A stretch of DNA of 64,000 bases from Methanoculleus caldifontis (GCF_032842345.1 NZ_WBKO01000002.1:516208-580207); one strand, 5' to 3'; shown: positions 1-64,000, counted from the first letter of the stretch. Numbers and translations: made by a program. Notes: generated from the sequence alone by a model not told the origin.

Positions 1-211
1 CGGCCTCCACCCTCCGCTTGATAAGGCCTTCTTCCTCGAGTTCCTTCAGTCGGGCCGAGAGGACCTTTGCCGTGATCCCCGGGAGGCGGTCCTTCACCTC
101 GGTGAACCGCCGGGTGTAGCCCTCCCCCTTATAGAGCTCGAGGATGATCAGGAGCGTCCACTTCTTTCCCAGGTACCTGACGGTCTGATTGACCGTACAC
201 TCGTCCTGCAT
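1..211 (-). CDS. HxlR-family winged-helix transcriptional regulator (N-terminal part)
   Basis: Reading the minus strand from an ATG at 211 gives 70 residues that run off the window edge, so only the N-terminus is visible. The protein begins MQDECTVNQTVRYLGKKW and continues with a helix-turn-helix pattern containing LPGITAKVLSARLKELEEEG, which is characteristic of HxlR/MarR-like regulators. A cysteine at residue 5, in the usual N-terminal position of HxlR proteins, suggests redox or electrophile sensing, but that is inference. It is divergent from the hybrid cluster protein gene, and two identical inverted repeats lie between the two starts, so it probably controls that gene and itself. Confidence 0.85.
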   Translation of the reverse strand, partial: MQDECTVNQTVRYLGKKWTLLIILELYKGEGYTRRFTEVKDRLPGITAKVLSARLKELEEEGLIKRRVEA

Positions 212-248
212 GGTATAGTTAGAGAAACCTTCTCCTACTTATACTCAA

Positions 249-281
249 GTATCAAATCGATACCTTGTATCCTAAAGATAC
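249..281. promoter_or_regulatory. Tandem operator: two GTATC-N5-GATAC inverted repeats
   Basis: Two perfect copies of GTATC-N5-GATAC occupy 249-263 and 267-281. Their starts are 18 bp apart, and they lie between the divergent HxlR-type gene and the hybrid cluster protein start. Symmetric sites of this kind are typical operators for dimeric winged-helix regulators. The second copy ends 15 bp before the hcp ATG, so occupancy would overlap the transcript start and block expression. The identity of the binding protein is inferred from proximity. Confidence 0.7.
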
Positions 282-296
282 CATGGAGTGAGTACA

Positions 297-1913
297 ATGT
301 TCTGCAACCAGTGTGAAGAGACGGCAAAGGGCCTCGGCTGCACCGTACGCGGCGTCTGCGGCAAGGACAAAGAGACCGCCGGGCTCCAGGACGTCCTGAT
401 CTACGTCCTCAAAGGGCTCTCGGCGAGGAACCTCGCGGCGATGAAGAACGGCGGCGGAAACCCGGATGCCGGGAGGTTCGTCGGGGGATGCCTCTTTGCG
501 ACCCTGACCAACGTGAACTTCGACCCCGCCCGCCTCCGCGATATGATCCGTGAAGCAGCCCGCATCCGCGACGCCCTCCCGGCGTCCGGGAGCGCGGAGC
601 CCGACGCCTGCACCTGGGTGCCGGCAGGCCCCGCGGCGATCGCGGCAAAGGCGCAGGAGATCGTCGCCGCACGGGACGCCGTGGATCCGGACCTGCGGTC
701 GCTCCACGACCTCCTCATCTACGGGCTCAAAGGGATAGGCGCCTACTCCCACCACGCCGCGGCCCTCGGCTACGAGGATCAGGAGATCGCGGCCTTCATG
801 CAGGAGGGGCTTGCCGCCACGCTGCAGGACCTCACCGCCGGGGATATGGTCGGCTACGTGCTCGCGTGCGGCAAAGTCGGCGTCAAAACCTTCGCCCTCC
901 TCGACGCCGCAAACACGACCGCCTACGGGACGCCGGCGATCACGACCGTCAGCACCGCGGCGGGCACGCGGCCGGGGATCCTGGTCACCGGCCACGACCT
1001 CAAGGACCTCGCCGACCTCCTCGAGCAGACCCGCGGAGCGGGCGTCGACGTCTACACCCACGGCGAGATGCTCCCGGCGCACGCCTACCCGGCCCTTGCG
1101 AAGTACGACCACCTCGTCGGGAACTACGGCGGCTCCTGGCCCTTCCAGCGGGAGGAGTTCGACCGGTTCAACGGCCCCGTCCTCGTCACCACAAACTGCC
1201 TCGTCCCCCCGAAGGACTCCTACCGCGACCGGGTCTACACCACCGGGCTCGTCGGGTATGCGGGGTTAAAGCACGTCGACGCCCCGGCAGACGGGAAGAA
1301 GGACTTCTCGGCCCTGATCGAGCACGCGAAGCGTTGCGAGCCCCCGCAGGATATCTCCCGCGGCGATCTCATCACCGGGTGCGCCCACGCCCCGGTCCTC
1401 GCCATCGCGGATACGGTCATCAGTGCGGTGAAGTCCGGCGCCGTCAAGCGGTTCGTCGTGATGGCCGGCTGCGACGGCCGGCACAGCGGACGGGACTACT
1501 ACACCCGGTTTGCAGAGGCTCTCCCCGCGGATACGGTCATCCTCACCGCCGGGTGCGCGAAGTACCGCTACAACAGCCTCGACCTTGGCGATATCGGCGG
1601 CATCCCCCGCGTCCTCGACGCCGGCCAGTGCAACGACTGCTACTCGCTCGTGGTCATCGCCCAGGCCCTCGCAGAAGCGTTCGGCGTCGGGATCAACGAC
1701 CTCCCGGTCTCCTACAACATCGCCTGGTACGAGCAGAAGGCGGTGCTCGTCCTCCTCAGCCTCCTCTCGCTCGGCATCAAAGATATCACCCTCGGCCCCC
1801 GCCTCCCGGCCTTCGTCTCGCCCGGTATCCTGAAGGTTCTCGTCGAGAACTTCGGGATCAAGGGGATCGCGACGGTCGAGGAGGACCTCGAGCGGATGGT
1901 GCCGGGGAACTGA
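297..1913 (+). CDS. hcp: Hybrid cluster protein (hydroxylamine reductase)
   Basis: This is a cytoplasmic Fe-S protein of the prismane/Hcp family, linked to hydroxylamine or nitric oxide reduction and nitrosative or oxidative stress. From the ATG at 297 the N-terminus is [16 protein letters not shown], placing cysteines at 3, 6, 15 and 21, the spacing of the [4Fe-4S] ligands in classical Hcp. Hybrid-cluster ligand motifs follow in order: [45 protein letters not shown] and WYEQKA. A GTG at 288 is possible, but GGAG at 284-287 is well spaced for 297 only. The gene is divergent from an HxlR-type regulator with two inverted repeats between. Length (538 aa) is normal. Confidence 0.95.
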
Positions 1914-1930
1914 ACATTTTTTTGAAAACC
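1914..1930 (+). terminator. T-rich terminator after hcp
   Basis: A run of seven T residues starts six bases after the hcp stop codon and is followed by an A/T-rich stretch. Oligo-T tracts on the coding strand are the usual intrinsic terminators of archaeal RNA polymerase. Confidence 0.5.
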
Positions 1931-2054
1931 TCATTCCGCTGACCAGATCGGGCGTCATGGTCGATCCAGCACCTACATGCAATTTTCGGTGTGGATCTGA
2001 CCACAATGCTCCAGGTAATGACATGCAGCGCTCACAGGCAGGAGCCCAAAGAAA

Positions 2055-2076
2055 TAAGGGAACTCTTAAGGGATCT
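2055..2076. repeat. Two 10-bp direct repeats upstream of hicA
   Basis: TAAGGGAACT (2055-2064) and TAAGGGATCT (2067-2076) differ at one base and start 12 bp apart, about 35 bp before the hicA start. HicB proteins usually autoregulate through sites at the promoter, so this may be the operator, but I see no direct evidence beyond the repeat. Confidence 0.3.
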
Positions 2077-2110
2077 AATCGTAGAAAAGACGTAGGAGAA
2101 GAGCCGGGGA

Positions 2111-2368
2111 ATGGAGCGAAGGCAGGCCTACGAAAACCTGAAGCGGAACCCGAAAAGTGTGCGGTTCGAAGACCTTTGCCGTGCAGCAGAGGCATTCGGG
2201 TTCCGCTTCAGGGGCAAAAAGGGGAGTCACAGGATTTATGTGCGGGAAGGGGTTGCGGAGATCCTGAACTTCCAGAACGTAGGCGGGAAGGCAAAGCCCT
2301 ATCAGGTTCGCCAACTGCTTAAAGTGATTGAGAACTATAATCTCCTGGAGGATGAGGATGCCGCATAG
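2111..2368 (+). CDS. hicA: HicA-type mRNA interferase toxin
   Basis: An 85-residue protein of the YcfA/HicA family, whose members cut mRNA using a double-stranded-RNA-binding fold with a catalytic histidine. The diagnostic segment is GKKGSHRIYVREG near residue 40, with the conserved G-S-H. The C-terminus contains KPYQVRQLLKVIE, also typical. The family is usually 60-80 residues, so this one carries a slightly longer N-terminal helix. It overlaps the downstream hicB start by 11 bp, the usual toxin-first order of hicAB operons, so the two are translationally coupled. Confidence 0.85.
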   Translation: MERRQAYENLKRNPKSVRFEDLCRAAEAFGFRFRGKKGSHRIYVREGVAEILNFQNVGGKAKPYQVRQLLKVIENYNLLEDEDAA

Positions 2369-2612
2369 ATACGCGATCGAGATCATCTACAGCGATGAAG
2401 ATGAGGGGTTCATCGCCGTGGTCCCGGAACTTCCAGGGTGCTCTGCGTTCGGCGGGACCGAGGAAGAAGCACTCCGCGAGGTGAAGGTTGCCGTCTCCCT
2501 CTGGCTTGAGGTTGCCCGCGAAGAGGGCAGGGCAATCCCGGAGCCCGCCGGGAGGGAGCGGCTCCGGGATATTCTTGCCGGAAAAGGCGCTGCGTGCAGA
2601 CCGGGAGCATGA
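2358..2612 (+). CDS. hicB: HicB-family antitoxin
   Basis: The 84-residue protein begins MPHRYAIEIIYSDEDEGFIA and continues VPELPGCSAFGGTEEEAL, the partially degraded RNase H fold of HicB antitoxins, which bind HicA and block its active site. I chose the ATG at 2358 over that at 2352 because GGAGG at 2347-2351 is spaced six bases from it. The start lies inside hicA. There is no obvious C-terminal ribbon-helix-helix or HTH domain, so DNA binding may depend on another protein or on the short basic tail. Confidence 0.85.
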   Translation: MPHRYAIEIIYSDEDEGFIAVVPELPGCSAFGGTEEEALREVKVAVSLWLEVAREEGRAIPEPAGRERLRDILAGKGAACRPGA

Positions 2613-2737
2613 ACGGCGCCCTCTCGCACATCCAGGATTTCAGCAGCCGGGTCCATAACCTGCTTTCCCACGCAGTTCTCATTTACCTGAGGCTACCGTA
2701 ACATACGTGCTTTTTCTGCCCGGATTGAGTCGTGGTA

Positions 2738-3406
2738 TCACCTAAACTCCGCGAGCGCCACCACCGGCACCCCCTCGAGATCGTCGAAGACCAGAGGGTA
2801 GACCCGCAGGGTCCAGGGTTCCTCAAGCAGCCTGCCGTAGGAGAGGTCCACGTCCTCGAGCAGGAAGATGTGCGGGGAGCCGCAGAGGAACCCACGGTGG
2901 ACCTCGGCGCCCGCCTCCGGTTCTGCAGGAATGGCGATGGAGATGGTATCGATCCCGAACAGCCTTAGGGCCGGGTTCTCCCTGCGGAGGAAGCCCGGCA
3001 CCTCGGGGTGCACCCAGGGGTGCCTCTCCGCGTAGGCACCCGGGTCGCTCTCCCGGACCCGGCCGTTGCCGGTCCGGACGAAGATCGCACGTGAGTTCCG
3101 GATCGCGTCGAGGTGCGGAAGGAGGTCCTGGGTCCGGATCGGCTCCTCGCCCTCCTTTTTCACCTCGATGCACCGCACGGGTTCAAAGACCGCTTCCGGC
3201 GCAAGGAGACCCCTGACCTGGCCCCCGCCCGGGCAGAAGTGGCGGGGGAGATCGATGTGTGTCCCGGCATGGCTGGAGAAGGAGATCAGGCTCTTCTCCT
3301 CCGTATCCCCCTCGTCAAAGGACTTCGTGCGGGTGATCGTGAGCGGTTCCGTGCCGGGGTAGAGCGGCGCTGCCCGGTTCAGGGGGTACGAGATCGGGAT
3401 GAGCAT
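2738..3406 (-). CDS. Cyclase-family (kynurenine formamidase-like) metal-dependent hydrolase
   Basis: The 222-residue protein carries SHAGTHIDLPRHF near residue 50, matching the metal-binding HxGTHxDxPxHF signature of the cyclase superfamily (PF04199), which includes arylformamidases and polyketide cyclases. A later segment, SPHIFLLEDVDL, fits the family's C-terminal part. The substrate cannot be read from sequence; tryptophan catabolism is not supported by neighbours. The ATG at 3406 follows GGGAG at good spacing and lies 28 bp inside the end of the HAD hydrolase gene, so the two are almost certainly cotranscribed and coupled. Confidence 0.8.
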   Translation of the reverse strand: MLIPISYPLNRAAPLYPGTEPLTITRTKSFDEGDTEEKSLISFSSHAGTHIDLPRHFCPGGGQVRGLLAPEAVFEPVRCIEVKKEGEEPIRTQDLLPHLDAIRNSRAIFVRTGNGRVRESDPGAYAERHPWVHPEVPGFLRRENPALRLFGIDTISIAIPAEPEAGAEVHRGFLCGSPHIFLLEDVDLSYGRLLEEPWTLRVYPLVFDDLEGVPVVALAEFR

Positions 3407-4053
3407 ATGCTCTCCCGTAGATACTCCCGGAGTTGATGAAGGTTCGCCACGACCCCCTCCACCCCCGGCCGGCCGGCAAAGCGATCCGGGTCGCCGGGCG
3501 GGATCCTCGCGACGAACCGGACGCCCGTCGCATAGGCCGCCTGCCAGTCGTTCGGGGCGTCGCCGACGAAGAGGGCCTCGCCCGGTGAGGCGCCGGTCTC
3601 GGCCAGGATCTCCCTGATGCACTCGGCCTTCGTCTTCGGCGAGCCGTAGATCCGGACGAAATACTTCGTGAGGTCGCGGCGGCGGGCGATCTCGTGCATC
3701 TCCCCCTCGGGGGTCGCGGATACGATGTAGAGCGGGAGCCGCCGGGAGCAGTCTTCGAGAAGTTCTTCCGCCCCTTCGACGTACGGGACGGTGAGCATGG
3801 CATCGAAGATGAGCCCGACGTACTCGCTCGCGAGCCACTCCTCCTGCTCGGGGGTGAGCGGCTCGTGGAGGATGTTTTCGTAGATGTAACGGTACTTGTC
3901 GTACCGGGACATCCCACCGTTCTCGAGGTGGAAGGCGATGATCTCGTCGAGGTGTTCGGGGGCAAAGGAGAAGACCTTCCGGAACGCGGCGGTCTTTAGG
4001 GGGAGGGATTCGACGACGACGCCGTCGAAGTCGAGGATGAGGGTGGTGAGCAT
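3379..4053 (-). CDS. HAD-superfamily hydrolase (phosphatase-like)
   Basis: A 224-residue soluble phosphohydrolase. Motif I is LILDFDGVVVES at the N-terminus, giving the nucleophilic aspartate. Motif II is IVSATPE, the lysine region is GSPKTKAE, and motif IV is FVGDAPNDWQAA. The cap between motifs I and II is helical, as in phosphoglycolate/beta-phosphoglucomutase-type HADs. The start is uncertain: an ATG at 4068 would add five residues, and neither has a strong Shine-Dalgarno sequence. The 3' end overlaps the cyclase gene by 28 bp. The natural substrate is unknown. Confidence 0.85.
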   Translation of the reverse strand: MLTTLILDFDGVVVESLPLKTAAFRKVFSFAPEHLDEIIAFHLENGGMSRYDKYRYIYENILHEPLTPEQEEWLASEYVGLIFDAMLTVPYVEGAEELLEDCSRRLPLYIVSATPEGEMHEIARRRDLTKYFVRIYGSPKTKAECIREILAETGASPGEALFVGDAPNDWQAAYATGVRFVARIPPGDPDRFAGRPGVEGVVANLHQLREYLRESICSSRSRTP

Positions 4054-4139
4054 AACGAGTACTGACATTGACTGCCGGCTACTAGTACCTGACGGCCGCA
4101 GGAATTGATGGGGGCGGCAGGAACCTCGATGCCTGCCGG

Positions 4140-5273
4140 TCATCCAGATCGGGATGTGCCGTCCAGGCCCCGGTACATCCGCAGGAGGTCCGCCTCCATC
4201 GCGGACCAGTTATACCTTTCAAGAACCGCCCGCCTCCCGTTTGCGCCCATCCTCCGCGCCTCGTCCGGGTGGTCGAAGAGGTAGGCGATTGCGTCGGCGA
4301 TCTCCTCCACGCTCCCCGGATCGACGAGGATGCCGCAGTCCGCCCGGGTAACGATATTACGGATCTCCGGCAGGTCGCTTGCGATGACCGGGAGCCCGAT
4401 AAGCATGTAGTCGAAGAGCTTGTTCGGCAAGCCGATGGAGATGTTGTAGTATGTCGGCTGGAAGACAAGGAGCCCCGCGGTACCCTCGCTCAGCCTCTCG
4501 TACATTGCCCTGTAGGGAAGGAAACCGGTTGAGGTGACGAACCCTTCCCGGCCGGAGCCGCTGATCCGTTCCCTGAGATCTTCCCGGACGTTTCCGACGA
4601 GCGTGAGGGACACATCGGGATAGCGTTCCCGGGCCCGCTCGACGGCCCGAACGCACTCGTCGACCCCATGGAACGACTGCATATTGCCTGCCATGAACAT
4701 GAGGTCCCGGCCGTTCCGGTCCAGGTTATAGGGAACATCAAGGTCGGCGATGGAGTAGTTCGAGAGGATGAGCGGGTCGAACCCCCTCTCCCTGAACCGC
4801 GCCGCAACGCTCTCGCTCACGGCAAACGTGCCCTCGGCCCGGCGGGCCAGGGCAATCTCCACCCGCGAGACGAGCGCGGAAAGCATCCTCTGTCCCGGGG
4901 TGCCGTTACGGATGCCGAGATCGAACGGGATCTCCGAGGGCCAGTGCTCGTGAATGTCGTAGACGAGCCGTTTCCCTTTGAGGTACTTCGCAAGGACCCC
5001 GATGAGGAGAGCGTCGGGCTCATGGCAGTGGTAGACGTCGGCGTCCTCGGCGAGGCATGCCCGGAGAAGCCGGAGAAGCGTGAAGGGGTGGAGGGCGACG
5101 GAGTCCGGCCGTTCTACGGTGACGATGCGGATCCCGTCCGCGACGCTGCTGCCGCTCCTGTCCGAAGGGGCGATGATCGTGACCTCATGCTCCTTTGCAA
5201 GGCTCTTTGCCTCTTTCTGAAATATCCTGCCGTCGCCGGGTCCGTGCGTGGACGTAAGCATGCAGATCTTCAT
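4140..5273 (-). CDS. GT4-family glycosyltransferase
   Basis: A 377-residue retaining glycosyltransferase of the GT-B fold. The N-terminus MKICMLTSTHGPGDGRIFQKEA is a typical start of group 1 transferases acting on nucleotide sugars. The C-terminal half has GLPNKLFDYMLIGLPVIASD, the acceptor/donor region of GT4 enzymes, followed by DCGILVDPG. An in-frame upstream ATG at 5345 exists, but the domain begins at 5273. It is the last gene of a run of three minus-strand transferases, and its start lies just 41 bp before the end of the preceding gene's coding region, so it is probably in the same transcript. Role: assembly of a surface glycan. Confidence 0.88.
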   Translation of the reverse strand: MKICMLTSTHGPGDGRIFQKEAKSLAKEHEVTIIAPSDRSGSSVADGIRIVTVERPDSVALHPFTLLRLLRACLAEDADVYHCHEPDALLIGVLAKYLKGKRLVYDIHEHWPSEIPFDLGIRNGTPGQRMLSALVSRVEIALARRAEGTFAVSESVAARFRERGFDPLILSNYSIADLDVPYNLDRNGRDLMFMAGNMQSFHGVDECVRAVERARERYPDVSLTLVGNVREDLRERISGSGREGFVTSTGFLPYRAMYERLSEGTAGLLVFQPTYYNISIGLPNKLFDYMLIGLPVIASDLPEIRNIVTRADCGILVDPGSVEEIADAIAYLFDHPDEARRMGANGRRAVLERYNWSAMEADLLRMYRGLDGTSRSG

Positions 5274-5313
5274 AGCCGTATCGACCGGACCTACCAGGCG
5301 CGAGTGCCGGGCT

Positions 5314-6438
5314 TCAGATCGTTCCGCATAAGGATCTGATACCATGATATATCCTGCTTGCCCTCTCCTTCCAGGTGTGGCTCTCGCGTATGCGGCAGAG
5401 TGCCCGCCCCATCTCTTCGCGCACCTCCGGATGGAAGATCAGGCGCTCGATGGCCTCCGCCATCTCCGGCACCGAATAGTCCGCATAGGTAAAGCCGCCC
5501 TCATCGTCGATATCCATCAAGGACTCGCACTTCGTGCAGAGGATTGGTCTCGCCGCCCCGATGTATTCGAAGAGTTTCGTGGGGGATGCCAGGTTCAGGT
5601 ATGGTTCCCCCGGGTTGTAGGGCAGCACGAGGAGATCCATCGGAGCGAGCGCGGCGGGGATCGCGCTCCTTGGAAGTTCGGCTCTCACGATAAAATCGCT
5701 TCTTTCAATCGTCTCCTTGAGGTCGTCCGGGATCCCGGGTCCGTACGGCCCGATGAGGTGCAAGCGGATCCAGGGGTAACGCTCCCGCAGGATACCGCAT
5801 GAACTCACCAGAAGATCGATCCCCCTGTTCTTTGTCAGCGCTCCTGTATAGCAGATGTTGAACCGCCCTTCGACCGGAGAATACGGTGCAGAGTGTTGCG
5901 TGAAGAACTCCTCTTCAACCCCGTTCGGGACGAATACAACAGGTGTCCCGTCGAGATGATACGTTCGCCTGATCCGCTCCCACATCCGCGGGTTCAGCGC
6001 GATGAGGAGTGTTGCCCGGCCCAGGCAGTAGCCTTCCGTCCTCTGCGGCACCCCGAACTGCCCGTCGCCGACTGCCGCGGCCTGTTCCCGCGTATCGTGG
6101 ATATCCACGACGGTCGGGATCCTGCAGGCCGTGCAGAGACGGAACAAAAGCCTGTTCTGAAACGTCGTCAGCGAATGCGGATACGCAAAAAAAGCCAGGG
6201 GCCGGTCTTTTAAGAGGCGGTATGCGGAGCGAAGGGCGACGGTGGTTTTGATGACGTTGTTGCAGAGCCTTTCCGGAAGGCCCTGTCCGGGTAGAACCTC
6301 GAACGAGATCGTGTCAACTCCGAGATCCTCGTACCGGGTGAGTTCTCCGAGCAGAAATCGGATCCTCGTGTACGTGGGGGACCAGTTCCCGTCGTCCCTG
6401 AGGACGGCCCCGTTGAGAACCGCAAAGATCCGGATCAT
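5314..6438 (-). CDS. Glycosyltransferase (GT-B fold, group 1-like)
   Basis: The 374-residue protein contains the group 1 transferase landmarks VFVPNGVEEEFF, ICYTGALTKNRGIDLL and SPTKLFEYIGAARPIL followed by a terminal helix. No signal peptide or membrane segment is seen, so it should act at the cytoplasmic face on a lipid-linked acceptor. Its start overlaps the end of the upstream transferase gene by four bases (6435-6438), indicating translational coupling. Sugar specificity cannot be predicted. Confidence 0.88.
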   Translation of the reverse strand: MIRIFAVLNGAVLRDDGNWSPTYTRIRFLLGELTRYEDLGVDTISFEVLPGQGLPERLCNNVIKTTVALRSAYRLLKDRPLAFFAYPHSLTTFQNRLLFRLCTACRIPTVVDIHDTREQAAAVGDGQFGVPQRTEGYCLGRATLLIALNPRMWERIRRTYHLDGTPVVFVPNGVEEEFFTQHSAPYSPVEGRFNICYTGALTKNRGIDLLVSSCGILRERYPWIRLHLIGPYGPGIPDDLKETIERSDFIVRAELPRSAIPAALAPMDLLVLPYNPGEPYLNLASPTKLFEYIGAARPILCTKCESLMDIDDEGGFTYADYSVPEMAEAIERLIFHPEVREEMGRALCRIRESHTWKERASRIYHGIRSLCGTI

Positions 6439-7457
6439 GCCGGATTCTCTTCAATCACTCTGCAGATCTTCTCCCTCCTTTCTTCAAGGGAGAACTTCGC
6501 CTGGACCCTGGCCCTTGCCGCCCTGCCCCCGTCGGAGTGCAGCGCCTCCATTATCGCCGTCGACGTCGCCTGCACATCGCCGTAGGGTACCACGAACCCC
6601 GTACCCCCCACCACCTCAGGGAGGGCGCCCCTCTCGGTCACCACGGGGACGCACTCGCAGGACATCGCTTCGGCGAGCGCGACACCGAACGACTCCCGGT
6701 AAGAGAGCTGGCAGTAGACCTTTGCTCGGCGGTACCAGCGCAGGAGTTCTTCCTGGGAGGGGGACGGGACAAACGTGACGTTCTGTGGGGCGCTCCGTCT
6801 CAGATCCTCGATGCTTCCGTCAAGGACGCGGCCGACGACGGCGAACCGGAGATCCGGGAGGCTCCTTGCGGCGTTGAGGAACGTGTCAAGGCCCTTGAGC
6901 GTGATGTTGTTTTTACTGATCTGGCAGACCGTGATGACGAGATCCTCCTTCGTCTCTCCCGGGGTGAACTGTGCACAGTCGATGCCGTTATAGACGACCG
7001 CAACGTGGCGTCGCTCACTCAGGTTGAGTATCTCCCGCCTGTTGAACTCCGAGACCGCGAGGATGTGATCGGCGTTTCCGATGATGTAGTTCACCCTCTT
7101 TGCGAGTTTCGGGTCGAGCAGGGCACCGTACCCGATCTCCGGCTCTTTTGCGACCTCATACCCGCCGATGACGACGAGGGTTCTCTTCCCGAGGAGGTTC
7201 GCCAGTCTTACCGCGAGATACGAGTGGTTGTGGGCGAACCAGGAGTAGGTGAGATCTGCCCAGAGGACCCCCCGCAGGATCTCGAATGAGATCAGGAGGG
7301 ACCGCTTCAGGCCGTTTTTTCCCTGGTAGTCGCTGATGACGGTCTCCCTGACCAGGTATTCCTGCCGGAGCGTCTTCAGGTCCCGCTCCGTAAACGTGGA
7401 AGGAGAGGGGGATACCAGAAATACCTTCTTTTGTCGTTCTGTTTCATGCTGCTCCAC
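6435..7457 (-). CDS. GT4-family glycosyltransferase
   Basis: A 340-residue group 1 transferase. Motifs include ILAVSEFNRREIL, VVYNGIDCAQFTPGE, and the donor-binding stretch LSYRESFGVALAEAMSCECVPV with the EX7E-type glutamates. It is the first gene of a three-gene minus-strand operon of transferases. The ATG at 7457 follows GTGGAG, and a strong TATA box is found about 70 bp upstream. The short N-terminus (MEQHETERQKK) before the first beta strand is unremarkable. Confidence 0.88.
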   Translation of the reverse strand: MEQHETERQKKVFLVSPSPSTFTERDLKTLRQEYLVRETVISDYQGKNGLKRSLLISFEILRGVLWADLTYSWFAHNHSYLAVRLANLLGKRTLVVIGGYEVAKEPEIGYGALLDPKLAKRVNYIIGNADHILAVSEFNRREILNLSERRHVAVVYNGIDCAQFTPGETKEDLVITVCQISKNNITLKGLDTFLNAARSLPDLRFAVVGRVLDGSIEDLRRSAPQNVTFVPSPSQEELLRWYRRAKVYCQLSYRESFGVALAEAMSCECVPVVTERGALPEVVGGTGFVVPYGDVQATSTAIMEALHSDGGRAARARVQAKFSLEERREKICRVIEENPA

Positions 7458-7524
7458 GTAAGGCCTCCGGGATTCGAGCAGGCTGAATAATCAGCCGTCC
7501 GGTGGGGACCGTATTCGCGTGGGG

Positions 7525-7538
7525 AGATATATATTTTT
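7525..7538 (-). promoter_or_regulatory. TATA box for the glycosyltransferase operon
   Basis: The minus strand reads AAAAATATATATCT, an archaeal TATA box with an A-rich upstream element, about 70 bp from the start codon at 7457. Transcription should begin near 7500 and leave a leader of roughly 40 nt carrying the ribosome-binding site. Confidence 0.6.
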
Positions 7539-7662
7539 CATCGAATATGCTGCCGAATAACGGTGACAAGGGAGCCGGGAAGCAGGTGTCCTGCATGAGC
7601 AGCGGGAGTCGCTCCGTGACGGGGTATCCGGCCGTGGAGACTCCGAGCAGGCGATCCCTTCG

Positions 7663-9741
7663 CTACGTGAGGCCGCCCTGCACCCCGGAAACGCCAGCCA
7701 GGCCGACACCGGCATTTGGCGTCTGTACGTTGAAGATCCTCATCCAGCGCCCGAACAGGATCCATCTCCAGACCATTGCGCTGACGGGGTCGTCTCCCGT
7801 GAACATGCGCTCCAGTTTACCAAGGACTTCCTTCGTTAAAATGCCCTTCGAGTCCTGGACGGCCTCTACGAGCAGCCGGCGGAAGATCTCGGGGTCCTCG
7901 TACCGGAGCCAGTGCTCCTCTGCCGTGTAGAAACCCATCTTGTCCATACGCATGCGCACCCTCTCGGGGAGGATGCCCGACATCGCCTCACGCAGTATCC
8001 GCTTGGTCACGCCTTCGTGGATGCGGTACTCCTCAGGGAGACTCATCACGTACTCGACCAGGCGATAGTCCAGGAACGGCACCCTCGACTCGACGGAGTG
8101 AGCCATAGAGTTCCGGTCCTCCCAGTGGAGGAGGCTTGGCAGACTCACCCAGAGCATCTGGTCAAGAGCGATCGACTGTGTGGTCGTGAGGGAAGGCCCG
8201 GAGCGTGCCGCGAAAGACCGCTCTGCTCCCGATGCGGCAGCGTTATACGCGGAGAGCAGACCGGTGTTGAGCCAGGAGGAACCGGCCTGGCCCGACGTGG
8301 CGTAGGGTTTCATGATCTCCCTGACGGAAGAGGGCAGCAGGTAGTATCCCATCATGGAGAGCGACTGAAACTCGGAGAGACCGTGCCTTGACTTGACCGC
8401 CCGGATATCCCGCCAGAGCATCTTCCATTTCATACTGTGGAAGTGGTCCGCGTATCGGCACCCGAAGAACCACTGGTATCCGCAGAGTTGTTCGTCGGCG
8501 CCCTGACCGTCCAGCAGGACCTTCACCCCGTGGTTTGCGGCAAGCTCGAAGACAAGCCACTGGGCGTAGATGCTTGTCGTCTTGAACGGTTCATCCTGGT
8601 ACCAGACGAGCTCATCGAGTTCCTCAAGCAGCTCCTCAAAGGAAGGATACGTGTAATGCGCCTCAATACCCCGTGCGCTGATAACTTCGTCGGCGTATTC
8701 GCGCTCGTCATACTCTTTTACATCCGAGCAGGCAGAGAACGTCTTCTGGAACCCCTCTTTCTGCTCCTCCCGGAGAAGGTCGTTTGCCAGGCAGACGATG
8801 GACGAGGAGTCGAGCCCGCCTGATAGGCAGGAGCCGCCGGGGACGTCCGAACGCAGCCGTAGTCGGACCGAGTCCCGGAGCAGCCGCCCGAACTCCGTCA
8901 CCGCTTCATCAAACGTCCCGGAGAACTGGTGCGGGTCGAGGCGATACCACCGGTAGACCGGGAGAGCAGTATCAATCTCGCCCACCCGGAACTCCGCGGC
9001 CTCACCGCCCCGGAGCTGGTATACCCCGGCAAAGAGCGTCTCGGATGTGTGGTCGAGGAGGTTCGAGACCAGGTAGTCGTAAACCCGCGGCCCGTTCACG
9101 TGGGGGTTCCAGCCGGGAAGGACTGTGAAGGCTTTGATCTCTGAAGCCATCGCGAGGAACCCTTCGGGAGAGAACCAGTAGTAGAGAGGTTTGACCCCAA
9201 AACGGTCACGGGCGACGAAGACCTTCTGTTCTTGAGTATCGTAGATGACGAACGCCCACATGCCGTTGAGGCGGTGGAGGCAGTCGCGGCCCCAGTGTGC
9301 GTATGCGGCAAGGAGAACCTCTGTATCGGTGCTTGAGGCGAACCGGTGTCCGTACGCCTCGAGTTCGAGCCGGAGTTCGCGGTAGTTGTAGATCTCCCCG
9401 TTGTACACGATCCAGTATCGCCGGTCCGGCGAACACATCGGCTGGTGGCCTGCCGGGGTGGGATCGATGATCGAGAGGCGGCGGTGGCCGAGCGCTAACA
9501 CTGCACGTTCGGGGAGACCACCCGGAGTGGGATGTTGCGGGGCATACGCCAGATCGGATCCGTACACCGCAAGAGGCGTGTCTTCACCGCCGAATATCGA
9601 GATCTCCCGAGGGTTTTGCCCGAAAAAAACTGACCCTTCATCGTCAGGCCCACGGTGCCGCAGGATATCGGTCATTACCGTGATATGTCTGAGTTGCTCC
9701 GGCAAACCACCTAACATTACAAGCGCTGCGATCCCGCACAT
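7663..9741 (-). CDS. asnB: Asparagine synthase (glutamine-hydrolysing)
   Basis: A 692-residue two-domain amidotransferase. The N-terminus MCGIAALVM supplies the Ntn nucleophile cysteine at position 2 after Met removal. Class II glutaminase motifs LGHRRLSIID, YNGEIYNY and SSTDTEVLLAAY follow. The synthetase domain has the PP-loop SGGLDSSSIV near residue 308, then DGQGADEQLCGY. It converts aspartate or a related carboxylate to an amide with ATP and glutamine. Such genes are frequent inside polysaccharide clusters, where they may amidate sugar uronates rather than make free asparagine. It stands alone on the minus strand, with a TATA box so close that the transcript is probably leaderless. Confidence 0.93.
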   Translation of the reverse strand: MCGIAALVMLGGLPEQLRHITVMTDILRHRGPDDEGSVFFGQNPREISIFGGEDTPLAVYGSDLAYAPQHPTPGGLPERAVLALGHRRLSIIDPTPAGHQPMCSPDRRYWIVYNGEIYNYRELRLELEAYGHRFASSTDTEVLLAAYAHWGRDCLHRLNGMWAFVIYDTQEQKVFVARDRFGVKPLYYWFSPEGFLAMASEIKAFTVLPGWNPHVNGPRVYDYLVSNLLDHTSETLFAGVYQLRGGEAAEFRVGEIDTALPVYRWYRLDPHQFSGTFDEAVTEFGRLLRDSVRLRLRSDVPGGSCLSGGLDSSSIVCLANDLLREEQKEGFQKTFSACSDVKEYDEREYADEVISARGIEAHYTYPSFEELLEELDELVWYQDEPFKTTSIYAQWLVFELAANHGVKVLLDGQGADEQLCGYQWFFGCRYADHFHSMKWKMLWRDIRAVKSRHGLSEFQSLSMMGYYLLPSSVREIMKPYATSGQAGSSWLNTGLLSAYNAAASGAERSFAARSGPSLTTTQSIALDQMLWVSLPSLLHWEDRNSMAHSVESRVPFLDYRLVEYVMSLPEEYRIHEGVTKRILREAMSGILPERVRMRMDKMGFYTAEEHWLRYEDPEIFRRLLVEAVQDSKGILTKEVLGKLERMFTGDDPVSAMVWRWILFGRWMRIFNVQTPNAGVGLAGVSGVQGGLT

Positions 9742-9754
9742 GGGGGTAATCCGA

Positions 9755-9770
9755 ACTATATATGATATAA
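9755..9770 (-). promoter_or_regulatory. TATA region of asnB, probably leaderless
   Basis: The stretch CTATATATGATATAAG lies 14-29 bp upstream of the asnB ATG. On the minus strand TTATATCAT centres about 26 bp from the start codon, which fits a transcript beginning at or next to the ATG. No Shine-Dalgarno sequence precedes the start, which is consistent. Confidence 0.55.
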
Positions 9771-9789
9771 GTCAATAAAAATACGTTGC

Positions 9790-11109
9790 TCACATTCCCA
9801 AAGGTTTATCCCGGAGCACCGATTCTTCCGTGAACTTCGCGCAGGCAAACGACACAAACAGCCTTTCAAGATCCGGCTTGTCTGAAAGACAGAGTGCCTG
9901 TACACCTCCTTTATCCACTATAGCACGGACAAGCGCTGAAACACGCTCTTCTGCCATCCCCGCACCCTGAAGATAGGTGATTGCCCGGGGGTCGGCAACC
10001 CAGTGCTCCGGGACATCGCCATCGATCAGGCGGAGGTAACGCTCCGCCACCCGCACCGGATTCCACTGCGTTTGGACGAAGTCTCGTGCCCGCCTGCCAA
10101 CCTCCGCTCGATAGCCGGCATCGGTGACGAGCGGTTCGAGGGCGTCTTCTATCTCGGCCGGGTAGCAGTAGATAGCAGGCGGGATCACGTCAGCGGCATA
10201 ATCATCCCAGATATAGCGCGCATAATAGCCGCCGACAACTGCCGGTTTCCCGTACCAGGCGGCTTCGGTCGCAAACACCGCCATTGGGGTGTCCGAGTAG
10301 AGTTGATCGACGACGATGTCGCACCGTTGCAGTTCGTCAAGAACAACCGCATGCGGTTTTCCGGTAATCTCAAAGTACTCGATCGGGTAGCCCTTTGCCT
10401 GTAATGAACGGATGGCATCACGGATCGCCGGCGTCCCCTTGGCGTCAGGATCAGACGGGGAGTGCAGGATCCGAACAATCCCGTTTCGCATGCGAGAATC
10501 GTTCTCTTCTACCGAAGCACGGGCAAACGGGATACCGATGTTTAGCCCCTTCACAAACTGCCGTGCCTGCAGGTGGGCTGCTGCAGGGTGATGGACCGTA
10601 ACGTCCGCAAACCGCTCAATCCATCGGATCTTCCGCTTCTGCATGCGGGTCATACGCATACATCGACGCGGATCATCGATATCGGCGGATTTGCAGAGAG
10701 CTCCATCGATGTATGGCGGGCGGCCATCGCTCCCGAAGAAGATGTAGATAACGCGTTTTCCGAGAAGGCGGAGGAGGGGGAGATCGAGGTAGCCAAGAAA
10801 CGTCGAATTGTAGCCCAGAATGAAGACATCGAAGCGAATAATCGCCCAAACAAACACAGGCAAATTCAGGGCATAGAAGACAGCATACCACAGGTACTTT
10901 AACAGAGTGCGGCCCTGCTGCGCCCGCTTCCAGAGACTTTTTTGCCAAGCGACAAGGCAGATCGGGACATCATCGCCTGCATATCCAAATACATGACCTT
11001 TCTGGTTGATGAATGTGCAGTCGAGCCCCAACTCCTGAAACCCAGTCTTCAGATTGGCATTGTAGCCCGCGATCTCGACAAGTCCGATGAGTATTCTTCG
11101 ACGGTCCAT
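9790..11109 (-). CDS. Predicted glycosyltransferase (divergent GT-B type)
   Basis: A 439-residue protein beginning MDRRRILIGLVEIAGYNANL, a Rossmann-type N-terminus. A hydrophobic stretch near residues 75-110 (YAVFYALNLPVFVWAIIRFDVFI) suggests membrane association. The C-terminal half has ILHSPSDPDAKGTPAIRDAI, CDIVVDQLYSDTPMAVFATEAAWYGKPAVV (read as separate pieces), resembling the donor-binding half of group 1 transferases. An alternative ATG at 11184 fits better with a transcript starting near 11187, so the start is open. The product is less canonical than the other transferases here, and its donor is unknown. Confidence 0.65.
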   Translation of the reverse strand: MDRRRILIGLVEIAGYNANLKTGFQELGLDCTFINQKGHVFGYAGDDVPICLVAWQKSLWKRAQQGRTLLKYLWYAVFYALNLPVFVWAIIRFDVFILGYNSTFLGYLDLPLLRLLGKRVIYIFFGSDGRPPYIDGALCKSADIDDPRRCMRMTRMQKRKIRWIERFADVTVHHPAAAHLQARQFVKGLNIGIPFARASVEENDSRMRNGIVRILHSPSDPDAKGTPAIRDAIRSLQAKGYPIEYFEITGKPHAVVLDELQRCDIVVDQLYSDTPMAVFATEAAWYGKPAVVGGYYARYIWDDYAADVIPPAIYCYPAEIEDALEPLVTDAGYRAEVGRRARDFVQTQWNPVRVAERYLRLIDGDVPEHWVADPRAITYLQGAGMAEERVSALVRAIVDKGGVQALCLSDKPDLERLFVSFACAKFTEESVLRDKPLGM

Positions 11110-11210
11110 GATGCCTACAACAATATCGCCATATTTGCTGAAATAGGATTCCCATTCGGGCGGCAGCGAATCCGTACCCCGCATTGAAAACAGGGATGAC
11201 ACGGGTAAAA

Positions 11211-11223
11211 CAGTATTTATCAG
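11211..11223. promoter_or_regulatory. Shared TATA element of two divergent genes
   Basis: CAGTATTTATCAG is nearly symmetric and reads as a TATA box in both directions. On the plus strand it sits about 40 bp before the amidohydrolase GTG; on the minus strand it lies upstream of the transferase starts at 11184 and 11109. The two units therefore may be alternately transcribed from one element. Confidence 0.5.
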
Positions 11224-11256
11224 TACACACTTCAAATCATTGGAGAGGAGGAGCCA

Positions 11257-12015
11257 GTGGAGATCATAGACTGCCATGCGCACGTAACTGCATCGGGACA
11301 ATGGTTTGACACCCCATACGAAGCATCAATAGAGAATCTAGAAGAGGCGATGGCCCGCTCAGGAATCGCACGGGCGGTCCTGATCCCGCTCGGCCACGCA
11401 TCGATAGAAGACGTCCGATTCTGCCTTGATCTGGCAAAAAAACAGCCAGAGAAGTTCGCGGTAGTACCCCAGATAAATGTAGCAGAACTCTCTCTCCTGA
11501 CAGAATACAAGGACGTGGTTGCCGGACTTAAAGTTCATCCGTCCCTTCAGCAGGTCGATCCCGCTTCGCCGGAGGTCCAGGAGATCCTGGATGCAGCGTC
11601 TGGAATGGGAAAGCCCGTCGTCTTTGACACCTTCATGCAGAGTACAACAATCCCCATACGGCTTCTCGACCCGAAGGTCTTTGACGAACTGGCAAAGAAC
11701 CGCCGCGATATCACGTTTGTCCTTGCCCACTCCTGCTGGCCCCACCTTCTTGATGCCTACATTATTGCGAAGGCAAACAAGAACGTCTATCTCGATCTCT
11801 CGTACTTCGGTAAGGCGGCAGATAACACGTATCTGCTTCATGACTTCTGCCACCTGCTCGAAAAACTGGACCAGAAGGCGATCTTCGGAACGGACTTCCC
11901 GGAAGTCGATGTAGCCGCATACACCGCTCTCTGGCAGAGGTATCTGCATCACCTCCCGGAAGATAAGCAGAAAAGAATCTTTTCCGACAATGCTCGCGAG
12001 GTGTTCCGTCTGTGA
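11257..12015 (+). CDS. Amidohydrolase-family (TIM-barrel) hydrolase or decarboxylase
   Basis: A 252-residue member of the amidohydrolase 2 family (PF04909). The N-terminal metal motif is MEIIDCHAHV, later candidate ligands are LKVHPSLQQ, VLAHSCWPH and FGTDFPEVD, the last giving the conserved aspartate. The family includes decarboxylases and lactonases acting on small carboxylates. The start is a GTG preceded by GGAGAGGAGGAG. It is the first gene of a plus-strand set with a methyltransferase (overlap 4 bp), an RraA-like protein and an ATP-grasp ligase. The substrate is not predictable. Confidence 0.8.
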   Translation: MEIIDCHAHVTASGQWFDTPYEASIENLEEAMARSGIARAVLIPLGHASIEDVRFCLDLAKKQPEKFAVVPQINVAELSLLTEYKDVVAGLKVHPSLQQVDPASPEVQEILDAASGMGKPVVFDTFMQSTTIPIRLLDPKVFDELAKNRRDITFVLAHSCWPHLLDAYIIAKANKNVYLDLSYFGKAADNTYLLHDFCHLLEKLDQKAIFGTDFPEVDVAAYTALWQRYLHHLPEDKQKRIFSDNAREVFRL

Positions 12016-12656
12016 ATGCAGAAGATATCAAGATCACCCGGCAACGATATAGCGAACGACACAGGACATTCGGCTACAGCCCCCAGACACTAGGCTGGGG
12101 CAAACATGGTAGGCAAGCACTGCGGTTCTCGGTTCTGACTGCAGTCGGCAACCTACAGGGGAAATCGATACTTGATGTCGGGTGCGGATTCGGGGACCTT
12201 TACGATTACCTCACGGCACAGGGGTGGACTGGCCACTACGTCGGTATCGATCTGGTACCAGATCTCGTGGAGGAAGGACGGAAACGGTTTCCCGATGCAG
12301 AACTGCTCGTTGGGGACTTCGAAGAGCAAACCTTCACCGGACGCTTTGATTACGTTGTTGCCTCGGGAATATTTAATTTCCTGCTCACACAGGAGGACAA
12401 CTGGGCATATATCATGCGGACGCTGGAGAAGATGCTTGCCCTTGCACAATCAGCGGTTGCAGTCGACTTCATGACCACCTGGGTAGACTTCCAGAACCCG
12501 ATCGCATTCCATACCGATCCCTGCGTGCTCATCCAGAACATCCGGAGCCTGACCCGGCGGTTCACCCTCAGACAGGACTACATGCCGTACGAGTATGCAC
12601 TCTATCTCTACCATGACACCCCCATCAACCACGATAACACTTTCCCGCCGATATAA
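12012..12656 (+). CDS. SAM-dependent methyltransferase
   Basis: A 214-residue class I methyltransferase. Motif I is SILDVGCGFGDLYDYL around residues 52-67; motif II is GIDLVPDLVEEG with the ribose-binding acidic residue; motif IV is RFDYVVASGIFNF. The start is a GTG that overlaps the amidohydrolase stop (GTGA), so the two are translationally coupled. The remaining sequence has no recognisable substrate-binding domain. It may modify a small molecule or sugar produced by the cassette. Confidence 0.85.
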   Translation: MNAEDIKITRQRYSERHRTFGYSPQTLGWGKHGRQALRFSVLTAVGNLQGKSILDVGCGFGDLYDYLTAQGWTGHYVGIDLVPDLVEEGRKRFPDAELLVGDFEEQTFTGRFDYVVASGIFNFLLTQEDNWAYIMRTLEKMLALAQSAVAVDFMTTWVDFQNPIAFHTDPCVLIQNIRSLTRRFTLRQDYMPYEYALYLYHDTPINHDNTFPPI

Positions 12657-12676
12657 ATTGGTAAATTATTAATTTC
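12649..12676 (+). promoter_or_regulatory. AT-rich candidate promoter for the RraA-like gene
   Basis: Overlapping the end of the methyltransferase gene, CGATATAAATTGG is followed by a second A/T-rich block. The first is a good archaeal TATA match about 90 bp upstream of the next start codon, so an internal promoter in the cassette is possible. Confidence 0.4.
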
Positions 12677-12740
12677 AAAGCCGCTTGGGAGTTCAGAAAA
12701 GCCCATTATCCGTAGTGTTCAACACTCTATCACCAGGTTG

Positions 12741-13409
12741 ATGCCGATGACCACACCAGATACCTATACCGATCAGATTATCAGCAAGATCAAGCGGAAC
12801 CGGATTTCTTCGACAGAAGTTGCCGACTGCCTCGGTAAAACCGGAAATGTTCCGGGTGTATTGCCGTTAAACTACGGGCATTTTTGCGTTGGTCAGGTCC
12901 GATGGACATATGCACTGAACGAAAGCAACTGGGAGTTCCACCGGCAGATAACCGATGTCGATGAAGGGGAAATTCTTTTTGTAGAGCCCTTTAATTGCAG
13001 TGACCGGGCAATTTTCGGCAGTTTGGTTTCAAAGTACCTTATCCTGTACCAACAGGCCGCAGGTATTGTAGTGCAGGGGTACCTTCGGGACATCCCGCAC
13101 CTGCGGAAAGAAAACTGGCCAATCTGGTGCTTCGGGGGCACACCCATCGGATGCTTCAACCGCAAAAACGAGACTGATCTCGACCCCGCCCTGATCCATG
13201 AGAGATGCGAACGCTACAACGGAGCTATAGCGGTGTGCGATGACAGTGGCGTGATAATAATTCCAAAAGATCACATTAACCAGGAATTCCTGGAAAAACT
13301 CGACTGGATCGAGGAGCAGGAGGACATCTGGTTTGACTGTATTGATCGGCTTAAGTGGAATACTTACGATACGGTCTGTCTTAAAAAATACCAGGAGCGG
13401 AAGCAATGA
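12741..13409 (+). CDS. RraA / HMG-aldolase-like family protein
   Basis: A 222-residue protein resembling the RraA/dimethylmenaquinone methyltransferase family, many members of which are metal-dependent 4-hydroxy-4-methyl-2-oxoglutarate aldolases or oxaloacetate decarboxylases. The family core is visible as GSLVSKYLILYQQAAGIVVQ, then GYLRDIPHLRKENWPIW, which matches the G-x20-RD region, and GAIAVCDDSGVIIIPKD. The usual glutamate after RD is replaced by histidine, so catalysis may differ. The ATG at 12747 is an alternative start. It overlaps the following ATP-grasp gene by 4 bp. Confidence 0.7.
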   Translation: MPMTTPDTYTDQIISKIKRNRISSTEVADCLGKTGNVPGVLPLNYGHFCVGQVRWTYALNESNWEFHRQITDVDEGEILFVEPFNCSDRAIFGSLVSKYLILYQQAAGIVVQGYLRDIPHLRKENWPIWCFGGTPIGCFNRKNETDLDPALIHERCERYNGAIAVCDDSGVIIIPKDHINQEFLEKLDWIEEQEDIWFDCIDRLKWNTYDTVCLKKYQERKQ

Positions 13410-14593
13410 AAACGATCGTGGTTCTGAGTGGAGGTCAGTATTCAAAACCGGTCTTTTGCACGCTCAAGGATGCAGGTTTTACTACTGTTTGCGTCGACCG
13501 CGACCCGCACGCTCCCTGTGCCGCACTCGCAGATGCATTTTACCCGGTCGATATTACGGACCGTGAGGGGGTGTGTACCGTCGCACGCAGCAATCACGTC
13601 GACGGGATTATGGCGATCAACGATTTCGGCACCCGGACGGCTTCATATGTGGCGGAAGAACTGGGTCTGGTCGGCCTCCCCATGGCAACCGTTGACGCAG
13701 CGAACGACAAGGGACGCATGCGGGATGTCTGGCGCAGGCACGGGCTTTCGCAACCGAAATACAGGGTGTTTGCGACCTCAAACGAATTAACAGAAGCGGC
13801 AGAGCAGATTGGGTTCCCATGCGTCGTCAAACCAACCGAGAGCGGGGGTGGTGGACGTGGGGTATCGGTGCTTAAAACGCCTGATGATATCGAGTGGGCA
13901 TACCGGTTTGCCCTGCCGTACGTGAGGAATAGTCGCTTCATCGTGGAAGAATACATGGAGGGTATCGAGATGACTATCGAGTCATTCTCGGAAAACGGAG
14001 AGGTCACCATCCTGGCGATGAGCGACAAAGTCAAACCCAATTTGCGGACGCGGGTCGCCACAAGCCTGAATTATCCGGCGGCCATTCCCGAAGAAACCCA
14101 GGATCGGGTTAGGGGGCTTGTCACGGCGGCAGTGCGGGCAATCGGTGTTCGGACAGGCATGGCGCATACGGAGGTCATTGTGACCCAAGATGGCCCGAAA
14201 CTGGTCGAACTGGGGGCCAGAGGGGGCGGCGGCCACATATTCCACACAATCATCAAGGCCGTGTCCGGGTTCAACGCGCCCGTACAGACAGCACGTATCC
14301 TCACCGGCATGCCGGTATCGATGCCGGCATTGACAAACAACGGCGCAGTCTACCGCTTCTTCACCCCACCCCGCGGTATCCTCAAAGAGGTCCACAACCT
14401 GGAGGCAGCAGCACGCCTTGAAGGCGTTCTTGACGTCGGGCTGACCAAGGGAATCGGGGACCTGGTGGGAGACTTTGAAAATTCGCTCCAAAGAACCGGC
14501 TTCCTTGTAACATTGGGCCAAAATCGAGAGGCAGCAATCGTGGCAGCCGACCGCGCCGAATCGCTGGTCAAATTTATCGTCGAACCCTGTTGA
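13406..14593 (+). CDS. ATP-grasp carboxylate-amine ligase
   Basis: A 395-residue ATP-grasp enzyme. The N-terminal preATP-grasp fold begins MKTIVVLSGGQYSKPV. The ATP-grasp region has GFPCVVKPTESGGGGRGVS near residue 140 and IVEEYMEGIEMTIES, with metal ligands in AHTEVIV and KLVELGARGGGGH. Such enzymes join a carboxylate to an amine or thiol via an acyl phosphate, as in carbamoyl-phosphate-like, PurK-like or peptide ligases. The start overlaps the RraA-like stop by 4 bp. Together with the three upstream genes this suggests a dedicated small-molecule pathway whose product could decorate the cell-surface glycan. Confidence 0.85.
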   Translation: MKTIVVLSGGQYSKPVFCTLKDAGFTTVCVDRDPHAPCAALADAFYPVDITDREGVCTVARSNHVDGIMAINDFGTRTASYVAEELGLVGLPMATVDAANDKGRMRDVWRRHGLSQPKYRVFATSNELTEAAEQIGFPCVVKPTESGGGGRGVSVLKTPDDIEWAYRFALPYVRNSRFIVEEYMEGIEMTIESFSENGEVTILAMSDKVKPNLRTRVATSLNYPAAIPEETQDRVRGLVTAAVRAIGVRTGMAHTEVIVTQDGPKLVELGARGGGGHIFHTIIKAVSGFNAPVQTARILTGMPVSMPALTNNGAVYRFFTPPRGILKEVHNLEAAARLEGVLDVGLTKGIGDLVGDFENSLQRTGFLVTLGQNREAAIVAADRAESLVKFIVEPC

Positions 14594-14656
14594 TACCCCT
14601 GACGGCTCGTGTGAAATGCGGACACAGCAGGGGCCCACTAAACGCATTGAGAGACG

Positions 14657-14677
14657 AAATATATACGGATAAATACC
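14657..14677 (+). promoter_or_regulatory. TATA region for the acyltransferase gene
   Basis: AAATATATACGG is followed at once by GGATAAATACC. The second element lies about 30 bp before the ATG at 14703, which would give a leaderless transcript; no Shine-Dalgarno sequence is visible at that start. Confidence 0.5.
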
Positions 14678-14702
14678 TAATCTTCCAAATAAGTATTATT
14701 TC

Positions 14703-15887
14703 ATGCTCTCTTTCGCGTTACAAAGACCCGGTGGTTTCAAAATCCATGAGAGGGCATCATTTTTCTTAAACTGCTTGCGGATCAGTGCAGCTGAACTGGT
14801 GCTCATCGGCCATATTTTCTTCTGGTTCGGGATCTCGGAAGCAGCCATCCAGATGGCCAGTTTCGGGGTTGTCATCTTCTTCATTCTCTCCGGCCTGCTG
14901 ATATCGAACTCGGTCTTTTCAAAACTTCATTTACAGGGATATTCTTTTTCAGCATACTTCATCGACAGATTTGCACGTATCTACTCCGGGCTACTGCCGG
15001 TGCTACTGCTCATACTAATTTTCGATCTTACGCATCTTACTCTGTTTCCCGAACATTATCGATCCTTTGATTGCATCTTCGGGTACCCGATCGCGATCCC
15101 GTTCTACCATGACTTTCGGGTCGAGAACTTCGTCGGCTCGCTGCTCATGCTGCAACATATCCCACTTCCACAGTTTGATATAGGGTTCGGGTTCGGTTCC
15201 GGGCGCTCACTCTGGTCCCTGGGACTTGAATGGTGGCTGTACCTCTCGTTCGGATGGACGGTTATCGGCTATCCGTGGCTCAGGAACAAAAAATGGCTTT
15301 ATCTGACGATTTTAGGCATTTTATGGACTATTCCAGCCGCATACTTGATCTTTGCCCCGGTATTGCGAAATCTTGTTATCACCTGGTATAGCGGCGTGCT
15401 CATTACCATACTTCTGGCGATGACCAACTCCGCATCCAAGAAACCGGTCTTTATCGGCCTTATTGTCGCACTATCCCTTTGGGTGGCACATTTACTTTTG
15501 GTGACGCAGGACCCCTACGATCTGGCCGCGGATCTGCTTACAGCAGCAGCGGTGCTTTGCATCCTTATTGTTCTGCGAAACGATAGGGCCATAAGGAGCA
15601 CAAAGGTCCATTCAGCGGTACAGTTCATGGCCGACTATTCCTACACATTGTATCTTATTCATATGCCGATCATCATTTTCGTACATGCGCTCCTCGCGGG
15701 TGTACCGGAATATATCGTTATTACGTCAGCATTCCTCGCTTCAAATGCATTCTCTGCATTCGTCGCGTATTACACCGAAATGCGCCATAAAGACCTTGCC
15801 CGATGGCTAAAGGCTCGGATGTTAAAGACAGGAGGATATCCGCAACGGGGACACCTCTCGCCGCAAACCGCCGACTCCGGCGACTAG
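14703..15887 (+). CDS. Acyltransferase-3 family membrane protein (OafA/YrhL-like)
   Basis: A 394-residue integral membrane protein with about ten hydrophobic segments. The N-terminal region has ISAAELVLIGHIFF, a variant of the acyltransferase-3 histidine motif, and a later R-x10-H-like region, FIDRFARIYSGLLPVLLL. These proteins transfer acetyl or other acyl groups to sugars on the membrane, commonly in O-antigen or exopolysaccharide. The C-terminal tail is polar. It lies between the small-molecule cassette and the convergent sugar-nucleotide operon. Confidence 0.8.
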   Translation: MLSFALQRPGGFKIHERASFFLNCLRISAAELVLIGHIFFWFGISEAAIQMASFGVVIFFILSGLLISNSVFSKLHLQGYSFSAYFIDRFARIYSGLLPVLLLILIFDLTHLTLFPEHYRSFDCIFGYPIAIPFYHDFRVENFVGSLLMLQHIPLPQFDIGFGFGSGRSLWSLGLEWWLYLSFGWTVIGYPWLRNKKWLYLTILGILWTIPAAYLIFAPVLRNLVITWYSGVLITILLAMTNSASKKPVFIGLIVALSLWVAHLLLVTQDPYDLAADLLTAAAVLCILIVLRNDRAIRSTKVHSAVQFMADYSYTLYLIHMPIIIFVHALLAGVPEYIVITSAFLASNAFSAFVAYYTEMRHKDLARWLKARMLKTGGYPQRGHLSPQTADSGD

Positions 15888-15928
15888 CAGTTCGCTGTGC
15901 TGCTTTACGGCAGTGGAGATTAAAAAGA

Positions 15929-16906
15929 TTATTGATCGGGGTTTTTATTGAAATAGGATACGTACCAGTCGATCGTCCGGGCAAGCCCTTCATCAAAGTC
16001 GATCTTTACTTTAAAACCGATCATATCCTGCGCCAGGAAGACGTTCGCGATGTGACGCCGAACGTCGCCGGGACGCTCCGGCTGGTAGACAATGTTCTTC
16101 TTGCACCCCATGTATCGCGCGATGAACCCAATGATGTACTCAATCGAGACCTCTTTTCCACTGGCGACGTTTAAAACCTTGCTCCTGGTCTGCGGCGTGT
16201 TATAGATATCAATGGCCGCCTGTGCGGTATCGGTGACATACAGATAGTCACGAGTCTGCTGACCATCACCATAGATGATCGGCGCTTCACCGCCGAGAAT
16301 GCGCTTGATTGTAAGCGGAATAACGCCCGCATAACTCCGCTCGTTCTGCCGTGGACCGTAATTATTGAACGGGCGAATGATGGCTGCCTCGATCCCGAAT
16401 GTTCGACAATAGGAACAGATCATCAGATCGGCAGCGGCTTTGCTCGCAGCATACGGAGTCGTGCCGTTTAACGGGTGTTTCTCATCCATCGGTGCGTAAA
16501 TGGAAGATCCGTATGCTTCTGATGACGAGAAGTGAATCAGGGTTTTAAATACGTCGTGTCGGGCAAGCTCGGCCATGCAGAGAGCAAGATCGGTGTTGTG
16601 CCGAAACGTCCACACAGGATTTTCTAGGCATGCAGGAAGCGGGATCACGGCAAGATCAAAAACGACATCAATCCCTTCGGCCTCCATGAGCGTCTTCATC
16701 GCGTTATAATCCGAGGAGTCCTGGTGGTAGATCTTCAGACTCGGGTCGAGTTTTTGAGCGTCCGCGAGGTTTTCATCTTTGCCGAGATAGAGGTTATCGA
16801 CGACCACCAGATTCTCCGGTTCTTCCCGGACAAGCGCATCCACGAGGTGGCTCCCGATAAATCCGGCTCCGCCGGTGATAAGTATCGATCTGTTCTTAAG
16901 GCTCAT
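15929..16906 (-). CDS. NAD-dependent nucleotide-sugar epimerase/dehydratase (extended SDR)
   Basis: A 325-residue extended SDR. The NAD(P)-binding motif ILITGGAGFIGSHLVDAL is at the N-terminus. The active-site lysine pair is TTPYAASKAAADLM, preceded by IHFSSSEAYG, and IRPFNNYGPRQ and DGQQTRDYLYV are typical of UDP-sugar epimerases/dehydratases. Distinction between 4-epimerase and 4,6-dehydratase is not secure from sequence alone. It is the last gene of a five-gene minus-strand operon and its ATG overlaps the aminotransferase stop by one base (TAATG). Confidence 0.88.
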   Translation of the reverse strand: MSLKNRSILITGGAGFIGSHLVDALVREEPENLVVVDNLYLGKDENLADAQKLDPSLKIYHQDSSDYNAMKTLMEAEGIDVVFDLAVIPLPACLENPVWTFRHNTDLALCMAELARHDVFKTLIHFSSSEAYGSSIYAPMDEKHPLNGTTPYAASKAAADLMICSYCRTFGIEAAIIRPFNNYGPRQNERSYAGVIPLTIKRILGGEAPIIYGDGQQTRDYLYVTDTAQAAIDIYNTPQTRSKVLNVASGKEVSIEYIIGFIARYMGCKKNIVYQPERPGDVRRHIANVFLAQDMIGFKVKIDFDEGLARTIDWYVSYFNKNPDQ

Positions 16907-18027
16907 TAAAGTGCTCCAAGGATCCGTTCGAGTATCTGCGCCACGGCGTCGATCTCTTCATAACGCAGGTTCACATATAGCGGCAGTGCGATCGCACGGC
17001 AATAGATATCCAGCGATCGGCTGCATCGTTCCTGGGACCGGTACACAGGCTGGATATGAGATGCGTACGTCCCAATCTGGGTTTGAATCCCCTCATTTAT
17101 TAACGTTTCAATAAGCCAGTCCCGATCAATCCCCGGGTCGACGGTAGCGACATAACTCTGGTAGACGGGGCTCACACTCGGATCGATGTAGGGTTTGGTG
17201 ATGCCAGCAATGTCGTCGAGATGCGTATCCCAGATCTGGGCAAGTTCCCGTCGCCGCTCGATGAACGTGTCCAAACGCCTCATCTGGGCGACGCCCACCG
17301 CCGCCGTAATGTCGCTCATCTTGTAGTTGTATCCTACATCGGTGAATCTGGGAATTACCAGCCGGTCACTCTGCTCGCGGTCCCACGCGGCCGTCATGCC
17401 AAAGACTGCAAGATGCCGGGCCTTCGCGGCGATGTCGTCGCGGTCTGTCACGAGCATTCCGCCTTCGCCGGTGGTGATCCCTTTCCGGGCGTGGAAGGAG
17501 AAGCATCCGACATCACCCATCGTCCCGGCGCATCTGCCGCGATACCGGGCGCCGAGCGCACAGGCGGCATCCTCGACGACGGCAAGGTTATGGTCGTTTG
17601 CGATCTGCAGGATTGCATCCATCGCCGCGGGCTGTCCGAAGGTATGAACCGGGATGATTGCCCGGGTCTTTGAGGTGATCTTCTCCTCAATCAGGCCGGG
17701 ATCGATGTTGTAGGTTCTCGGGTCGATATCGACGAAAACCGGCCGTGCTCCGCAATACAGCACGGCATGACCTGTTGCCGGGAACGTATAATCCGCAACG
17801 AGCACTTCGTCACCGGGGCCGATGTCAAGGGCAAGAAGCGCGAGGTGAAGCGCTGCAGTACAATTCGTCACGGCAACGGCATGCCGGACCCCGAGGTACC
17901 CGGCAACCATTCCCTCGAATTCCTTTACTTTCGGTCCCTGTGCAACCCAGCCCGAGTCGAGCACCTTCTTGATCTCATCGAGTTCTTCCTGGTCGAAATA
18001 CGGTCTTGTCAGGGGTATTTTATCCAT
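16906..18027 (-). CDS. DegT/DnrJ/EryC1 family sugar aminotransferase
   Basis: A 373-residue PLP-dependent aminotransferase acting on keto sugar nucleotides. It begins MDKIPLTRPYFDQEELDEI; characteristic elements are VAVTNCTAALHLAL, VEDAACALGARYRG and SFHARKGITTGEGGML, which carries the PLP-binding lysine. In-frame upstream ATGs exist at 18042 and 18090, but GGAGC is properly spaced for 18027. The start overlaps the wecB-like stop by 8 bp. In combination with the neighbouring oxidoreductase it could install a 3-amino group; with the SDR it could act at C4. Confidence 0.9.
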   Translation of the reverse strand: MDKIPLTRPYFDQEELDEIKKVLDSGWVAQGPKVKEFEGMVAGYLGVRHAVAVTNCTAALHLALLALDIGPGDEVLVADYTFPATGHAVLYCGARPVFVDIDPRTYNIDPGLIEEKITSKTRAIIPVHTFGQPAAMDAILQIANDHNLAVVEDAACALGARYRGRCAGTMGDVGCFSFHARKGITTGEGGMLVTDRDDIAAKARHLAVFGMTAAWDREQSDRLVIPRFTDVGYNYKMSDITAAVGVAQMRRLDTFIERRRELAQIWDTHLDDIAGITKPYIDPSVSPVYQSYVATVDPGIDRDWLIETLINEGIQTQIGTYASHIQPVYRSQERCSRSLDIYCRAIALPLYVNLRYEEIDAVAQILERILGAL

Positions 18028-19099
18028 AGTAAGCTGCTCCATAGGAGGACAGATATCTCGCAATCTCTTCGCTTGCATCCCCATCCCCAAAGATGCAGCG
18101 CTGCTTTAAGGACGGTGCGAATTCTCTGATGGACCTGACGATCCTCTCCCGCTCCGCCCCCACAAGCACGTTCCACCCGGCCTCGACCATCTCGACCCAC
18201 TCGGTGTTCTCCCGAAGGGTGATGCAGGGGACGCCGAGCATGTAGGCCTCCTTCTGGACGCCGCCGGAGTCGGTGAGGATCTTCGTCGCATGCGCCATCA
18301 GGTGGAGCATGTCGAGATAACCGAGCGGCTCGATTATCCGGATGTTCTCCGGCATCGCCGCGAGGAGACCGTATTTGCCGAGGTAGTTCCGCGTCCGGGG
18401 GTGGACCGGGAAGACGACCGGCATCCCGGCCTCACCGAGGGCGCCGATGATGGCGGCCATATTGTCACGATCATCGGTGTTCGAGGGCCGGTGGACGGTG
18501 ACGGCGAGGTACTCCCCGGGCTCAACACCGACGTCCTCAAGAATATGAGAGCGCTCCTCCGCGACCGCACGATTGTGGTTCATCGCATCGAGCATCACGT
18601 CCCCGACGAGGTGAACGCCCTCCATGATCCCTTCGGCCGCGAGATTCCTGACCGCCGTCTCCGTCGGGCAGAAGAGGAGGTCCGATGCGTGATCCGTAAG
18701 CACCCGGTTGACCTCCTCGGGCATCCGGAAGTCGAAACTCCGGAGCCCCGCCTCGACATGCGCCACCGGGATGTGGAGTTTGGCCGCCGCAAGCGCACCC
18801 GCAAGTGTCGAGTTCGTGTCGCCGTAGACGAGGACCATGTCAGGCTCTTCCGCCCGGAGGACATCCTCGATCGCTCCGAGCATCGCCCCGGTCTGGTGCC
18901 CGTGGGTCCCTGAGCCGATGCCGAGGTTGTAGTCGGGCTTCGGGATTGCAAGATCCTCGAAGAAGACCTCCGACATCCCGTGGTCGTAATGCTGGCCGGT
19001 ATGAACGAGGATCTCTTCGTGCTCCTCCCTTAGTTCCCGCGAGACGGGAGCGCACTTGATGAACTGCGGGCGAGCGCCGACGATCGATACGATCTTCAT
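18020..19099 (-). CDS. wecB: UDP-N-acetylglucosamine 2-epimerase
   Basis: A 359-residue non-hydrolysing 2-epimerase of the GT-B fold. Canonical landmarks are GARPQFIKCAPVSREL, LVHTGQHYDHGMSEVFF, GDTNSTLAGALAA, AHVEAGLRSFD, TVHRPSNTDD and LTDSGGVQKEAYMLGVP. It interconverts UDP-GlcNAc and UDP-ManNAc, or the 2,3-diacetamido uronate equivalents when acting as WbpI. Upstream by six bases is the UDP-sugar dehydrogenase gene and downstream, overlapping, the DegT aminotransferase, so it is part of one transcript. Confidence 0.92.
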   Translation of the reverse strand: MKIVSIVGARPQFIKCAPVSRELREEHEEILVHTGQHYDHGMSEVFFEDLAIPKPDYNLGIGSGTHGHQTGAMLGAIEDVLRAEEPDMVLVYGDTNSTLAGALAAAKLHIPVAHVEAGLRSFDFRMPEEVNRVLTDHASDLLFCPTETAVRNLAAEGIMEGVHLVGDVMLDAMNHNRAVAEERSHILEDVGVEPGEYLAVTVHRPSNTDDRDNMAAIIGALGEAGMPVVFPVHPRTRNYLGKYGLLAAMPENIRIIEPLGYLDMLHLMAHATKILTDSGGVQKEAYMLGVPCITLRENTEWVEMVEAGWNVLVGAERERIVRSIREFAPSLKQRCIFGDGDASEEIARYLSSYGAAYYG

Positions 19100-19104
19100 G
19101 GTAC

Positions 19105-20535
19105 TTACCGGATCGGATGGCTGTTTTTGTCGCCCCGGCCGATACCCTTGTAGACGAAACCCACGCGGATGAACGCATCCGGGTCGACGACATTCCTGCC
19201 GTCGACGATCACCGGGTGCTCCGCTCCCGAGAGCTCCTTTGCCCGCGCCGGGTCAAGGGAGGCGTAGTGGTGATGAGCCGTGAAGACGACGACGACGTCC
19301 GCCCCCACGAGGGTCGCGTCCAGGTCGTGCGAGACCTCGATACCCGGATAGTCGTTCACGAACGGATCGTGGACCCTGACCTCCGCGCCCGCGTCCTCCA
19401 TCGCCGCGAGATAAGGTTCCGCCGGGGTGTTCCGGGTATCGTCGGAGTTCTGGATGAACGCCCAGCCGAGGAGCGCGACCCTTGCGCCCTCAGGGGACTT
19501 CCCAGCCCGTTTGAGCCCCTCGACGGTCAGGTGAACCATGTGCTCGGGCATGAACTCGTTGATCTTCCGCGCGACCCCGAAGATTGACCCGCCCCCGTGC
19601 GGGTACCAGAGATCGCCGCCAAGGACCTGCGCACCCCGCTCGAGGTGCCAGGAGTCCTTCGTAAGGCAATGGCCCCCGACCCCGGCGCCCGGCCAGAGGA
19701 TGGCACGGGTGATCCCCTCGCCCTTGAGGGAGTCGATCCCGGTCCGGACGTCATAGACGTTGACGCCCATCGCCTCGCAGTGCAGCGCCAGCTGGTTCGC
19801 GGCGGCGATCTGGAGGTCGCGGAAGGCGTTCTCGGCGGTCTTCGTCACCTCGGCCGCGGTCGCGGTCATCGGGATGATCTTTCCCGTCGTGAGGACCGGC
19901 CGGTAGAGCTCGATCGCCCGCGCCGTCGAGACCTCGTCGATCCCGCCGACGATCCGGTCGTGCTCGCGGATGTTCCTGAGCAGCCGCCCGACCATCACCC
20001 GCTCGGGGGCGTGCGCGAGGCAGAAGTCCTCCCCCGCGACGAGCCCCGACTCCTCCTCCAGGATCTCGCGGGCCATGCGCTCGGTCGTGCCGGGAGTGAC
20101 GGTCGACTCGAGCACCACGAGCGTGCCTGCCGTCAGGTGCTTCCCCACCGCCCGGAGCCCCTCGATCAGGGCCGAGAAGTCGGGGATGAGGTCCTTTGGG
20201 TCCGCAAAGGGGGTCTGGATCGCGAGCGTTACCGCGTCGCACCCCGCGACCTCCGAGAAGTCCGACGTGCACCGGAACTTCCCGGCACCGACGACCCTCT
20301 CCAGGAGCTCCTCGAGCCCCGGCTCCTCGCCCTTGAGCGGGGATTCGCCCCGGTTGAGCATATTGATCTTGTAGCCGGAAGAGGCAGAGGCCCGCTGGAA
20401 CCCGATGACTGACTCGAATTCGGGTGCGTCCGCAAAGAGCACCGCGGCGGGGATGCCGACGTAGCCCATCCCGAAGACACCGATCTTCCTGATCGGGCCC
20501 CTGGCGTCGATGATCGATTGTAACTTTTTGCTCAT
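19105..20535 (-). CDS. wecC: UDP-N-acetyl-sugar 6-dehydrogenase (WecC/WbpA-like)
   Basis: A 476-residue UDP-glucose/GDP-mannose dehydrogenase family protein. The N-terminal Rossmann motif is KIGVFGMGYVGIPAAVLFA, later come ESTVTPGTTERMA, AENAFRDLQIAAANQLA and the catalytic cysteine in GAGVGGHCLTKDSWHL, with a C-terminal domain containing LLGWAFIQNSDDTRN. It oxidises C6 of a UDP-HexNAc to the uronate with two NAD+. I chose the ATG at 20535; an upstream start at 20559 would overlap the oxidoreductase gene. At 476 residues it is longer than typical WecC proteins of about 430. Confidence 0.9.
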   Translation of the reverse strand: MSKKLQSIIDARGPIRKIGVFGMGYVGIPAAVLFADAPEFESVIGFQRASASSGYKINMLNRGESPLKGEEPGLEELLERVVGAGKFRCTSDFSEVAGCDAVTLAIQTPFADPKDLIPDFSALIEGLRAVGKHLTAGTLVVLESTVTPGTTERMAREILEEESGLVAGEDFCLAHAPERVMVGRLLRNIREHDRIVGGIDEVSTARAIELYRPVLTTGKIIPMTATAAEVTKTAENAFRDLQIAAANQLALHCEAMGVNVYDVRTGIDSLKGEGITRAILWPGAGVGGHCLTKDSWHLERGAQVLGGDLWYPHGGGSIFGVARKINEFMPEHMVHLTVEGLKRAGKSPEGARVALLGWAFIQNSDDTRNTPAEPYLAAMEDAGAEVRVHDPFVNDYPGIEVSHDLDATLVGADVVVVFTAHHHYASLDPARAKELSGAEHPVIVDGRNVVDPDAFIRVGFVYKGIGRGDKNSHPIR

Positions 20536-20548
20536 GAAAAAACCGTCC

Positions 20549-21463
20549 TTATGCCGCAAAACACCGTGCGACGTCCTCGCAGATCTCCATATTCAGCAGC
20601 GCCTGCGCGGGGCTGACCGGGAACTCCCGTCCCCGGGCGGCGCAATCGAGGAACGTCGAGAGTTCGAGTTTCAGGGGCTCCTGCTTGTTCACGAGCACCT
20701 TCTCGATGATGTTCTCCTGCACGTAACGCTCGTTCTCGACCGCATACTGCCCGGGCTTTCTGTGGATGTAAATCTCCTGAGCCATGAAGTCCCCCTCGAC
20801 GGTGAACTCCTCCTCCTCGATGTAGATCATACGGATCTTCTTTGAGGACTTCCTGCTTGCCGAGAGGTAAACCGGGGTCCCTCCAAAGGAGAAGAGGGCG
20901 CTGCATACGTCCTGGTTGCCGCTGCCGGCAAGCCTGTAGGCTCCTTCGGGCAGGAGGACATTACGCATGATATCCACGTCGTGGATCATCAGGTCCTCCA
21001 CGACCGAGGAACCGCTCACCCGCGAGGAAGCCGGGTTGTGCCGTTTCATCTCGATATAGAGCGGGTTTCTGATGATCTTCTTGATCTCAGCGACGATCGG
21101 GTTGAACCGCTCGATGTGCCCGACGCCGGCAACCAGGCCTTCCGGGATCTTCTCGAGAAGCTGCCTGCTCTCCTCCGCGGTCGCGCATATGGGCTTCTCA
21201 ACGAGCAGCGGTACCCCGGCATCGATCACCTGCTCTGCAACCCCGAAGTGGTAAGGCGTCGGGACGCAGACGCTCACCGCGTCCACACTGTTGAGCAGGT
21301 CCTCTACGGTCGCCGAGGCCGTTGCCTCGAAGGTGCCGGCAAGGTCGCGGGCCGCCTTCTGGTTGAGGTCGTACAGGTAGAGCGAGTCCACCGCTTTCAA
21401 TTCCGAATAGACACGGGCATGATTCCTGCCCATCATTCCGACACCGATTACCCCTGCGTCCAA
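20549..21463 (-). CDS. Gfo/Idh/MocA oxidoreductase, WbpB/GnnA-like (UDP-sugar 3-dehydrogenase)
   Basis: A 304-residue NAD-dependent oxidoreductase. The nucleotide-binding motif GVIGVGMMGRNHARVY is at the very N-terminus, then VCVPTPYHFGVA, PLLVEKPIC with the conserved EKP lysine, and GHIERFNPIV plus ARGREFPVSPAQAL, features shared with UDP-GlcNAc(A) 3-dehydrogenases. I place the start at TTG 21463, which has GGTGAG just upstream and a TATA element at 21506-21516; an in-frame start at 21526 would lie inside that element. It leads the five-gene sugar-nucleotide operon. Confidence 0.85.
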   Translation of the reverse strand: MDAGVIGVGMMGRNHARVYSELKAVDSLYLYDLNQKAARDLAGTFEATASATVEDLLNSVDAVSVCVPTPYHFGVAEQVIDAGVPLLVEKPICATAEESRQLLEKIPEGLVAGVGHIERFNPIVAEIKKIIRNPLYIEMKRHNPASSRVSGSSVVEDLMIHDVDIMRNVLLPEGAYRLAGSGNQDVCSALFSFGGTPVYLSASRKSSKKIRMIYIEEEEFTVEGDFMAQEIYIHRKPGQYAVENERYVQENIIEKVLVNKQEPLKLELSTFLDCAARGREFPVSPAQALLNMEICEDVARCFAA

Positions 21464-21505
21464 GATCTCACCGCCGGTAGAATACGTGCGTTCTCCTATA
21501 AGAGT

Positions 21506-21516
21506 GATGATATACG
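21506..21516 (-). promoter_or_regulatory. TATA box of the sugar-nucleotide operon
   Basis: The minus strand reads CGTATATCATC. Transcription should start near 21486, leaving a leader of about 20 nt before the TTG at 21463, which supports that start over the one at 21526. Confidence 0.5.
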
Positions 21517-21517
21517 T

Positions 21518-21600
21518 TGGCACCACTCCGGTATGACGTTATCGTGATTGGTGCAGGATCGGGAGGATCTCCCCGCCGAACCGTGGCCGCTCCTCCGGCC
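21518..21600 (+). pseudogene. Remnant of a dinucleotide-binding flavoprotein N-terminus
   Basis: The plus strand here reads LRYDVIVIGAGSGGS followed by nonsense-like sequence. This is the classic start of an FAD/NAD(P)-binding oxidoreductase such as geranylgeranyl reductase, with the beta strand and GxGxxG loop intact, yet it stops resembling that family after about 15 residues and runs in frame into the flippase ORF. I read it as the leftover 5' end of a deleted gene, not as part of the flippase. Confidence 0.5.
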
Positions 21601-21675
21601 CTGTTCAAAACCAATAAGGTTTTTCACGGCGAACACCATGCTGTGTTCCGCCCTTCCGGGTATCTGGCCCGCGTC

Positions 21676-23121
21676 ATGCGCGTCGACCCCGTCCAGCGCC
21701 AGAGCCTCATCAGCTTCGGTTCGACGCTGGGGTTGACCGCGATCGGGTTTCTCTCCACGATGTACTTCGCCCACACCGTCGGTCCCGCGATACTGGGCGC
21801 GTACTTCATCTTCGTTGCGTACTTCAGCGTCTTCAACCTGATCGGGGACGGGGGGTTCGGGGGAGCCGCAGTGAAGCGGATCAGCGAAGGCGAGGACCAG
21901 AACGCATTCTTCACCGCGTTCCTCTTCCTCCGGGTGATCCTGATCGTCGTCTCGGTGGGCTTCCTCTTCATCATGCAGCCGTACCTTCCCGACCTCACCG
22001 CATCGGGTGTCTTCCCCTGGCTGATCCTCGCGCTTGTCGTCAGCGCCTTCACGAACATCGCCTCGAACAGCGTCTACGGGACCGGCAAGGTCGGCGTCAA
22101 CCAGATCAGCACCCTGGTCGACACCCTGGTCCGGATAGCCATCCAGGTCGCTGCGGTCGTCCTCGGCTACGGCGTCGCGGGCCTCGCGGGCGGGTTCGTC
22201 GCCGGGCTCTTCGCTTGCGGGCTCTTCAATCTCCGTTTCCTCGAACTCTCGCCGGCACGGTTTCGCCGAGCGCACCTGCAGAGCCTCTTTGCGTTCTCGG
22301 TATGGACGTTTCTCAGCGCAAGCGGCTACCTCGTCTTCTCGTACGCCGACACCATCATGATCGGCCATTTTCTGGCCGAGACCGACGTCGGCATCTACCG
22401 CGTGGCGCTCCAGCTCACCTCAATCGCGACCTTCGTCACCATAGCGCTCCATACCACCCTCTACCCGAAGGTCAGTTACTGGGGGAAGCAGGGCGACCTC
22501 GCTTCGGTGGAGCGCGCGCTCGCCCGCGCCTTCACCTACTCGCTCCTGCTCGCGGTCCCGGTCGTTGCCGGCGGGTGGATCCTCGGCGAGCGGCTCCTCT
22601 ACTTCTTCTACGGGGCATCGTTCTCCGCCGGTGCGGGGGCTCTCTCAATACTCCTCCTCGTCCAGGTGGCCCAGGTCTTCATGTTCCTCCAGACGATGTG
22701 CCTGAATGCTCTCGACCGCCCGCGCGACTCGTTCCGGGTGACGGTGATCGCGGTCGCCGCGAACATCGCCTTAAACCTCCTCCTCATCCCGGCATACGGT
22801 ATCATCGGAGCTTCGTTTGCCACGCTCGCCACGATGGCCCTGAATGCGGTGCTCGCCCATCGCGCCCTCGCACGGAGCATCCCGGTGCGGGTAGAGCCCC
22901 GCCCGGTGGCGAACATCGCCCTTTCCGCGCTCGCGATGAGCGCCATCATCATGGCTTACGCATACTTTGTCCCGCTCACGAACGTCCTCGCCGTTCTCGG
23001 GGCAGTCGCGCTCGGCGGGCTCGTCTACTTCCTGCTCCTCCTCCGGATCGACAGGGGCATCCACAACGAATTAAAGGAACTCACCGGAAAACTCGGGCTC
23101 CCCTGGCCGGGGATGCTCTGA
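21676..23121 (+). CDS. Wzx-type polysaccharide flippase (MATE/MVF-like membrane protein)
   Basis: A 481-residue protein beginning MRVDPVQRQSLISFGSTLGL, with about 12-14 hydrophobic segments and the polysaccharide-transporter pattern IGFLSTMYFAHTVGPAILGAY, repeated in the second half as LIPAYGIIGASFATLATMAL. It should flip lipid-linked glycan units across the membrane. The ORF extends upstream to 21517, but that extension is an unrelated flavoprotein remnant, so the ATG at 21676 is preferred. It is divergent from the sugar-nucleotide operon and fits the export step for the glycan built by this region. Confidence 0.88.
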   Translation: MRVDPVQRQSLISFGSTLGLTAIGFLSTMYFAHTVGPAILGAYFIFVAYFSVFNLIGDGGFGGAAVKRISEGEDQNAFFTAFLFLRVILIVVSVGFLFIMQPYLPDLTASGVFPWLILALVVSAFTNIASNSVYGTGKVGVNQISTLVDTLVRIAIQVAAVVLGYGVAGLAGGFVAGLFACGLFNLRFLELSPARFRRAHLQSLFAFSVWTFLSASGYLVFSYADTIMIGHFLAETDVGIYRVALQLTSIATFVTIALHTTLYPKVSYWGKQGDLASVERALARAFTYSLLLAVPVVAGGWILGERLLYFFYGASFSAGAGALSILLLVQVAQVFMFLQTMCLNALDRPRDSFRVTVIAVAANIALNLLLIPAYGIIGASFATLATMALNAVLAHRALARSIPVRVEPRPVANIALSALAMSAIIMAYAYFVPLTNVLAVLGAVALGGLVYFLLLLRIDRGIHNELKELTGKLGLPWPGML

Positions 23122-23181
23122 CCCCGCCCATCGGGTTGAAATAGCAGCGCGGCAATCCGTAATCTACACACGAGGACGACG

Positions 23182-23622
23182 ATGAAGAAAGAAGTCCGCG
23201 AACTGAGACGGGAAGAGTTCCCGCTTGCAGAGAAGGTCTGGACGCATTACCGCGACCAGAAAACTGATCCGGCCCGGGAGAGGATCTTTGGGGTCTTTAT
23301 CGACGGCAACCTTGCGGCGACGGCCCGCTGCACGCGCCACCCGGACGGTCTCGAGATGGACTGCGTCTTCACGCTCGACGAGTACCGCGGGGGCGGGTAT
23401 GCGCGGGAGGCCGTGCAGAAACTCCTCGACGAATGCGGCTCCGAGACGATCTACATCCACTCGACCCTCCCCCTGATCGGGTTCTACGAGAGGCTCGGGT
23501 TCAAACCCATCCCGGAGGCGCGGCTCCCGACGAGCATCAAGGACCGGTTCCTCTTCTGCTTCGGGGAGATGGCGGGGTGCAACGTCTGCCCCATGATGCG
23601 GAGCCCCGGCGGAGCCAAATAA
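23182..23622 (+). CDS. GNAT-family N-acetyltransferase
   Basis: A 146-residue GNAT protein. Motif A is VFTLDEYRGGGYAREAVQKLL near residues 70-90, with the R/Q-x-x-G-x-G/A acetyl-CoA loop appearing as YRGGGYA. Motif B is LPLIGFYERLGFKPI. The C-terminus has CNVCPM, a CxxC pair. The acceptor is not predictable; it is not the left-handed beta-helix type expected for the WbpD step of the sugar pathway. It stands alone, convergent with the next gene, with a hairpin repeat in the gap. Confidence 0.85.
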   Translation: MKKEVRELRREEFPLAEKVWTHYRDQKTDPARERIFGVFIDGNLAATARCTRHPDGLEMDCVFTLDEYRGGGYAREAVQKLLDECGSETIYIHSTLPLIGFYERLGFKPIPEARLPTSIKDRFLFCFGEMAGCNVCPMMRSPGGAK

Positions 23623-23694
23623 TCGCGCCGGTTGCCGGTCCCTCGTGGACCATTTCACCTTACTCTGTTGGTCCCGGTGCGTGGAGGATTGCCA

Positions 23695-23770
23695 TCTCAC
23701 GCGAAGCCGCGAAGGACGCGAAAAGAAGATCTGGGTAGCACTCAATAGTCTTCGCGCTCTTCGCATGAGG
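23695..23770. repeat. Hairpin repeat of the CTCACGCGAAG type, copy 1
   Basis: The left arm (CTCACGCGAAGCCGCGAA, about 23696-23713) pairs with the right arm (TTCGCGCTCTTCGCATGAG, about 23751-23769) with few mismatches, giving a stem of roughly 18 bp and a loop of about 37 bases. The same arm sequences recur at 27069-27196. It lies between two convergent genes. Confidence 0.65.
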
Positions 23771-23804
23771 TGGAGTTGTGTAAAAATTTAGATGCAGCGG
23801 TCCA

Positions 23805-24257
23805 CTAGTGCTCGATCTTTTTGATATGCTCGATAGCATTCTCCGCCAGCCTCTCCCGCCCCTGGAGTTCGGCGACGTCCCGTATCGCTTCGAGCATGTG
23901 GACGGAGTCCTCGAGGAAACTCAGGATATCGGCGGGGTAGAGGTCGATCCCGTATTCTTCGAGGAGGTGAGCACTGATCTGGCGATGATCGAGCCCTAAC
24001 TCTCTGAACTCGATGATGGTGAGAGTGAACTTTCGCTCCGGGCACCCGCAGAAGGGAGCGTTCTTGCACTTGCAGTCCGTAAAGTCACGGAAAAAAGCGA
24101 GGAGCTGCTCCTGCATCCGCCAATCAAGGTTCTCGAAGTTGATCGACTTTCCGAGCGACTCAAGAAACGCGCCCGAGAAGACGTGGTCCGGGAGCCGGAA
24201 CCCGGCAGCTCGCTCAAGTTTCCGTGCCGCCCGGAACCGGGCCTTATCCGCAATCAC
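23805..24257 (-). CDS. Cysteine-rich archaeal protein, DUF5814-like
   Basis: A 150-residue protein with a cluster CKCKNAPFCGCPERK near residue 65, probably a zinc site, followed by REL-GLDHRQISAHLLEEYGIDLYPADILSFLEDSV. From memory this resembles the small cysteine-rich segment, DUF5814, found in haloarchaeal helicase-like proteins, but here it stands alone. The start is a GTG that overlaps the upstream gene's stop (GTGA) and has GGAGAAG before it. A longer ORF to 24335 is less likely. Coupled to the DUF2150-like gene, so the two probably act together; function unknown. Confidence 0.65.
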   Translation of the reverse strand: MIADKARFRAARKLERAAGFRLPDHVFSGAFLESLGKSINFENLDWRMQEQLLAFFRDFTDCKCKNAPFCGCPERKFTLTIIEFRELGLDHRQISAHLLEEYGIDLYPADILSFLEDSVHMLEAIRDVAELQGRERLAENAIEHIKKIEH

Positions 24258-24880
24258 GAGGCTTCTCCGGGCTCCTCGTCGAACTTCGCAAGCGACTTCA
24301 TGGCGTTGCTCATGTTCTCGATCTCGATGAGCCACTCGTCGAAGAGGCCGGGGTTCTCCGCGTCGTCCTTGATATATTTCGCGCAGCAGGTGGCGCCGTC
24401 GACGACGGCGGCCCCGATATTCGCCGCGACCTCGAGCGCCTCTTCGAGATTCTCTTCGTCGAATCCCCGTCCCTTCTTCACGAGCGTCTTGATATCCTTC
24501 TCAAACTCGCCCTCGAGGTATTTCCGGCAGGCGGTGAAGAGCACCAGCAGCGAGAGCTGGAGCGATCCGATGATCTCCTCGAGGTCTCCTTCGGGGAGGC
24601 CGGTCATGACGATCAACTCCACGTCGTCGAGCTTCTCCGTGGCCTCCTCCTTCGTGAACCGGCCGTTCTGGTAGAGGCGGATGATCTTTAAGACCGAGAG
24701 GGTGATGTCCTCGGTGAAACCGTAGAGCATCTGCTCGCCTTCGGAGACCTCTTCGCCCTCGGCGGGCTCGAAATTTGCACCTTCAAGCGTCTTTATCCAG
24801 TTGTCCCAGCGCTCCTGATTGTAAAAAATATAGAAGAGTTTCATGGGTTCTGCCTGTTTGGCACTCGCTTTCTTCGCCAT
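24254..24880 (-). CDS. DUF2150-like conserved archaeal protein
   Basis: A 208-residue acidic soluble protein beginning MAKKASAKQAEPMKLFYIFYNQERWDNWI, with helical content throughout and cysteines only at TACRK and ATCCAK. The pattern F-Y-x(2-4)-ERW-x-NW near the N-terminus matches my memory of the euryarchaeal family DUF2150. No catalytic motif is visible. The next gene starts inside its stop codon. Start chosen at the second ATG (24880), since the upstream one at 24892 adds only four residues. Function unknown. Confidence 0.6.
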   Translation of the reverse strand: MAKKASAKQAEPMKLFYIFYNQERWDNWIKTLEGANFEPAEGEEVSEGEQMLYGFTEDITLSVLKIIRLYQNGRFTKEEATEKLDDVELIVMTGLPEGDLEEIIGSLQLSLLVLFTACRKYLEGEFEKDIKTLVKKGRGFDEENLEEALEVAANIGAAVVDGATCCAKYIKDDAENPGLFDEWLIEIENMSNAMKSLAKFDEEPGEAS

Positions 24881-24994
24881 ATCAGTACACATTCGGAGTG
24901 CCTCTGTTAAAAATCATTTGCTCTTGCAGAAGAAGGCTTAAATTGGCGCGATTCGCGAACATTCATGTAGAACGAGCGAGCATATGAAGAGCAG

Positions 24995-25771
24995 ATGGCG
25001 AGAGACTGCGGGCTTGATGCACTCCTGAAATCCTATGAACCCATTGCGGTCGCGCTCTCCGGGGGGACGGACAGTTCGGTCCTGCTGGCCGATGCCCGGC
25101 GGCACAACATCCGGGCGATCGCGATCAGCGTCGATACCGGCCTTACCCCTCCGGGGGAGCTCGCGGCGGCGCGGGAGCTCTCGGAACGCCTGGGCGTCCC
25201 GCACGTCGTGATACCGCTCGATATGCTCGAGGTCCCGGCGGTCAGGGAGAACCGGCCGGACCGGTGCTACGTCTGTAAACGGATGATGATGGAGGCGATC
25301 GTCCGCGAGGCGGAGCGGCAGGGGTGCCGGACCGTGGTCGACGGGACCCACGCCGGCGATCGAGCTGATGCCCGGCCGGGGATGCGGGCGCTCCGTGAAC
25401 TCGGGATCAGGAGCCCGTTTTCGGAGTGCGGTATGGGGAAAGCGGATATCGAGACGCTCGCCGGAGAACTCGGGATAACGGTTCGTCCGCCATCGGCGTG
25501 CCTCGCGACGCGTATCCCCACCGGTGAGCCGGTCAGCCGGGAGTGCCTCGCGCTCGTCGCGGCTGCGGAGGCCCTCCTCGCACGGGAGATCCCGGGAACC
25601 CTGCGGGTCCGGTGCACCGGGCGGCACGCCCGGGCCTCCATCGAGGCCGACCCGGCATACCACGAAAGGCTTGAGGGCCTGCTCGGTGCGGTGAAGGATC
25701 TCGGCTTTGAGGACGTTACGATCGCCCAGGAGGGCTACCGGGAAGGAGGTGCGGATTCATGGAAGCGGTGA
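24995..25771 (+). CDS. larE: ATP-dependent sacrificial sulfur transferase LarE-type
   Basis: A 258-residue PP-loop protein. The P-loop is VALSGGTDSSVLLADA near residue 20; RCYVCKRMMMEAI around residue 90 and PSACLATRIPTGEPVS around residue 165 match the LarE family, which donates sulfur to nickel-pincer cofactor or related substrates. It lies 13 bp into, and is coupled with, the thiI gene. The neighbouring sulfur enzymes suggest a role in sulfur delivery, but no LarB/LarC is seen in the window. Confidence 0.88.
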   Translation: MARDCGLDALLKSYEPIAVALSGGTDSSVLLADARRHNIRAIAISVDTGLTPPGELAAARELSERLGVPHVVIPLDMLEVPAVRENRPDRCYVCKRMMMEAIVREAERQGCRTVVDGTHAGDRADARPGMRALRELGIRSPFSECGMGKADIETLAGELGITVRPPSACLATRIPTGEPVSRECLALVAAAEALLAREIPGTLRVRCTGRHARASIEADPAYHERLEGLLGAVKDLGFEDVTIAQEGYREGGADSWKR

Positions 25772-26937
25772 CGATACGCTATAGCGAGATATTTCTCAAG
25801 AGCGAGCCGGTGAAACGGCGGTTCATATCGATCATGACGGAGAACATCCGGCTTGCGCTGGAGGGGGAGGGAATCTCCCACCGGTTTGAGACTCCGCGAG
25901 GGCGGGTCCTGATCTTCGGCGACGACCCCCGCCGGATCGCCGCTGTGGCCGCGAGGACGTTTGGTGTGGCGAGCGCGAGCGTCTGCACGGTGACGACCCC
26001 CGATATCGAGGGGCTCTCGGCCGCAGCCGTCGAGCGTGCAGAGCGGCGCCTCCGGCCGGGGATGTCGTTTGCGGTCCGGGCGCGCCGGTCAGGAGTCGAG
26101 GGGTTCAACAGCCAGACCCTCGGCGCTGAGGTCGGCTCGGCCGTCCTCGACCGGATCCCTGAGGCGAGGGTCGACCTGACGGCACCCGACTACGAGGTCT
26201 TCGTGGAGGCCAAGGAGTTCGGCGGCCTAGTCTACGACGAGAGGATTGCCGGGCCGGGAGGGCTCCCCTACGGGACGCAGGGGGAGGTGATGACCCTTCT
26301 TTCGGGGGGGATTGATTCGCCCGTTGCGTCGTGGCTGATGATGCGCCGGGGATGCCGGATGGTGCATATCAACATGCAGGGCGGGCGCTTTGCGGGGGCG
26401 GACGTGGAGAGAAACGTCCTCGCAAACCATGCCCGGCTCTCTGCCTGGATTCCCGGGCACTCTCTCGACCTTCTTGTCGTCGATATGGAGCCGTTCTTTG
26501 AGGTGATCACGGCCTTAAAAGAGCCGCGCTATCGCTGCATCCTCTGCAAGCGGTTCATGCTCCGGGTAGCGGGGATCATCGCCGGGGAACGCGGCGCCTA
26601 CGCGCTCGTCAACGGCGACAACATGGGGCAGGTGGCCTCCCAGACGCTGGCGAACATGGCGGTGATCGCCCCGGCGACGGACGTGCCGGTGCTCCGGCCG
26701 CTGATAGGGTTTGACAAGGAGGAGATCATCGAGCGCGCCCGCGCCATCGGGACGTTCGAGGCCCATCCGGGGGACGTCGGGTGCGCGGTCGCCCCCCGCT
26801 ACCCCTCGACGGCGGCGCCCGCGGAGACGATCGCGAAGATTGAGGAAGAGATCGGTGTGGCCGGCCTCGCGGAGCGGGCGGCGGAGACGGTACGGGTGTA
26901 TCGTGCGAAGAACGGGGAGGTCGGGGAGGTCAGGTGA
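25759..26937 (+). CDS. thiI: tRNA 4-thiouridine synthase, archaeal type
   Basis: A 392-residue enzyme with an N-terminal ferredoxin-like and THUMP region (VRARRSGVEGFNSQ, residues about 95-115) and a PP-loop SGGIDSPVASWLMMRRG near residue 180. As in methanogen ThiI there is no C-terminal rhodanese domain; instead YRCILCKRFM near residue 257 supplies the CxxC thought to carry sulfur or an Fe-S cluster in archaeal homologues. It makes s4U8 in tRNA. Its start overlaps larE by 13 bp, so both come from one message. Confidence 0.92.
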   Translation: MEAVTIRYSEIFLKSEPVKRRFISIMTENIRLALEGEGISHRFETPRGRVLIFGDDPRRIAAVAARTFGVASASVCTVTTPDIEGLSAAAVERAERRLRPGMSFAVRARRSGVEGFNSQTLGAEVGSAVLDRIPEARVDLTAPDYEVFVEAKEFGGLVYDERIAGPGGLPYGTQGEVMTLLSGGIDSPVASWLMMRRGCRMVHINMQGGRFAGADVERNVLANHARLSAWIPGHSLDLLVVDMEPFFEVITALKEPRYRCILCKRFMLRVAGIIAGERGAYALVNGDNMGQVASQTLANMAVIAPATDVPVLRPLIGFDKEEIIERARAIGTFEAHPGDVGCAVAPRYPSTAAPAETIAKIEEEIGVAGLAERAAETVRVYRAKNGEVGEVR

Positions 26938-27312
26938 GGAGGGGCGGGTTCTCGGCGGCCTCGTCCCTCTAGCCCGGCGCTATCATCTCACACGAAGTAC
27001 GATGGGCCGAAGGGCCGGAGCTCGAGCACCGTCAGGTGCGGAGGAGCATTACACATCCATTTACCGAACTTCGCGTTCTTCGCGGCTTCGCGCGAGCTAA
27101 CGGGAGCAGATAACAATACGGCCTCACGCGAAGAGCGCGAAGCCGCGAAGGGGAGTTACAGGTAACTTGCTGGACTTCGCGTATTCGCGTGAGGCCATAA
27201 TGCAATCCTTCATTTTGCCTCCATCCAATAGGCCAGGAACATCGCACCTCCGGCGCTCCTGCTCCGCTCCGTAGGAGCATCACAACGGCATCTAAAAAAG
27301 ACGTATGGAGGT
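26938..27312. other. Gene-less convergent gap containing hairpin repeats
   Basis: No ORF with coding character is present between the stops of thiI and the SepCysS gene. The gap holds three arms of a dispersed repeat (listed separately) and the perfect inverted repeat AGTTAC-AG-GTAACT at 27154-27167. The rest shows no recognisable feature. Confidence 0.6.
27069..27196. repeat. Hairpin repeat of the CTCACGCGAAG type, copy 2 (three arms)
   Basis: Arms at about 27069-27096 and 27175-27195 read CTTCGCG...TTCGCG(T)GAG, and the central arm at 27121-27150 is their reverse complement (CCTCACGCGAAGAGCGCGAA, then GCCGCGAAG). The central arm can pair with either flank, giving alternative stems. The arm sequence matches the copy at 23695-23770. 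Confidence 0.7.
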
Positions 27313-28491
27313 TTAGAGAATATTCAGCCCGTTGTCCCGGGCAGCCCCGATGAATGATTCGCCGACGTGCCGGATCTGCTTCTCGGTCAGCCCGAAGGTG
27401 TTGTATTTCCAGACCTTGGTCGAGCCGGGGATGACCCCGGTGATCCCGCGCTTCTTCACCTCGCTTGCGAGGAAGAACCCGCGCTTCTTGTGCCGTTCCG
27501 CAACCTTATCGAAGGACTCGCGGGTATCTATCCGGGTCAGGGTGTGCTTTCGGGGGTAGTCGGAGAGGACCTTCGTCCCCTCGATGGAGAGGAGGGCGTC
27601 CGTGACCGCCTGCGAGTGCGCCACCTCGGTCTCCCAGCGCTGCACCCGCTCCTTGACGTGGGGGAACGAGGCCATCATCCCGACGACGGTGACGCCCATC
27701 AGGGTGCAGCCCATCATCTCGACCTCTTTCATCCCGAACGTCCGGCCGGTCACGTCGCCCTTCGCCTGCGTCGTCCTGAAGACCCGCTCCGCGTGCTCGT
27801 TCGTCGTCGCGAGAAGACCCGAAGGCGCCGGGGCCGCCATGCTCTTGTGGCCCGACCCGACCACGAAGTCGGCGCCGAGGGCTTTGCCGTCGATCGGCAT
27901 GATCCCGACCGTGTAGGCCCCGTTCACGAGGACCGGGACGTCGTACTGGTGGGCGACCTTGATGATCCCCGCGATGTCATGGACGTTCCCGAACTGGTAG
28001 TCGACGTGGTCGACGAAGAGCAGCGGCGGTGTGCGCGAGAACTCCCGGATCACCGCCTCGATCTTCTCTGCCGCAGCGTCGGCGGTGATGTGGTTCCTCT
28101 CGTCCTTTGGGATCTCCCGCGGGATCCCGCCTGCCGCCTCGACCGCCATGAACTCGGTGTAATGGGCGAGCCCCGTGAGGATGACCGGGTCGCCTTTCTC
28201 CACGAGCGTGGAGGCGACCGCCTGGAACCCCCGGCGCGCTCCGGGCACCACCCGCACCGCGTCCATGTTCAACCACGCGGCGAGATCGGCGTGGAACTGC
28301 GCGATGGGAGGGTTCCGGATATAGTCGAGCCGTGGAGGATTGCGGCAGTTGTCGCAGACCGAGTAGCCGTCGCCGAACGAGATCGCCGCCTTCATCGCCT
28401 CGGCGGTGAGCCGCCCGCCCGCCTGGATGGGGTCGATGTTGATGTACATCTCCTCGACGTCGCGGGCCTCGATATCGACTGCGCACTTCAC
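27313..28491 (-). CDS. pscS: O-phosphoseryl-tRNA(Cys):Cys-tRNA synthase
   Basis: A 392-residue PLP enzyme that converts phosphoseryl-tRNA(Cys) to Cys-tRNA(Cys), the second step of the methanogen tRNA-dependent cysteine route after SepRS. Near residue 45 it has SVCDNCRNPPRLDYI, the conserved N-terminal cysteines, and GSGHKSMAAPAP near residue 210 carries the PLP lysine. MGCTLMG supplies the third conserved cysteine. Its ATG overlaps by 4 bp the end of a 60-residue ORF upstream, so the two are coupled. SepRS is not in the window. Confidence 0.93.
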   Translation of the reverse strand: MKCAVDIEARDVEEMYINIDPIQAGGRLTAEAMKAAISFGDGYSVCDNCRNPPRLDYIRNPPIAQFHADLAAWLNMDAVRVVPGARRGFQAVASTLVEKGDPVILTGLAHYTEFMAVEAAGGIPREIPKDERNHITADAAAEKIEAVIREFSRTPPLLFVDHVDYQFGNVHDIAGIIKVAHQYDVPVLVNGAYTVGIMPIDGKALGADFVVGSGHKSMAAPAPSGLLATTNEHAERVFRTTQAKGDVTGRTFGMKEVEMMGCTLMGVTVVGMMASFPHVKERVQRWETEVAHSQAVTDALLSIEGTKVLSDYPRKHTLTRIDTRESFDKVAERHKKRGFFLASEVKKRGITGVIPGSTKVWKYNTFGLTEKQIRHVGESFIGAARDNGLNIL

Positions 28492-28670
28492 TGCACCAGC
28501 TCCTCTTCGATGATTGCGATCTGCCGCTTCACTTTCTCGAGAGTTGTTGCGGCACGCTGCTTCTGTGCTTCATCAAAGTCATGCTGCGGAGCGGTCTCCC
28601 GCAACAGGAATCGGATGTCGGAGAGGAGGAAGAGTGCCTGAAAAACTGCATCAACGGCTCTTTTTGACAC
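28488..28670 (-). CDS. Small helical protein coupled to SepCysS
   Basis: A 60-residue ORF from a GTG at 28670 that begins MSKRAVDAVFQALFLLSDIR and ends in a charged helix, KVKRQIAIIEEELVQ. It looks like an amphipathic helix hairpin. GGTGA precedes the GTG at good spacing and a TATA box lies 30 bp upstream; an alternative TTG at 28685 exists. The stop overlaps the pscS start by 4 bp. In some methanogens a separate factor, SepCysE, tethers SepRS and SepCysS; this could be a short analogue, but I cannot show homology. Confidence 0.6.
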   Translation of the reverse strand: MSKRAVDAVFQALFLLSDIRFLLRETAPQHDFDEAQKQRAATTLEKVKRQIAIIEEELVQ

Positions 28671-28695
28671 GAGATCACCATACAAATATCAGTGA

Positions 28696-28707
28696 GGATA
28701 TATTAGG
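28696..28707 (-). promoter_or_regulatory. TATA box of the SepCysS operon
   Basis: The minus strand reads CCTAATATATCC, centred about 31 bp upstream of the GTG at 28670, so the transcript should have almost no leader. Confidence 0.55.
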
Positions 28708-28718
28708 TTACGCGTATT

Positions 28719-28740
28719 CCGGGCACCGGCCCGGTGCCGG
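28719..28740. repeat. GC-rich palindrome between divergent promoters
   Basis: Arms GGCACCGG (28722-28729) and CCGGTGCC (28731-28738) pair perfectly around a single C, and flanking CC/GG extend the stem with one bulge. It sits between the SepCysS TATA box and the mre11 TATA box, so a regulator bound here could affect both. Confidence 0.5.
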
Positions 28741-28765
28741 ACACTTTCGCACCGCACTGATCGGG

Positions 28766-28776
28766 CATTTATACTC
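28766..28776 (+). promoter_or_regulatory. TATA box of the mre11-rad50-nurA-herA operon
   Basis: CATTTATACTC is centred 30 bp before the mre11 ATG at 28801. With no Shine-Dalgarno at that start, a leaderless mRNA is likely. Confidence 0.6.
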
Positions 28777-28800
28777 AAGGGACACGGAGATTAATTGGGC

Positions 28801-29961
28801 ATGAAGATAGTTCACATAGCAGACACGCATCTCGGATTGTCGGCATTTAACCGGGTCGATCCCGAAACCGGGATGAACCTGCGCGAACAGCTCATCTACG
28901 AAAATTTTCTTGCCGCCGTCGACCGGATCGTCGCCATGCGCCCCGATGCGCTCGTCCACGCGGGCGATCTCTTCCACCAGGTCAAGCCGAAGACCCGCGC
29001 CTACACGACGGCGCTCGACGCCCTCTCCCGCCTGCAGGATGCGGGAATCCCGGTGCTCGCGGTCGCGGGGAACCACAGCATGGCCAAGACCCGCTACACG
29101 GCATCCCCGTTCGAGGTGCTCGAGCGGGGCGGCTACCGGGCAACCGACTTCTACGTCGCCCACCACAACCGTTACCGCCGGGTGGAACTGGGGGACGCGG
29201 TCTTTCACCTGATACCGAACATGCTCGAGGCGGAGGGCTACCGGCGGGCGTTCAACGGGATCGAGTTCTCCTGCGGCACGAACGTCCTCGTCACCCATGG
29301 CCTTGCAAGCACCCTGAAAGACCGGCGGTTGCACACCGTCGCCGAGCACGAACTGGACGCGACGATCCTCTCGGACCGGTTCGACTATATAGCGCTCGGC
29401 CACTTCCACGGCCAGACCCAGGTCGCCGACAACGCCTGGTACAGCGGCTCGCTCGAACACTGCAACTACGGCGAGATCGCGGAGACCAAGGGGGGCCTCG
29501 CCGTGGACCTCGCGTCGGGAGAGGTCGGGCACATCGACCTCCCGCGCACTCCCATGATCAGCCTCGGCAGGATCAACTGCGATGGCCTCTCCGCCCGCGA
29601 GGTCGTGGACGAAGTCCTCGCTGCGGCCGATGGCGCCGGGCAGAAGACCGCCCGGGCGATCTGCCAGGTCACGCTTGATGGAATACGCCGCGAGACGCTC
29701 CGCGCGCTCGACCAGAAGGCCCTCACGGAGGTCAGGAGCCGGATGCTGGACCTCAAACTCCAGGTGCTCGCCGCCGACGATCCGTCCCGGATCTTCTATG
29801 AAGACTCGCTGGTCGGTCTCGACTACGTCGCCGAGTTCGAGCGCTTCGTGGAGAAGGAGCATCTTGCTCCCGGCGACGAGGAGTACGTGAAGAGGACCGG
29901 GATGGAGGTCCTCCGTTCGGTCATCGCCCACCACAAAGAGGGAGAGAATGCTGCTGAATAA
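28801..29961 (+). CDS. mre11: DNA double-strand-break repair nuclease Mre11
   Basis: A 386-residue metallophosphoesterase. Phosphodiesterase motifs are in order: HIADTHLGLSAF, LVHAGDLFHQVKP, AVAGNHSMAKTR, LVTHGLAS and ALGHFHGQTQ. With Rad50 it processes DNA ends for homologous recombination. It is the first gene of an archaeal end-resection operon; rad50 begins inside its last codons. A TTG six bases upstream of the ATG is also in frame but unlikely. Confidence 0.95.
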   Translation: MKIVHIADTHLGLSAFNRVDPETGMNLREQLIYENFLAAVDRIVAMRPDALVHAGDLFHQVKPKTRAYTTALDALSRLQDAGIPVLAVAGNHSMAKTRYTASPFEVLERGGYRATDFYVAHHNRYRRVELGDAVFHLIPNMLEAEGYRRAFNGIEFSCGTNVLVTHGLASTLKDRRLHTVAEHELDATILSDRFDYIALGHFHGQTQVADNAWYSGSLEHCNYGEIAETKGGLAVDLASGEVGHIDLPRTPMISLGRINCDGLSAREVVDEVLAAADGAGQKTARAICQVTLDGIRRETLRALDQKALTEVRSRMLDLKLQVLAADDPSRIFYEDSLVGLDYVAEFERFVEKEHLAPGDEEYVKRTGMEVLRSVIAHHKEGENAAE

Positions 29962-32900
29962 GCTCCGGATGCGGAACTTCAAGCGGTTCCGCGACCAGGA
30001 GATCACCTTCCAGGACGGGATCACCGGGATCGTCGGGAACAACGGGACCGGCAAGAGCAGCATCGTGAGCGCCATCCTCTTCGCCCTCTACGGCCTCCAG
30101 GGGACGGGGCTCGACGGAAACTACATCGTCAGTTCCTTTGCGGGTCCGCAGGAGACCTGCGAGGTCCGCCTGGACTTCATCGCCGGCGGCAACGAGTATG
30201 CCGTCGTCCGCAGGTTCAGGCGCCGCCCGTCCTCAACCCACCACGAGGCCAGCCTCTACCTGAACCAGAGGCTCCTTGCAAACAGCGTCCAGAAGGTGGC
30301 GGAGGAGGTCCAGCGGGCCGTCGGGATGGGGCCGGGAGACTTCCGGAACACCATCTACGCCGGGCAGAAGGAACTCCTCACCCTGCTCGAGAGCAGGGCA
30401 GGGTCGCGGAAGGACTGGTTCATGCAGGTACTCGGCATCGACTACCTCCGAAAGGACAGCATGGAGGAGCTGAAGAAGGTCATCGACGCCCGGGAAGGAA
30501 CCCTCCGCGAGATCTCGGGCCGCCTCCAGGAGCTTGACGTTGCGTCGGTTCAGGGCCGCCTCGCGGCACTCCGGACCGAACTCGCCCGTGCCGGGGAAGA
30601 GGCGGAGCAGGCAGGGGCAGGGGAGAGGGACGCCGCCGCGATGCTCGAAGGTGCCCGGCAGGAGCGCGACCGTCTGCTCGCCGTGCGCGACCGCTACCTG
30701 CACCTCGCACGGGAGGAGGAGATGTTCGCGGGTGAGATAGCCCGGCTCCGTACCGAGTGCGAGGCTGCGGAGGCTGAGATAGCGGCGCGCAGGAGACTGC
30801 AGCCCGAACTCGAAGACCTCGCCCCTCTCGCCGGGCGCTATGAGTCCCTGAAGGCAGAGGTCGCCGCGATGGCAGAGGCGAAGGCCGCTGCCGATCGCCT
30901 GACCCTCGAAGCGAACGCCGCGGCGGAGCAGGCACGGGAGTACGACGAGCGTTGCACGAGCGTCGAGGCCGAACTGGCCGCGCTCGCAGAGGACGAGGCG
31001 GCAGTTGCCGGGCTTGCCCGGAAGGTCGCCGACCGGCAGGCCCTCCGCGACAGGATTGCGGCGATGGCCGCGCTCCAGCCGGAGTACGACGCACTCCGCG
31101 AGGAACTCACCCGTATGGACGAACGGTTCTTCCAGACCGAGCGGCGCGTCGTGGAGAGCCGGCAGGAGATCGAGGAGATCGAGGAGAAGGCCCGGCGCCT
31201 CCGGGAGCTTGAAACGGAGGTCTCCAGTCTCGACGCTCTCCGCACCCGTGAAGAAGTCCTCCTCTCGGCCGCGGAGCATGCCCGGCAGGGAGAGCGGTGC
31301 CTGCAGGAGGTCCGCGCCGCTTCCGATGAGATGGTCCGGTTCGAGGGCGAGATCGCCGGCCTTGCCCGGCAGCTCGCCAGGATGGGCAGGATCGAGGAGG
31401 AGATCGAGTCCGCGGAGAGCAGAAGGGAGTATCTCGCTTCAAGGATCAGCGCGTGCGCCGAACGTCAGCAGACGATCCGCGAGGAGATCCGGCGGCTTGC
31501 CGGACACCACGCGGAGATCCTCACCGCGGGCCCGGAGGGGTCCTGCCCGACGTGCCACCAGAGCCTCGGCGAGCACTACGAGGAGCTGGTCGGCGACCTT
31601 GCCAGGGCCAGTGACTCGATGCAGAAGACGCTTGCCGGCCTCGAGCACGAGCACACGAGGGCGACCGCGGACCACCGGAGCCTCGTCGCCGCGCTGAAGG
31701 ACCTTCAGGTACAGCGCATCGCCTTCCAGCGCATAAAAGAGCAGCACGCGCTCTACGCGTCCCGCTACGAGCAGGCCTCGGGCACCCTGCAGCGCTGGCA
31801 GGCCGAGGCGGACGGGTGCCGGGCGGCGATAGGGGCGCTCGGCCTTGAGGGATACGACCCTGCAGCGCACGCCGCTCTCAAGGAGCGGATCCGGGACCTA
31901 TCGGGGAAACAGGCGGCGGCCGACACCCTCCGGGGCGCGTGCAGCCGTCTCGTGGCCCTGCAGGAGGAGCGGCAGCGGCTCATCGCCGAGGTCGAGGGCT
32001 ACCTCGAACGCAAGGAGGGGATCGAGGAGAAGATCGCCCGGCTCGGGTTCGACCCGGAGGTCAGGCAGCGTCTGGAGGCGGAAGCCGGGGCGCTCGAGGC
32101 GTCTTACCGGGCATACACAGAGGCACAGGCCCGGCTTGCCCGGAGGCCGGCCCTCGAGGAGGAGCGGAGAGCAGTTGCCGCGAAGGCCGACGGGCTCCGG
32201 GAGAGGCTGCAGGCCGCGATGGACGAGCTCGGCCGGATCGCGTTCGACCCGGAGCGGTTCGCCCGCCTCGGCGAGGAGGGCAGCCGCGCCGAAGCGGCCT
32301 GCCGGAGGTCGCTCGAACTCCGTGTCCGCCTCGAGGAGGTCCCGAGGCTCGTTGAGGCGCTCGGGGCAAAGCAGGACCTCCTCGCGAGCAGGGAGGCCGA
32401 CCGGCTCCGGGTGACGGGGGCGATCGGGGACCTCGGTTTCGACGAACGGCAGGTCGCGGCGGCAGAGGAGGCACTTCTGACCCGCGAGCGGGACCTTTCA
32501 GCCGCGCGGGAACTGACGTACGCGGTCGCCGCCCGGCTCGGCAGCCTGAAGGCGGAGGCCGAGGAGGCGACTGGAAGGCTCTCCCGGGCCGACGAACTCG
32601 CTCGCCGGCAGGAGGAGATCACCGAGGAGATCGGGCGGCTGAAACTGACCCGCTCGCTCATCCGGGACTACACCGAATACCTCCTGCAGGTGGTCAGGGA
32701 CCGGATCGAGGAGGAGGCGGGGAGGGTGCTTGCCGAGATCACCGACGGCCGTTACGGCACGGTGATGCTCGACGACGACTTCACCGTCCTCGTCCACGAC
32801 ATGGGGGACGACTACCCGGCCGACCGGTTCAGCGGCGGAGAGCAGGACGATATCGCCATCGCCCTCCGGGTCGCCCTCTCCCGGTTCCTCGCCGAGGTGA

Positions 32901-33121
32901 ACAGGGTGCACGACTCCACCTTCCTGATCTTCGACGAGATCTTCGGGAGCCAGGACGAAGGACGGCGGAACAACCTCTTGCGGGCACTCCGGACCCAGGA
33001 AGCCCATTTCCCGCAGATCCTCCTCATCTCCCACATCACGGAGGTCCAGGACGAGTTCTCGACGACGCTCATGGTCGAGATGGGCGCAGACCAGGCAAGC
33101 CGGGTCAGGGAGTTCGAATGA
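29948..33121 (+). CDS. rad50: DNA double-strand-break repair ATPase Rad50
   Basis: A 1057-residue SMC-like ATPase. The Walker A motif is IVGNNGTGKSSIVSA near residue 30; long coiled-coil arms rich in Ala, Glu, Arg and Leu flank a zinc hook CPTCHQSLGEHY near residue 534; the C-terminal ABC signature is FSGGEQDDIAIALR and Walker B is FLIFDEIFGSQDEG. Mre11 and Rad50 together bridge and resect broken ends. Start and stop overlap both neighbours (14 bp with mre11, 4 bp with nurA). Length is longer than the roughly 880 residues of Pyrococcus Rad50, reflecting longer arms. Confidence 0.96.
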   Translation: MLLNKLRMRNFKRFRDQEITFQDGITGIVGNNGTGKSSIVSAILFALYGLQGTGLDGNYIVSSFAGPQETCEVRLDFIAGGNEYAVVRRFRRRPSSTHHEASLYLNQRLLANSVQKVAEEVQRAVGMGPGDFRNTIYAGQKELLTLLESRAGSRKDWFMQVLGIDYLRKDSMEELKKVIDAREGTLREISGRLQELDVASVQGRLAALRTELARAGEEAEQAGAGERDAAAMLEGARQERDRLLAVRDRYLHLAREEEMFAGEIARLRTECEAAEAEIAARRRLQPELEDLAPLAGRYESLKAEVAAMAEAKAAADRLTLEANAAAEQAREYDERCTSVEAELAALAEDEAAVAGLARKVADRQALRDRIAAMAALQPEYDALREELTRMDERFFQTERRVVESRQEIEEIEEKARRLRELETEVSSLDALRTREEVLLSAAEHARQGERCLQEVRAASDEMVRFEGEIAGLARQLARMGRIEEEIESAESRREYLASRISACAERQQTIREEIRRLAGHHAEILTAGPEGSCPTCHQSLGEHYEELVGDLARASDSMQKTLAGLEHEHTRATADHRSLVAALKDLQVQRIAFQRIKEQHALYASRYEQASGTLQRWQAEADGCRAAIGALGLEGYDPAAHAALKERIRDLSGKQAAADTLRGACSRLVALQEERQRLIAEVEGYLERKEGIEEKIARLGFDPEVRQRLEAEAGALEASYRAYTEAQARLARRPALEEERRAVAAKADGLRERLQAAMDELGRIAFDPERFARLGEEGSRAEAACRRSLELRVRLEEVPRLVEALGAKQDLLASREADRLRVTGAIGDLGFDERQVAAAEEALLTRERDLSAARELTYAVAARLGSLKAEAEEATGRLSRADELARRQEEITEEIGRLKLTRSLIRDYTEYLLQVVRDRIEEEAGRVLAEITDGRYGTVMLDDDFTVLVHDMGDDYPADRFSGGEQDDIAIALRVALSRFLAEVNRVHDSTFLIFDEIFGSQDEGRRNNLLRALRTQEAHFPQILLISHITEVQDEFSTTLMVEMGADQASRVREFE

Positions 33122-34158
33122 CCGACCCGGAGACGCTCTACCGGGACGCGATCCGGCGGATTGCCGGGAGGATCCGCGAGACTGTCCCGGAAGACCTCGC
33201 GGGCCGGTTTGCAACCGCCGGAGGGTTTGACGCGCCCTCATACCGGCACTGCCGGGGCAAGTTCGACGGTGCCGTCTGCGCGGTGGACGGGAGCAACAGC
33301 ATCATCCTCGATGCCGGCAGTTTTGCCGTTGCCGCCGTCCGGGCGTCGGTCAGCACCTATGCCGGGAATACGCGCCTCTGCCACCGGACGACGCCGCTTT
33401 ACGTCGTCACGGTCAACCCGGGCGCCGGAAACGAGGACTTCGATACGCTCTTTTACGACTGCTTCCACTGCTCCCCGAAGGCGCACCTCGACCACGACGA
33501 CCCGGTCAGGAACACCGCCGTCATGCGGGATACTCTCGAGTACTGGGCGGCGACGGAGATGGCTGCGGAGCTCGATGCCGGGGACCTCATCGTCCTCGAC
33601 GGTACGCTTCAGGTCCGCCACGCAAGCCACGACGAGGTCATCGAGAGCCTCTTAAACCTCTGCAACCTCCGGGGAGTCCTGATCGCCGCGGTGACGAAAC
33701 GGACATCGCTCACCTGGGGAGGAGGGTACCCGATCGTCCCGGCGGCAGAGGGGCTCGCCCGCGATCTCTCTGTCCCTGAACCCTGGTACCTCTGCGTCTC
33801 CGCGGACGGGGGCCTGATCGACCGGCAGGAGACACGGTCCTGGAAGCAGCGGGGCGAGCAGTACGTCGCGAGGCTCCACCGGCGGGCGGACCGGGCGTTC
33901 AAGGTGGAGATACCGAAGTTCTACAGCCCGGAGAAGGTCGAGCGGGTCTTCTCAGCGCTTGCGTCCTTTGCCGACGACGGGCGGGTCACGGGCTACCCCT
34001 ACCCGCTCCTCGACGCCCACCAGACCACCAAGATCGGGAGGGATGCGATCGAGCAGGTCCGCCAGAACATCATCAGAGAGATGGACCTGCTCGGCATGAA
34101 CCTCGCCGACTACACCGGCATCTTCGGTGACTACCATGATGAGTTTGATCGATATTGA
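33118..34158 (+). CDS. nurA: 5'-3' nuclease NurA
   Basis: A 346-residue RNase H-like nuclease. The N-terminal metal-binding aspartate is in GAVCAVDGSNSIILDAG near residue 55; ELDAGDLIVLDGTLQ near residue 155 and YPLLDAHQTTKIGR near residue 297 carry further conserved acids. NurA works with HerA to make 3' overhangs at breaks. Its ATG overlaps the rad50 stop (ATGA), and herA starts 23 bp before its stop. Confidence 0.92.
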   Translation: MTDPETLYRDAIRRIAGRIRETVPEDLAGRFATAGGFDAPSYRHCRGKFDGAVCAVDGSNSIILDAGSFAVAAVRASVSTYAGNTRLCHRTTPLYVVTVNPGAGNEDFDTLFYDCFHCSPKAHLDHDDPVRNTAVMRDTLEYWAATEMAAELDAGDLIVLDGTLQVRHASHDEVIESLLNLCNLRGVLIAAVTKRTSLTWGGGYPIVPAAEGLARDLSVPEPWYLCVSADGGLIDRQETRSWKQRGEQYVARLHRRADRAFKVEIPKFYSPEKVERVFSALASFADDGRVTGYPYPLLDAHQTTKIGRDAIEQVRQNIIREMDLLGMNLADYTGIFGDYHDEFDRY

Positions 34159-35734
34159 CGGCGACGACGCCTCGAAGTACCGCCTGATCGGGGATCGGGT
34201 GCTCAGTTACCGGTTTGCTGCTCCCCACGACGAGGAACTCTACCTCGGAGACGTCTTGAAGATCACCGACCGTGTCAAGGGACTGACGTTCTTTGCGAAA
34301 GTGAGCGACCTCCTCCACGCCTGCAACTTCTCCGACCCGAAATGGGACACCCGCCCCCACACCGAGCACTTCTACGGGATAGGGGAGGATGTCTTCATCC
34401 TGGTCGAGGCGATACCGCTCGGCTACGTCGGGGAAGATGGTGGCTTCCGGAAGCCCAGGACGCTCCCCGCGAAGTTCTCCCGCGTGGAACGGCCGGAGTC
34501 CCGCGACTTCGCGTTCCTCGCGCAGGTGATGGGCGGGATCGAGGTCGGCATGATGAAGACGGGCCAGGATGTCCTGCAGGACGTGAGGGTGGCGCTTCAC
34601 GCGGCGGTGATGCGACAGCACATGGGCGTCTTTGCGACGACCGGGATGGGGAAGAGCAACTTCATGAAGGTCTTCTGCGCCTCCTGCATGCGGGCGCGGG
34701 AGTTCGGGCTCCTCATCGTCGACCCGCACGGCGAGTACGTGGCGGGAGGGCGGTCGTCGAGCGGGGAGGCAACGCAGGGGCTCCTGCACTACCAGGCCGG
34801 CCGGGACGGGCTTGCCGTCTTCTCCACCCGCGAGGAGTCGTTCAGGAGGAAATACGTGCTCGACCAGCTCTATCTCGACTACGACGACTTCCAGATGCCC
34901 GACCTCCTCCTCCTCTATGAGCACTCCCCGCCCCAGCGCGAGGTCGTGGAGATGCTCGAGAGCGTACCGGGCTCGGATGTGATCGACTTCTTCCAGGAGA
35001 TCGACGCCGCAACCTTCGATGCCGATACCTACGCCGGCCCGCACAGGGGGATCGCGAAGGATCTCAAAAACTTCTCCGCGAGCACGCTCTCCGTGATGCA
35101 GCGGCGCATTACGGGCATGCTCGCCCGGAACCGGGGCTTCCTCAGGAGACAGGGCTCCTCAATCCCGGACATCATGAAGGCTCTGCACGAGAACAAGGTC
35201 GTCCTGATCGATATCCCGGGCATGAGCGAGCAGAGCGAGCTCTTCGTCCTCTCGATCATAACCCGCAGGATCATGCGCAGCCACCAGGGCGAAGACGCGA
35301 GGGGCGCCGGGGAGTTAAAACAGGTGCTGATCACCATCGAGGAGGCCCAGCGGGTGCTGGGGCCGGGAACCGGGAGCACCCGGATATTCCGGGAGGCCGC
35401 GATGGAAGGGCGGAAGTTCGGTGTCGGGCTCTGCGTGGTCACCCAGCAGCCGAAGAACATCGACGCCCGGGTCCTCGCGCAGCTGAACACCTTCGTGGTG
35501 ATGGGGCTCTCGGATCGGGGAGACCGCGACATCATCGCGAGCAGCGCTAAACAGGACCTCTCGCGCCTGGACACGGAGATTCAGACGCTTGAAGCGGGGG
35601 AGGCGGTCATCAGCACCATCGGGATTCCCTTCCCGGTGAGCACCCGGATCCATCTCTTCGAGGACTACATCCAGGACCTCACGAGAAGACCGGGAGCGAG
35701 ACCGATCGACGACGGGCTCGATAAATCATTTTAA
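34136..35734 (+). CDS. herA: Bipolar DNA helicase HerA
   Basis: A 532-residue FtsK/VirB4-like ATPase. An N-terminal HAS-barrel-type region (about residues 1-135) is followed by Walker A HMGVFATTGMGKSNFMK near residue 168, Walker B VLITIEEAQRVLGPGT near residue 405 and an arginine-finger region NTFVVMGLSDRGDRD. HerA forms hexameric rings that move DNA into NurA. The ATG at 34136 has GGTGA at good spacing; the ORF is open to 34127. It ends the operon. Confidence 0.93.
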   Translation: MMSLIDIDGDDASKYRLIGDRVLSYRFAAPHDEELYLGDVLKITDRVKGLTFFAKVSDLLHACNFSDPKWDTRPHTEHFYGIGEDVFILVEAIPLGYVGEDGGFRKPRTLPAKFSRVERPESRDFAFLAQVMGGIEVGMMKTGQDVLQDVRVALHAAVMRQHMGVFATTGMGKSNFMKVFCASCMRAREFGLLIVDPHGEYVAGGRSSSGEATQGLLHYQAGRDGLAVFSTREESFRRKYVLDQLYLDYDDFQMPDLLLLYEHSPPQREVVEMLESVPGSDVIDFFQEIDAATFDADTYAGPHRGIAKDLKNFSASTLSVMQRRITGMLARNRGFLRRQGSSIPDIMKALHENKVVLIDIPGMSEQSELFVLSIITRRIMRSHQGEDARGAGELKQVLITIEEAQRVLGPGTGSTRIFREAAMEGRKFGVGLCVVTQQPKNIDARVLAQLNTFVVMGLSDRGDRDIIASSAKQDLSRLDTEIQTLEAGEAVISTIGIPFPVSTRIHLFEDYIQDLTRRPGARPIDDGLDKSF

Positions 35735-35816
35735 ACGCAACAGACGAAGGTGATTGGGGCAGGAAACTTTCCCGTTTCCGCCGTCCCTTCACTGAACTGC
35801 TTGGCGCACAAAGGCG

Positions 35817-36326
35817 TCAGGATTGCTGATTTTTCTCTACTTTCCGGATGGAAACGCAGTTGATGACAGCGTCTCCGGTCAGGATATAGCGTTTGACGAC
35901 GGTTCCGAGCACCTCGACCACATCCCCCTTCTTCACGTCCTCTGCCGGCGAGGTGAACATCTTGACCGATATCTCACCGGTTCGGTCGGCGACGAGGAAC
36001 TGCGGTCGGTTGAGGAATTGGAAGTAAGCCCGCTCGACGACACCCTTTAAGCGCACCGGTTCGCCGAGCATGTTTAAGTTGATCTCCCGTACCCGGACGT
36101 TCTTTGCTTCCGCTTCATAGACCGGCACCAGCGACGCATACTGCGACTGGCTCATGTAGTTGAGAGCCATCGGTATGACGACCAGCATGACGGCTGCCGG
36201 AACAGCCCAGATCAGCGAGGAGAGATCCCCGGTACCGAGGACATAGATCGCAATCAGGGCCATAAAAAAGAGGAAGACGGCCACCGTAACGGCCGTCACC
36301 CTCACTCTAACATCTCCGATTTGCAT
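35817..36326 (-). CDS. Membrane-anchored OB-fold protein downstream of fdhC
   Basis: A 169-residue protein with two hydrophobic segments (residues about 9-31 and 37-55), then a soluble domain. The segment LGEPVRLKGVVERAYFQFLN..FLVADRTGEISVKMF, followed by VKKGDVVEVLGTVVKRY, is a clear OB-fold pattern of the nucleic-acid or small-ligand-binding kind, including the tRNA_anti-like layout. It starts 14 bp after fdhC, so it is probably cotranscribed. I know of no characterised role for it in formate metabolism; topology would put the OB domain on one membrane face. Confidence 0.7.
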   Translation of the reverse strand: MQIGDVRVRVTAVTVAVFLFFMALIAIYVLGTGDLSSLIWAVPAAVMLVVIPMALNYMSQSQYASLVPVYEAEAKNVRVREINLNMLGEPVRLKGVVERAYFQFLNRPQFLVADRTGEISVKMFTSPAEDVKKGDVVEVLGTVVKRYILTGDAVINCVSIRKVEKNQQS

Positions 36327-36339
36327 CGTCAATCAGGTT

Positions 36340-37212
36340 TTACTTGAGGGCTGCAATTTCCTTTCTGAACGCGACCCAGTAGAGGACACCGACGAAGAAC
36401 AGACCGCCGACGATGTTGCCAAGCGTGGCCACAATCACGTTGTTGGTCCACAGGCCCACCCAGTTGACTGTCTCGACTGCCTTTGTGGGGTCGATTCCCG
36501 TGCAGAAGATACCCGTCGAGATGAAGTACATGTTTGCAATGCTGTGCTCGAACCCGCTGGCAACGAATGCGAAGATCGGGAACCAGATACCGACGATCTT
36601 GCCGATCGCATCGTCTGCACATATACCGAGCAGGATAGCGAGGTTGACGAGCCAGTTACAGGCGATTGCCTTGAGGAAGAGCGACCAGATGCCCATGGCA
36701 CCGACGTAACTCGTCTTCGCGGTTGCTATGGCAATCGCTCTTGCACCAAACGCGGTGAGCGTCGCGGTTCCGGCGGCATCGAAGCTGACACAGGGCCCGT
36801 ATGCCATAATATACGCGAAGATAACCGACCCGATGAAGTTGCCGATATATACCCAGAGCCAGAGGTTGAGCACGCTCGCCCAGCTGATCCTGTGGATGAA
36901 GGCCGCCATGGGCGCGAGCATCGCGTCACCGGTGAAGAGCTCGGCACCGGTCATGACCGTGATGATAAGCCCCACAGGGAAGACAGCACCCAGGATGAAC
37001 TGGGCAAATCCGGGACTCGCCATACCGAACCGCATCGCGACGTCGGATGCCTGAACACCGGTCGAACAGACCGTTGCAAGGGCACCACCCATTGCGATGT
37101 AGGCTCCTGATAAGACACCACGCAGGACCATATTCCATGCCGGCAGTCCGGTCTTGTACTTACCGGCATCACCCGCTTTTGCTACGATAGCAACTGGAGG
37201 ATGGAACACCAT
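36340..37212 (-). CDS. fdhC: Formate transporter (FNT family)
   Basis: A 290-residue formate/nitrite transporter with six transmembrane helices. Near the N-terminus, LRGVLSGAYIAMGGALATV is the FNT signature, and ITVMTGAELFTGDAMLAPMA contains the omega-loop region that gates the pore. It imports formate for FdhAB, whose genes lie 1 kb upstream on the same strand but in a separate unit. GAGGTG precedes the ATG by about nine bases, and a repeat-containing AT-rich promoter is found at 37252-37291. Confidence 0.92.
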   Translation of the reverse strand: MVFHPPVAIVAKAGDAGKYKTGLPAWNMVLRGVLSGAYIAMGGALATVCSTGVQASDVAMRFGMASPGFAQFILGAVFPVGLIITVMTGAELFTGDAMLAPMAAFIHRISWASVLNLWLWVYIGNFIGSVIFAYIMAYGPCVSFDAAGTATLTAFGARAIAIATAKTSYVGAMGIWSLFLKAIACNWLVNLAILLGICADDAIGKIVGIWFPIFAFVASGFEHSIANMYFISTGIFCTGIDPTKAVETVNWVGLWTNNVIVATLGNIVGGLFFVGVLYWVAFRKEIAALK

Positions 37213-37251
37213 TTTTCATACACCTCTCTAAACGTCCTACCTATACCATCA

Positions 37252-37291
37252 AGTAATCAGACTGTATAGGTCTAATTAATCAGTAATCAGA
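37252..37291 (-). promoter_or_regulatory. fdhC promoter with paired AGTAATCAGA repeats
   Basis: AGTAATCAGA occurs at 37252-37261 and at 37282-37291, exactly 30 bp apart or about three helical turns. Between them is a TATA-like TCTAATTAATC (minus strand GATTAATTAGA). The copies could be an activator or repressor site placed on one face of the DNA around the core promoter. Confidence 0.5.
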
Positions 37292-37982
37292 GAGTGCTAT
37301 TAATAGGTTTCGAAATGATCGCCGTGTCGCGGAGACATTACCTCGTTTCAGGCATTTATCGCGACTGTAAGTTAATTTCCATAGTTAAACATGATGAATC
37401 GATAAATATTGATTTAGCCCTGAGTTTAGAGACCACGCAGAATATAGGTAGTTTCAGGGCGATGATCGGTGGCATCTTGGGAGCAGGCCCGCCGGGCCCC
37501 CGGAGACAGCCCGTTCCCCGTCCGCAGTGTCGAAAATGCGATCATGCCCTGCCGTTCCGCCTGCGCGCGAAGGAGCGCTCCGGAAACGGTTCCGCGGCAA
37601 GGCAGCCCGGCCGGCCTGAAACAAGGGTAGAAATGCGCTCATTCTGGTGTCCGGCCGGGTTCCTTCCAGCGTCTCGCCTCAAACGCGACGGAAAGGAGGC
37701 CTGCCCCGGACTCCTGTGGTGCCGCATATTGCTGGCCTGCGGCTACTCTCCGATAAAAACTCACCCGGCTGATGCGATTCGCTGGAGCTCTCACCATAAT
37801 GGCGTATTACCCTCAGAATGTGGCCGATGGAGGCTTTAAAGCCATTCAGGCGCTATAGAATGAGCCTGAGGCGCCTCGGGAGGACGTACGCCGGCCCTTT
37901 AGAGGCGGGCACAAAAGGGTGGGGAGCGAGAAACCCGTTTAGGGCTGCGCGCTCGCTCTCGCCCTTCCCGGGCGCTCGAGTC
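37292..37982. other. Gene-less stretch upstream of fdhC
   Basis: Open frames here are long because of the GC bias, but none has a family resemblance or a credible start. The first 150 bases are AT-rich and carry several TATA-like blocks, the rest GC-rich with small inverted repeats. I see no gene; a small RNA cannot be excluded. Confidence 0.5.
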
Positions 37983-38213
37983 CCGTCATTCGGGCCTTTC
38001 GGGGCGTCGCTTACTCGCACCTGACGGTGCTCGAACTCCGCTCCTTGCGGGGCGCCGCTTACTCGCACCTGACAGTGCTCGAACTCCGCCCCTTTCGGGG
38101 CGCCGCTTACTCGCACCTGATGGTGCTCGAACTCCGCTCCTTGCGGGGCGCCGCTTACTCGCACCTGACAGTGCTCGAACTCCGCCCCTTTCGGGGCGTC
38201 GTTACTTGAACAC
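37983..38213. repeat. 48-bp tandem repeat with alternating A/B units
   Basis: TCGAACTCCG begins at 38031, 38079, 38127 and 38175, so the period is exactly 48 bp. A units (38031 and 38127) carry CTCCTTGCGGGG and are identical to each other; B units (38079 and 38175) carry CCCCTTTCGGGG. A weaker B-like unit precedes them at 37983. The last copy runs into the end of fdhB (stop at 38202), so the array reaches the gene's 3' end. Confidence 0.85.
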
Positions 38214-39467
38214 ATCGAAGATCTGGTCGCTCCCGGTTGCGATGAGCCTGTCGCGTTCCGAGCTCTCCTCGACGAGCGCGAGCACCGGCGGGGTCATATC
38301 CTCGCCCGGGTGGAACCCGAAGAGCTTCTCGAGATCGGTCTGGATGGCGTGGAGGAAGACCGAGTTCGAGATCTCCACGGGGCAGAGTTCCTCGCACTGG
38401 CCGCAGTTGACGCAGGAGTCGGAGATGTGCGCGAACCGGATGAGGTGGAACATGAACGGCGGCGGGATCACGCCGGGTTCGACGAGATAATCCTTCTTCA
38501 CGCTGCAATCGACGCAGTAGCAGACCGGGCAGTTCTCGATGCAGGAGTAGCACTTGATGCACCGGGAGGTCTGCTCGCGGATCTTGTTCAGGCGTTCCGT
38601 GCCCTCACCGAGCGCTCCGAAGTAGCGTTCCCGCCATTTGTCGCCGAGCTTCAGCATCGCGTTCTCGACCTTGCCGCGGATCTCGATACCCTTCGGGTTC
38701 GCGGGCTCGTTCGCCAGCGCGCCGGCCTTCACGGCACTGTTGAAGAGGTTGGCGCCCTTCTCGGAGCAGACCTCGACGAAGGTGGCCTTGCCGGCCTTCT
38801 CGCCGATGACCCCCCAGTTGCCGCAGGCGAGGTCCGCCTGGCGCGGGATCTTGATCTTGCAGCGGCGGCAGTTGCTGCGGCGGCCGAGCCCCTCGTTCCC
38901 GAGGAGGTCTTCCGCCCCCTCTTCGAGCTCGTCGATCGAGACTGCGGCGTGCTCGCCGTCTTTTGTGATGACGATGAACTTGCCTTTGTCGATCTCCTCC
39001 TTGACGACATCGTCAGGGTCGAGGCCGAGCTTCTCGCGGACGATGATCCGTGCTATCTCCGGCCGGATGGTGCCGCCGCAGTTGAGGCCGATGATGATGA
39101 TGTTGTCCAGGTTGACCTGGTTGCGCTTGGCCATCTCGTACATCGCCTTGACCTCGCAGCCCTTGAGGACCGTCGCGATCCGCATGTCCGGGTCGGTCGC
39201 GAGGAGACAACGGCGCATCTGCTTGGGGAGGAGGAGGGTGCCGCAGTGGAGCGACCCGGCAATCCCGCCGATCTCGGCGGGGTCGGTGATCAGGGCCGGC
39301 ATCGCGTCATAGACGTCCGCGCCCTTCCTGACCGCAAAGACCCCGTCGACCATACCGCTCTCAAGAGCGTGACGCAGCAGCGCGGTAACCGCCCCGCCGG
39401 TCTCCGCCTTCTCCCGGAGACCCTCGTCTGTCGTCCATGCATAGAGTAAATCGCCTTTTCCTGCCAT
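38202..39467 (-). CDS. fdhB: Formate dehydrogenase beta subunit (F420-reducing)
   Basis: A 421-residue FrhB/FdhB-type protein that passes electrons from FdhA to coenzyme F420. It has two ferredoxin-like 4Fe-4S motifs in the C-terminal third, CIKCYSCIENCPVCYC near residue 299 and CVNCGQCEELCPVEIS near residue 355, and the F420 dehydrogenase N-terminal regions VTALLRHALESGMVDGVF and GLNCGGTI. It is cytoplasmic and follows fdhA by 3 bp. The last bases abut the 48-bp repeat array. Confidence 0.92.
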   Translation of the reverse strand: MAGKGDLLYAWTTDEGLREKAETGGAVTALLRHALESGMVDGVFAVRKGADVYDAMPALITDPAEIGGIAGSLHCGTLLLPKQMRRCLLATDPDMRIATVLKGCEVKAMYEMAKRNQVNLDNIIIIGLNCGGTIRPEIARIIVREKLGLDPDDVVKEEIDKGKFIVITKDGEHAAVSIDELEEGAEDLLGNEGLGRRSNCRRCKIKIPRQADLACGNWGVIGEKAGKATFVEVCSEKGANLFNSAVKAGALANEPANPKGIEIRGKVENAMLKLGDKWRERYFGALGEGTERLNKIREQTSRCIKCYSCIENCPVCYCVDCSVKKDYLVEPGVIPPPFMFHLIRFAHISDSCVNCGQCEELCPVEISNSVFLHAIQTDLEKLFGFHPGEDMTPPVLALVEESSERDRLIATGSDQIFDVFK

Positions 39468-39470
39468 CTC

Positions 39471-41531
39471 TCACACCTCCGCAATCTTCTCGACCTTCAC
39501 CGAACACGCTTTGAACTCCGGGATCTTGGCGATGGGGTCGAGCGCGTTGTGGGTCAGTCTATTCGCCGGATGCTCCTTGTAGTGGAACGGGATGAACATG
39601 ACCCCCTTGATGATCTCCGGGGTGACCCGGGCGGGGATATCGATGGACCCGCGGCGGGTGCTCGCCCGGACGACCTCCTTGTCGCTGATGCCGAGCTCCT
39701 GTGCATCCTCGGGGTTGATCTCGATCCAGCCGATGGGCGCCTCCTTCTCAAGGCTCCACGACCGGCGGGTCATGGTGCCGGTGTGCCACTGCCAGATGAC
39801 CCGCCCGGTGGTGAGGACGTAGGGGTACTCGGCGTCCGGGACCTCGGCGGGCGGTTTCCACTCGATGGGCGAGAAGACCCCGAGCCCGTCGGGCATGGCG
39901 AACTTCTCTTTGTGGAGGATCGGGGTACCCGGGTGCTCCTCGGTCGGGCAGGGCCAGTGCAGGCCGTCCGGGTCGAGGCGGCCATAGGACATGCCGTGAT
40001 AGGACGGGGTGACGGCGGCGACCTCGTTGAAGATCGCTTCGGGGCTCTCGAACGCAAACTGCTTCTCGTAGCCCATCCGCTTCCCGAGCTCGCAGAGGAT
40101 CTGCCAGTCGGGCTTCGCCTCGCCCGGCGGGTCCTGGGCCTTCTTCCAGCGCTGGACACGTCGTTCGGTGTTCGTCTGGGTGCCGTCCTTCTCTGCGTAG
40201 CAGGCGGCAGGCAGGACCACATCGGCCATCGCGGCGGTCTCGGTCATGAAGATGTCCTGGACGACCAGGAACTCCAGGTTCTTAAGCCCGTGCTCGACAT
40301 GGGTGAGGTCCGGGTCGGAGAGCATCGGGTTCTCGCCCATGATGTACATGCACTTGAGCTCGCCGGGCTTGTCGGCGAGGATGTTGACCATCTCGGTGAC
40401 GGTGTAGCCGACCTTGCCCTCGGCGAGCCTGTCGACGCCCCACATCTCCTTCATCTTCTGTTGAGCCGGCTCGTCGGTGACCTTCTGGTAGCCGGAGTAG
40501 ACGTTCGGGAGGGCTCCCATGTCGCAGGCGCCCTGGACGTTGTTCTGGCCGCGGAGCGGGTTGACGCCGGCGCCGGGCTTGCCCAGGTTACCGGTGAGCA
40601 TCATCAGGTTCGCGGTCGATTTGACGTTGTCGACGCCGACGGTGTGCTGGGTGATCCCCATCGAGTAGATGAGCGTGGCGGGCTTGCTGGTCCCGATCAA
40701 TTCAGCGGCGGTCCTGAGGCTCTCGACCGGGATGCCTGAGGTCTTCGAGACGTTCTCAAGGCTGTAGGCGTCCTTCATGACGACTTCCTTGAGTTTCTCG
40801 AAGTCTTTGGTCCGGTTCGCGATGAACTCCTTGTCCTCCCAGCCGTTCTTGATGATCTCCTGCATCAGGCCGTTCAAGATGGCCACGTCCGTCCCGGAGA
40901 CGAACGGCAAATAAAGGTCCGCCTGCTTGGCGGTCGGAGTGTAGCGTGGGTCGGCGTAGATGAGCTTGCCGCCGCTCTCCTTGGCACGGATGATGCTCCG
41001 CCCGATGAGCGGGTGCTGCTCGAAGGTGTTGGACCCGATGATGAAGATGCACTTCGACTCGGAGATATCCTGAATCGAGTTCGTCATCGCGCCGGACCCG
41101 AAGACCGTCGCAAGGCCCGCGACGGTGGATGAGTGGCAAAGCCGGGCGCAGTGGTCGATGTTCGGCGTCTTGAGGACCGCCCGCGCGAACTTCTGCATCA
41201 GGTAGTTCTCCTCGTTCGATGTCCGGGCGGAAGAGAGGCAGGCCGTCTCTTCGGGCTTGTAGGATCCGAACTTCTCTGCGATCAGGTCATACGCCTCATC
41301 CCAGGTCGCCTCGACGAATTTACCGTCCTTCTTGATGAGCGGCTTTGTCAGGCGGTCGGGACTGTTGACGAACTCATGAGCGTACCGTCCTTTGGGGCAG
41401 AGTTTGCCCCCGTTGACGGGCGCACGCTGCCAGTGCGCCACGTCGAAGACCTTGCCGTCCCTCACGACAAGGTTAAACCCGCACCCGGTGCCGCAGTACG
41501 GGCATGTCGTCGATACATACTTGATATCCAT
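39471..41531 (-). CDS. fdhA: Formate dehydrogenase alpha subunit (Mo/W-pterin)
   Basis: A 686-residue molybdopterin oxidoreductase. The N-terminal [4Fe-4S] ligands are in STTCPYCGTGCGFN and GGKLCPKGRYA. The metal ligand is a normal cysteine, not selenocysteine, in CARLCHSSTVAGLATVFG around residue 131, and no in-frame TGA is read through. Other pterin-binding stretches include IIGSNTFEQHPLIGRSI and TGRVIWQWHTGTMTRR. It oxidises formate to CO2. AGAGGGAG precedes the ATG, and a TATA box lies about 40 bp upstream. Confidence 0.95.
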   Translation of the reverse strand: MDIKYVSTTCPYCGTGCGFNLVVRDGKVFDVAHWQRAPVNGGKLCPKGRYAHEFVNSPDRLTKPLIKKDGKFVEATWDEAYDLIAEKFGSYKPEETACLSSARTSNEENYLMQKFARAVLKTPNIDHCARLCHSSTVAGLATVFGSGAMTNSIQDISESKCIFIIGSNTFEQHPLIGRSIIRAKESGGKLIYADPRYTPTAKQADLYLPFVSGTDVAILNGLMQEIIKNGWEDKEFIANRTKDFEKLKEVVMKDAYSLENVSKTSGIPVESLRTAAELIGTSKPATLIYSMGITQHTVGVDNVKSTANLMMLTGNLGKPGAGVNPLRGQNNVQGACDMGALPNVYSGYQKVTDEPAQQKMKEMWGVDRLAEGKVGYTVTEMVNILADKPGELKCMYIMGENPMLSDPDLTHVEHGLKNLEFLVVQDIFMTETAAMADVVLPAACYAEKDGTQTNTERRVQRWKKAQDPPGEAKPDWQILCELGKRMGYEKQFAFESPEAIFNEVAAVTPSYHGMSYGRLDPDGLHWPCPTEEHPGTPILHKEKFAMPDGLGVFSPIEWKPPAEVPDAEYPYVLTTGRVIWQWHTGTMTRRSWSLEKEAPIGWIEINPEDAQELGISDKEVVRASTRRGSIDIPARVTPEIIKGVMFIPFHYKEHPANRLTHNALDPIAKIPEFKACSVKVEKIAEV

Positions 41532-41566
41532 TCTTGCTCCCTCTGGCAGGGACTACATAACGCCTG

Positions 41567-41580
41567 AATTATATAATGTA
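41567..41580 (-). promoter_or_regulatory. TATA box of fdhAB
   Basis: The plus strand reads AATTATATAATGTA; on the minus strand this is a strong TATA box 36-49 bp upstream of the fdhA ATG, leaving a short leader with the ribosome-binding site. Confidence 0.6.
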
Positions 41581-41625
41581 CGTGGTCTTGCCGGGAATAT
41601 CGGTGGGTTGCAGGGAGAATCCGCA

Positions 41626-42870
41626 TCAAAGGCTGCCCTGGATAACAAGTGCCACCGCGAGCGTGACGATCCCGGCCGCCGAGAGCGGCAGGGTGTAGTT
41701 TCGCACCACCCCACCGAAGTCGTCGCCGGTCGTCCGCTTGAGCAGCCAGAAGAAGGGATCGCTCACGTAGGAGAACATGAACGCCCCTGCGGAGATCATG
41801 AGCACCAGCGCGAGCGGGTCGATCGCCATAGCGGCCGGGGTCGTGGAGAGGACGGTCGCGGTGACGGCCGCGGTGACGACCCTCGAGCCCTGTGCCGCCT
41901 GCACCAGGGCGGCGACGACGAACGGGAGGAGCGTGATGGGGAGATAGTCCTGGACCAGGGCGGTCACGTCGCCGGGGAACGTGCTCGCGGCGATGACGCC
42001 GCCGAACGCCCCGGCACCGGCGAGGTCGAAGATGATGATCCCGGCGTTCTTCGTCCCCCGGGCAAGGGCCTTCTCCCGCACGTCGGCCGGAACGGTGGCA
42101 AGGGCGGCAAAGAGCCCGGCAAGAAGGGCCAGGTTGATGTTTGAAAGGAGATGCAGCGCGGGGACCAGAGACCCGATCGCGAGCGCGAGGACGATGACCA
42201 GGAACGGCAGCCAGGCCCGCAGGCTCCGCCCGCCCGCCGGGTGGACAGGGTCTGCCGGCAGCGCCGCGGGCGTGCCGCGGGCACGCAGGGCGACGAGGAG
42301 GCCGGCAAGGAGGAGGAGGGAGACCGGCAGGGCGACGAGGTCGATCTCCCAAGGCCGCCCGGCAAAGAGGCCGAGTGTCGTTATGGTAGAGTAGACCACG
42401 GGAGCGGGGTAGAGGAGCACATAGGAGATCATCCCGGCGACGCCGGCGCAGTAGAGGAGGGTCCTGGATGCCTGCCGGTCGGGCTGGAGGTGCGCGAGGA
42501 TGGGGGCGAGGATGACGAACGAGGTGATGCCGCACATCAGCGGGACGGAGAGGAGGTAGCCGGCCGCTCCTGCCGTGGCGAGGGGGCGGCGCACCAGGCC
42601 CCGGATATCGGCGACGATATCCGCGATCCGGCCGCTCTCGCGGAGGACCTGGGCGATACCGACCCCACAGAAGATGACGATACCAAGTATGGCAAAGATC
42701 CTGCCGGCGCCGCCCGTGATCGCCGCAACAAGCGTCTCCCCCGGCATCCCGGCGAGGAGGCCGAAGAGGACGGATGTCCCGACCAGGGTGAGGAACGGGG
42801 GGAGGTGATACCTGAGCGAGGCGACGGTGATCACGACGAGGGCGACGACGAAGGGGATGAGGGTATCCAT
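41626..42870 (-). CDS. GntP-family permease (gluconate/organic acid symporter)
   Basis: A 414-residue membrane protein with about 12 hydrophobic segments and no signal peptide. The C-terminal signature ALVQAAQGSRVVTAAVTAT matches the GntP/CitMHS-like family, and an N-terminal FVVALVVITVASLRYHLPPF pattern fits as well. It probably imports a hexonate or other organic acid with protons. It is upstream of fdhA on the same strand but separated by the fdhAB promoter, and the next gene upstream ends 25 bp before it begins, so it may be cotranscribed with the DNA methyltransferase. Substrate unknown. Confidence 0.78.
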   Translation of the reverse strand: MDTLIPFVVALVVITVASLRYHLPPFLTLVGTSVLFGLLAGMPGETLVAAITGGAGRIFAILGIVIFCGVGIAQVLRESGRIADIVADIRGLVRRPLATAGAAGYLLSVPLMCGITSFVILAPILAHLQPDRQASRTLLYCAGVAGMISYVLLYPAPVVYSTITTLGLFAGRPWEIDLVALPVSLLLLAGLLVALRARGTPAALPADPVHPAGGRSLRAWLPFLVIVLALAIGSLVPALHLLSNINLALLAGLFAALATVPADVREKALARGTKNAGIIIFDLAGAGAFGGVIAASTFPGDVTALVQDYLPITLLPFVVAALVQAAQGSRVVTAAVTATVLSTTPAAMAIDPLALVLMISAGAFMFSYVSDPFFWLLKRTTGDDFGGVVRNYTLPLSAAGIVTLAVALVIQGSL

Positions 42871-42894
42871 CGGTCTTCCGTTGACGGCACTGAA

Positions 42895-43785
42895 TTATAA
42901 GGCCTGCCGGTCCGTATCCTGCTCCATCTTGCGGCGTGCTTCGGCGATCCGGGCATCCGCGATCTCGCGGTACTCCGGGTCGATCTCAAACCCGATGTAG
43001 TCCGCACCGAGAGCGAGCGCCGCAAGGGCCGTGCTCCCGATGCCCATGAAGGGGTCGAGGACCAGCGTCCCCGGCCGGCAGCCGTGGAGCCGGATGCACA
43101 TCTCCGGAAGTTTCTCCGGGAAACTGGTCGGGTGGGGCCGCGAGGAGCGGATGGTCCGGTAGGGGATGAACCAGGTGTTCCCCCGGTCGCGGAGGTCGCG
43201 CTCCGCCGCTTTCCAGCGGCCGATGTTGCTCTTGTCCTGGTAGGGGACGCCGACACCCAGTTTGTCGAGGGCGACGCTTCCTTTCTTCGTGAAGTGGAAG
43301 ATGTGCTCGTGGCACTGGCTGAGATACCGGGAGCTGTTCACCGGCTGGTAATGGCCGACGGCGATATCTCCGGCGATCTTCTCGTATCCGCCCACATCCT
43401 CCTTCTCGATCGCGATCGCCTTGACCCAGTGGATGACGTTCTGCAGCTCGAAGTAGGAGCGGAACCGCTGGACGGCGTCGAAGGGGATCCAGGGGTCCCG
43501 GGGCTTGCCGCCGATGTTGAGGAAGAACGAACCGTCGTCGGCGAGGACCCGCGCCGCTCCGGCGGCGACCTCCCCCAGCCAGTCGAGGTAGTCATCCCGG
43601 GGCTGCCGGTCGTTGTAGGACCGGTACTCCTTCCCGATGTTGTAGGGCGGCGAGGTCACGATGATCTCGACGGAGCCCGCTGGAAGGCGCTGCATGCCCT
43701 CTATGCAGTCCATCGTGTGGATGGTGTTGACGGCAAGCCCGCCGGGTCCCCCTGCCTCTCTCTCCTCTTCTGCCACTCCGATCAT
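42895..43785 (-). CDS. Type II DNA methyltransferase (N4-cytosine or N6-adenine, beta class)
   Basis: A 296-residue site-specific amino-methyltransferase. The catalytic motif [11 protein letters not shown] comes first, near residue 41, and the SAM-binding [15 protein letters not shown] comes last, near residue 248, the beta-class order. The N-terminal [16 protein letters not shown] is typical. SPPY suggests N4-cytosine or N6-adenine specificity, but TSPPY is usually N4-cytosine. No restriction endonuclease is found next to it, so it looks like an orphan methylase or regulatory modification enzyme. The ORF is open upstream to 43989 through an unrelated overlapping frame; the ATG at 43785 is preferred. 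Confidence 0.88.
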
Positions 43786-43840
43786 TAACTGGTTTGCGGT
43801 CCTCCGCAAAAAGGTGAACGAACCGTGATGGGCAGGAGCA

Positions 43841-44197
43841 TCAGGGGGCGTCGCCGCCCAGCACCTTCTGCCGCATCCTCTCAAGCGCATCGACGAAGTC
43901 TTCGACCTCGTAGGGGTTGAGGTCCCCGCCTCCGGAGCCTTCACGCTCGAGGTACACGACCTGGAGGAGCGCGTCTTTGAGGATCTCAAGGCGGCTCTCC
44001 GGCGGGAGGATGATCTCGAACCGGTGGAAGATCCGGTCCGAGACGCAGACGAAGTCGCCGTGCATGGACGCGAACATGAGGATCTCGTCTGCGGAAGGGA
44101 CGTCGCCCTGGTTCACCTCGACTTCCAGGACCGCCGGTGAAACCGCGGGAGTATCGACGCTCTCTTCTCCAAAACAGCGGGTGACCCTGATCTTCGT
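43841..44197 (-). CDS. Conserved hypothetical protein, possible ACG start
   Basis: An acidic protein of about 118 residues with no recognised domain; it contains a long beta-alpha region [19 protein letters not shown] and a C-terminal helix [20 protein letters not shown]. At the natural N-terminus the sequence reads [12 protein letters not shown], preceded by an ACG codon, with GGAGGAG five bases before it and a TATA box upstream (44236-44252). No ATG, GTG or TTG lies between. The nearest ordinary start is a GTG at 44278, upstream of the TATA box, which would add 27 residues. Function unknown. Confidence 0.6.
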
Positions 44198-44235
44198 GGC
44201 TGCTCCTCCGGTTTCGGCTGAAGTATTCTCTACGG

Positions 44236-44252
44236 CAGATAATATAGTTGTG
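44236..44252 (-). promoter_or_regulatory. TATA box of the hypothetical gene at 43841
   Basis: The minus strand reads CAACTATATTATCTGC. Transcription from it would begin near 44218, downstream of the GTG at 44278 and just before the GGAGGAG and ACG of the preferred start. Confidence 0.45.
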
Positions 44253-44343
44253 ATGGCGGCGCGGGGTGCTTTTTTCACCTGCCATCATCCGTGCCGGCCC
44301 ACCGGGCCTGCTGTAGTTCTGCGCACGGCCGGTCCGGCCCCGG

Positions 44344-44661
44344 TCACCCGGAGACCGTTACGCAGCGGGGCAGAGCCAGATCCAGCCCGGCAAGGACGCG
44401 CTCCTCACAGGAGAGATCGCCGATGACCTTCCGCACCGGCAGGGGCAGCTGCCGGACCAGCGTGGGGATGGCGACGATCTGCTCCCGGGCAGCGAGCTCC
44501 GGATGTTCCAGGAGGTCGATAACCTCGATCGTGTACCGCCCCCGGAGGTACTCGTCGCAGATCTTCCGGAGGCTCTCGTTCGCCCGGACGGATCTCCTCG
44601 AATTCCCGGCCACATAGAGCAGGAACACCCAGATCTCCTCGCCTGCCTGCGGGTTACTCAT
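44344..44661 (-). CDS. kaiB: KaiB-family protein (third copy)
   Basis: A 105-residue thioredoxin-like fold protein. The KaiB landmarks are FLLYVAGNSRRSVRANESL near residue 13, IEVIDLLEHPELAAREQIVAIPTLVRQLPLPVRK (read in pieces) and VIGDLSCEERVLAGLDL. In cyanobacteria KaiB binds the KaiC CI ring during the clock cycle. The start overlaps the kaiC-like stop by 8 bp, so this is the last gene of a Kai operon. The C-terminal tail (ALPRCVTVSG) is unremarkable. Confidence 0.9.
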   Translation of the reverse strand: MSNPQAGEEIWVFLLYVAGNSRRSVRANESLRKICDEYLRGRYTIEVIDLLEHPELAAREQIVAIPTLVRQLPLPVRKVIGDLSCEERVLAGLDLALPRCVTVSG

Positions 44662-46447
44662 CTTTCCCCCCTTCTTCCCGCCGGGTATTCCCGGCCGCCG
44701 TGTCCGCCTTCCGCATGCGGGCGAGGTGTCCCCGCTCCTCGGATCGTGCCTCCTTCTTCCGTTCCAGCTCCCTGGCGAACCGGTCGAACTCTGTCTGCAC
44801 GCCCTGGTGCTCCGCCTGGAGGGCTGCGATCCGGGCTTCGAGCACTCTCTGCTCCCGCTCGGCCTCGATCCGGCGGGCCCGGAGTTCGTCCTCACGAGCC
44901 CGGATCTCCGCCTCTTCCTCCATCTCCATGACATAGCGCGCCGAGCCGGTCAGGACACCGCCCGGGCCGAGGTAGACATCCGCGAGATCGATCCCCTGAT
45001 CCGTGATGATCACCTCCCGGATCTGGTTGGAATGCGCCATGCCCCGGGACTTCAGGACGTAGAGGCCGCGGTTCCGCTCGCCGCCGGACTCGATGAACTT
45101 GAGGAGGATCCAGGTATCCATCAGGGAGGAGATGCCGATATTCGTCTGTTCGAGGTGACCCCCCTGCGTCGTCAGGTCGGTGAAGATTCCAGTGATCTGG
45201 TTGATCTTCAGGTAATCGACGAACCGGATCAGCATCGCCTTCGAGTCGACCTCGGTGCTCACCGAGATAAGGTTCGAGATCGGGTCGACGACGACCGCGT
45301 CCGGCCGGAAGACCTGCACCTCCCGGAGCATGGCGGCAAGGTGCGTCTCCAGGCCGTAAGCCGTCGGGCGCGAGGAGTGGATGGCAAGGAGCCCGGCATC
45401 GATCAGGGGGACGAGGTCGATCCCGATGGAGCGCATGTTCCGGACGATCTGGCTCGACGACTCTTCAAAGGCGAAGTAGAGACATCGCTCACCCCGTCGG
45501 CATATTGCGTCTGCGAAGGTCACCGCAAGACTCGTCTTGCCGGTGCCCGGCGTCCCCGATACCAGGACACTCGAACCCCGGTAGTAACCCTTCCCGCCGA
45601 GCATCGCATCGAGCCGTTCGATGCCGGTGGATACCCGCTCTTTTGGGGCTTCGTGTTCGAGGCCGAGGGCGGTGATCGGCATGATGACGAGACCTTCGTT
45701 CCCCGTGATCAGGAACGGGTACTCGTTCGTCCCGTGGGTGGAGCCCCGATACTTGACGATGCGCAGGCGCCGGGTCGAGATCTGGTTGGTCACCCGGTGG
45801 TCGAGGAGGATGACGGCGTCGGAGACGTACTCCTCCAGGCCGTGCCGGGTCAGGCTGTCGCCCCGGCCGCTCTCGCCGGTGATGACCGCCGTGACGCCTT
45901 TCTCCTTGAGCCAGGAGAAGAGCCGGCGGAGTTCGGCACGGATGATGCCCTCGTTCGAGAGGCCGGAGAAGAGGACCTCGATGGTATCGAGCGCCACTCT
46001 TTTCGCGCCGATGGAGTCGATGGCGTAGGCGAGCCGGATGAAGAGCCCGTCGAGGTCGTACTCGCCGGTCTCCTCGATCTCGCTCTTCTCGATCCGGACA
46101 TAGTCAATCGCGATCTTCTCCTCCTCAAGCAGCCGGGGGAGGTCGAAACCGAGCGAGTGGACGTTCTTGATAAGATCCTCCGCGGTTTCCTCGAAGGAGA
46201 CGAAGACGCCGGGTTCATTATACCGTGTCGCCCCGCTCACCAGGAACTGCATGGCAAAGAGGGTCTTCCCGCTCCCCGCTTTCCCGACGACGAGTGTCGG
46301 TCGCCCTTTCGGGAGCCCGCCGGCCGTGATCCCGTCAAGACCCTCTATACCGCTCGGGACCTTTTCAAGAGCAAAACCGGTGTTTACGGATGGTGCCGGA
46401 GTACCTGCCACCTGATGCATGCATGTCTGATGATCCAGGTTCGGCAT
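44654..46447 (-). CDS. kaiC: KaiC-like double ATPase with coiled-coil tail
   Basis: A 597-residue protein with two RecA-type domains. CI has Walker A GKAGSGKTLF near residue 55 and the catalytic pair in FEETAED; CII has Walker A GTPGTGKTSLA near residue 297 and FEESSSQ. In CII, TNIGISSLMDT aligns with the S. elongatus TDSHISTITDT segment, so the two phosphosites appear as Ser-Ser. After VLTGSARYVME the usual KaiA-binding tail is replaced by about 95 residues of charged coiled coil. Start is uncertain between 46453 and 46447; the latter has better spacing from GGGGT. Probably a phosphorylation-dependent ATPase hub; autonomous timing is not shown. Confidence 0.9.
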   Translation of the reverse strand: MPNLDHQTCMHQVAGTPAPSVNTGFALEKVPSGIEGLDGITAGGLPKGRPTLVVGKAGSGKTLFAMQFLVSGATRYNEPGVFVSFEETAEDLIKNVHSLGFDLPRLLEEEKIAIDYVRIEKSEIEETGEYDLDGLFIRLAYAIDSIGAKRVALDTIEVLFSGLSNEGIIRAELRRLFSWLKEKGVTAVITGESGRGDSLTRHGLEEYVSDAVILLDHRVTNQISTRRLRIVKYRGSTHGTNEYPFLITGNEGLVIMPITALGLEHEAPKERVSTGIERLDAMLGGKGYYRGSSVLVSGTPGTGKTSLAVTFADAICRRGERCLYFAFEESSSQIVRNMRSIGIDLVPLIDAGLLAIHSSRPTAYGLETHLAAMLREVQVFRPDAVVVDPISNLISVSTEVDSKAMLIRFVDYLKINQITGIFTDLTTQGGHLEQTNIGISSLMDTWILLKFIESGGERNRGLYVLKSRGMAHSNQIREVIITDQGIDLADVYLGPGGVLTGSARYVMEMEEEAEIRAREDELRARRIEAEREQRVLEARIAALQAEHQGVQTEFDRFARELERKKEARSEERGHLARMRKADTAAGNTRREEGGKDE

Positions 46448-46596
46448 ATACATTACCCCGGCGAACCGGCATCTCATCGCTCCGGATAGGACATCCCCGG
46501 AGATCAGGTGCTCGATGAGGGCGGGCGAAGACGAACCCGGAAGTCGCTCCCGGGTGGCTCGCCCGCCACAACCCGTACTGCTCCGGCATCCGGGCC

Positions 46597-48297
46597 CTAC
46601 GTTTTCCTCAGCGTAAACCAGAATGCCGCGCCGCACCCCGGACGGCCCGGTATGCGGTCCTCGACCCAGATCTCCCCCCCGTAACGCTCGACCAGGATCC
46701 GGACCAGGTAGAGGCCGAGCCCTTCGCCGACGCCCCGCCGTTTCTGCTCGTACCGGTGGAAGATCGCCTCCTTGTCCGCATCCGGAACGCCCCGACCGGT
46801 ATCTTCGACCACGACCCTCACGAGCCCGTCCGCATCCTCCGTCCGGACGGTGATCGCGACGCCGGGACCCCCGTGCTTGACGGCGTTGCCGATCAGGTTG
46901 GCAAAGACCTCCGGGAGGAGGTCGTCGGCCATCACGAGGCCGGGATGACCATCGTAGCGGATATTGCCGTCATGGTACCGGCGGATCTCATTCTGGATAA
47001 CCTCATCGAGGTCGATAGGCCGAATATCGGGCGTTCCTGAGTGGATCCGCCGGATCTTCGAGACGGTGCCCAGGATGTCAATGCTCTTCCGAATGCTCCG
47101 CTGGAGTTTTTCCACGTATCCGGCCGCCTCGCCGTCCAGGATGCCGAGGAGCAGGTCGGCATAGAGGTTCGAGACGTTCTCGGTGTTGCCGATATCGTGC
47201 GTCAGGATGTCCAGGTAGAGGTTCGTCTCCCGGTGAGCGCTCTCGAGCTCGCTGTGGAGTCGGGCCCGTTCTTCCTCGGCACGCTTCTGCTCGGTGACGT
47301 CGGCGGCCACGCCGACGAGACGGTGAGCCTGCCCCTCAAGGTCCCGGCGCACCAGACCCTGGCTCAAGATCCAGCGGGTGGAGCCGTCGGATGGACGATG
47401 GATGCGATACTCAGCCCGGTATTCACCGTTGCCGGCGACGACCGTCTTCAGGGCCTGCAGGATCCCGGCCCGGTCCTCCTGAACCACAAAGGCCATCCAG
47501 TCGGTGCCGCTCTGCAGTGCGCTGGGACCGGGAGCGCCAAGCAGTCCCGCCAGTGCTTCGGAGGCGGTCATCCTCCCTGTGACAAGGTCGATCTCCCAGG
47601 GCGCGAGATCGGCAGCATCCAGAGCCATCTCCAGCCGCTCCTCGCTCTCGCGCAACGCCCGGTTGAGCCGGACCAGATCCTCGCTCTGCTCGCGGAGCCG
47701 GGAATTGGATACGGCAAGCTCGGCGGTCCGCTCCTTCACCCGGTCCTCGAGTTCGGCGTAAGCCCTTCTGAGGAGTTCCTCAGACCGCTTTTGCCCGGTC
47801 AGGTCCGTCGCGACCAGGGAGTAGACCTGGACGCCGTCCATCTGCAGGAGCTTCAGGGAGAGGTACACCGGCACCAGGTCCCTGCCGTGCGCCAGGAGCA
47901 TGCTCTCGCCCGTGGTGCCGGAAGGGTCCCCGTCTTCCATCATCCCCCGGAACCCCTCCGCACCGGCCGGAGCGACGAAGGCGTGGATCGACTCCCCGAT
48001 CAGGTTCTGAAGGGGCATGCCGAGAAGCCGGGCGAAGGACTCGTTGGAGTAGAGGATGGTGCCGTCGGTAGAGAGGGTCGCCGCCCCTTCCCGCATCTGC
48101 TCGACGAGTACGCGGTAAGGGTGTTCGGCGGTGCTTAAGGTATAGACCTTCTCGCCCTCGTCCGTCGAGACGAGGAAAGCATCGACCTCCCCCCTCCGGA
48201 TCGCCGACAGGGTCTCTTCAGCCTCCGTAAAGCCCCCGTAGAGTTCTTCGAGCACGCGCAGGAGTTCCTCTTCCCGTGGCAATCGGAGTGCGTTCAT
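46597..48297 (-). CDS. PAS-domain histidine kinase (Kai operon)
   Basis: A 566-residue soluble kinase. The N-terminal helix region is followed by two PAS domains (about 70-200 and 255-360), a coiled coil, and an unusual H-box LDILTHDIGNTENVSNL near residue 383, then HATPase with NLIGNAVKHGG, VEDTGRGVPDADK and GEGLGLYLV. No transmembrane segment or receiver is seen. The ORF is open to a GTG at 48345 that overlaps the stop of the preceding kaiB, so start 48297 is a choice. Coupled to kaiB, it may be the separated kinase half of a SasA-like pathway. Confidence 0.85.
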   Translation of the reverse strand: MNALRLPREEELLRVLEELYGGFTEAEETLSAIRRGEVDAFLVSTDEGEKVYTLSTAEHPYRVLVEQMREGAATLSTDGTILYSNESFARLLGMPLQNLIGESIHAFVAPAGAEGFRGMMEDGDPSGTTGESMLLAHGRDLVPVYLSLKLLQMDGVQVYSLVATDLTGQKRSEELLRRAYAELEDRVKERTAELAVSNSRLREQSEDLVRLNRALRESEERLEMALDAADLAPWEIDLVTGRMTASEALAGLLGAPGPSALQSGTDWMAFVVQEDRAGILQALKTVVAGNGEYRAEYRIHRPSDGSTRWILSQGLVRRDLEGQAHRLVGVAADVTEQKRAEEERARLHSELESAHRETNLYLDILTHDIGNTENVSNLYADLLLGILDGEAAGYVEKLQRSIRKSIDILGTVSKIRRIHSGTPDIRPIDLDEVIQNEIRRYHDGNIRYDGHPGLVMADDLLPEVFANLIGNAVKHGGPGVAITVRTEDADGLVRVVVEDTGRGVPDADKEAIFHRYEQKRRGVGEGLGLYLVRILVERYGGEIWVEDRIPGRPGCGAAFWFTLRKT

Positions 48298-48341
48298 GTC
48301 TGGTGAGTTCTCCGGAGCGGATCTCCCGGCGGGGCGCACGA

Positions 48342-48698
48342 TCACTCCGTCTTCCGGATCCCGAGCCCGACAAGGACGCGCTCTTCGTCCGACATATCCC
48401 CGATCAATCTCCTGATAGGCAGGGGAAGCTGCTTGATGAGCATGGGAACCGCGAGGATCTGGGACTCCTTCGCCTGTTCCGGGTGCTGGTAAACGTCGAT
48501 CACCTCAAGGTCGTAGCTCCCTTTGTAGCTCGTCTCAAAGATATTCTTGATATTCTCGATCGCCCTCTGCGACCGGGGGGTCATCCCGGAGACGTAGAGC
48601 CGCAGGATGTAGCGGGAGCCCTTCCTTTCCAGCGCTGTCTCGAATTCTTCCGTGGTCGGAGGCCTGCTTGAGGCCTGTTCATTGTTCTTGCTGTTCAC
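48342..48698 (-). CDS. kaiB: KaiB-family protein (second copy)
   Basis: A 118-residue KaiB with an N-terminal polar extension of about 28 residues. Landmarks are ILRLYVSGMTPRSQRAIENI, LEVIDVYQHPEQAKESQILA and PIRRLIGDMSDEERVLVGLG. The start is a GTG preceded by GGGGAG. Its stop overlaps a possible start (GTGA) of the histidine kinase. Among the three copies it is closest to the kinase gene, so it is the best candidate for a direct KaiB-kinase pair. Confidence 0.9.
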   Translation of the reverse strand: MNSKNNEQASSRPPTTEEFETALERKGSRYILRLYVSGMTPRSQRAIENIKNIFETSYKGSYDLEVIDVYQHPEQAKESQILAVPMLIKQLPLPIRRLIGDMSDEERVLVGLGIRKTE

Positions 48699-48727
48699 TC
48701 CGTCAACTCCCCTGGCATCTTAAGATC

Positions 48728-49042
48728 TTACCCCCGCGGGCGCAGGTCGAGACCGACCAGAACCTTCTCCGTATTCGAGAGGTCACCGATGATCTTCCTT
48801 AAGGGCTCGGGAAGTTTCCGGACGAGCGTGGGGACGGCAAAGATCTGGTCGCCTCTCGCGAGCTGGGGGTGTTCGACGAGATCGATCACCTCGATCCGGT
48901 ACCGTCCGGCAAGGTGCTCCTCGCAGAATTTCTTCAGATTCGCGAACGCTGCGAGCGACTTAGGAGTCTGGCCCGCGACGTAGAGCCGCAACTCCCAGAA
49001 CTCCCCGTTCTCCTCCTCGGTCGTCTCCTGATACGTACTCAT
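48728..49042 (-). CDS. kaiB: KaiB-family protein (first copy)
   Basis: A 104-residue KaiB with [39 protein letters not shown] and [21 protein letters not shown]. It begins the Kai operon, 29 bp before the second copy. The three copies share the family core but have different N-terminal extensions, which suggests different partners rather than recent duplication. The start ATG at 49042 is preceded by GAGGAAG. Confidence 0.9.
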
Positions 49043-49414
49043 TACACTTCCTCTTTCCCCTCTCCACTACCTCAAGCTTTCCGTCGCCGGCCGGGAGGAT
49101 GGGCGCCTGCAGTCCCTTCCAGTTCAGGTCTTCCGGTGCAACGGCAGTGCCGACCCGGGCCGGGCATCGCCGGCATACGGTTCAGCCTCTACCCCGGGAG
49201 TCGGCGATTGTCTAAAATGCGTCACAGCGCTCGCACCCATACCCGGAAGGACTCAGGCCGTTCAGTCGTCTCAGGACATGGAGGCGGCCACGGCGGCTAA
49301 ATGCGGGCCAGCACCCCTCAGTCGAGTGTTCAAGCCTCAGAAACCCGAGAGTGAAGCGACAGAGCGAGAACTGGTTTAGATACATTTATCCGATAGTCCC
49401 GGGAAATCTCCGTT
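49043..49414. other. Gene-less divergent region between kaiB and the C45 hydrolase
   Basis: No coding ORF is supported in these 370 bases. The right end contains the TATA box of the hydrolase. For the Kai operon a weak TATA-like TTTTAGA on the minus strand near 49212-49219 is the only candidate, which would give a long leader of about 150 nt. Confidence 0.5.
49380..49392 (+). promoter_or_regulatory. TATA box of the C45-type hydrolase gene
   Basis: ATACATTTATCCG is centred 29 bp before the ATG at 49415, so the transcript should be nearly leaderless; no Shine-Dalgarno sequence is present. Confidence 0.55.
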
Positions 49415-50623
49415 ATGAGACTACTGTATCTCCTCCTCGCCCTGGCGCTCGTCGTCCCGGCAACGGCTGTCGTCCTCACATCGGGGAATGCGGAGGCCGC
49501 CGGCACCGACGCCGGGTTGAAGCAGGTTGCCACATTCGGCAACGGCACGCGCTATGAGGCGGGACCATACCACGTCGTCGTCCTCTCCGGGACCTACCGG
49601 GAGATGGGGCGGCAGTACGGCGCCCTGATGAAAGATGAACTCCAGGCGGAGTATGCAATGCTCCGCACTCATTTCAGGGCATCGGGGTATACCGAGGCGG
49701 AGATCGGTGAATTCGCTCGGGGGGCAACAGCGCTTCAGGCAAAGCGTATGAAGGAGATCCGGGCCGGGATCGCGGAGACGTCCGACCTCTCCGTGGAGGA
49801 GGTCGATATCCTCTACGAAGGCCCGATTGTCTATCTCGTGACCTACGGCGCGAAGGCGGGATGCTCTTTTGTGGCGGTATGGGGCAACTACACCCCGGAC
49901 GGCTCGGTGGTCCTCTCCCGGAACTACGACCTGCCCGACGTCTTCTCGCTCTTCCACCCCTACTACACCCTTGCGGTCTACAACCCGACCGACGGGAGCA
50001 ACGGTGTGGCGACCTTCGGCCCGGCCGGGGCGCGCCCCGAGACCCTGATGAACAGCGCAGGGCTCTTCATCGCCGACGACAACGCTGTGGACTCCGGCAG
50101 CACCCTTGAGATCGCCGGGAGGCCCGACCTGGTCGGGGAGTTCTTCCGGCTGATGCTCGACTACTCCGATATGGAAGGGCTCGATGCCGGGATCATGACC
50201 ACCCGTGCAGACTGCGCGTGGATCGTGAACGCGGCCGGGCCGGACGTGGCCTACTCCTACGAGGAGACCGTGTACGATGTCAGGCGCCGGGAGGGACCGG
50301 GCGTGATCGCGGCCGCAAACCACTTCGTGGACCCGTCGTGGCGGCTTGCGGCACCCCCGGCGGAGCACTCGACCACGCGGTATGAGAACCTGCTCCGCCT
50401 CGCCGAGAAGAACAAGGGATCTATCGACGGGGAACGGATGGCGGCGCTCCGCGATGTGCTGCTGGAGAACGGGGGCGCGACGTTCCGGCACAATCTGCTC
50501 GAGGGTATGCCGTACTCATCGGATCACCAGGCGGTCTTTGTCCCGGCGACCCGTACGCTCTGGATGAAGGTCGTGGACCGCGACTGGCAGAAGGTGGAAC
50601 TCGGGCAGTTGTTCACGGTCTGA
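49415..50623 (+). CDS. Secreted C45-family autoproteolytic hydrolase/acyltransferase
   Basis: A 402-residue protein with an N-terminal signal sequence MRLLYLLLALALVVPATAVV and an Ala-rich cleavage region before residue 30. GTYREMGRQYGALMK near residue 60 is typical of the C45 Ntn-hydrolase/penicillin-acyltransferase-like family, and GAKAGCSFVAVWG near residue 149 carries the nucleophile Cys after a Gly at which the precursor should self-cleave. SRNYDLPDVF and MNSAGLF are further family features. Substrate is probably an amide or peptide-like compound outside the cell. It stands alone. Confidence 0.82.
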   Translation: MRLLYLLLALALVVPATAVVLTSGNAEAAGTDAGLKQVATFGNGTRYEAGPYHVVVLSGTYREMGRQYGALMKDELQAEYAMLRTHFRASGYTEAEIGEFARGATALQAKRMKEIRAGIAETSDLSVEEVDILYEGPIVYLVTYGAKAGCSFVAVWGNYTPDGSVVLSRNYDLPDVFSLFHPYYTLAVYNPTDGSNGVATFGPAGARPETLMNSAGLFIADDNAVDSGSTLEIAGRPDLVGEFFRLMLDYSDMEGLDAGIMTTRADCAWIVNAAGPDVAYSYEETVYDVRRREGPGVIAAANHFVDPSWRLAAPPAEHSTTRYENLLRLAEKNKGSIDGERMAALRDVLLENGGATFRHNLLEGMPYSSDHQAVFVPATRTLWMKVVDRDWQKVELGQLFTV

Positions 50624-50699
50624 GAGGGGCGGCGGACCGGGATGAAGGGAGCGGATTCCCGCCCCCTCACCGGGATGCCGCAATAGACTCTCAAATAGA

Positions 50700-51524
50700 T
50701 TATTTTCCGAAGTAATCGACGATATTGCGGAAGAGCTGCATGTTCATCGACTCAGTGGGCAGGGGTTTTCCCTCGCGCTTCAGCCGTTCTTTCCGGGTCG
50801 GCCAGTCGTAGAGGTTCACGAACTCCATGGCCCGCTCGGGGTGCGGCATCAGGCCGAGGACCTTGCCGTCCGCCGAGGTTATCCCGGCAATATCGCCTAT
50901 CGAGCCGTTCGGGTTGTGGGGGTACTCCCCTCCCGCGGGGGAGAGGTCGTCGCGGCAGTAGCGGAACGCGACCATATTCTCCCTCTCGATCCGCTCCAAG
51001 GTCTCCTCCGAGCAGGAGAAGTTCCCTTCGCCGTGGGAGACCGGGCAGTAGAGGTGCGTGATGCCCTTCGTCCAGAGGTTCTCCGACGCGGGTTTGAGCG
51101 TGACGAAGCGGCACTCGAGCACGCCCTTTCGGTTCGGCATCAGGGCGATATCCCGGGGACGGTCCTGGTCGAACGCAGGGATCAGGCCGAGGTTCGCGAG
51201 GATCTGGAACCCGTTGCAGATGCCGAGGACGAGGTTGTCCCCCGCGAGGAACTCTTTTACGTCGCTCCAGAGGTTGTTCCTGACGCGGTTTGCGTATGCG
51301 TTGCCGGCGCCCGTATCGTCGCCGTAGGAGAACCCGCCGGGGAAGACCATCACCCGGTAGTCGGAGAGGGCCTTCTCTCCTGCGATGAGGTCGTTGATGT
51401 GGACGATATCGGATGCCATGCCGGCCCGCATCAGGGCTTCCTCGGTCTCCATCTCGGAGTTGATCCCGTAGCCGCTCATGATGAGGGCTTTTGCCGGGGT
51501 CCTGGTGTTGTATGTGCCGGCCAT
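50700..51524 (-). CDS. purQ: Phosphoribosylformylglycinamidine synthase, glutaminase subunit
   Basis: A 274-residue class I glutamine amidotransferase. ALIMSGYGINSEMETEEAL starts the domain, the nucleophile cysteine is in LVLGICNGFQILANLGL near residue 103, and the catalytic His-Glu is in LGLMPHPERAMEF. It supplies ammonia to PurL. It is longer than bacterial PurQ (about 225 residues), with an extended C-terminus. It follows purL with a single base between start and stop, in the same transcript. Confidence 0.93.
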   Translation of the reverse strand: MAGTYNTRTPAKALIMSGYGINSEMETEEALMRAGMASDIVHINDLIAGEKALSDYRVMVFPGGFSYGDDTGAGNAYANRVRNNLWSDVKEFLAGDNLVLGICNGFQILANLGLIPAFDQDRPRDIALMPNRKGVLECRFVTLKPASENLWTKGITHLYCPVSHGEGNFSCSEETLERIERENMVAFRYCRDDLSPAGGEYPHNPNGSIGDIAGITSADGKVLGLMPHPERAMEFVNLYDWPTRKERLKREGKPLPTESMNMQLFRNIVDYFGK

Positions 51525-51525
51525 C

Positions 51526-54474
51526 TCAGTATCCCCCGAAAGGTGCCTTGTATGCAGCCTCGATTGTCGTAACAGGCTGCTCGATGAGGGTTTTGTCTCC
51601 TGCCGATACCCGGAAGACCGCACCGTCGACGCGGCCGAGGAGGTGCGCATCGCCGCCGAGAGCCTGCTCGAAGGCCTCCCGGTCGGAGGGGGCGACCGTG
51701 ACAATGAGGCGGCCGAGCGACTCCGAGAAGAGGTAGAGGTCCGGGCGCATCCCGCCGGGTATGGCGAGGTCCATCCCGACCCTCCCTGCAATCGCGACCT
51801 TCGCGAGGGCGACGAGGAGCCCTCCGTGCGTCACGGGGAAGGCGGAGGCGACAAGGTTTCTCCCGATTGCGTCGGTCATCCTCTCGTAGCGTGCCTTTGC
51901 CGTCTCGATCTCGAGGGCCGGGACCGCACCACCCTCGAAACCGAGGTGCGCGAGGTACTCCGACCCGCCGAGTTCCTCCCCGGTTTCCCCGACGACGTAG
52001 ACGAGGTCGCCGTCGAACTTCGCGTCCATCGAGACCGCGGCGGCGACGTCGGGGTGGACGCCTATCGAGGAGATGAGGAGTGTCGGGGGTACGGAGACCT
52101 TCACGGGGTTAGAGTCCGCATCGAACCCGGAGAAGTCGTTGAACATGCTGTCTTTCCCGGAGATGTACGGCGTGCCGAACCCGACCGCACCGTCGCGGCA
52201 CCCGAGCGCAGCCCGCTTCAGTTGCCAGAGCCGCTCGGGATCGTCTGAGGAGCACCAGCAGAAGTTGTCGAGGAGCGCGATGGTATCCATCGGGACGCCT
52301 GTCGCGATCAGGCCCCGGATTGCCGCATCGATCGCGGCGATCGCCATGCGGTAAGGATCGAGCTCCGAGTACGACGGGAAGAGGCCCTGCGAGAGCCCCA
52401 CGCCCTTCATCGAGCCGGGGACAACCTTCGTCAACGTGGCGGTGGCCTGGACCCGCCCGCTCCCCTGGACGGGGCCGAGGACGTGCCCTCCCTGGACGGT
52501 ATGGTCGTACCGGGTCGAGATGAACTCCTTGGAGCAGATGTTCTTTCGCGCGAGCATCGCAAGGAGGAGGGCGTCGAGCCGGTCCGGGCACGGGAAGTCG
52601 GGCTCGGGATAGGCCGTCTCTACGGGCTTCGTTCTGAGGTGCTTCTTTGGGAGGCCGTCGTGGAGGAAGTCGAGTTCGACGTCCATGACGGCTTCGCCGT
52701 TGTACTCCACGACGCACCTGCCGGTATCGGTGAACGTCCCGATGACGGTCGCCTCGACCTCCCTCTTCCTCATCAGGTCCATGAACGCCTCTACCGTCTC
52801 CTCCGGGACGGCGAGCGTCATCCGCTCCTGCGACTCGGAGATCCAGATCTCCCACGGCGCCATGCCGGGGTACTTCAGCGGCACGCGGTCGAGGAGGACA
52901 TGGCACCCGCCGGACTCCTTCGCCATCTCCGCGACGGAGCAGGAGAGCCCGCCCGCGCCGTTGTCGGTGATGCTCCGGTAGAGGTCGAGGTCGCGGGCCT
53001 CCTTGACGATGACGTCGGAGAACTTCTTCTGGGTGATCGGGTCGCCGATCTGGACCGCGGTGACGGGGCTCGCGGGGTCGAGGGCCTCCGAGGAGAAGGT
53101 GGCCCCGTGGATGCCGTCCTTACCGACCCGGCCGCCCACCATGACGATGAGGTCGCCGGGCAGGGCCTGCTTCTCGTGGAGCAGTCTCCCGTCGCGGGCC
53201 CGGGGCATCACGCCGACCGTGCCGGCAAAGACGAGGGGTTTACCCACGTAGCGGTCGTGGAAGTAGCACCACCCCTGCGGCGTCGGGATGCCGGAGCAGT
53301 TGCCGCCGACATCAACGCCGCGGACGACGCCTTCAAAGATCCTCCGGGGAGGGAGGATGGGGTTTGTCCGGTTCTTCCCGCGGAAGAGGGCCGGCTCGGT
53401 CTCGGGGTCGCCGACGCAGTAGCCGTAGATGTTGATGCAGGGTTTGGCGCCGAGGCCGAACCCGATCGTGTCGCGGTTCACCCCGACGATCCCGGTGAGG
53501 GCCCCGCCGAAGGGGTCGAGGGCCGAGGGGGAGTTGTGGGTCTCGACCTTGCAGGTCACGAGGTGCTCGTCGTCGAAGACGATCGCGCCTGAGTTGTCGG
53601 TGAAGACCGAGACGCAGATGTCGTCATCGCCCTTTGCCTCGCGGATGGTGTTGGTGGCCGCCTGGATGCAGGTCTTGTAGAGCCCCCTCGGGACGTCGTC
53701 GTCCATCGCCGAGGCAAAGATGGTGTGCTTGCAGTGTTCGCTCCAGGTCTGGGCGAGCGACTCGAGCTCGACGTCCGTCGGCCTCCGCCCCAGCCCCCGG
53801 AAGTAGTCCCGTATCGCGTGGAGTTGGGGGAGGTCGAGGGCGAGCGGCCCCCGCCGCTCCCCGGTCCCGGGATCGATGATACCCTCTTTCCCGATGCGTG
53901 CGAGGTCCGCGTCGGGGAGGTCGAGGTCCACGGTCCCGGCCGCCTGGAGTTCGTCGAGGCGGACGAAGGGCGTGACCGGGTCCATCCCTTTCCCGCCGTA
54001 CTCCTCGCGGCTCTTGACGTGGACGCGGTTGACGAGCGGGTTTGCGAGGGCGGCGGTGAGCCTCTCGCGGGATTCGGGGGTCAGGTCGCCGCTCGCGAGG
54101 TAGAGCTGCGACGAGAAGACCGCCTCCCCTTCACCGAACCGGAACCCGAAGTAGTCCTCGATGGTCTGCTTTGCCGTCGTCCCGGCGTTGTCGGTGACGC
54201 CGGGGAGGAACCCGACCTCGATCGCGTAATCGAAGTCGGCCTCCGTCGTCGGCCGGTCTACGGAGTACCGCTGGACAACGGGGTTGCTGAGCTGCGCGCC
54301 GATCTGCGAGAGTTCTTCGGGGGAGAAGTCCCTCTGAGAGGTCGCTATGGTATAGACGTCGACGAGATGCAGCTCGCGCAGGGGGAAGCCCAGCGAGCGG
54401 AACCTCTCGGTACGCGTCTTTAGCCGTGGATCGCGGGAATAGTGTACCTCTATCCGGTGGACGTGAGAGGCCAT
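51526..54474 (-). CDS. purL: Phosphoribosylformylglycinamidine synthase, large synthetase subunit with PurS-like N-terminus
   Basis: A 982-residue ATP-dependent synthetase of the fourth step of purine synthesis. The N-terminal HRIEVHYSRDPRLKTRTERF region is PurS-like; then come two PurM/PurL-type halves with KVETHNSPSALDPFGGALTG, GNCSGIPTPQGWCY, and ESQERMTLAVPEE. No GATase domain is present; that is the adjacent purQ. At 982 residues it is intermediate between small PurL (about 740) and the 1,290-residue fused enzyme. A TATA-like ATTTATAC abuts the ATG at 54474, so either that is not the promoter or initiation lies downstream. Confidence 0.92.
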   Translation of the reverse strand: MASHVHRIEVHYSRDPRLKTRTERFRSLGFPLRELHLVDVYTIATSQRDFSPEELSQIGAQLSNPVVQRYSVDRPTTEADFDYAIEVGFLPGVTDNAGTTAKQTIEDYFGFRFGEGEAVFSSQLYLASGDLTPESRERLTAALANPLVNRVHVKSREEYGGKGMDPVTPFVRLDELQAAGTVDLDLPDADLARIGKEGIIDPGTGERRGPLALDLPQLHAIRDYFRGLGRRPTDVELESLAQTWSEHCKHTIFASAMDDDVPRGLYKTCIQAATNTIREAKGDDDICVSVFTDNSGAIVFDDEHLVTCKVETHNSPSALDPFGGALTGIVGVNRDTIGFGLGAKPCINIYGYCVGDPETEPALFRGKNRTNPILPPRRIFEGVVRGVDVGGNCSGIPTPQGWCYFHDRYVGKPLVFAGTVGVMPRARDGRLLHEKQALPGDLIVMVGGRVGKDGIHGATFSSEALDPASPVTAVQIGDPITQKKFSDVIVKEARDLDLYRSITDNGAGGLSCSVAEMAKESGGCHVLLDRVPLKYPGMAPWEIWISESQERMTLAVPEETVEAFMDLMRKREVEATVIGTFTDTGRCVVEYNGEAVMDVELDFLHDGLPKKHLRTKPVETAYPEPDFPCPDRLDALLLAMLARKNICSKEFISTRYDHTVQGGHVLGPVQGSGRVQATATLTKVVPGSMKGVGLSQGLFPSYSELDPYRMAIAAIDAAIRGLIATGVPMDTIALLDNFCWCSSDDPERLWQLKRAALGCRDGAVGFGTPYISGKDSMFNDFSGFDADSNPVKVSVPPTLLISSIGVHPDVAAAVSMDAKFDGDLVYVVGETGEELGGSEYLAHLGFEGGAVPALEIETAKARYERMTDAIGRNLVASAFPVTHGGLLVALAKVAIAGRVGMDLAIPGGMRPDLYLFSESLGRLIVTVAPSDREAFEQALGGDAHLLGRVDGAVFRVSAGDKTLIEQPVTTIEAAYKAPFGGY

Positions 54475-54610
54475 GTATAAATATGGGTGGGATCGGGAGA
54501 AAAGTACTCCGCTGGGGTGGGGTGTGTGGTTGGGGAGAGGGTCCGGGAGGGGCTTGCAAGTGCCCCCGGAGATCCGATGATAAATACCCACGCCCGGGAA
54601 TACGGGCCGA

Positions 54611-54832
54611 AGAAGAGATCTGCCAGGAGATAGTAGCTACTCATGCGGTCCGTGCCGAATGGTGGTTCGGACGGTCGAAGAACCGGCTGCTGAGTATGCG
54701 AGAAGGGTTTCATTCGCGAAGTGCAACGTCGATGGAAACGGACGGATTGCAGCAATTTTCGAGATACCGGCGGCTCCGACACTCATCTTCTTTGCAAACA
54801 GTCTGCTGGCCGACAGGATCATCGGGATGCAA
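54611..54832 (+). pseudogene. Decayed thioredoxin
   Basis: One frame reads YSCGPCRMVVRTVEEPAAEY from 54638, then RRVSFAKCNVDGNGRIAAIF and EIPAAPTLIFFANSLLADRI. This is the thioredoxin active site CGPC, followed at normal distance by the NVD strand and the cis-proline loop (APT). The N-terminal strand and a start codon are missing: the frame is closed by a stop at 54581, and no ATG, GTG or TTG start precedes the active site. The 3' end has run on in frame without the usual C-terminal helix. A TATA-like ATAAATACC and an AGGAG survive upstream, so I read it as a recent pseudogene. Confidence 0.65.
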
Positions 54833-54895
54833 TCGACCGATCGTTTGCATCGCTCTGATGCCTGCGGCATCGAAAGAACACTCTTTCAAAAAAGG

Positions 54896-56473
54896 TCAGG
54901 GGGTGCTGGCGCCTTCCGGAGCCGTGGCAAGGCTCCGATCGATCAGCCAGCCCACTGCAAGCGCCGCGGTCGAGAGCGGCAGCGCGATGACCAGCGGGTC
55001 GACGACCGGCCAGGGCATCGGGAGGAGGCTCTCCACACCGAAGAGGAACTGCGAAAGGCCGAGCACTGCAGACTCTTTTACGTGGACGAAGGCTGTCCAG
55101 ACAAACCAGACGACCGCACCTGTTATCAGGCTGTACTTCGCGCCCCGGAGTGACGGCCGCTCGGAGAAGAGCGCCTGAACATAGGCCGGGAGGAACGCGG
55201 CGGCGCCAAGACCCATGAACATCGCCGTCGCCCGGGCGATGATGCTGCCGGGCATGACGTAGGCGAGCAGGACGGAGACGACGATCATGGCTATGGTGCC
55301 GAGCTGGATCGTCCGCATCGACGGCTTCTCGCGCCGGGTATGCTGCCAGATGTCGTACCCAAGACTCGTCCCCATGGTATGGAAGAGCGAGCTTAACGTC
55401 GACATGGCGGCGGCGAGGAGCGCCAGCATGAAGACGACGACAAAGAGATCCGGCATCGCCGCGTTGATGTAATTCGGGATGATCGTGTCGATATTCCCGT
55501 TCGTCGCAGCTTCCACGGCGGTGACGCCAGCAGTCTGGTAGAAGTAGACGTTCGTCAGCGGTCCGACGGTAAAGGCGACCCCGGTCATCATCAGGATGAA
55601 CGGTCCACCGACCAGCACCGCCCGGTTGAGAGCGCGGCTGTCCTTGACGGTCATGAACCTGACGACGAGTTGCGGCTGGGCGAGGACACCGATGCCGACC
55701 CCGAGGACGAGCGTCGTGATCAGGGTATACCAGATGGGCGACCCGAGCTCGGGCATCGACGCCCACCCGGTCATTCCGGCGGCCGCAAGCGCGGAGGGCA
55801 CCTGGCTCGAGAGCGCGTCAAGTGCCATGTGGGCATTTATGACGCCGCCGAGGAGCGTGTAGGTGAGCAGAAGCAGAATGGTCATGCCCACCAGCATGAT
55901 CGCACCCTGGAGGGCGTCGGTGTACATGACGGCGATGAGGCCGCCGACCACGACGTAAAGGGCGACGACGGCGGCGAAAGCGAGCAGCGCCGTATCGTAC
56001 GGGATCTGGAGAGTACTGGTGATGAACTGCGCTCCGCCGATCAGGATCGCGGCGGTATAGAGCGGCATCCCGACGACGATCAGAATGCCGGTGAAGGTCT
56101 GCAGGAAGGGCGAACCGTAGCACTTCCCTATCAGGTCCGGGAAGGTGACTGCGCCGACGCGCTGCCCGATCCGCCGGGTTCTCTTTCCGAAGACCACGAA
56201 GGCGATGAGGACACCGACGCCGATGCAGAGGACGGTCAGCCACATCAGTCCCATTCCGAGCTGTGCCGCCGCACCGCCGAAGCCGATGATCGCCGAGGTT
56301 GAGATGAAGGTGGCGCCGTAGGAGAGCGCGAGGACGACCGGGTGAATTCTTCTTCCGGCGACCATGTAGTCGTCGGACCCCCGGGTCCTCCGATAGCCGA
56401 GGTATCCGAGGCCGATGACCAGCAGGAGATATACGACGGTCACCAGGGCGAATGTGAGGGTATCAACTGCCAT
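54896..56473 (-). CDS. Sodium:solute symporter (SSF family)
   Basis: A 525-residue SSF/PanF-PutP-like transporter with about 13 transmembrane helices. It has GYRRTRGSDDYMVAGRRIHP near the N-terminus, ATFISTSAIIGFGGAAAQLG, and the sodium-site region LALLAAAMSTLSSLFHTM. Substrate is probably a carboxylate or amino acid. It overlaps by 11 bp a 41-residue membrane protein upstream that belongs to the symporter small accessory family, and the pair should function together. Confidence 0.9.
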   Translation of the reverse strand: MAVDTLTFALVTVVYLLLVIGLGYLGYRRTRGSDDYMVAGRRIHPVVLALSYGATFISTSAIIGFGGAAAQLGMGLMWLTVLCIGVGVLIAFVVFGKRTRRIGQRVGAVTFPDLIGKCYGSPFLQTFTGILIVVGMPLYTAAILIGGAQFITSTLQIPYDTALLAFAAVVALYVVVGGLIAVMYTDALQGAIMLVGMTILLLLTYTLLGGVINAHMALDALSSQVPSALAAAGMTGWASMPELGSPIWYTLITTLVLGVGIGVLAQPQLVVRFMTVKDSRALNRAVLVGGPFILMMTGVAFTVGPLTNVYFYQTAGVTAVEAATNGNIDTIIPNYINAAMPDLFVVVFMLALLAAAMSTLSSLFHTMGTSLGYDIWQHTRREKPSMRTIQLGTIAMIVVSVLLAYVMPGSIIARATAMFMGLGAAAFLPAYVQALFSERPSLRGAKYSLITGAVVWFVWTAFVHVKESAVLGLSQFLFGVESLLPMPWPVVDPLVIALPLSTAALAVGWLIDRSLATAPEGASTP

Positions 56474-56588
56474 GACTATCATCCAGCCCCTTATTCCAGT
56501 TCAGAAGGCCGTACAGGATACACGCAAGCGTAAGACCAATCGCAAGCACGTATGCAACCCAGATAGAGGGATCGGTAATTCCGAGCAT
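56463..56588 (-). CDS. Symporter small accessory membrane protein
   Basis: A 41-residue protein starting MLGITDPSIWVAYVLAIGLT and continuing LACILYGLLNWNKG, a single transmembrane helix with a short tail. This pattern, with LxYGLxNWNKG after the helix, matches the small accessory protein family that travels with SSF symporters in archaea and bacteria. GGGAGG lies eight bases upstream of the ATG. The stop lies inside the symporter gene, so the two are translationally coupled. Confidence 0.85.
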   Translation of the reverse strand: MLGITDPSIWVAYVLAIGLTLACILYGLLNWNKGLDDSHGS

Positions 56589-57151
56589 AAACAGTCCTCC
56601 CGGTAACAGATTACCGGTTCAATCCACGGGAACACAGCGTCGTGCCGGTTCCCTATCTAAAGCTAAAGAAGAAGGCGAATACGTTCTGCACGTCGGTGCA
56701 ACCGGGGTTCACGTGAGGATATGCCATCGGTGATTGTCCCGATCTTATTCTACGCGTCCCGTATTTAACGGTTGTTTTTCCTGCCGCATCCGGGCAGAAG
56801 CCCATCAAATTATGTCTTCTCTGGTTTGACGGCCCTTCTTCTCTTCCGGTTTATCTACTTCCTCCACCTCATCGTGTTGCGCTTGTGGACTGCCCAAGGG
56901 TTTTCATTATCCTCTCCTGACATTCAGAGGGTTCTGTTGAATTTCCCCGGCCAATAACAATCACAAGCGCCTGACCCGCTTTCTTTGATCTCCGATCTCT
57001 CGAAGATAAGGAGATGATCTCGGAGGTGAGTTCCGGAGATGATCTACGAACACCGTATGCCAGTGAAAGATGACCTTTGCGCCGCTGTCTTTTCAACGGT
57101 TTGCCCTTAATGCTGATCATCCGGTTCCCAGACTATCCGGCATGCGGAGGT
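56589..57151. other. Gene-less region upstream of the symporter genes
   Basis: The near end holds a perfect inverted repeat GGTAA-CAGA-TTACC at about 56603-56616, likely an operator or terminator-proximal site of the symporter genes. A TATA-like CGTTAAATACGG on the minus strand near 56760 is the best promoter candidate. Further on, GATCTCC and GGAGATGATC form an imperfect stem near 56991-57020. ORFs of 60-83 codons here show no support. Confidence 0.5.
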
Positions 57152-58291
57152 TCACAGGACCTCCTTCAATCCCGGGATTTTGCGGAAGACAAAATGTGTC
57201 GCCGCAAAGCAGAGTGGAACGCAGATGACGCAGAGCAGGAACCATTGAACAACCGGGTACAGCACAAACGGGCTGAGCAGCAGAGCGACCGCGACAATGA
57301 TCGGAGGATGGAACATATAGACGGTAAACGAATTGTCCGACATCGTTTTAACCAGCTTCGTTTGTCGATTGAATTTCTCCCTGAAGACGGCGATCAGCCC
57401 GATGCTCATGGCAACCGCCACAAAGGATTCCCATACCGAAAATCCTGCGCTCTGCCAGGTCAGCCCCCCCTGAAGGGCAGCCATGTTTCCGCTTACCGTG
57501 ACCGGTATTACCAGCGCCAGCCAGGCGAAGAGGCCCAGAGCGATGCCGCCGATAAGCCATCGTTTCCCGGTCCGGTAACTGATGGCGGCGAAGAGATTGT
57601 TTCTGTACGCGACGATACCCACGACGAAAAGGACGACGTACGAAGCGAAATAGCTGAGTTGCATGTTCAGAACGCTCGTCCCGATCGGCTGGACGATCCT
57701 GATCAGAAAGGCGGAGACGGCAATGATCAGGATAAGGAGGACTGCCCCGGCAAATGACGGTTCGAGCTGCTTTCGAGCCGTTGCAGGGGCTGACCGGCGG
57801 GGGATCAGGCGCACCAGCCCGTAGATCAGAGAAAAGCCGAAGAGGGCCACCGCGAACCACATCACCCCGGTGCTTGAAAGAAAGCCGATAATGTCAAAGC
57901 CGGTCCACGTATTGCCGAGCTCGACGTATTCGATGAACGGCGTTATTGCTACCATATAGATCAGCGTAGGGACGATCAGGCGCCGAAATCTCTCTCCGGC
58001 GAAGCGGCCGAATCCTTTCCGGTCGTAGCTCCCTGCGACGAAATAGCCGGAGACCAGGAAAAGGAGTCCCAGGAAGTATGCCTGCTGGAACGAAAGGTAG
58101 AATCCGAACCAGATGGTGGATACCGTGTCTAGGTGCGTGTCTGCTATGTAGTACCAGCTGCCGAATCCGCTATACGTCACCGCCAGGTGATGCATGACGA
58201 CAAAGACGATCACCATCAGTCTCAGGTTGTCGAGGTACAGCAGCCGCTCCTTTCCCTTCCCCATTTCATCACGGATCGAGATGGCTGCCAA
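57152..58291 (-). CDS. Acyltransferase-3 family membrane protein
   Basis: A 379-residue protein with about ten hydrophobic segments. The N-terminus has RLLYLDNLRLMVIVFVVMHH, the acyltransferase-3 histidine motif, followed by FLVSGYFVAGSYDRKG and an arginine-rich turn KGFGRFAGERFRRLIVP, close to the membrane-protein family of glucan succinyl- and O-acetyltransferases. It may modify a surface polymer. The start is a TTG with GAGGTCG at good spacing; an ATG nine codons later is the alternative. Confidence 0.8.
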   Translation of the reverse strand: MAAISIRDEMGKGKERLLYLDNLRLMVIVFVVMHHLAVTYSGFGSWYYIADTHLDTVSTIWFGFYLSFQQAYFLGLLFLVSGYFVAGSYDRKGFGRFAGERFRRLIVPTLIYMVAITPFIEYVELGNTWTGFDIIGFLSSTGVMWFAVALFGFSLIYGLVRLIPRRSAPATARKQLEPSFAGAVLLILIIAVSAFLIRIVQPIGTSVLNMQLSYFASYVVLFVVGIVAYRNNLFAAISYRTGKRWLIGGIALGLFAWLALVIPVTVSGNMAALQGGLTWQSAGFSVWESFVAVAMSIGLIAVFREKFNRQTKLVKTMSDNSFTVYMFHPPIIVAVALLLSPFVLYPVVQWFLLCVICVPLCFAATHFVFRKIPGLKEVL

Positions 58292-58710
58292 TCGACGACC
58301 TCACTTTCACTTCGCGATGCTGTGCTGAATAGTTCCGGTCGCCCGACCGCAAACGTGAAGGCGACGGGGGCCCCTGCCGGTCTTCCATGCCCGGGAAGGA
58401 GCGCCGGGGACACCAGTACCCCGATACTCGCGATTAGAGTATATAGAATGAGCGCCAGGTGCGGCGCGGCGAATTCTGTCTCTCCCTTGAGTCCATCGAC
58501 CGGTAGGAGTACCTCCTCGCTCCGGGAGGAGGGCAGTCATTACGATAGCCCTCTTCCGGGCACCTCGATCGATACATCAGATGAACGGCGCAGGAGTCCG
58601 ACCACTAAGCCGCAACGGAGTGGGTACAACTGTGCCCGACAAAGAGATGTAGAACCAGGTGGGGCAGGAAAAACCTGAAAACAGGAGAGGATTTGAACTT
58701 ATCGTTCTTA
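58292..58710. other. Gene-less region between the acyltransferase and tRNA-Thr
   Basis: A TATA box (minus CATTCTATATACTC, 58437-58450) could serve the acyltransferase with a leader of about 120 nt. Near 58511-58531 the sequence CCTCCT-CGCTCCGGG-AGGAGG forms a perfect 6-bp stem. No ORF is supported. Confidence 0.5.
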
Positions 58711-58783
58711 AGCCCCAGCCGAGATTTGAACTCGGGACCTGCTGATTACAAGTCAGCCGCTCTGCCAGCTAAGCCACTGGGGC
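58711..58783 (-). tRNA. tRNA-Thr (anticodon TGT)
   Basis: The minus strand folds into a complete cloverleaf. The acceptor stem GCCCCAG/CTGGGGC is seven perfect pairs, with U as the discriminator, the archaeal rule for threonine. The anticodon arm is GCTGA-CTTGTAA-TCAGC, giving anticodon UGU. The T arm contains GTTCAAATC. No intron or encoded CCA is visible. It is flanked by the DUF504 gene on the same strand. Confidence 0.93.
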
Positions 58784-58833
58784 ATACCTTATGATGTGGG
58801 TTGTCCGCGGTAAAAAAGATGGCGCCCGGATTC

Positions 58834-59109
58834 TCATGGCTCTCCGACATCCCCGGGCATCTCAGGTTCCACCGTCCATACCGTCTCACCATCATACCAA
58901 ATCCGCCGGACCCGATGATACGGAATACACGCTACATGCGTCCCGGCGTCCACCTCCAGGTACTGCGCATCGAGCGCGAGGACCCGCTCGCCCTGCACCG
59001 TCGAGCGATCGCCGGGCGCCCCCCTGTCGACGTACTCGACCTCGACCCGCGAGAAGTCGTAGCCCGGATCGTGATAGAGCCGGAGCAGCAGCCGGTGGCT
59101 CGTCCGCAT
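58834..59109 (-). CDS. UPF0248/DUF504 protein (RNA-end recognition-like)
   Basis: A 91-residue protein beginning MRTSHRLLLRLYHDPGYDFSR and carrying the family signature VEVEYVDRGAPGDRSTVQGE and ACIPYHRVRRIWYDG. The MJ1316/DUF504 fold is thought to bind RNA ends with cyclic or terminal phosphate groups. GAGGGGGT precedes the ATG. It is divergent from mmp10, whose start lies about 135 bp away, and adjacent to a tRNA gene; a role in RNA processing is inference. Confidence 0.82.
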   Translation of the reverse strand: MRTSHRLLLRLYHDPGYDFSRVEVEYVDRGAPGDRSTVQGERVLALDAQYLEVDAGTHVACIPYHRVRRIWYDGETVWTVEPEMPGDVGEP

Positions 59110-59244
59110 ACCACGACCCCCTCGCCCCGCCGGACCATAAAGGTGCGGGACGCGCCGCCGGCCGGCCCGCCGGAGCGAACCGCGGGAAGACAGGGACGAG
59201 TCTGCAACGTTCATAACAAAGGAGCGCAAGAGTGTACCAGAAGG

Positions 59245-60471
59245 ATGTCGCATCTCAACGTCGATCTCGGGGGCCGGCCCGGCCTCGACTGCCGGGGATT
59301 CTGTTCGTATTGCTACTTCAAACACGTCAAGGGAACGACGTCGTTCGGCTGCAAATACTGCCTCCCCTTCCAGAAGGGCTGCGACTACTGCACCCGGGGC
59401 GTGCGCGAGGGGTATACCGGGTTCAAGGACCTCCGGACCGTCGCCGACGAGACGCTCGCAAATCTCCAGATCACGGGCGACGACATCGACCGGATCACCA
59501 TCAGCGGCGGCGGGGACCCGAGCTGCTACCCGGAGTTCCGCGACCTCGTCGAACTCCTCGGCAGCATGGAGGTGCCGCTTCACATCGGCTACACGAGCGG
59601 CAAGGGGTTCGACGACCCCGCTATTGCCGACCACCTCATCGAGAACGGCCTCTCCGAGGTCTCCTACACCGTCTTTGCCGCCGACCCGGCTCTGCGGCGG
59701 CAGTGGATGAACGACCCGACCCCGGAGGCCTCGCTCGCGGTCCTCGACCGGCTCTGCGGCGCAATCGACGTCTACGCCGCCGCGGTCGTCATCCCCGGCG
59801 TCAACGACGGCGAGACCCTTGAGCAGACCTGCGCGTGGCTCGAGGAACGGGGCGCAAAAGGGCTGATCCTGATGCGGTTTGCGAACAGGACCGACCAGGG
59901 GCTCATCCTGGGGAACGCACCCATCATCGAGGGGCAGCAGGTCCATTCCGTCGACGAGTTCCACGATACCGTCACCCGCTTAAACGAGCAGTTCCCGATG
60001 AAGATCAGCGGGACCCCGCTCGGCGACCCCTCGATCGGCTCGCCGTTCGCGATCCTCCACGAACCCGACCTCTTGAAGAAACTCCCGCGCGTCCGGAAAC
60101 GCGCGACCGTGATCACCGGGAGCGTCGCCGCCCCCTTCATTCAGCGGGTCCTCTCGATCCGGGGCTCCGAATCGAGGGTCGTCCGGGTGAAAAAGGAGAT
60201 CGCCTGCCTCATCACCGCCGACGACCTCGCCGGGGTGAACCTCAGAAGGCTCGAAGAGGTCGTGATCCTCCCCGGCCGGGCGTTCGTCCATGACGCCGAG
60301 GCGAGAAGAATCCTCTCCGCCGACGGCGTCGACCGCGAGGTCGTCCGCGGCCCCGACATGCTGACGGCCGACGCGGAGACGAGCATGGGCATGACCCGGA
60401 CAGAGGTCCTCCAGAAGGAGATAGACGGGTTTGCGGCCCTGATCAACACCATCAACCTGCACGGCCGGTGA
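59245..60471 (+). CDS. mmp10: Methanogenesis marker protein 10, radical SAM Mcr arginine methylase
   Basis: A 408-residue radical SAM enzyme. CRGFCSYCYFKHV near residue 16 supplies the CxxxCxxC cluster site, and the nearby GCKYCLPFQKGCDYC carries additional cysteines. It methylates the conserved arginine of the methyl-CoM reductase alpha subunit, so it is a maturase of the key methanogenesis enzyme. SGGGDPSCYPEF and PGVNDGETLEQTC fit the radical SAM barrel. AGAAGG lies just upstream of the ATG; a long in-frame extension to 58801 is antisense to the DUF504 gene and rejected. Its 3' end overlaps the convergent kinase gene by 20 bp. Confidence 0.92.
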   Translation: MSHLNVDLGGRPGLDCRGFCSYCYFKHVKGTTSFGCKYCLPFQKGCDYCTRGVREGYTGFKDLRTVADETLANLQITGDDIDRITISGGGDPSCYPEFRDLVELLGSMEVPLHIGYTSGKGFDDPAIADHLIENGLSEVSYTVFAADPALRRQWMNDPTPEASLAVLDRLCGAIDVYAAAVVIPGVNDGETLEQTCAWLEERGAKGLILMRFANRTDQGLILGNAPIIEGQQVHSVDEFHDTVTRLNEQFPMKISGTPLGDPSIGSPFAILHEPDLLKKLPRVRKRATVITGSVAAPFIQRVLSIRGSESRVVRVKKEIACLITADDLAGVNLRRLEEVVILPGRAFVHDAEARRILSADGVDREVVRGPDMLTADAETSMGMTRTEVLQKEIDGFAALINTINLHGR

Positions 60472-62143
60472 CGGGGGGGCACCCCCGGAGCGAAAAGCGG
60501 AAGACGGCGCCGCACTCCGGCCGGCCCGGTATGCGATCCTCGACCCGGACCTTCCCGCCGTAGCGCTCGATCAGGGTCCGGACGATGTAGAGGCCGAGCC
60601 CCTTGCCGCTCTTCCTCCCGCCTTTCCTGAACTTCTCAAAGACCAGGGACTTCTCGGCGTCCGGGATCCCCGGCCCGGTATCCTCGACCGAGACCATGAC
60701 GGTCCCGTCCTCCTCCCTGACGTCGATCCGGACCGAGACATCCGGTCCCCCGAACTTGACGGCGTTGCCGATGAGGTTTATGAAGACCGCCGGCAGGAGA
60801 TCGTCGGCAGCGACCCACCGCTCCTGCGGCGTATAGTGAATATCCGCGCCAGGGAAGAGATCGATGGCGCACCTCACGGCGGGATCGAGGCCGACCGGTC
60901 CGGGCGCCGGAACCTCCTCCATGATCCGCCGGATCGTCGAGATGTTCCTGACGATCTCGGCGCTCTGCCAGACAGCCGCCCCGATCTTCCGGGCAAGTTC
61001 CTTCTCCGGCCCCTTGAGATCCTCCGCAAGGAGCATCGCATAGCCGATGGCGACAGTGTTCGCGTTGTTGATGTCGTGCGTCATCAGGTCCAGGTAAAAG
61101 TTCGCCTGCTCGTGGAGCCGCATCCGCTCGACCGCGCTCCCGACCTCCCGCCCGATGGAGGTGAGCACTTCCCGCTCGTCGGGGGAGAAGACGTGCGCGC
61201 CCCGGCTGACCAGGTTGACGGCGCCGATGACCCGCTTTCCGGCGACGACGGGGATGCTCGCAAACGCCTGGATCCCCGCACCGGCGTCCTGCGGGCAGGC
61301 TCTCGGGTAGTCCTCCACGAAGCAGGGGATGCCGCGGCCGATGACCGCGTCGTAGGGAGGAGTGTCGAGGCCGACGATCCGCCGCCGGAACGAGAAGCCC
61401 TCCGGGAGCCCGGTCTCGGCGACCAGTTCGGCCGTCGAATGGTTGTGTCCGACCAGATAGGCGCCGCCCCCATCGAAGTCCAGAAGCGCCCGGGTCTTCT
61501 CAAGGATGCCCGCAAGCAGCTCGTCCGTCCCCGCCGACGACGTGGCGGTCCTGACCACCTCGTTGATGACATGGAGATGGATGTTCCTGCGCCGGACCCT
61601 CTCCTCTGTACGCCTCTGTGCGGTGATATCTGCAACGCCGATAGCCACGCCCCGGCCCTCCCCGCTCCCGCCGGGCTCGCGCCGCAGGTGCTCCACCCGG
61701 TCAAGCATCGTCTCCAGGCGCTTCACCACCAGGGCGTGCCGGATAGAGCAGATCAGGCTCTCGGGAGTGATCTCCCCCCGGATCAGGTAGTCGTCCGCGC
61801 CGCGCCGGAGAGTTCTGACCGCCGCATCGAGGCTCTCGGGAGAGACGAGGAGTATGAGGGGGATTGCCGGCGCTACGCCCCTCACCTCCCCGATCGCTGA
61901 AGGACCCAGACCGCCGGGGTCGAGTAAAACGAGATCGAACGGCTGGTGCCGGAGGGCATCGAGGCCTTCGGCAAGCTGCCCGTACTCGACCGGTTCTGCC
62001 GGGAGCCGGGCCTCAGCGAGCGCCTGCCGGATCAGCCCGGCGTCATCGGGGCTTCCGGTGACGACAAGCAGCCTGAGCGGGTCGGACACCTCCTCGCACC
62101 CCCGCCGGAAGGCGTCCCGGGTACCTGGTAACTTCAGTTTCAT
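60452..62143 (-). CDS. Response-regulator-like, GAF-domain histidine kinase
   Basis: A 563-residue soluble sensor. Residues about 22-145 are receiver-like, with FDLVLLDPGGLG offering the phospho-aspartate; a GAF region follows (about 215-360, including VVAGKRVIGAVNLVSRGAH); the H-box is LDLMTHDINNANTVAIGY and the HATPase has NLIGNAVKFGG and VEDTGPGIPDAEKS. The HDxxN H-box is shared with the Kai-operon kinase, so both belong to the same archaeal kinase type. It likely relays a ligand or redox signal. No partner regulator is adjacent. The 3' end overlaps mmp10 by 20 bp on the opposite strand. Confidence 0.85.
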   Translation of the reverse strand: MKLKLPGTRDAFRRGCEEVSDPLRLLVVTGSPDDAGLIRQALAEARLPAEPVEYGQLAEGLDALRHQPFDLVLLDPGGLGPSAIGEVRGVAPAIPLILLVSPESLDAAVRTLRRGADDYLIRGEITPESLICSIRHALVVKRLETMLDRVEHLRREPGGSGEGRGVAIGVADITAQRRTEERVRRRNIHLHVINEVVRTATSSAGTDELLAGILEKTRALLDFDGGGAYLVGHNHSTAELVAETGLPEGFSFRRRIVGLDTPPYDAVIGRGIPCFVEDYPRACPQDAGAGIQAFASIPVVAGKRVIGAVNLVSRGAHVFSPDEREVLTSIGREVGSAVERMRLHEQANFYLDLMTHDINNANTVAIGYAMLLAEDLKGPEKELARKIGAAVWQSAEIVRNISTIRRIMEEVPAPGPVGLDPAVRCAIDLFPGADIHYTPQERWVAADDLLPAVFINLIGNAVKFGGPDVSVRIDVREEDGTVMVSVEDTGPGIPDAEKSLVFEKFRKGGRKSGKGLGLYIVRTLIERYGGKVRVEDRIPGRPECGAVFRFSLRGCPPVTGRAG

Positions 62144-62218
62144 GCCCGTGAGAGGTGCGCGAGGCGTGCCGCTCCGGAGCACCTCACCTCCATCAACAGG
62201 AGGGTAGGGGGATAAAGA

Positions 62219-62800
62219 TTACTGAAGGTCTGCCGGCGAGGCTGCCCCCGCAAGCCCGATAAACCGCTCGACGATCCATCCGTTTCTGACCTCCGGGTGG
62301 AAGAGGAGGCCGTAGAGGGGAAGCGAACGGTGCCGGATCGCCTGGACGCACCGGTCGGATGCCGCGAGCGGCACGAACTCTTCAGGGACCGTCACGGCGT
62401 ATTCGTGCACCTCGTACGCCGAAAAGAGGTCTTCACCGGCAAAGAGCGGATCGGGTGCGAGCACCCGGACCTCGGTCATACCGATACCGCAGCAGGGCTC
62501 GATGCCGCCACCGAAGGCCGCGGCGAGAGCCCGCATGCCGGAAGATATGCCGAGCACCGGGCGCCCGAATCCCCGCAGCCACCGGAGCCGTTCGGGGTGC
62601 TCTGCAAACCCGGTGTCTCTGAGCGCCGTCCCGCAGAGGACCACCGCATCCGCGGCCTCGACGTCCGACGCGTCGACGGCGGTGTAGTGGCGGACGACAG
62701 ACGGCGCTCCGGCGTCCCGGAGAATCCGTTCGACCGGCCCGACGAACTCGTCCCGCGAGAGCGAGCCTTCCCTGTAGCAGAGGTCGACGATCAGGATCAT
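62219..62800 (-). CDS. Class I GATase-like protein lacking the catalytic cysteine
   Basis: A 193-residue glutamine-amidotransferase fold. The usual GxCxG nucleophile elbow reads VLGISSGMRALAAAFGG near residue 83, so cysteine is replaced by serine. The C-terminal LYGLLFHPEVRNGW keeps the His and Glu positions. It should therefore not hydrolyse glutamine by the normal route. It begins inside the Dph6-like gene's stop (ATGA), implying a joint task. It may be a regulatory or binding subunit, or use another chemistry. Confidence 0.82.
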   Translation of the reverse strand: MILIVDLCYREGSLSRDEFVGPVERILRDAGAPSVVRHYTAVDASDVEAADAVVLCGTALRDTGFAEHPERLRWLRGFGRPVLGISSGMRALAAAFGGGIEPCCGIGMTEVRVLAPDPLFAGEDLFSAYEVHEYAVTVPEEFVPLAASDRCVQAIRHRSLPLYGLLFHPEVRNGWIVERFIGLAGAASPADLQ

Positions 62801-63477
62801 TTTGCCACCAGCCCCGCCCGCTCGACCCGGAGGACGCCGTTGTAGTTCCGGCAGGTCTTCGACGTCTCCTCGATCGCGATCCGTTGCGAGAAAAAGGGCG
62901 CGTCGACGACGAACGTCTCAAGTTCCCCTCCTTCGCCGGTGAGGGTGATCCGGTACTTCCGGGCAATCGCCCGGAGTTCGTCGAGAGTGCTCCGGTCGAT
63001 CTCCCGCCCGAGCCAGGATTCGTCGAAGGGGGAGGAGAAGACGCCCACGATGACGACCTTAAAGCCGGCCTCGATGAGTTCTTCCATGTAGGCCTCCTGG
63101 TCGGCGAGCCAGAGCGGGTTGAACGACCAGAGATCGAGCTCACGGCAGATCCGCTGGACCCGTGCCGCCTGGTAGACCGAGAAGAGCGCCCCGGTGACGA
63201 CCCCTTCGATCCCGAACTCCTCTCTGGCCCTGAGGAGAGCCTGCTTCAGGTCATGGAGTTCCTCCTCTTTCTCCCCTGCCGTCTTGACCTCCAGGAGGGG
63301 AAGCCCTGCCGCCTCGGCCTGCAGCGCGGCGAGGTGGATGTTCGGAGTGTGAAACATGTAACTCTCCGGGTTTTCGGAGACGACCGTGATCAGGCAGGCA
63401 ACCTCTTCCTGCTGCATCGCTTTCCAGCAGGCAAAGGTCGAGTCTTTCCCGCCGGAGAAGAGCACACCGAGTTTCAT
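62797..63477 (-). CDS. Dph6-like ATP pyrophosphatase (diphthine-ammonia ligase family)
   Basis: A 226-residue PP-loop enzyme. The N-terminus MKLGVLFSGGKDSTFACWKA has the ATP-pyrophosphatase loop, and TGEGGELETFVVDAPFF near residue 173 is the signature of the Dph6/MJ0570 family, which amidates diphthine on elongation factor 2. The ORF extends upstream to 63507 but GV begins at the ATG 63477. It overlaps the GATase-like gene by four bases, a coupled pair. The ammonia source of Dph6 is normally free ammonium, so the inert GATase beside it is notable. Confidence 0.85.
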   Translation of the reverse strand: MKLGVLFSGGKDSTFACWKAMQQEEVACLITVVSENPESYMFHTPNIHLAALQAEAAGLPLLEVKTAGEKEEELHDLKQALLRAREEFGIEGVVTGALFSVYQAARVQRICRELDLWSFNPLWLADQEAYMEELIEAGFKVVIVGVFSSPFDESWLGREIDRSTLDELRAIARKYRITLTGEGGELETFVVDAPFFSQRIAIEETSKTCRNYNGVLRVERAGLVAK

Positions 63478-63650
63478 GATGTTCCCGTACTCTTCGGCCC
63501 GGCGCACGATAACCCCTGCGGCGCAATGCCCTCACGCATCCGCCCGGAGAATCCAGGCCACGACCCGGACGCAGGCGAAGAGATACGAGAGAGGAAAGTT
63601 TCATTCAGCAAAATAGGGCACATTAAGGCTCCGTTCTCCGGCAAGGATCA

Positions 63651-63663
63651 GGATTATATGATG
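63651..63663 (+). promoter_or_regulatory. TATA box of the small ORF at 63715
   Basis: GGATTATATGATG lies about 58 bp before the start codon, giving a leader of roughly 28 nt that carries AGGAGGT. Confidence 0.5.
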
Positions 63664-63714
63664 TCGAATCTTCACTCCGCATGAGCGCCCGAAGCGTATC
63701 AGGAGGTATGCACT

Positions 63715-63906
63715 ATGATGGAAAATGGCCTGCACCCGAAAGAGCAGATCGAAGTGGTGGTTGAATGCGTCCTGGTAAACTACCGGGGCGATTCCGAGTC
63801 CCGGAATCTGGTCGTCCACGCCATCCTGGAGTGGGCAGAAGAGCACCCCGACGAGTGGGAACAGCTGCAGGCACGATGCCAGCGGCGCCAGGAGATGCTG
63901 GCATAA
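63715..63906 (+). CDS. Small acidic hypothetical protein
   Basis: A 63-residue protein beginning MMENGLHPKEQIEVVVECVL and ending EWEQLQARCQRRQEMLA. It is mostly helical and acidic with no recognised domain. A strong AGGAGGT lies eight bases before the ATG and a TATA box precedes it, so it is probably expressed. It is divergent from the Dph6-like gene. Function unknown. Confidence 0.7.
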   Translation: MMENGLHPKEQIEVVVECVLVNYRGDSESRNLVVHAILEWAEEHPDEWEQLQARCQRRQEMLA

Positions 63907-64000
63907 CCCCTCCGGACCGGACACAACTCTTCTTTCCGGTCCGGGTCCGTCGATAGCCTCTCCCGCACCAGTCCGGCGTCACTGTATTCCGGGGACAGCC

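Follow-up and report, generated by a model that had tools for sequence, protein, structure and literature searches.

A candidate mobile gene module for N-acylation of surface amino sugars in a Methanoculleus glycan locus

The N-acylation of 4-amino-4,6-dideoxy sugars is known from WecD-, VioB- or PglD-type acetyltransferases and from anthrose, and the products belong to the class of N-acyl amino sugars. Amide linkages of another kind are found on the N-glycans of methanogens, which can carry threonine, and ATP-grasp enzymes of the LAL type often yield dipeptides or similar products. In the 4,5-cleavage pathway for protocatechuate, enzymes of the HMG/CHA aldolase and PDC hydrolase types handle the same branched keto acids. 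Serotypes are defined in part by unusual acyl groups on the surface sugars of microbes. The known sugar N-acyl groups include 2,4-dihydroxy-3,3,4-trimethylpyroglutamoyl, 3-hydroxy-2,3-dimethyl-5-oxoprolyl and 3-hydroxy-3-methyl-5-oxoprolyl (review, PMC10609480), the first of which is carried on viosamine, a 4-amino-4,6-dideoxy sugar (PMC10609480).

The locus described here, from Methanoculleus caldifontis, contains a block of four genes that is on balance probably a horizontally mobile module for making an unusual N-acyl group and attaching it to a surface amino sugar. The module is real and conserved, has probably spread horizontally, and is built from known families. A search of open-licence papers found no description of the four-gene unit, in agreement with an earlier note on this DNA, which knew of no described pathway with this gene set. 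The same search found no genes for the methylated 5-oxoprolyl acyl groups of O-antigens and nothing relevant on the acyl group of Treponema flagellin.

The four genes and their low-GC island

The window, as the whole stretch of M. caldifontis DNA analysed here is called, is 64,000 nt long. Its positions 11257-14593 hold four open frames on the plus strand, and the four encoded proteins all exceed curated Pfam cut-offs. The first is AH (11257..12015, 252 aa), an Amidohydro_2 TIM-barrel enzyme that scores 72 bits against a cut-off of 26.4. It is followed by MT (12012..12656, 214 aa), a generic class I SAM-dependent methyltransferase (Methyltransf_25, 49.5 bits against 27), and by the RraA-like protein that serves as marker of the module (12738..13409, 223 aa; RraA-like, 66 bits against 24.5). 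The last, ATPg (13406..14593, 395 aa), is an ATP-grasp carboxylate-amine ligase with both a LAL_C2 domain (PF18603, 65.7 bits against 29.4) and an ATP-grasp_4 domain (PF13535, 58.2 bits against 27). AH overlaps MT by 4 bp and RraA overlaps ATPg by the same length, with an AT-rich gap of about 81 bp between MT and RraA.

The surrounding glycan locus spans about 2.7 to 23 kb of the window and encodes GT1 glycosyltransferases, an AsnB-type amidotransferase, a 4,6-dehydratase, a DegT aminotransferase, a flippase and the WbpA-, WbpB- and WbpI-like enzymes of uronic-acid type (18020-21526); genes for DUF5814, DUF2150 and ThiI come after it. Within this locus, the measured genes from 9790 to 18090 all have a GC3 of 0.58-0.66, against 0.76-0.90 for the other measured genes of the window, and the WbpA/B/I genes fall outside this island. 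The island begins with a divergent minus-strand frame (9790..11301, GC3 0.61) that matched no Pfam or NCBIfam family. Downstream of the four genes it includes a plus-strand membrane O-acyltransferase of the Acyl_transf_3 family (14703..15887, 77.8 bits, GC3 0.58), which from its family might add a further decoration. Two minus-strand genes complete the island: a 4,6-dehydratase-like gene of the LegB/RmlB class (15929..16906; TIGR01181 202.6 bits and TIGR04180 196.2 bits, both below the curated cut-offs) and a gene for a DegT-family sugar 4-aminotransferase of the PseC/LegC class (16906..18090; TIGR03588 307.8 bits, below the curated cut-off). Relatives of the dehydratase gene are present in many loci that carry the module, and relatives of the aminotransferase gene in most. 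This pair is proposed, from its family assignments, to supply the acceptor amino sugar.

Much of what the earlier note had read from this region stands. The frames, the 4 bp overlaps and all four Pfam families bear out its claim of four coupled plus-strand genes; the GT1, Wbp-like, dehydratase, aminotransferase and flippase genes confirm that the surroundings are a surface-glycan locus; and the GC3 values agree with its remark that they are richer in AT than the rest of the window. The note also had the block divergent from a glycosyltransferase: the frame at 9790-11301 is indeed divergent, but the name glycosyltransferase is unproven, as the frame has no family match. The four-gene unit itself is real but drawn too narrowly, since the island adds the 4,6-dehydratase/4-aminotransferase pair.

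Distribution of the module and possible exchange of its ligase

A profile search of 295 genomes from the archaeal phylum, including that of the window, found the RraA subfamily in none of the other 294, which makes horizontal acquisition likely. A protein search of 199 genomes of the class gave RraA matches of 17-27% identity only. Matches at this level in related methanogens were rejected as orthologues; their long frames (mostly about 430-480 aa) are as expected for a fused hexulose-phosphate synthase/RraA protein. The window genome has a single ATPg, its four further matches being ATP-grasp relatives of 19-28% identity. Searches of plasmid proteins returned no close relatives of RraA or AH and a best identity of about 33% for ATPg, RraA was not among the neighbours of the three plasmid-borne capsule or glycan loci looked at, and viral contigs gave no match. 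The distribution suggests that the methanogen probably acquired the block from bacteria; in that case the archaeon would have gained a set of sugar-decorating genes of apparently bacterial origin.

RraA relatives with 44-69% identity were found in 21 bacterial loci. A single scan across bacterial and archaeal genomes gave sixteen of them, whose best segments are 55-69% identical, in Bacteroidetes, Sphingomonadales, Desulforhabdus, Magnetominusculus, Myxococcales, Gastranaerophilales, Paenibacillus, Thermincola, Ruminococcus and Planctomycetaceae; the other five (L059-L062 and L067) came from six samples of surrounding classes or phyla, three of which added none. Carriers make up about 1% or fewer of the sampled genomes. 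Profile searches placed ATPg no more than 7 kb from RraA in 20 of the 21 loci; AH lies up to 6 kb from it in 13 loci and MT (29-45% identity) up to 8 kb in 7. Six loci have the complete set of four genes (L039, L042, L061, L062, L067 and L068, the last being the L034 locus extended; L061 and L062 are near-identical), so that the lack of synteny that would have spoken against the earlier note is not what is seen. The check it had suggested, a look for the block in other archaea and bacteria, has a positive outcome in bacteria, where the same families cluster, and a negative one in the 294 other genomes sampled in the archaeal phylum; the block does not count as an archaeal trait.

The presence of the same four families together in unrelated bacteria argues that their clustering is more than chance. 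Gene order varies from ATPg-AH-MT-RraA (L042, L067) through aminotransferase-ATPg-AH-RraA-MT (L039) to RraA-GT2-MT-ATPg-aminotransferase-AH (L061, L062), a variability that suggests selection for function and not the inheritance of a fixed order. L061, L062 and L067, loci found by RraA alone, had not been used to build the AH, MT and ATPg profiles, and in this out-of-sample check the profiles recovered every partner in all three. Nearly all 21 loci are glycan loci in which the module sits beside amino-sugar genes; the exception is L059, the only locus without such genes, where RraA also lacks any partner. WecE-type aminotransferase and RmlA/RmlB-like genes adjoin the module, and in several loci a class I/II aminotransferase joins it. 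AsnB-type amidotransferases occur in six loci (the window, L030, L031, L032, L035 and, as a partial gene at the edge of the locus, L029); in L031 and L032 the gene immediately follows AH.

The partners are not equally constant. Of the 21 loci, 14 have no MT near RraA and 8 no AH, so the core of the module would be RraA plus ATPg, and different loci may make different acids. A scan, run without a positive control, for MT elsewhere in 11 genomes that lack it near RraA gave no match. Pairwise identities of AH and RraA show no correlation, and sequence-level coevolution is therefore not claimed for this pair.

The RraA and ATPg trees disagree. An exchangeable ligase would account for L033, where the RraA is of Bacteroidetes type and the ATPg belongs to another lineage. 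A PseC/LegC-like aminotransferase adjoins the window-type ATPg lineage in all 7 cases, and a WecE- or DesI-like aminotransferase adjoins the other main lineage in 6 of 7, with L060 as the mismatch (Fisher p=0.005, kinship ignored; L037/L038 form a separate ATPg group that was left out of the test). WecE exceeds its curated cut-off in L039, L040, L042 and L068, and the best aminotransferase match is DesI-like in L041 and L044. This association is as expected if the loci have the acid-making enzymes in common while each ligase matches its own acceptor amino sugar; it suggests such a match without amounting to proof.

A proposed pathway and its alternatives

The RraA subfamily is strongly conserved and has an unusual C-terminal stretch, IEEQEDIW...D. 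Arg117-Asp118 is invariant in 16 of 16 aligned sequences and aligns with Arg123 and Asp124 of the HMG/CHA aldolase of Pseudomonas putida, in which Arg123 is essential for enolate stabilisation and Asp124 is a metal ligand (PMC5065237). The position of the Asp in the aldolase GDLL motif is Asp in 13 of the 16, and Ser or Ala in L034, L036 and the window, where it is Ser. The best Foldseek match of the AlphaFold model (pLDDT 93.5) is HMG/CHA aldolase 3noj (E 1.8e-13, TM 0.70/0.67). Based on the alignment and the model, the RraA-like protein is proposed to be a class II pyruvate aldolase.

For AH, the AlphaFold model (pLDDT 92.5) has as its best PDB fold match 4i6k, a probable 2-pyrone-4,6-dicarboxylate hydrolase (Foldseek), with 2ffi among the top matches, and it also resembles the ACMSD superfamily. 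The protein is poorly conserved (relatives are 17-30% identical to the window AH), with His158 and Asp213 invariant; HxH is present in the window, and its first His varies across the family. For AH a role as lactonase, cyclase or hydratase is proposed, with the precursor of the acid as its substrate. As the RraA and AH enzyme types both come from one branched keto-acid pathway, the pair would point to an acid of that sort, and MT, from its family, is proposed to methylate the acid.

The gene identities, the conservation across phyla, the low-GC island, the Arg-Asp pair, the folds and the association of ligase with aminotransferase are what the analysis shows; the substrates, the order of the steps and the product are those that we infer. 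RraA would first join pyruvate to a second pyruvate or another keto acid, giving a branched 4-hydroxy-2-oxo acid, which MT would methylate. AH would then open, close or rearrange a lactone or lactam form, and ATPg would use ATP to activate the carboxylate and link it through an amide bond to the amino group at C4 of an amino sugar. The acceptor would come from the neighbouring dehydratase, which would take the first step, and the aminotransferase, which would install the amine. It is likely that the module as a whole makes an acid and links it to an amino sugar as an amide. The earlier note had suggested an acyl or amino-acid-like decoration of the glycan; this fits all the findings, including the synteny, and is partly supported.

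A more far-reaching proposal, made tentatively, is that an undescribed mobile pathway runs an RraA-fold aldolase synthetically on pyruvate to give branched acids, which MT and a pyrone-hydrolase-like enzyme modify and an exchangeable ATP-grasp ligase attaches to nucleotide amino sugars, and that it supplies the missing genetics of acyl groups of the methylated 5-oxoprolyl type. That the module described here makes such groups is possible but doubtful. By retro-analysis, the trimethylpyroglutamoyl group would be HMG, made from two pyruvates, with two methyls at C3 and an amide at C5, ring-closed; HMG formation is the HMG/CHA aldolase reaction reversed (PMC5065237). Hypothetically, an aldolase, a methyltransferase, an enzyme of amidohydrolase fold, an amidotransferase and an ATP-grasp ligase would suffice for it. 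The AsnB-type amidotransferases in six loci, the window among them, and the class I/II aminotransferase in several favour this product; however, glycan loci often have AsnB genes, and many loci are without MT.

It is unlikely that ATPg instead couples the carboxyl group of a uronic acid with an amino acid, in the manner of the threonine on methanogen N-glycans, while the other three genes make that amino acid or amine. Amino acids amide-linked to uronic acids are known (PMC10609480), ATPg is related to L-amino acid ligases, and the window has WbpA/WbpB/WbpI-like genes at 18020-21526. However, these lie outside the low-GC island, and it is 4-aminotransferases that recur with the module, WbpA-like genes not having been noted as recurrent partners; the ATPg lineage, moreover, follows the aminotransferase class. 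A free small molecule, for example one like a dipeptide, unrelated to the glycan and parked in a variable locus, would suit the tendency of LAL-type ATP-grasp enzymes to be dipeptide makers, but this is quite improbable given that nearly every bacterium found carries the module in a sugar locus, beside sugar aminotransferases. Finally, annotation in the RraA family would suit an RNase E inhibitor-type regulator and four genes with no common pathway, which is hardly credible in view of the regulator-family scores (NF006875 28.6 against a cut-off of 136; TIGR01935 25 against 123.8), the invariant aldolase Arg-Asp pair and the conserved co-occurrence of the four genes.

Comparison with known systems

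If the N-acyl module works as proposed, a protein family for which the usual annotation is RNase regulator or degradative aldolase would acquire a biosynthetic function, and the RraA subfamily, as a compact marker gene, would allow such decorations to be predicted from sequence.

With HMG/CHA aldolase (LigK/ProA; PDB 3noj) the RraA-like protein shares, in the model, the alpha-beta-beta-alpha RraA fold and, by alignment, the catalytic Arg-Asp pair and the positions of active-site His75 and Gly101. It differs in being only 18% identical in the structural alignment and far below the cut-off of the HMG/CHA aldolase equivalog TIGR02798 (38 bits against 304.5), in its conserved C-terminal stretch and the Ser in place of the GDLL Asp, and in belonging to a glycan locus rather than to aromatic catabolism. 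AH likewise shares the modelled TIM-barrel fold of the 2-pyrone-4,6-dicarboxylate hydrolase (LigI)/ACMSD superfamily, but at 14-21% identity and with an HxH that is not strict in its family. ATPg falls among the L-amino acid ligase group, with 3vot and BacD among its solved relatives, and like the ligases BL00235 and BacD it combines ATP-grasp and LAL_C2 domains; in contrast to them, its score on the BacD model is far below the cut-off (42 against 850) and its proposed acceptor is an amino sugar.

At the level of products, the O-antigens of V. anguillarum V-123, P. shigelloides O74 and V. cholerae O5 offer a parallel: judging from their structures, their methylated 5-oxoprolyl skeleton could be obtained by aldolase, methyltransferase and amide chemistry (PMC10609480). 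At the level of genes, the module resembles the known N-acylation of 4-amino-4,6-dideoxy sugars in lying beside a WecE-type aminotransferase and RmlA/RmlB-like genes. It differs from the WecD/VioB/PglD type in that the acyl-CoA-dependent transferase is replaced by an ATP-grasp ligase together with dedicated acid-making enzymes.

Other features of the window

A minus-strand ORF on the margin of the glycan locus (2741-3838) carries a putative cyclase domain (PF04199). It overlaps a HAD-hydrolase ORF (3382-4143), and the gene boundaries at this spot look unsettled. An Aminotransferase V/SepSecS-like enzyme is encoded outside that locus (27313-28491, minus strand), and the window has a second GC dip at 56001-59000 (GC 0.56-0.57).

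Amidotransferases and oxygenases near the module

AsnB-type glutamine amidotransferases, which may be the source of the amide for the proposed acyl decoration, are repeatedly present in loci with the window-type ATP-grasp ligase: in the window itself (7663-9741, minus strand) and in the bacterial loci L030 (14111-16012), L035 (1407-3326), L029 (18308-18661, at the locus edge), L031 (16071-17954) and L032 (15183-18257), the last two immediately following the amidohydrolase gene. A PhyH-family oxygenase gene, possibly for optional hydroxylation, also recurs close to the module (L029, 3748-4587; L030, 6249-7097; L033, 9594-10478).

Sugar and aminotransferase genes in bacterial loci

In a Clostridia genome, a gene whose product clearly belongs to the RraA subfamily (L059, 4665-5390) is solitary, without any module partner. 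NeuB/PseI-type nonulosonic acid synthase genes in two module loci (L060, 3820-4833; L039, 15971-17044) suggest nonulosonic-acid chemistry in some hosts.

Within the module, a class I/II aminotransferase is repeatedly found (L031, 14240-15355; L032, 13354-14469; L039, 10327-11484; L041, 7733-8449; L060, 4833-6299; L061, 12982-14109; L062, 5314-6444); none was seen in the window's low-GC3 island. The closest models to the enzyme of these loci are aspartate aminotransferase and GntC.
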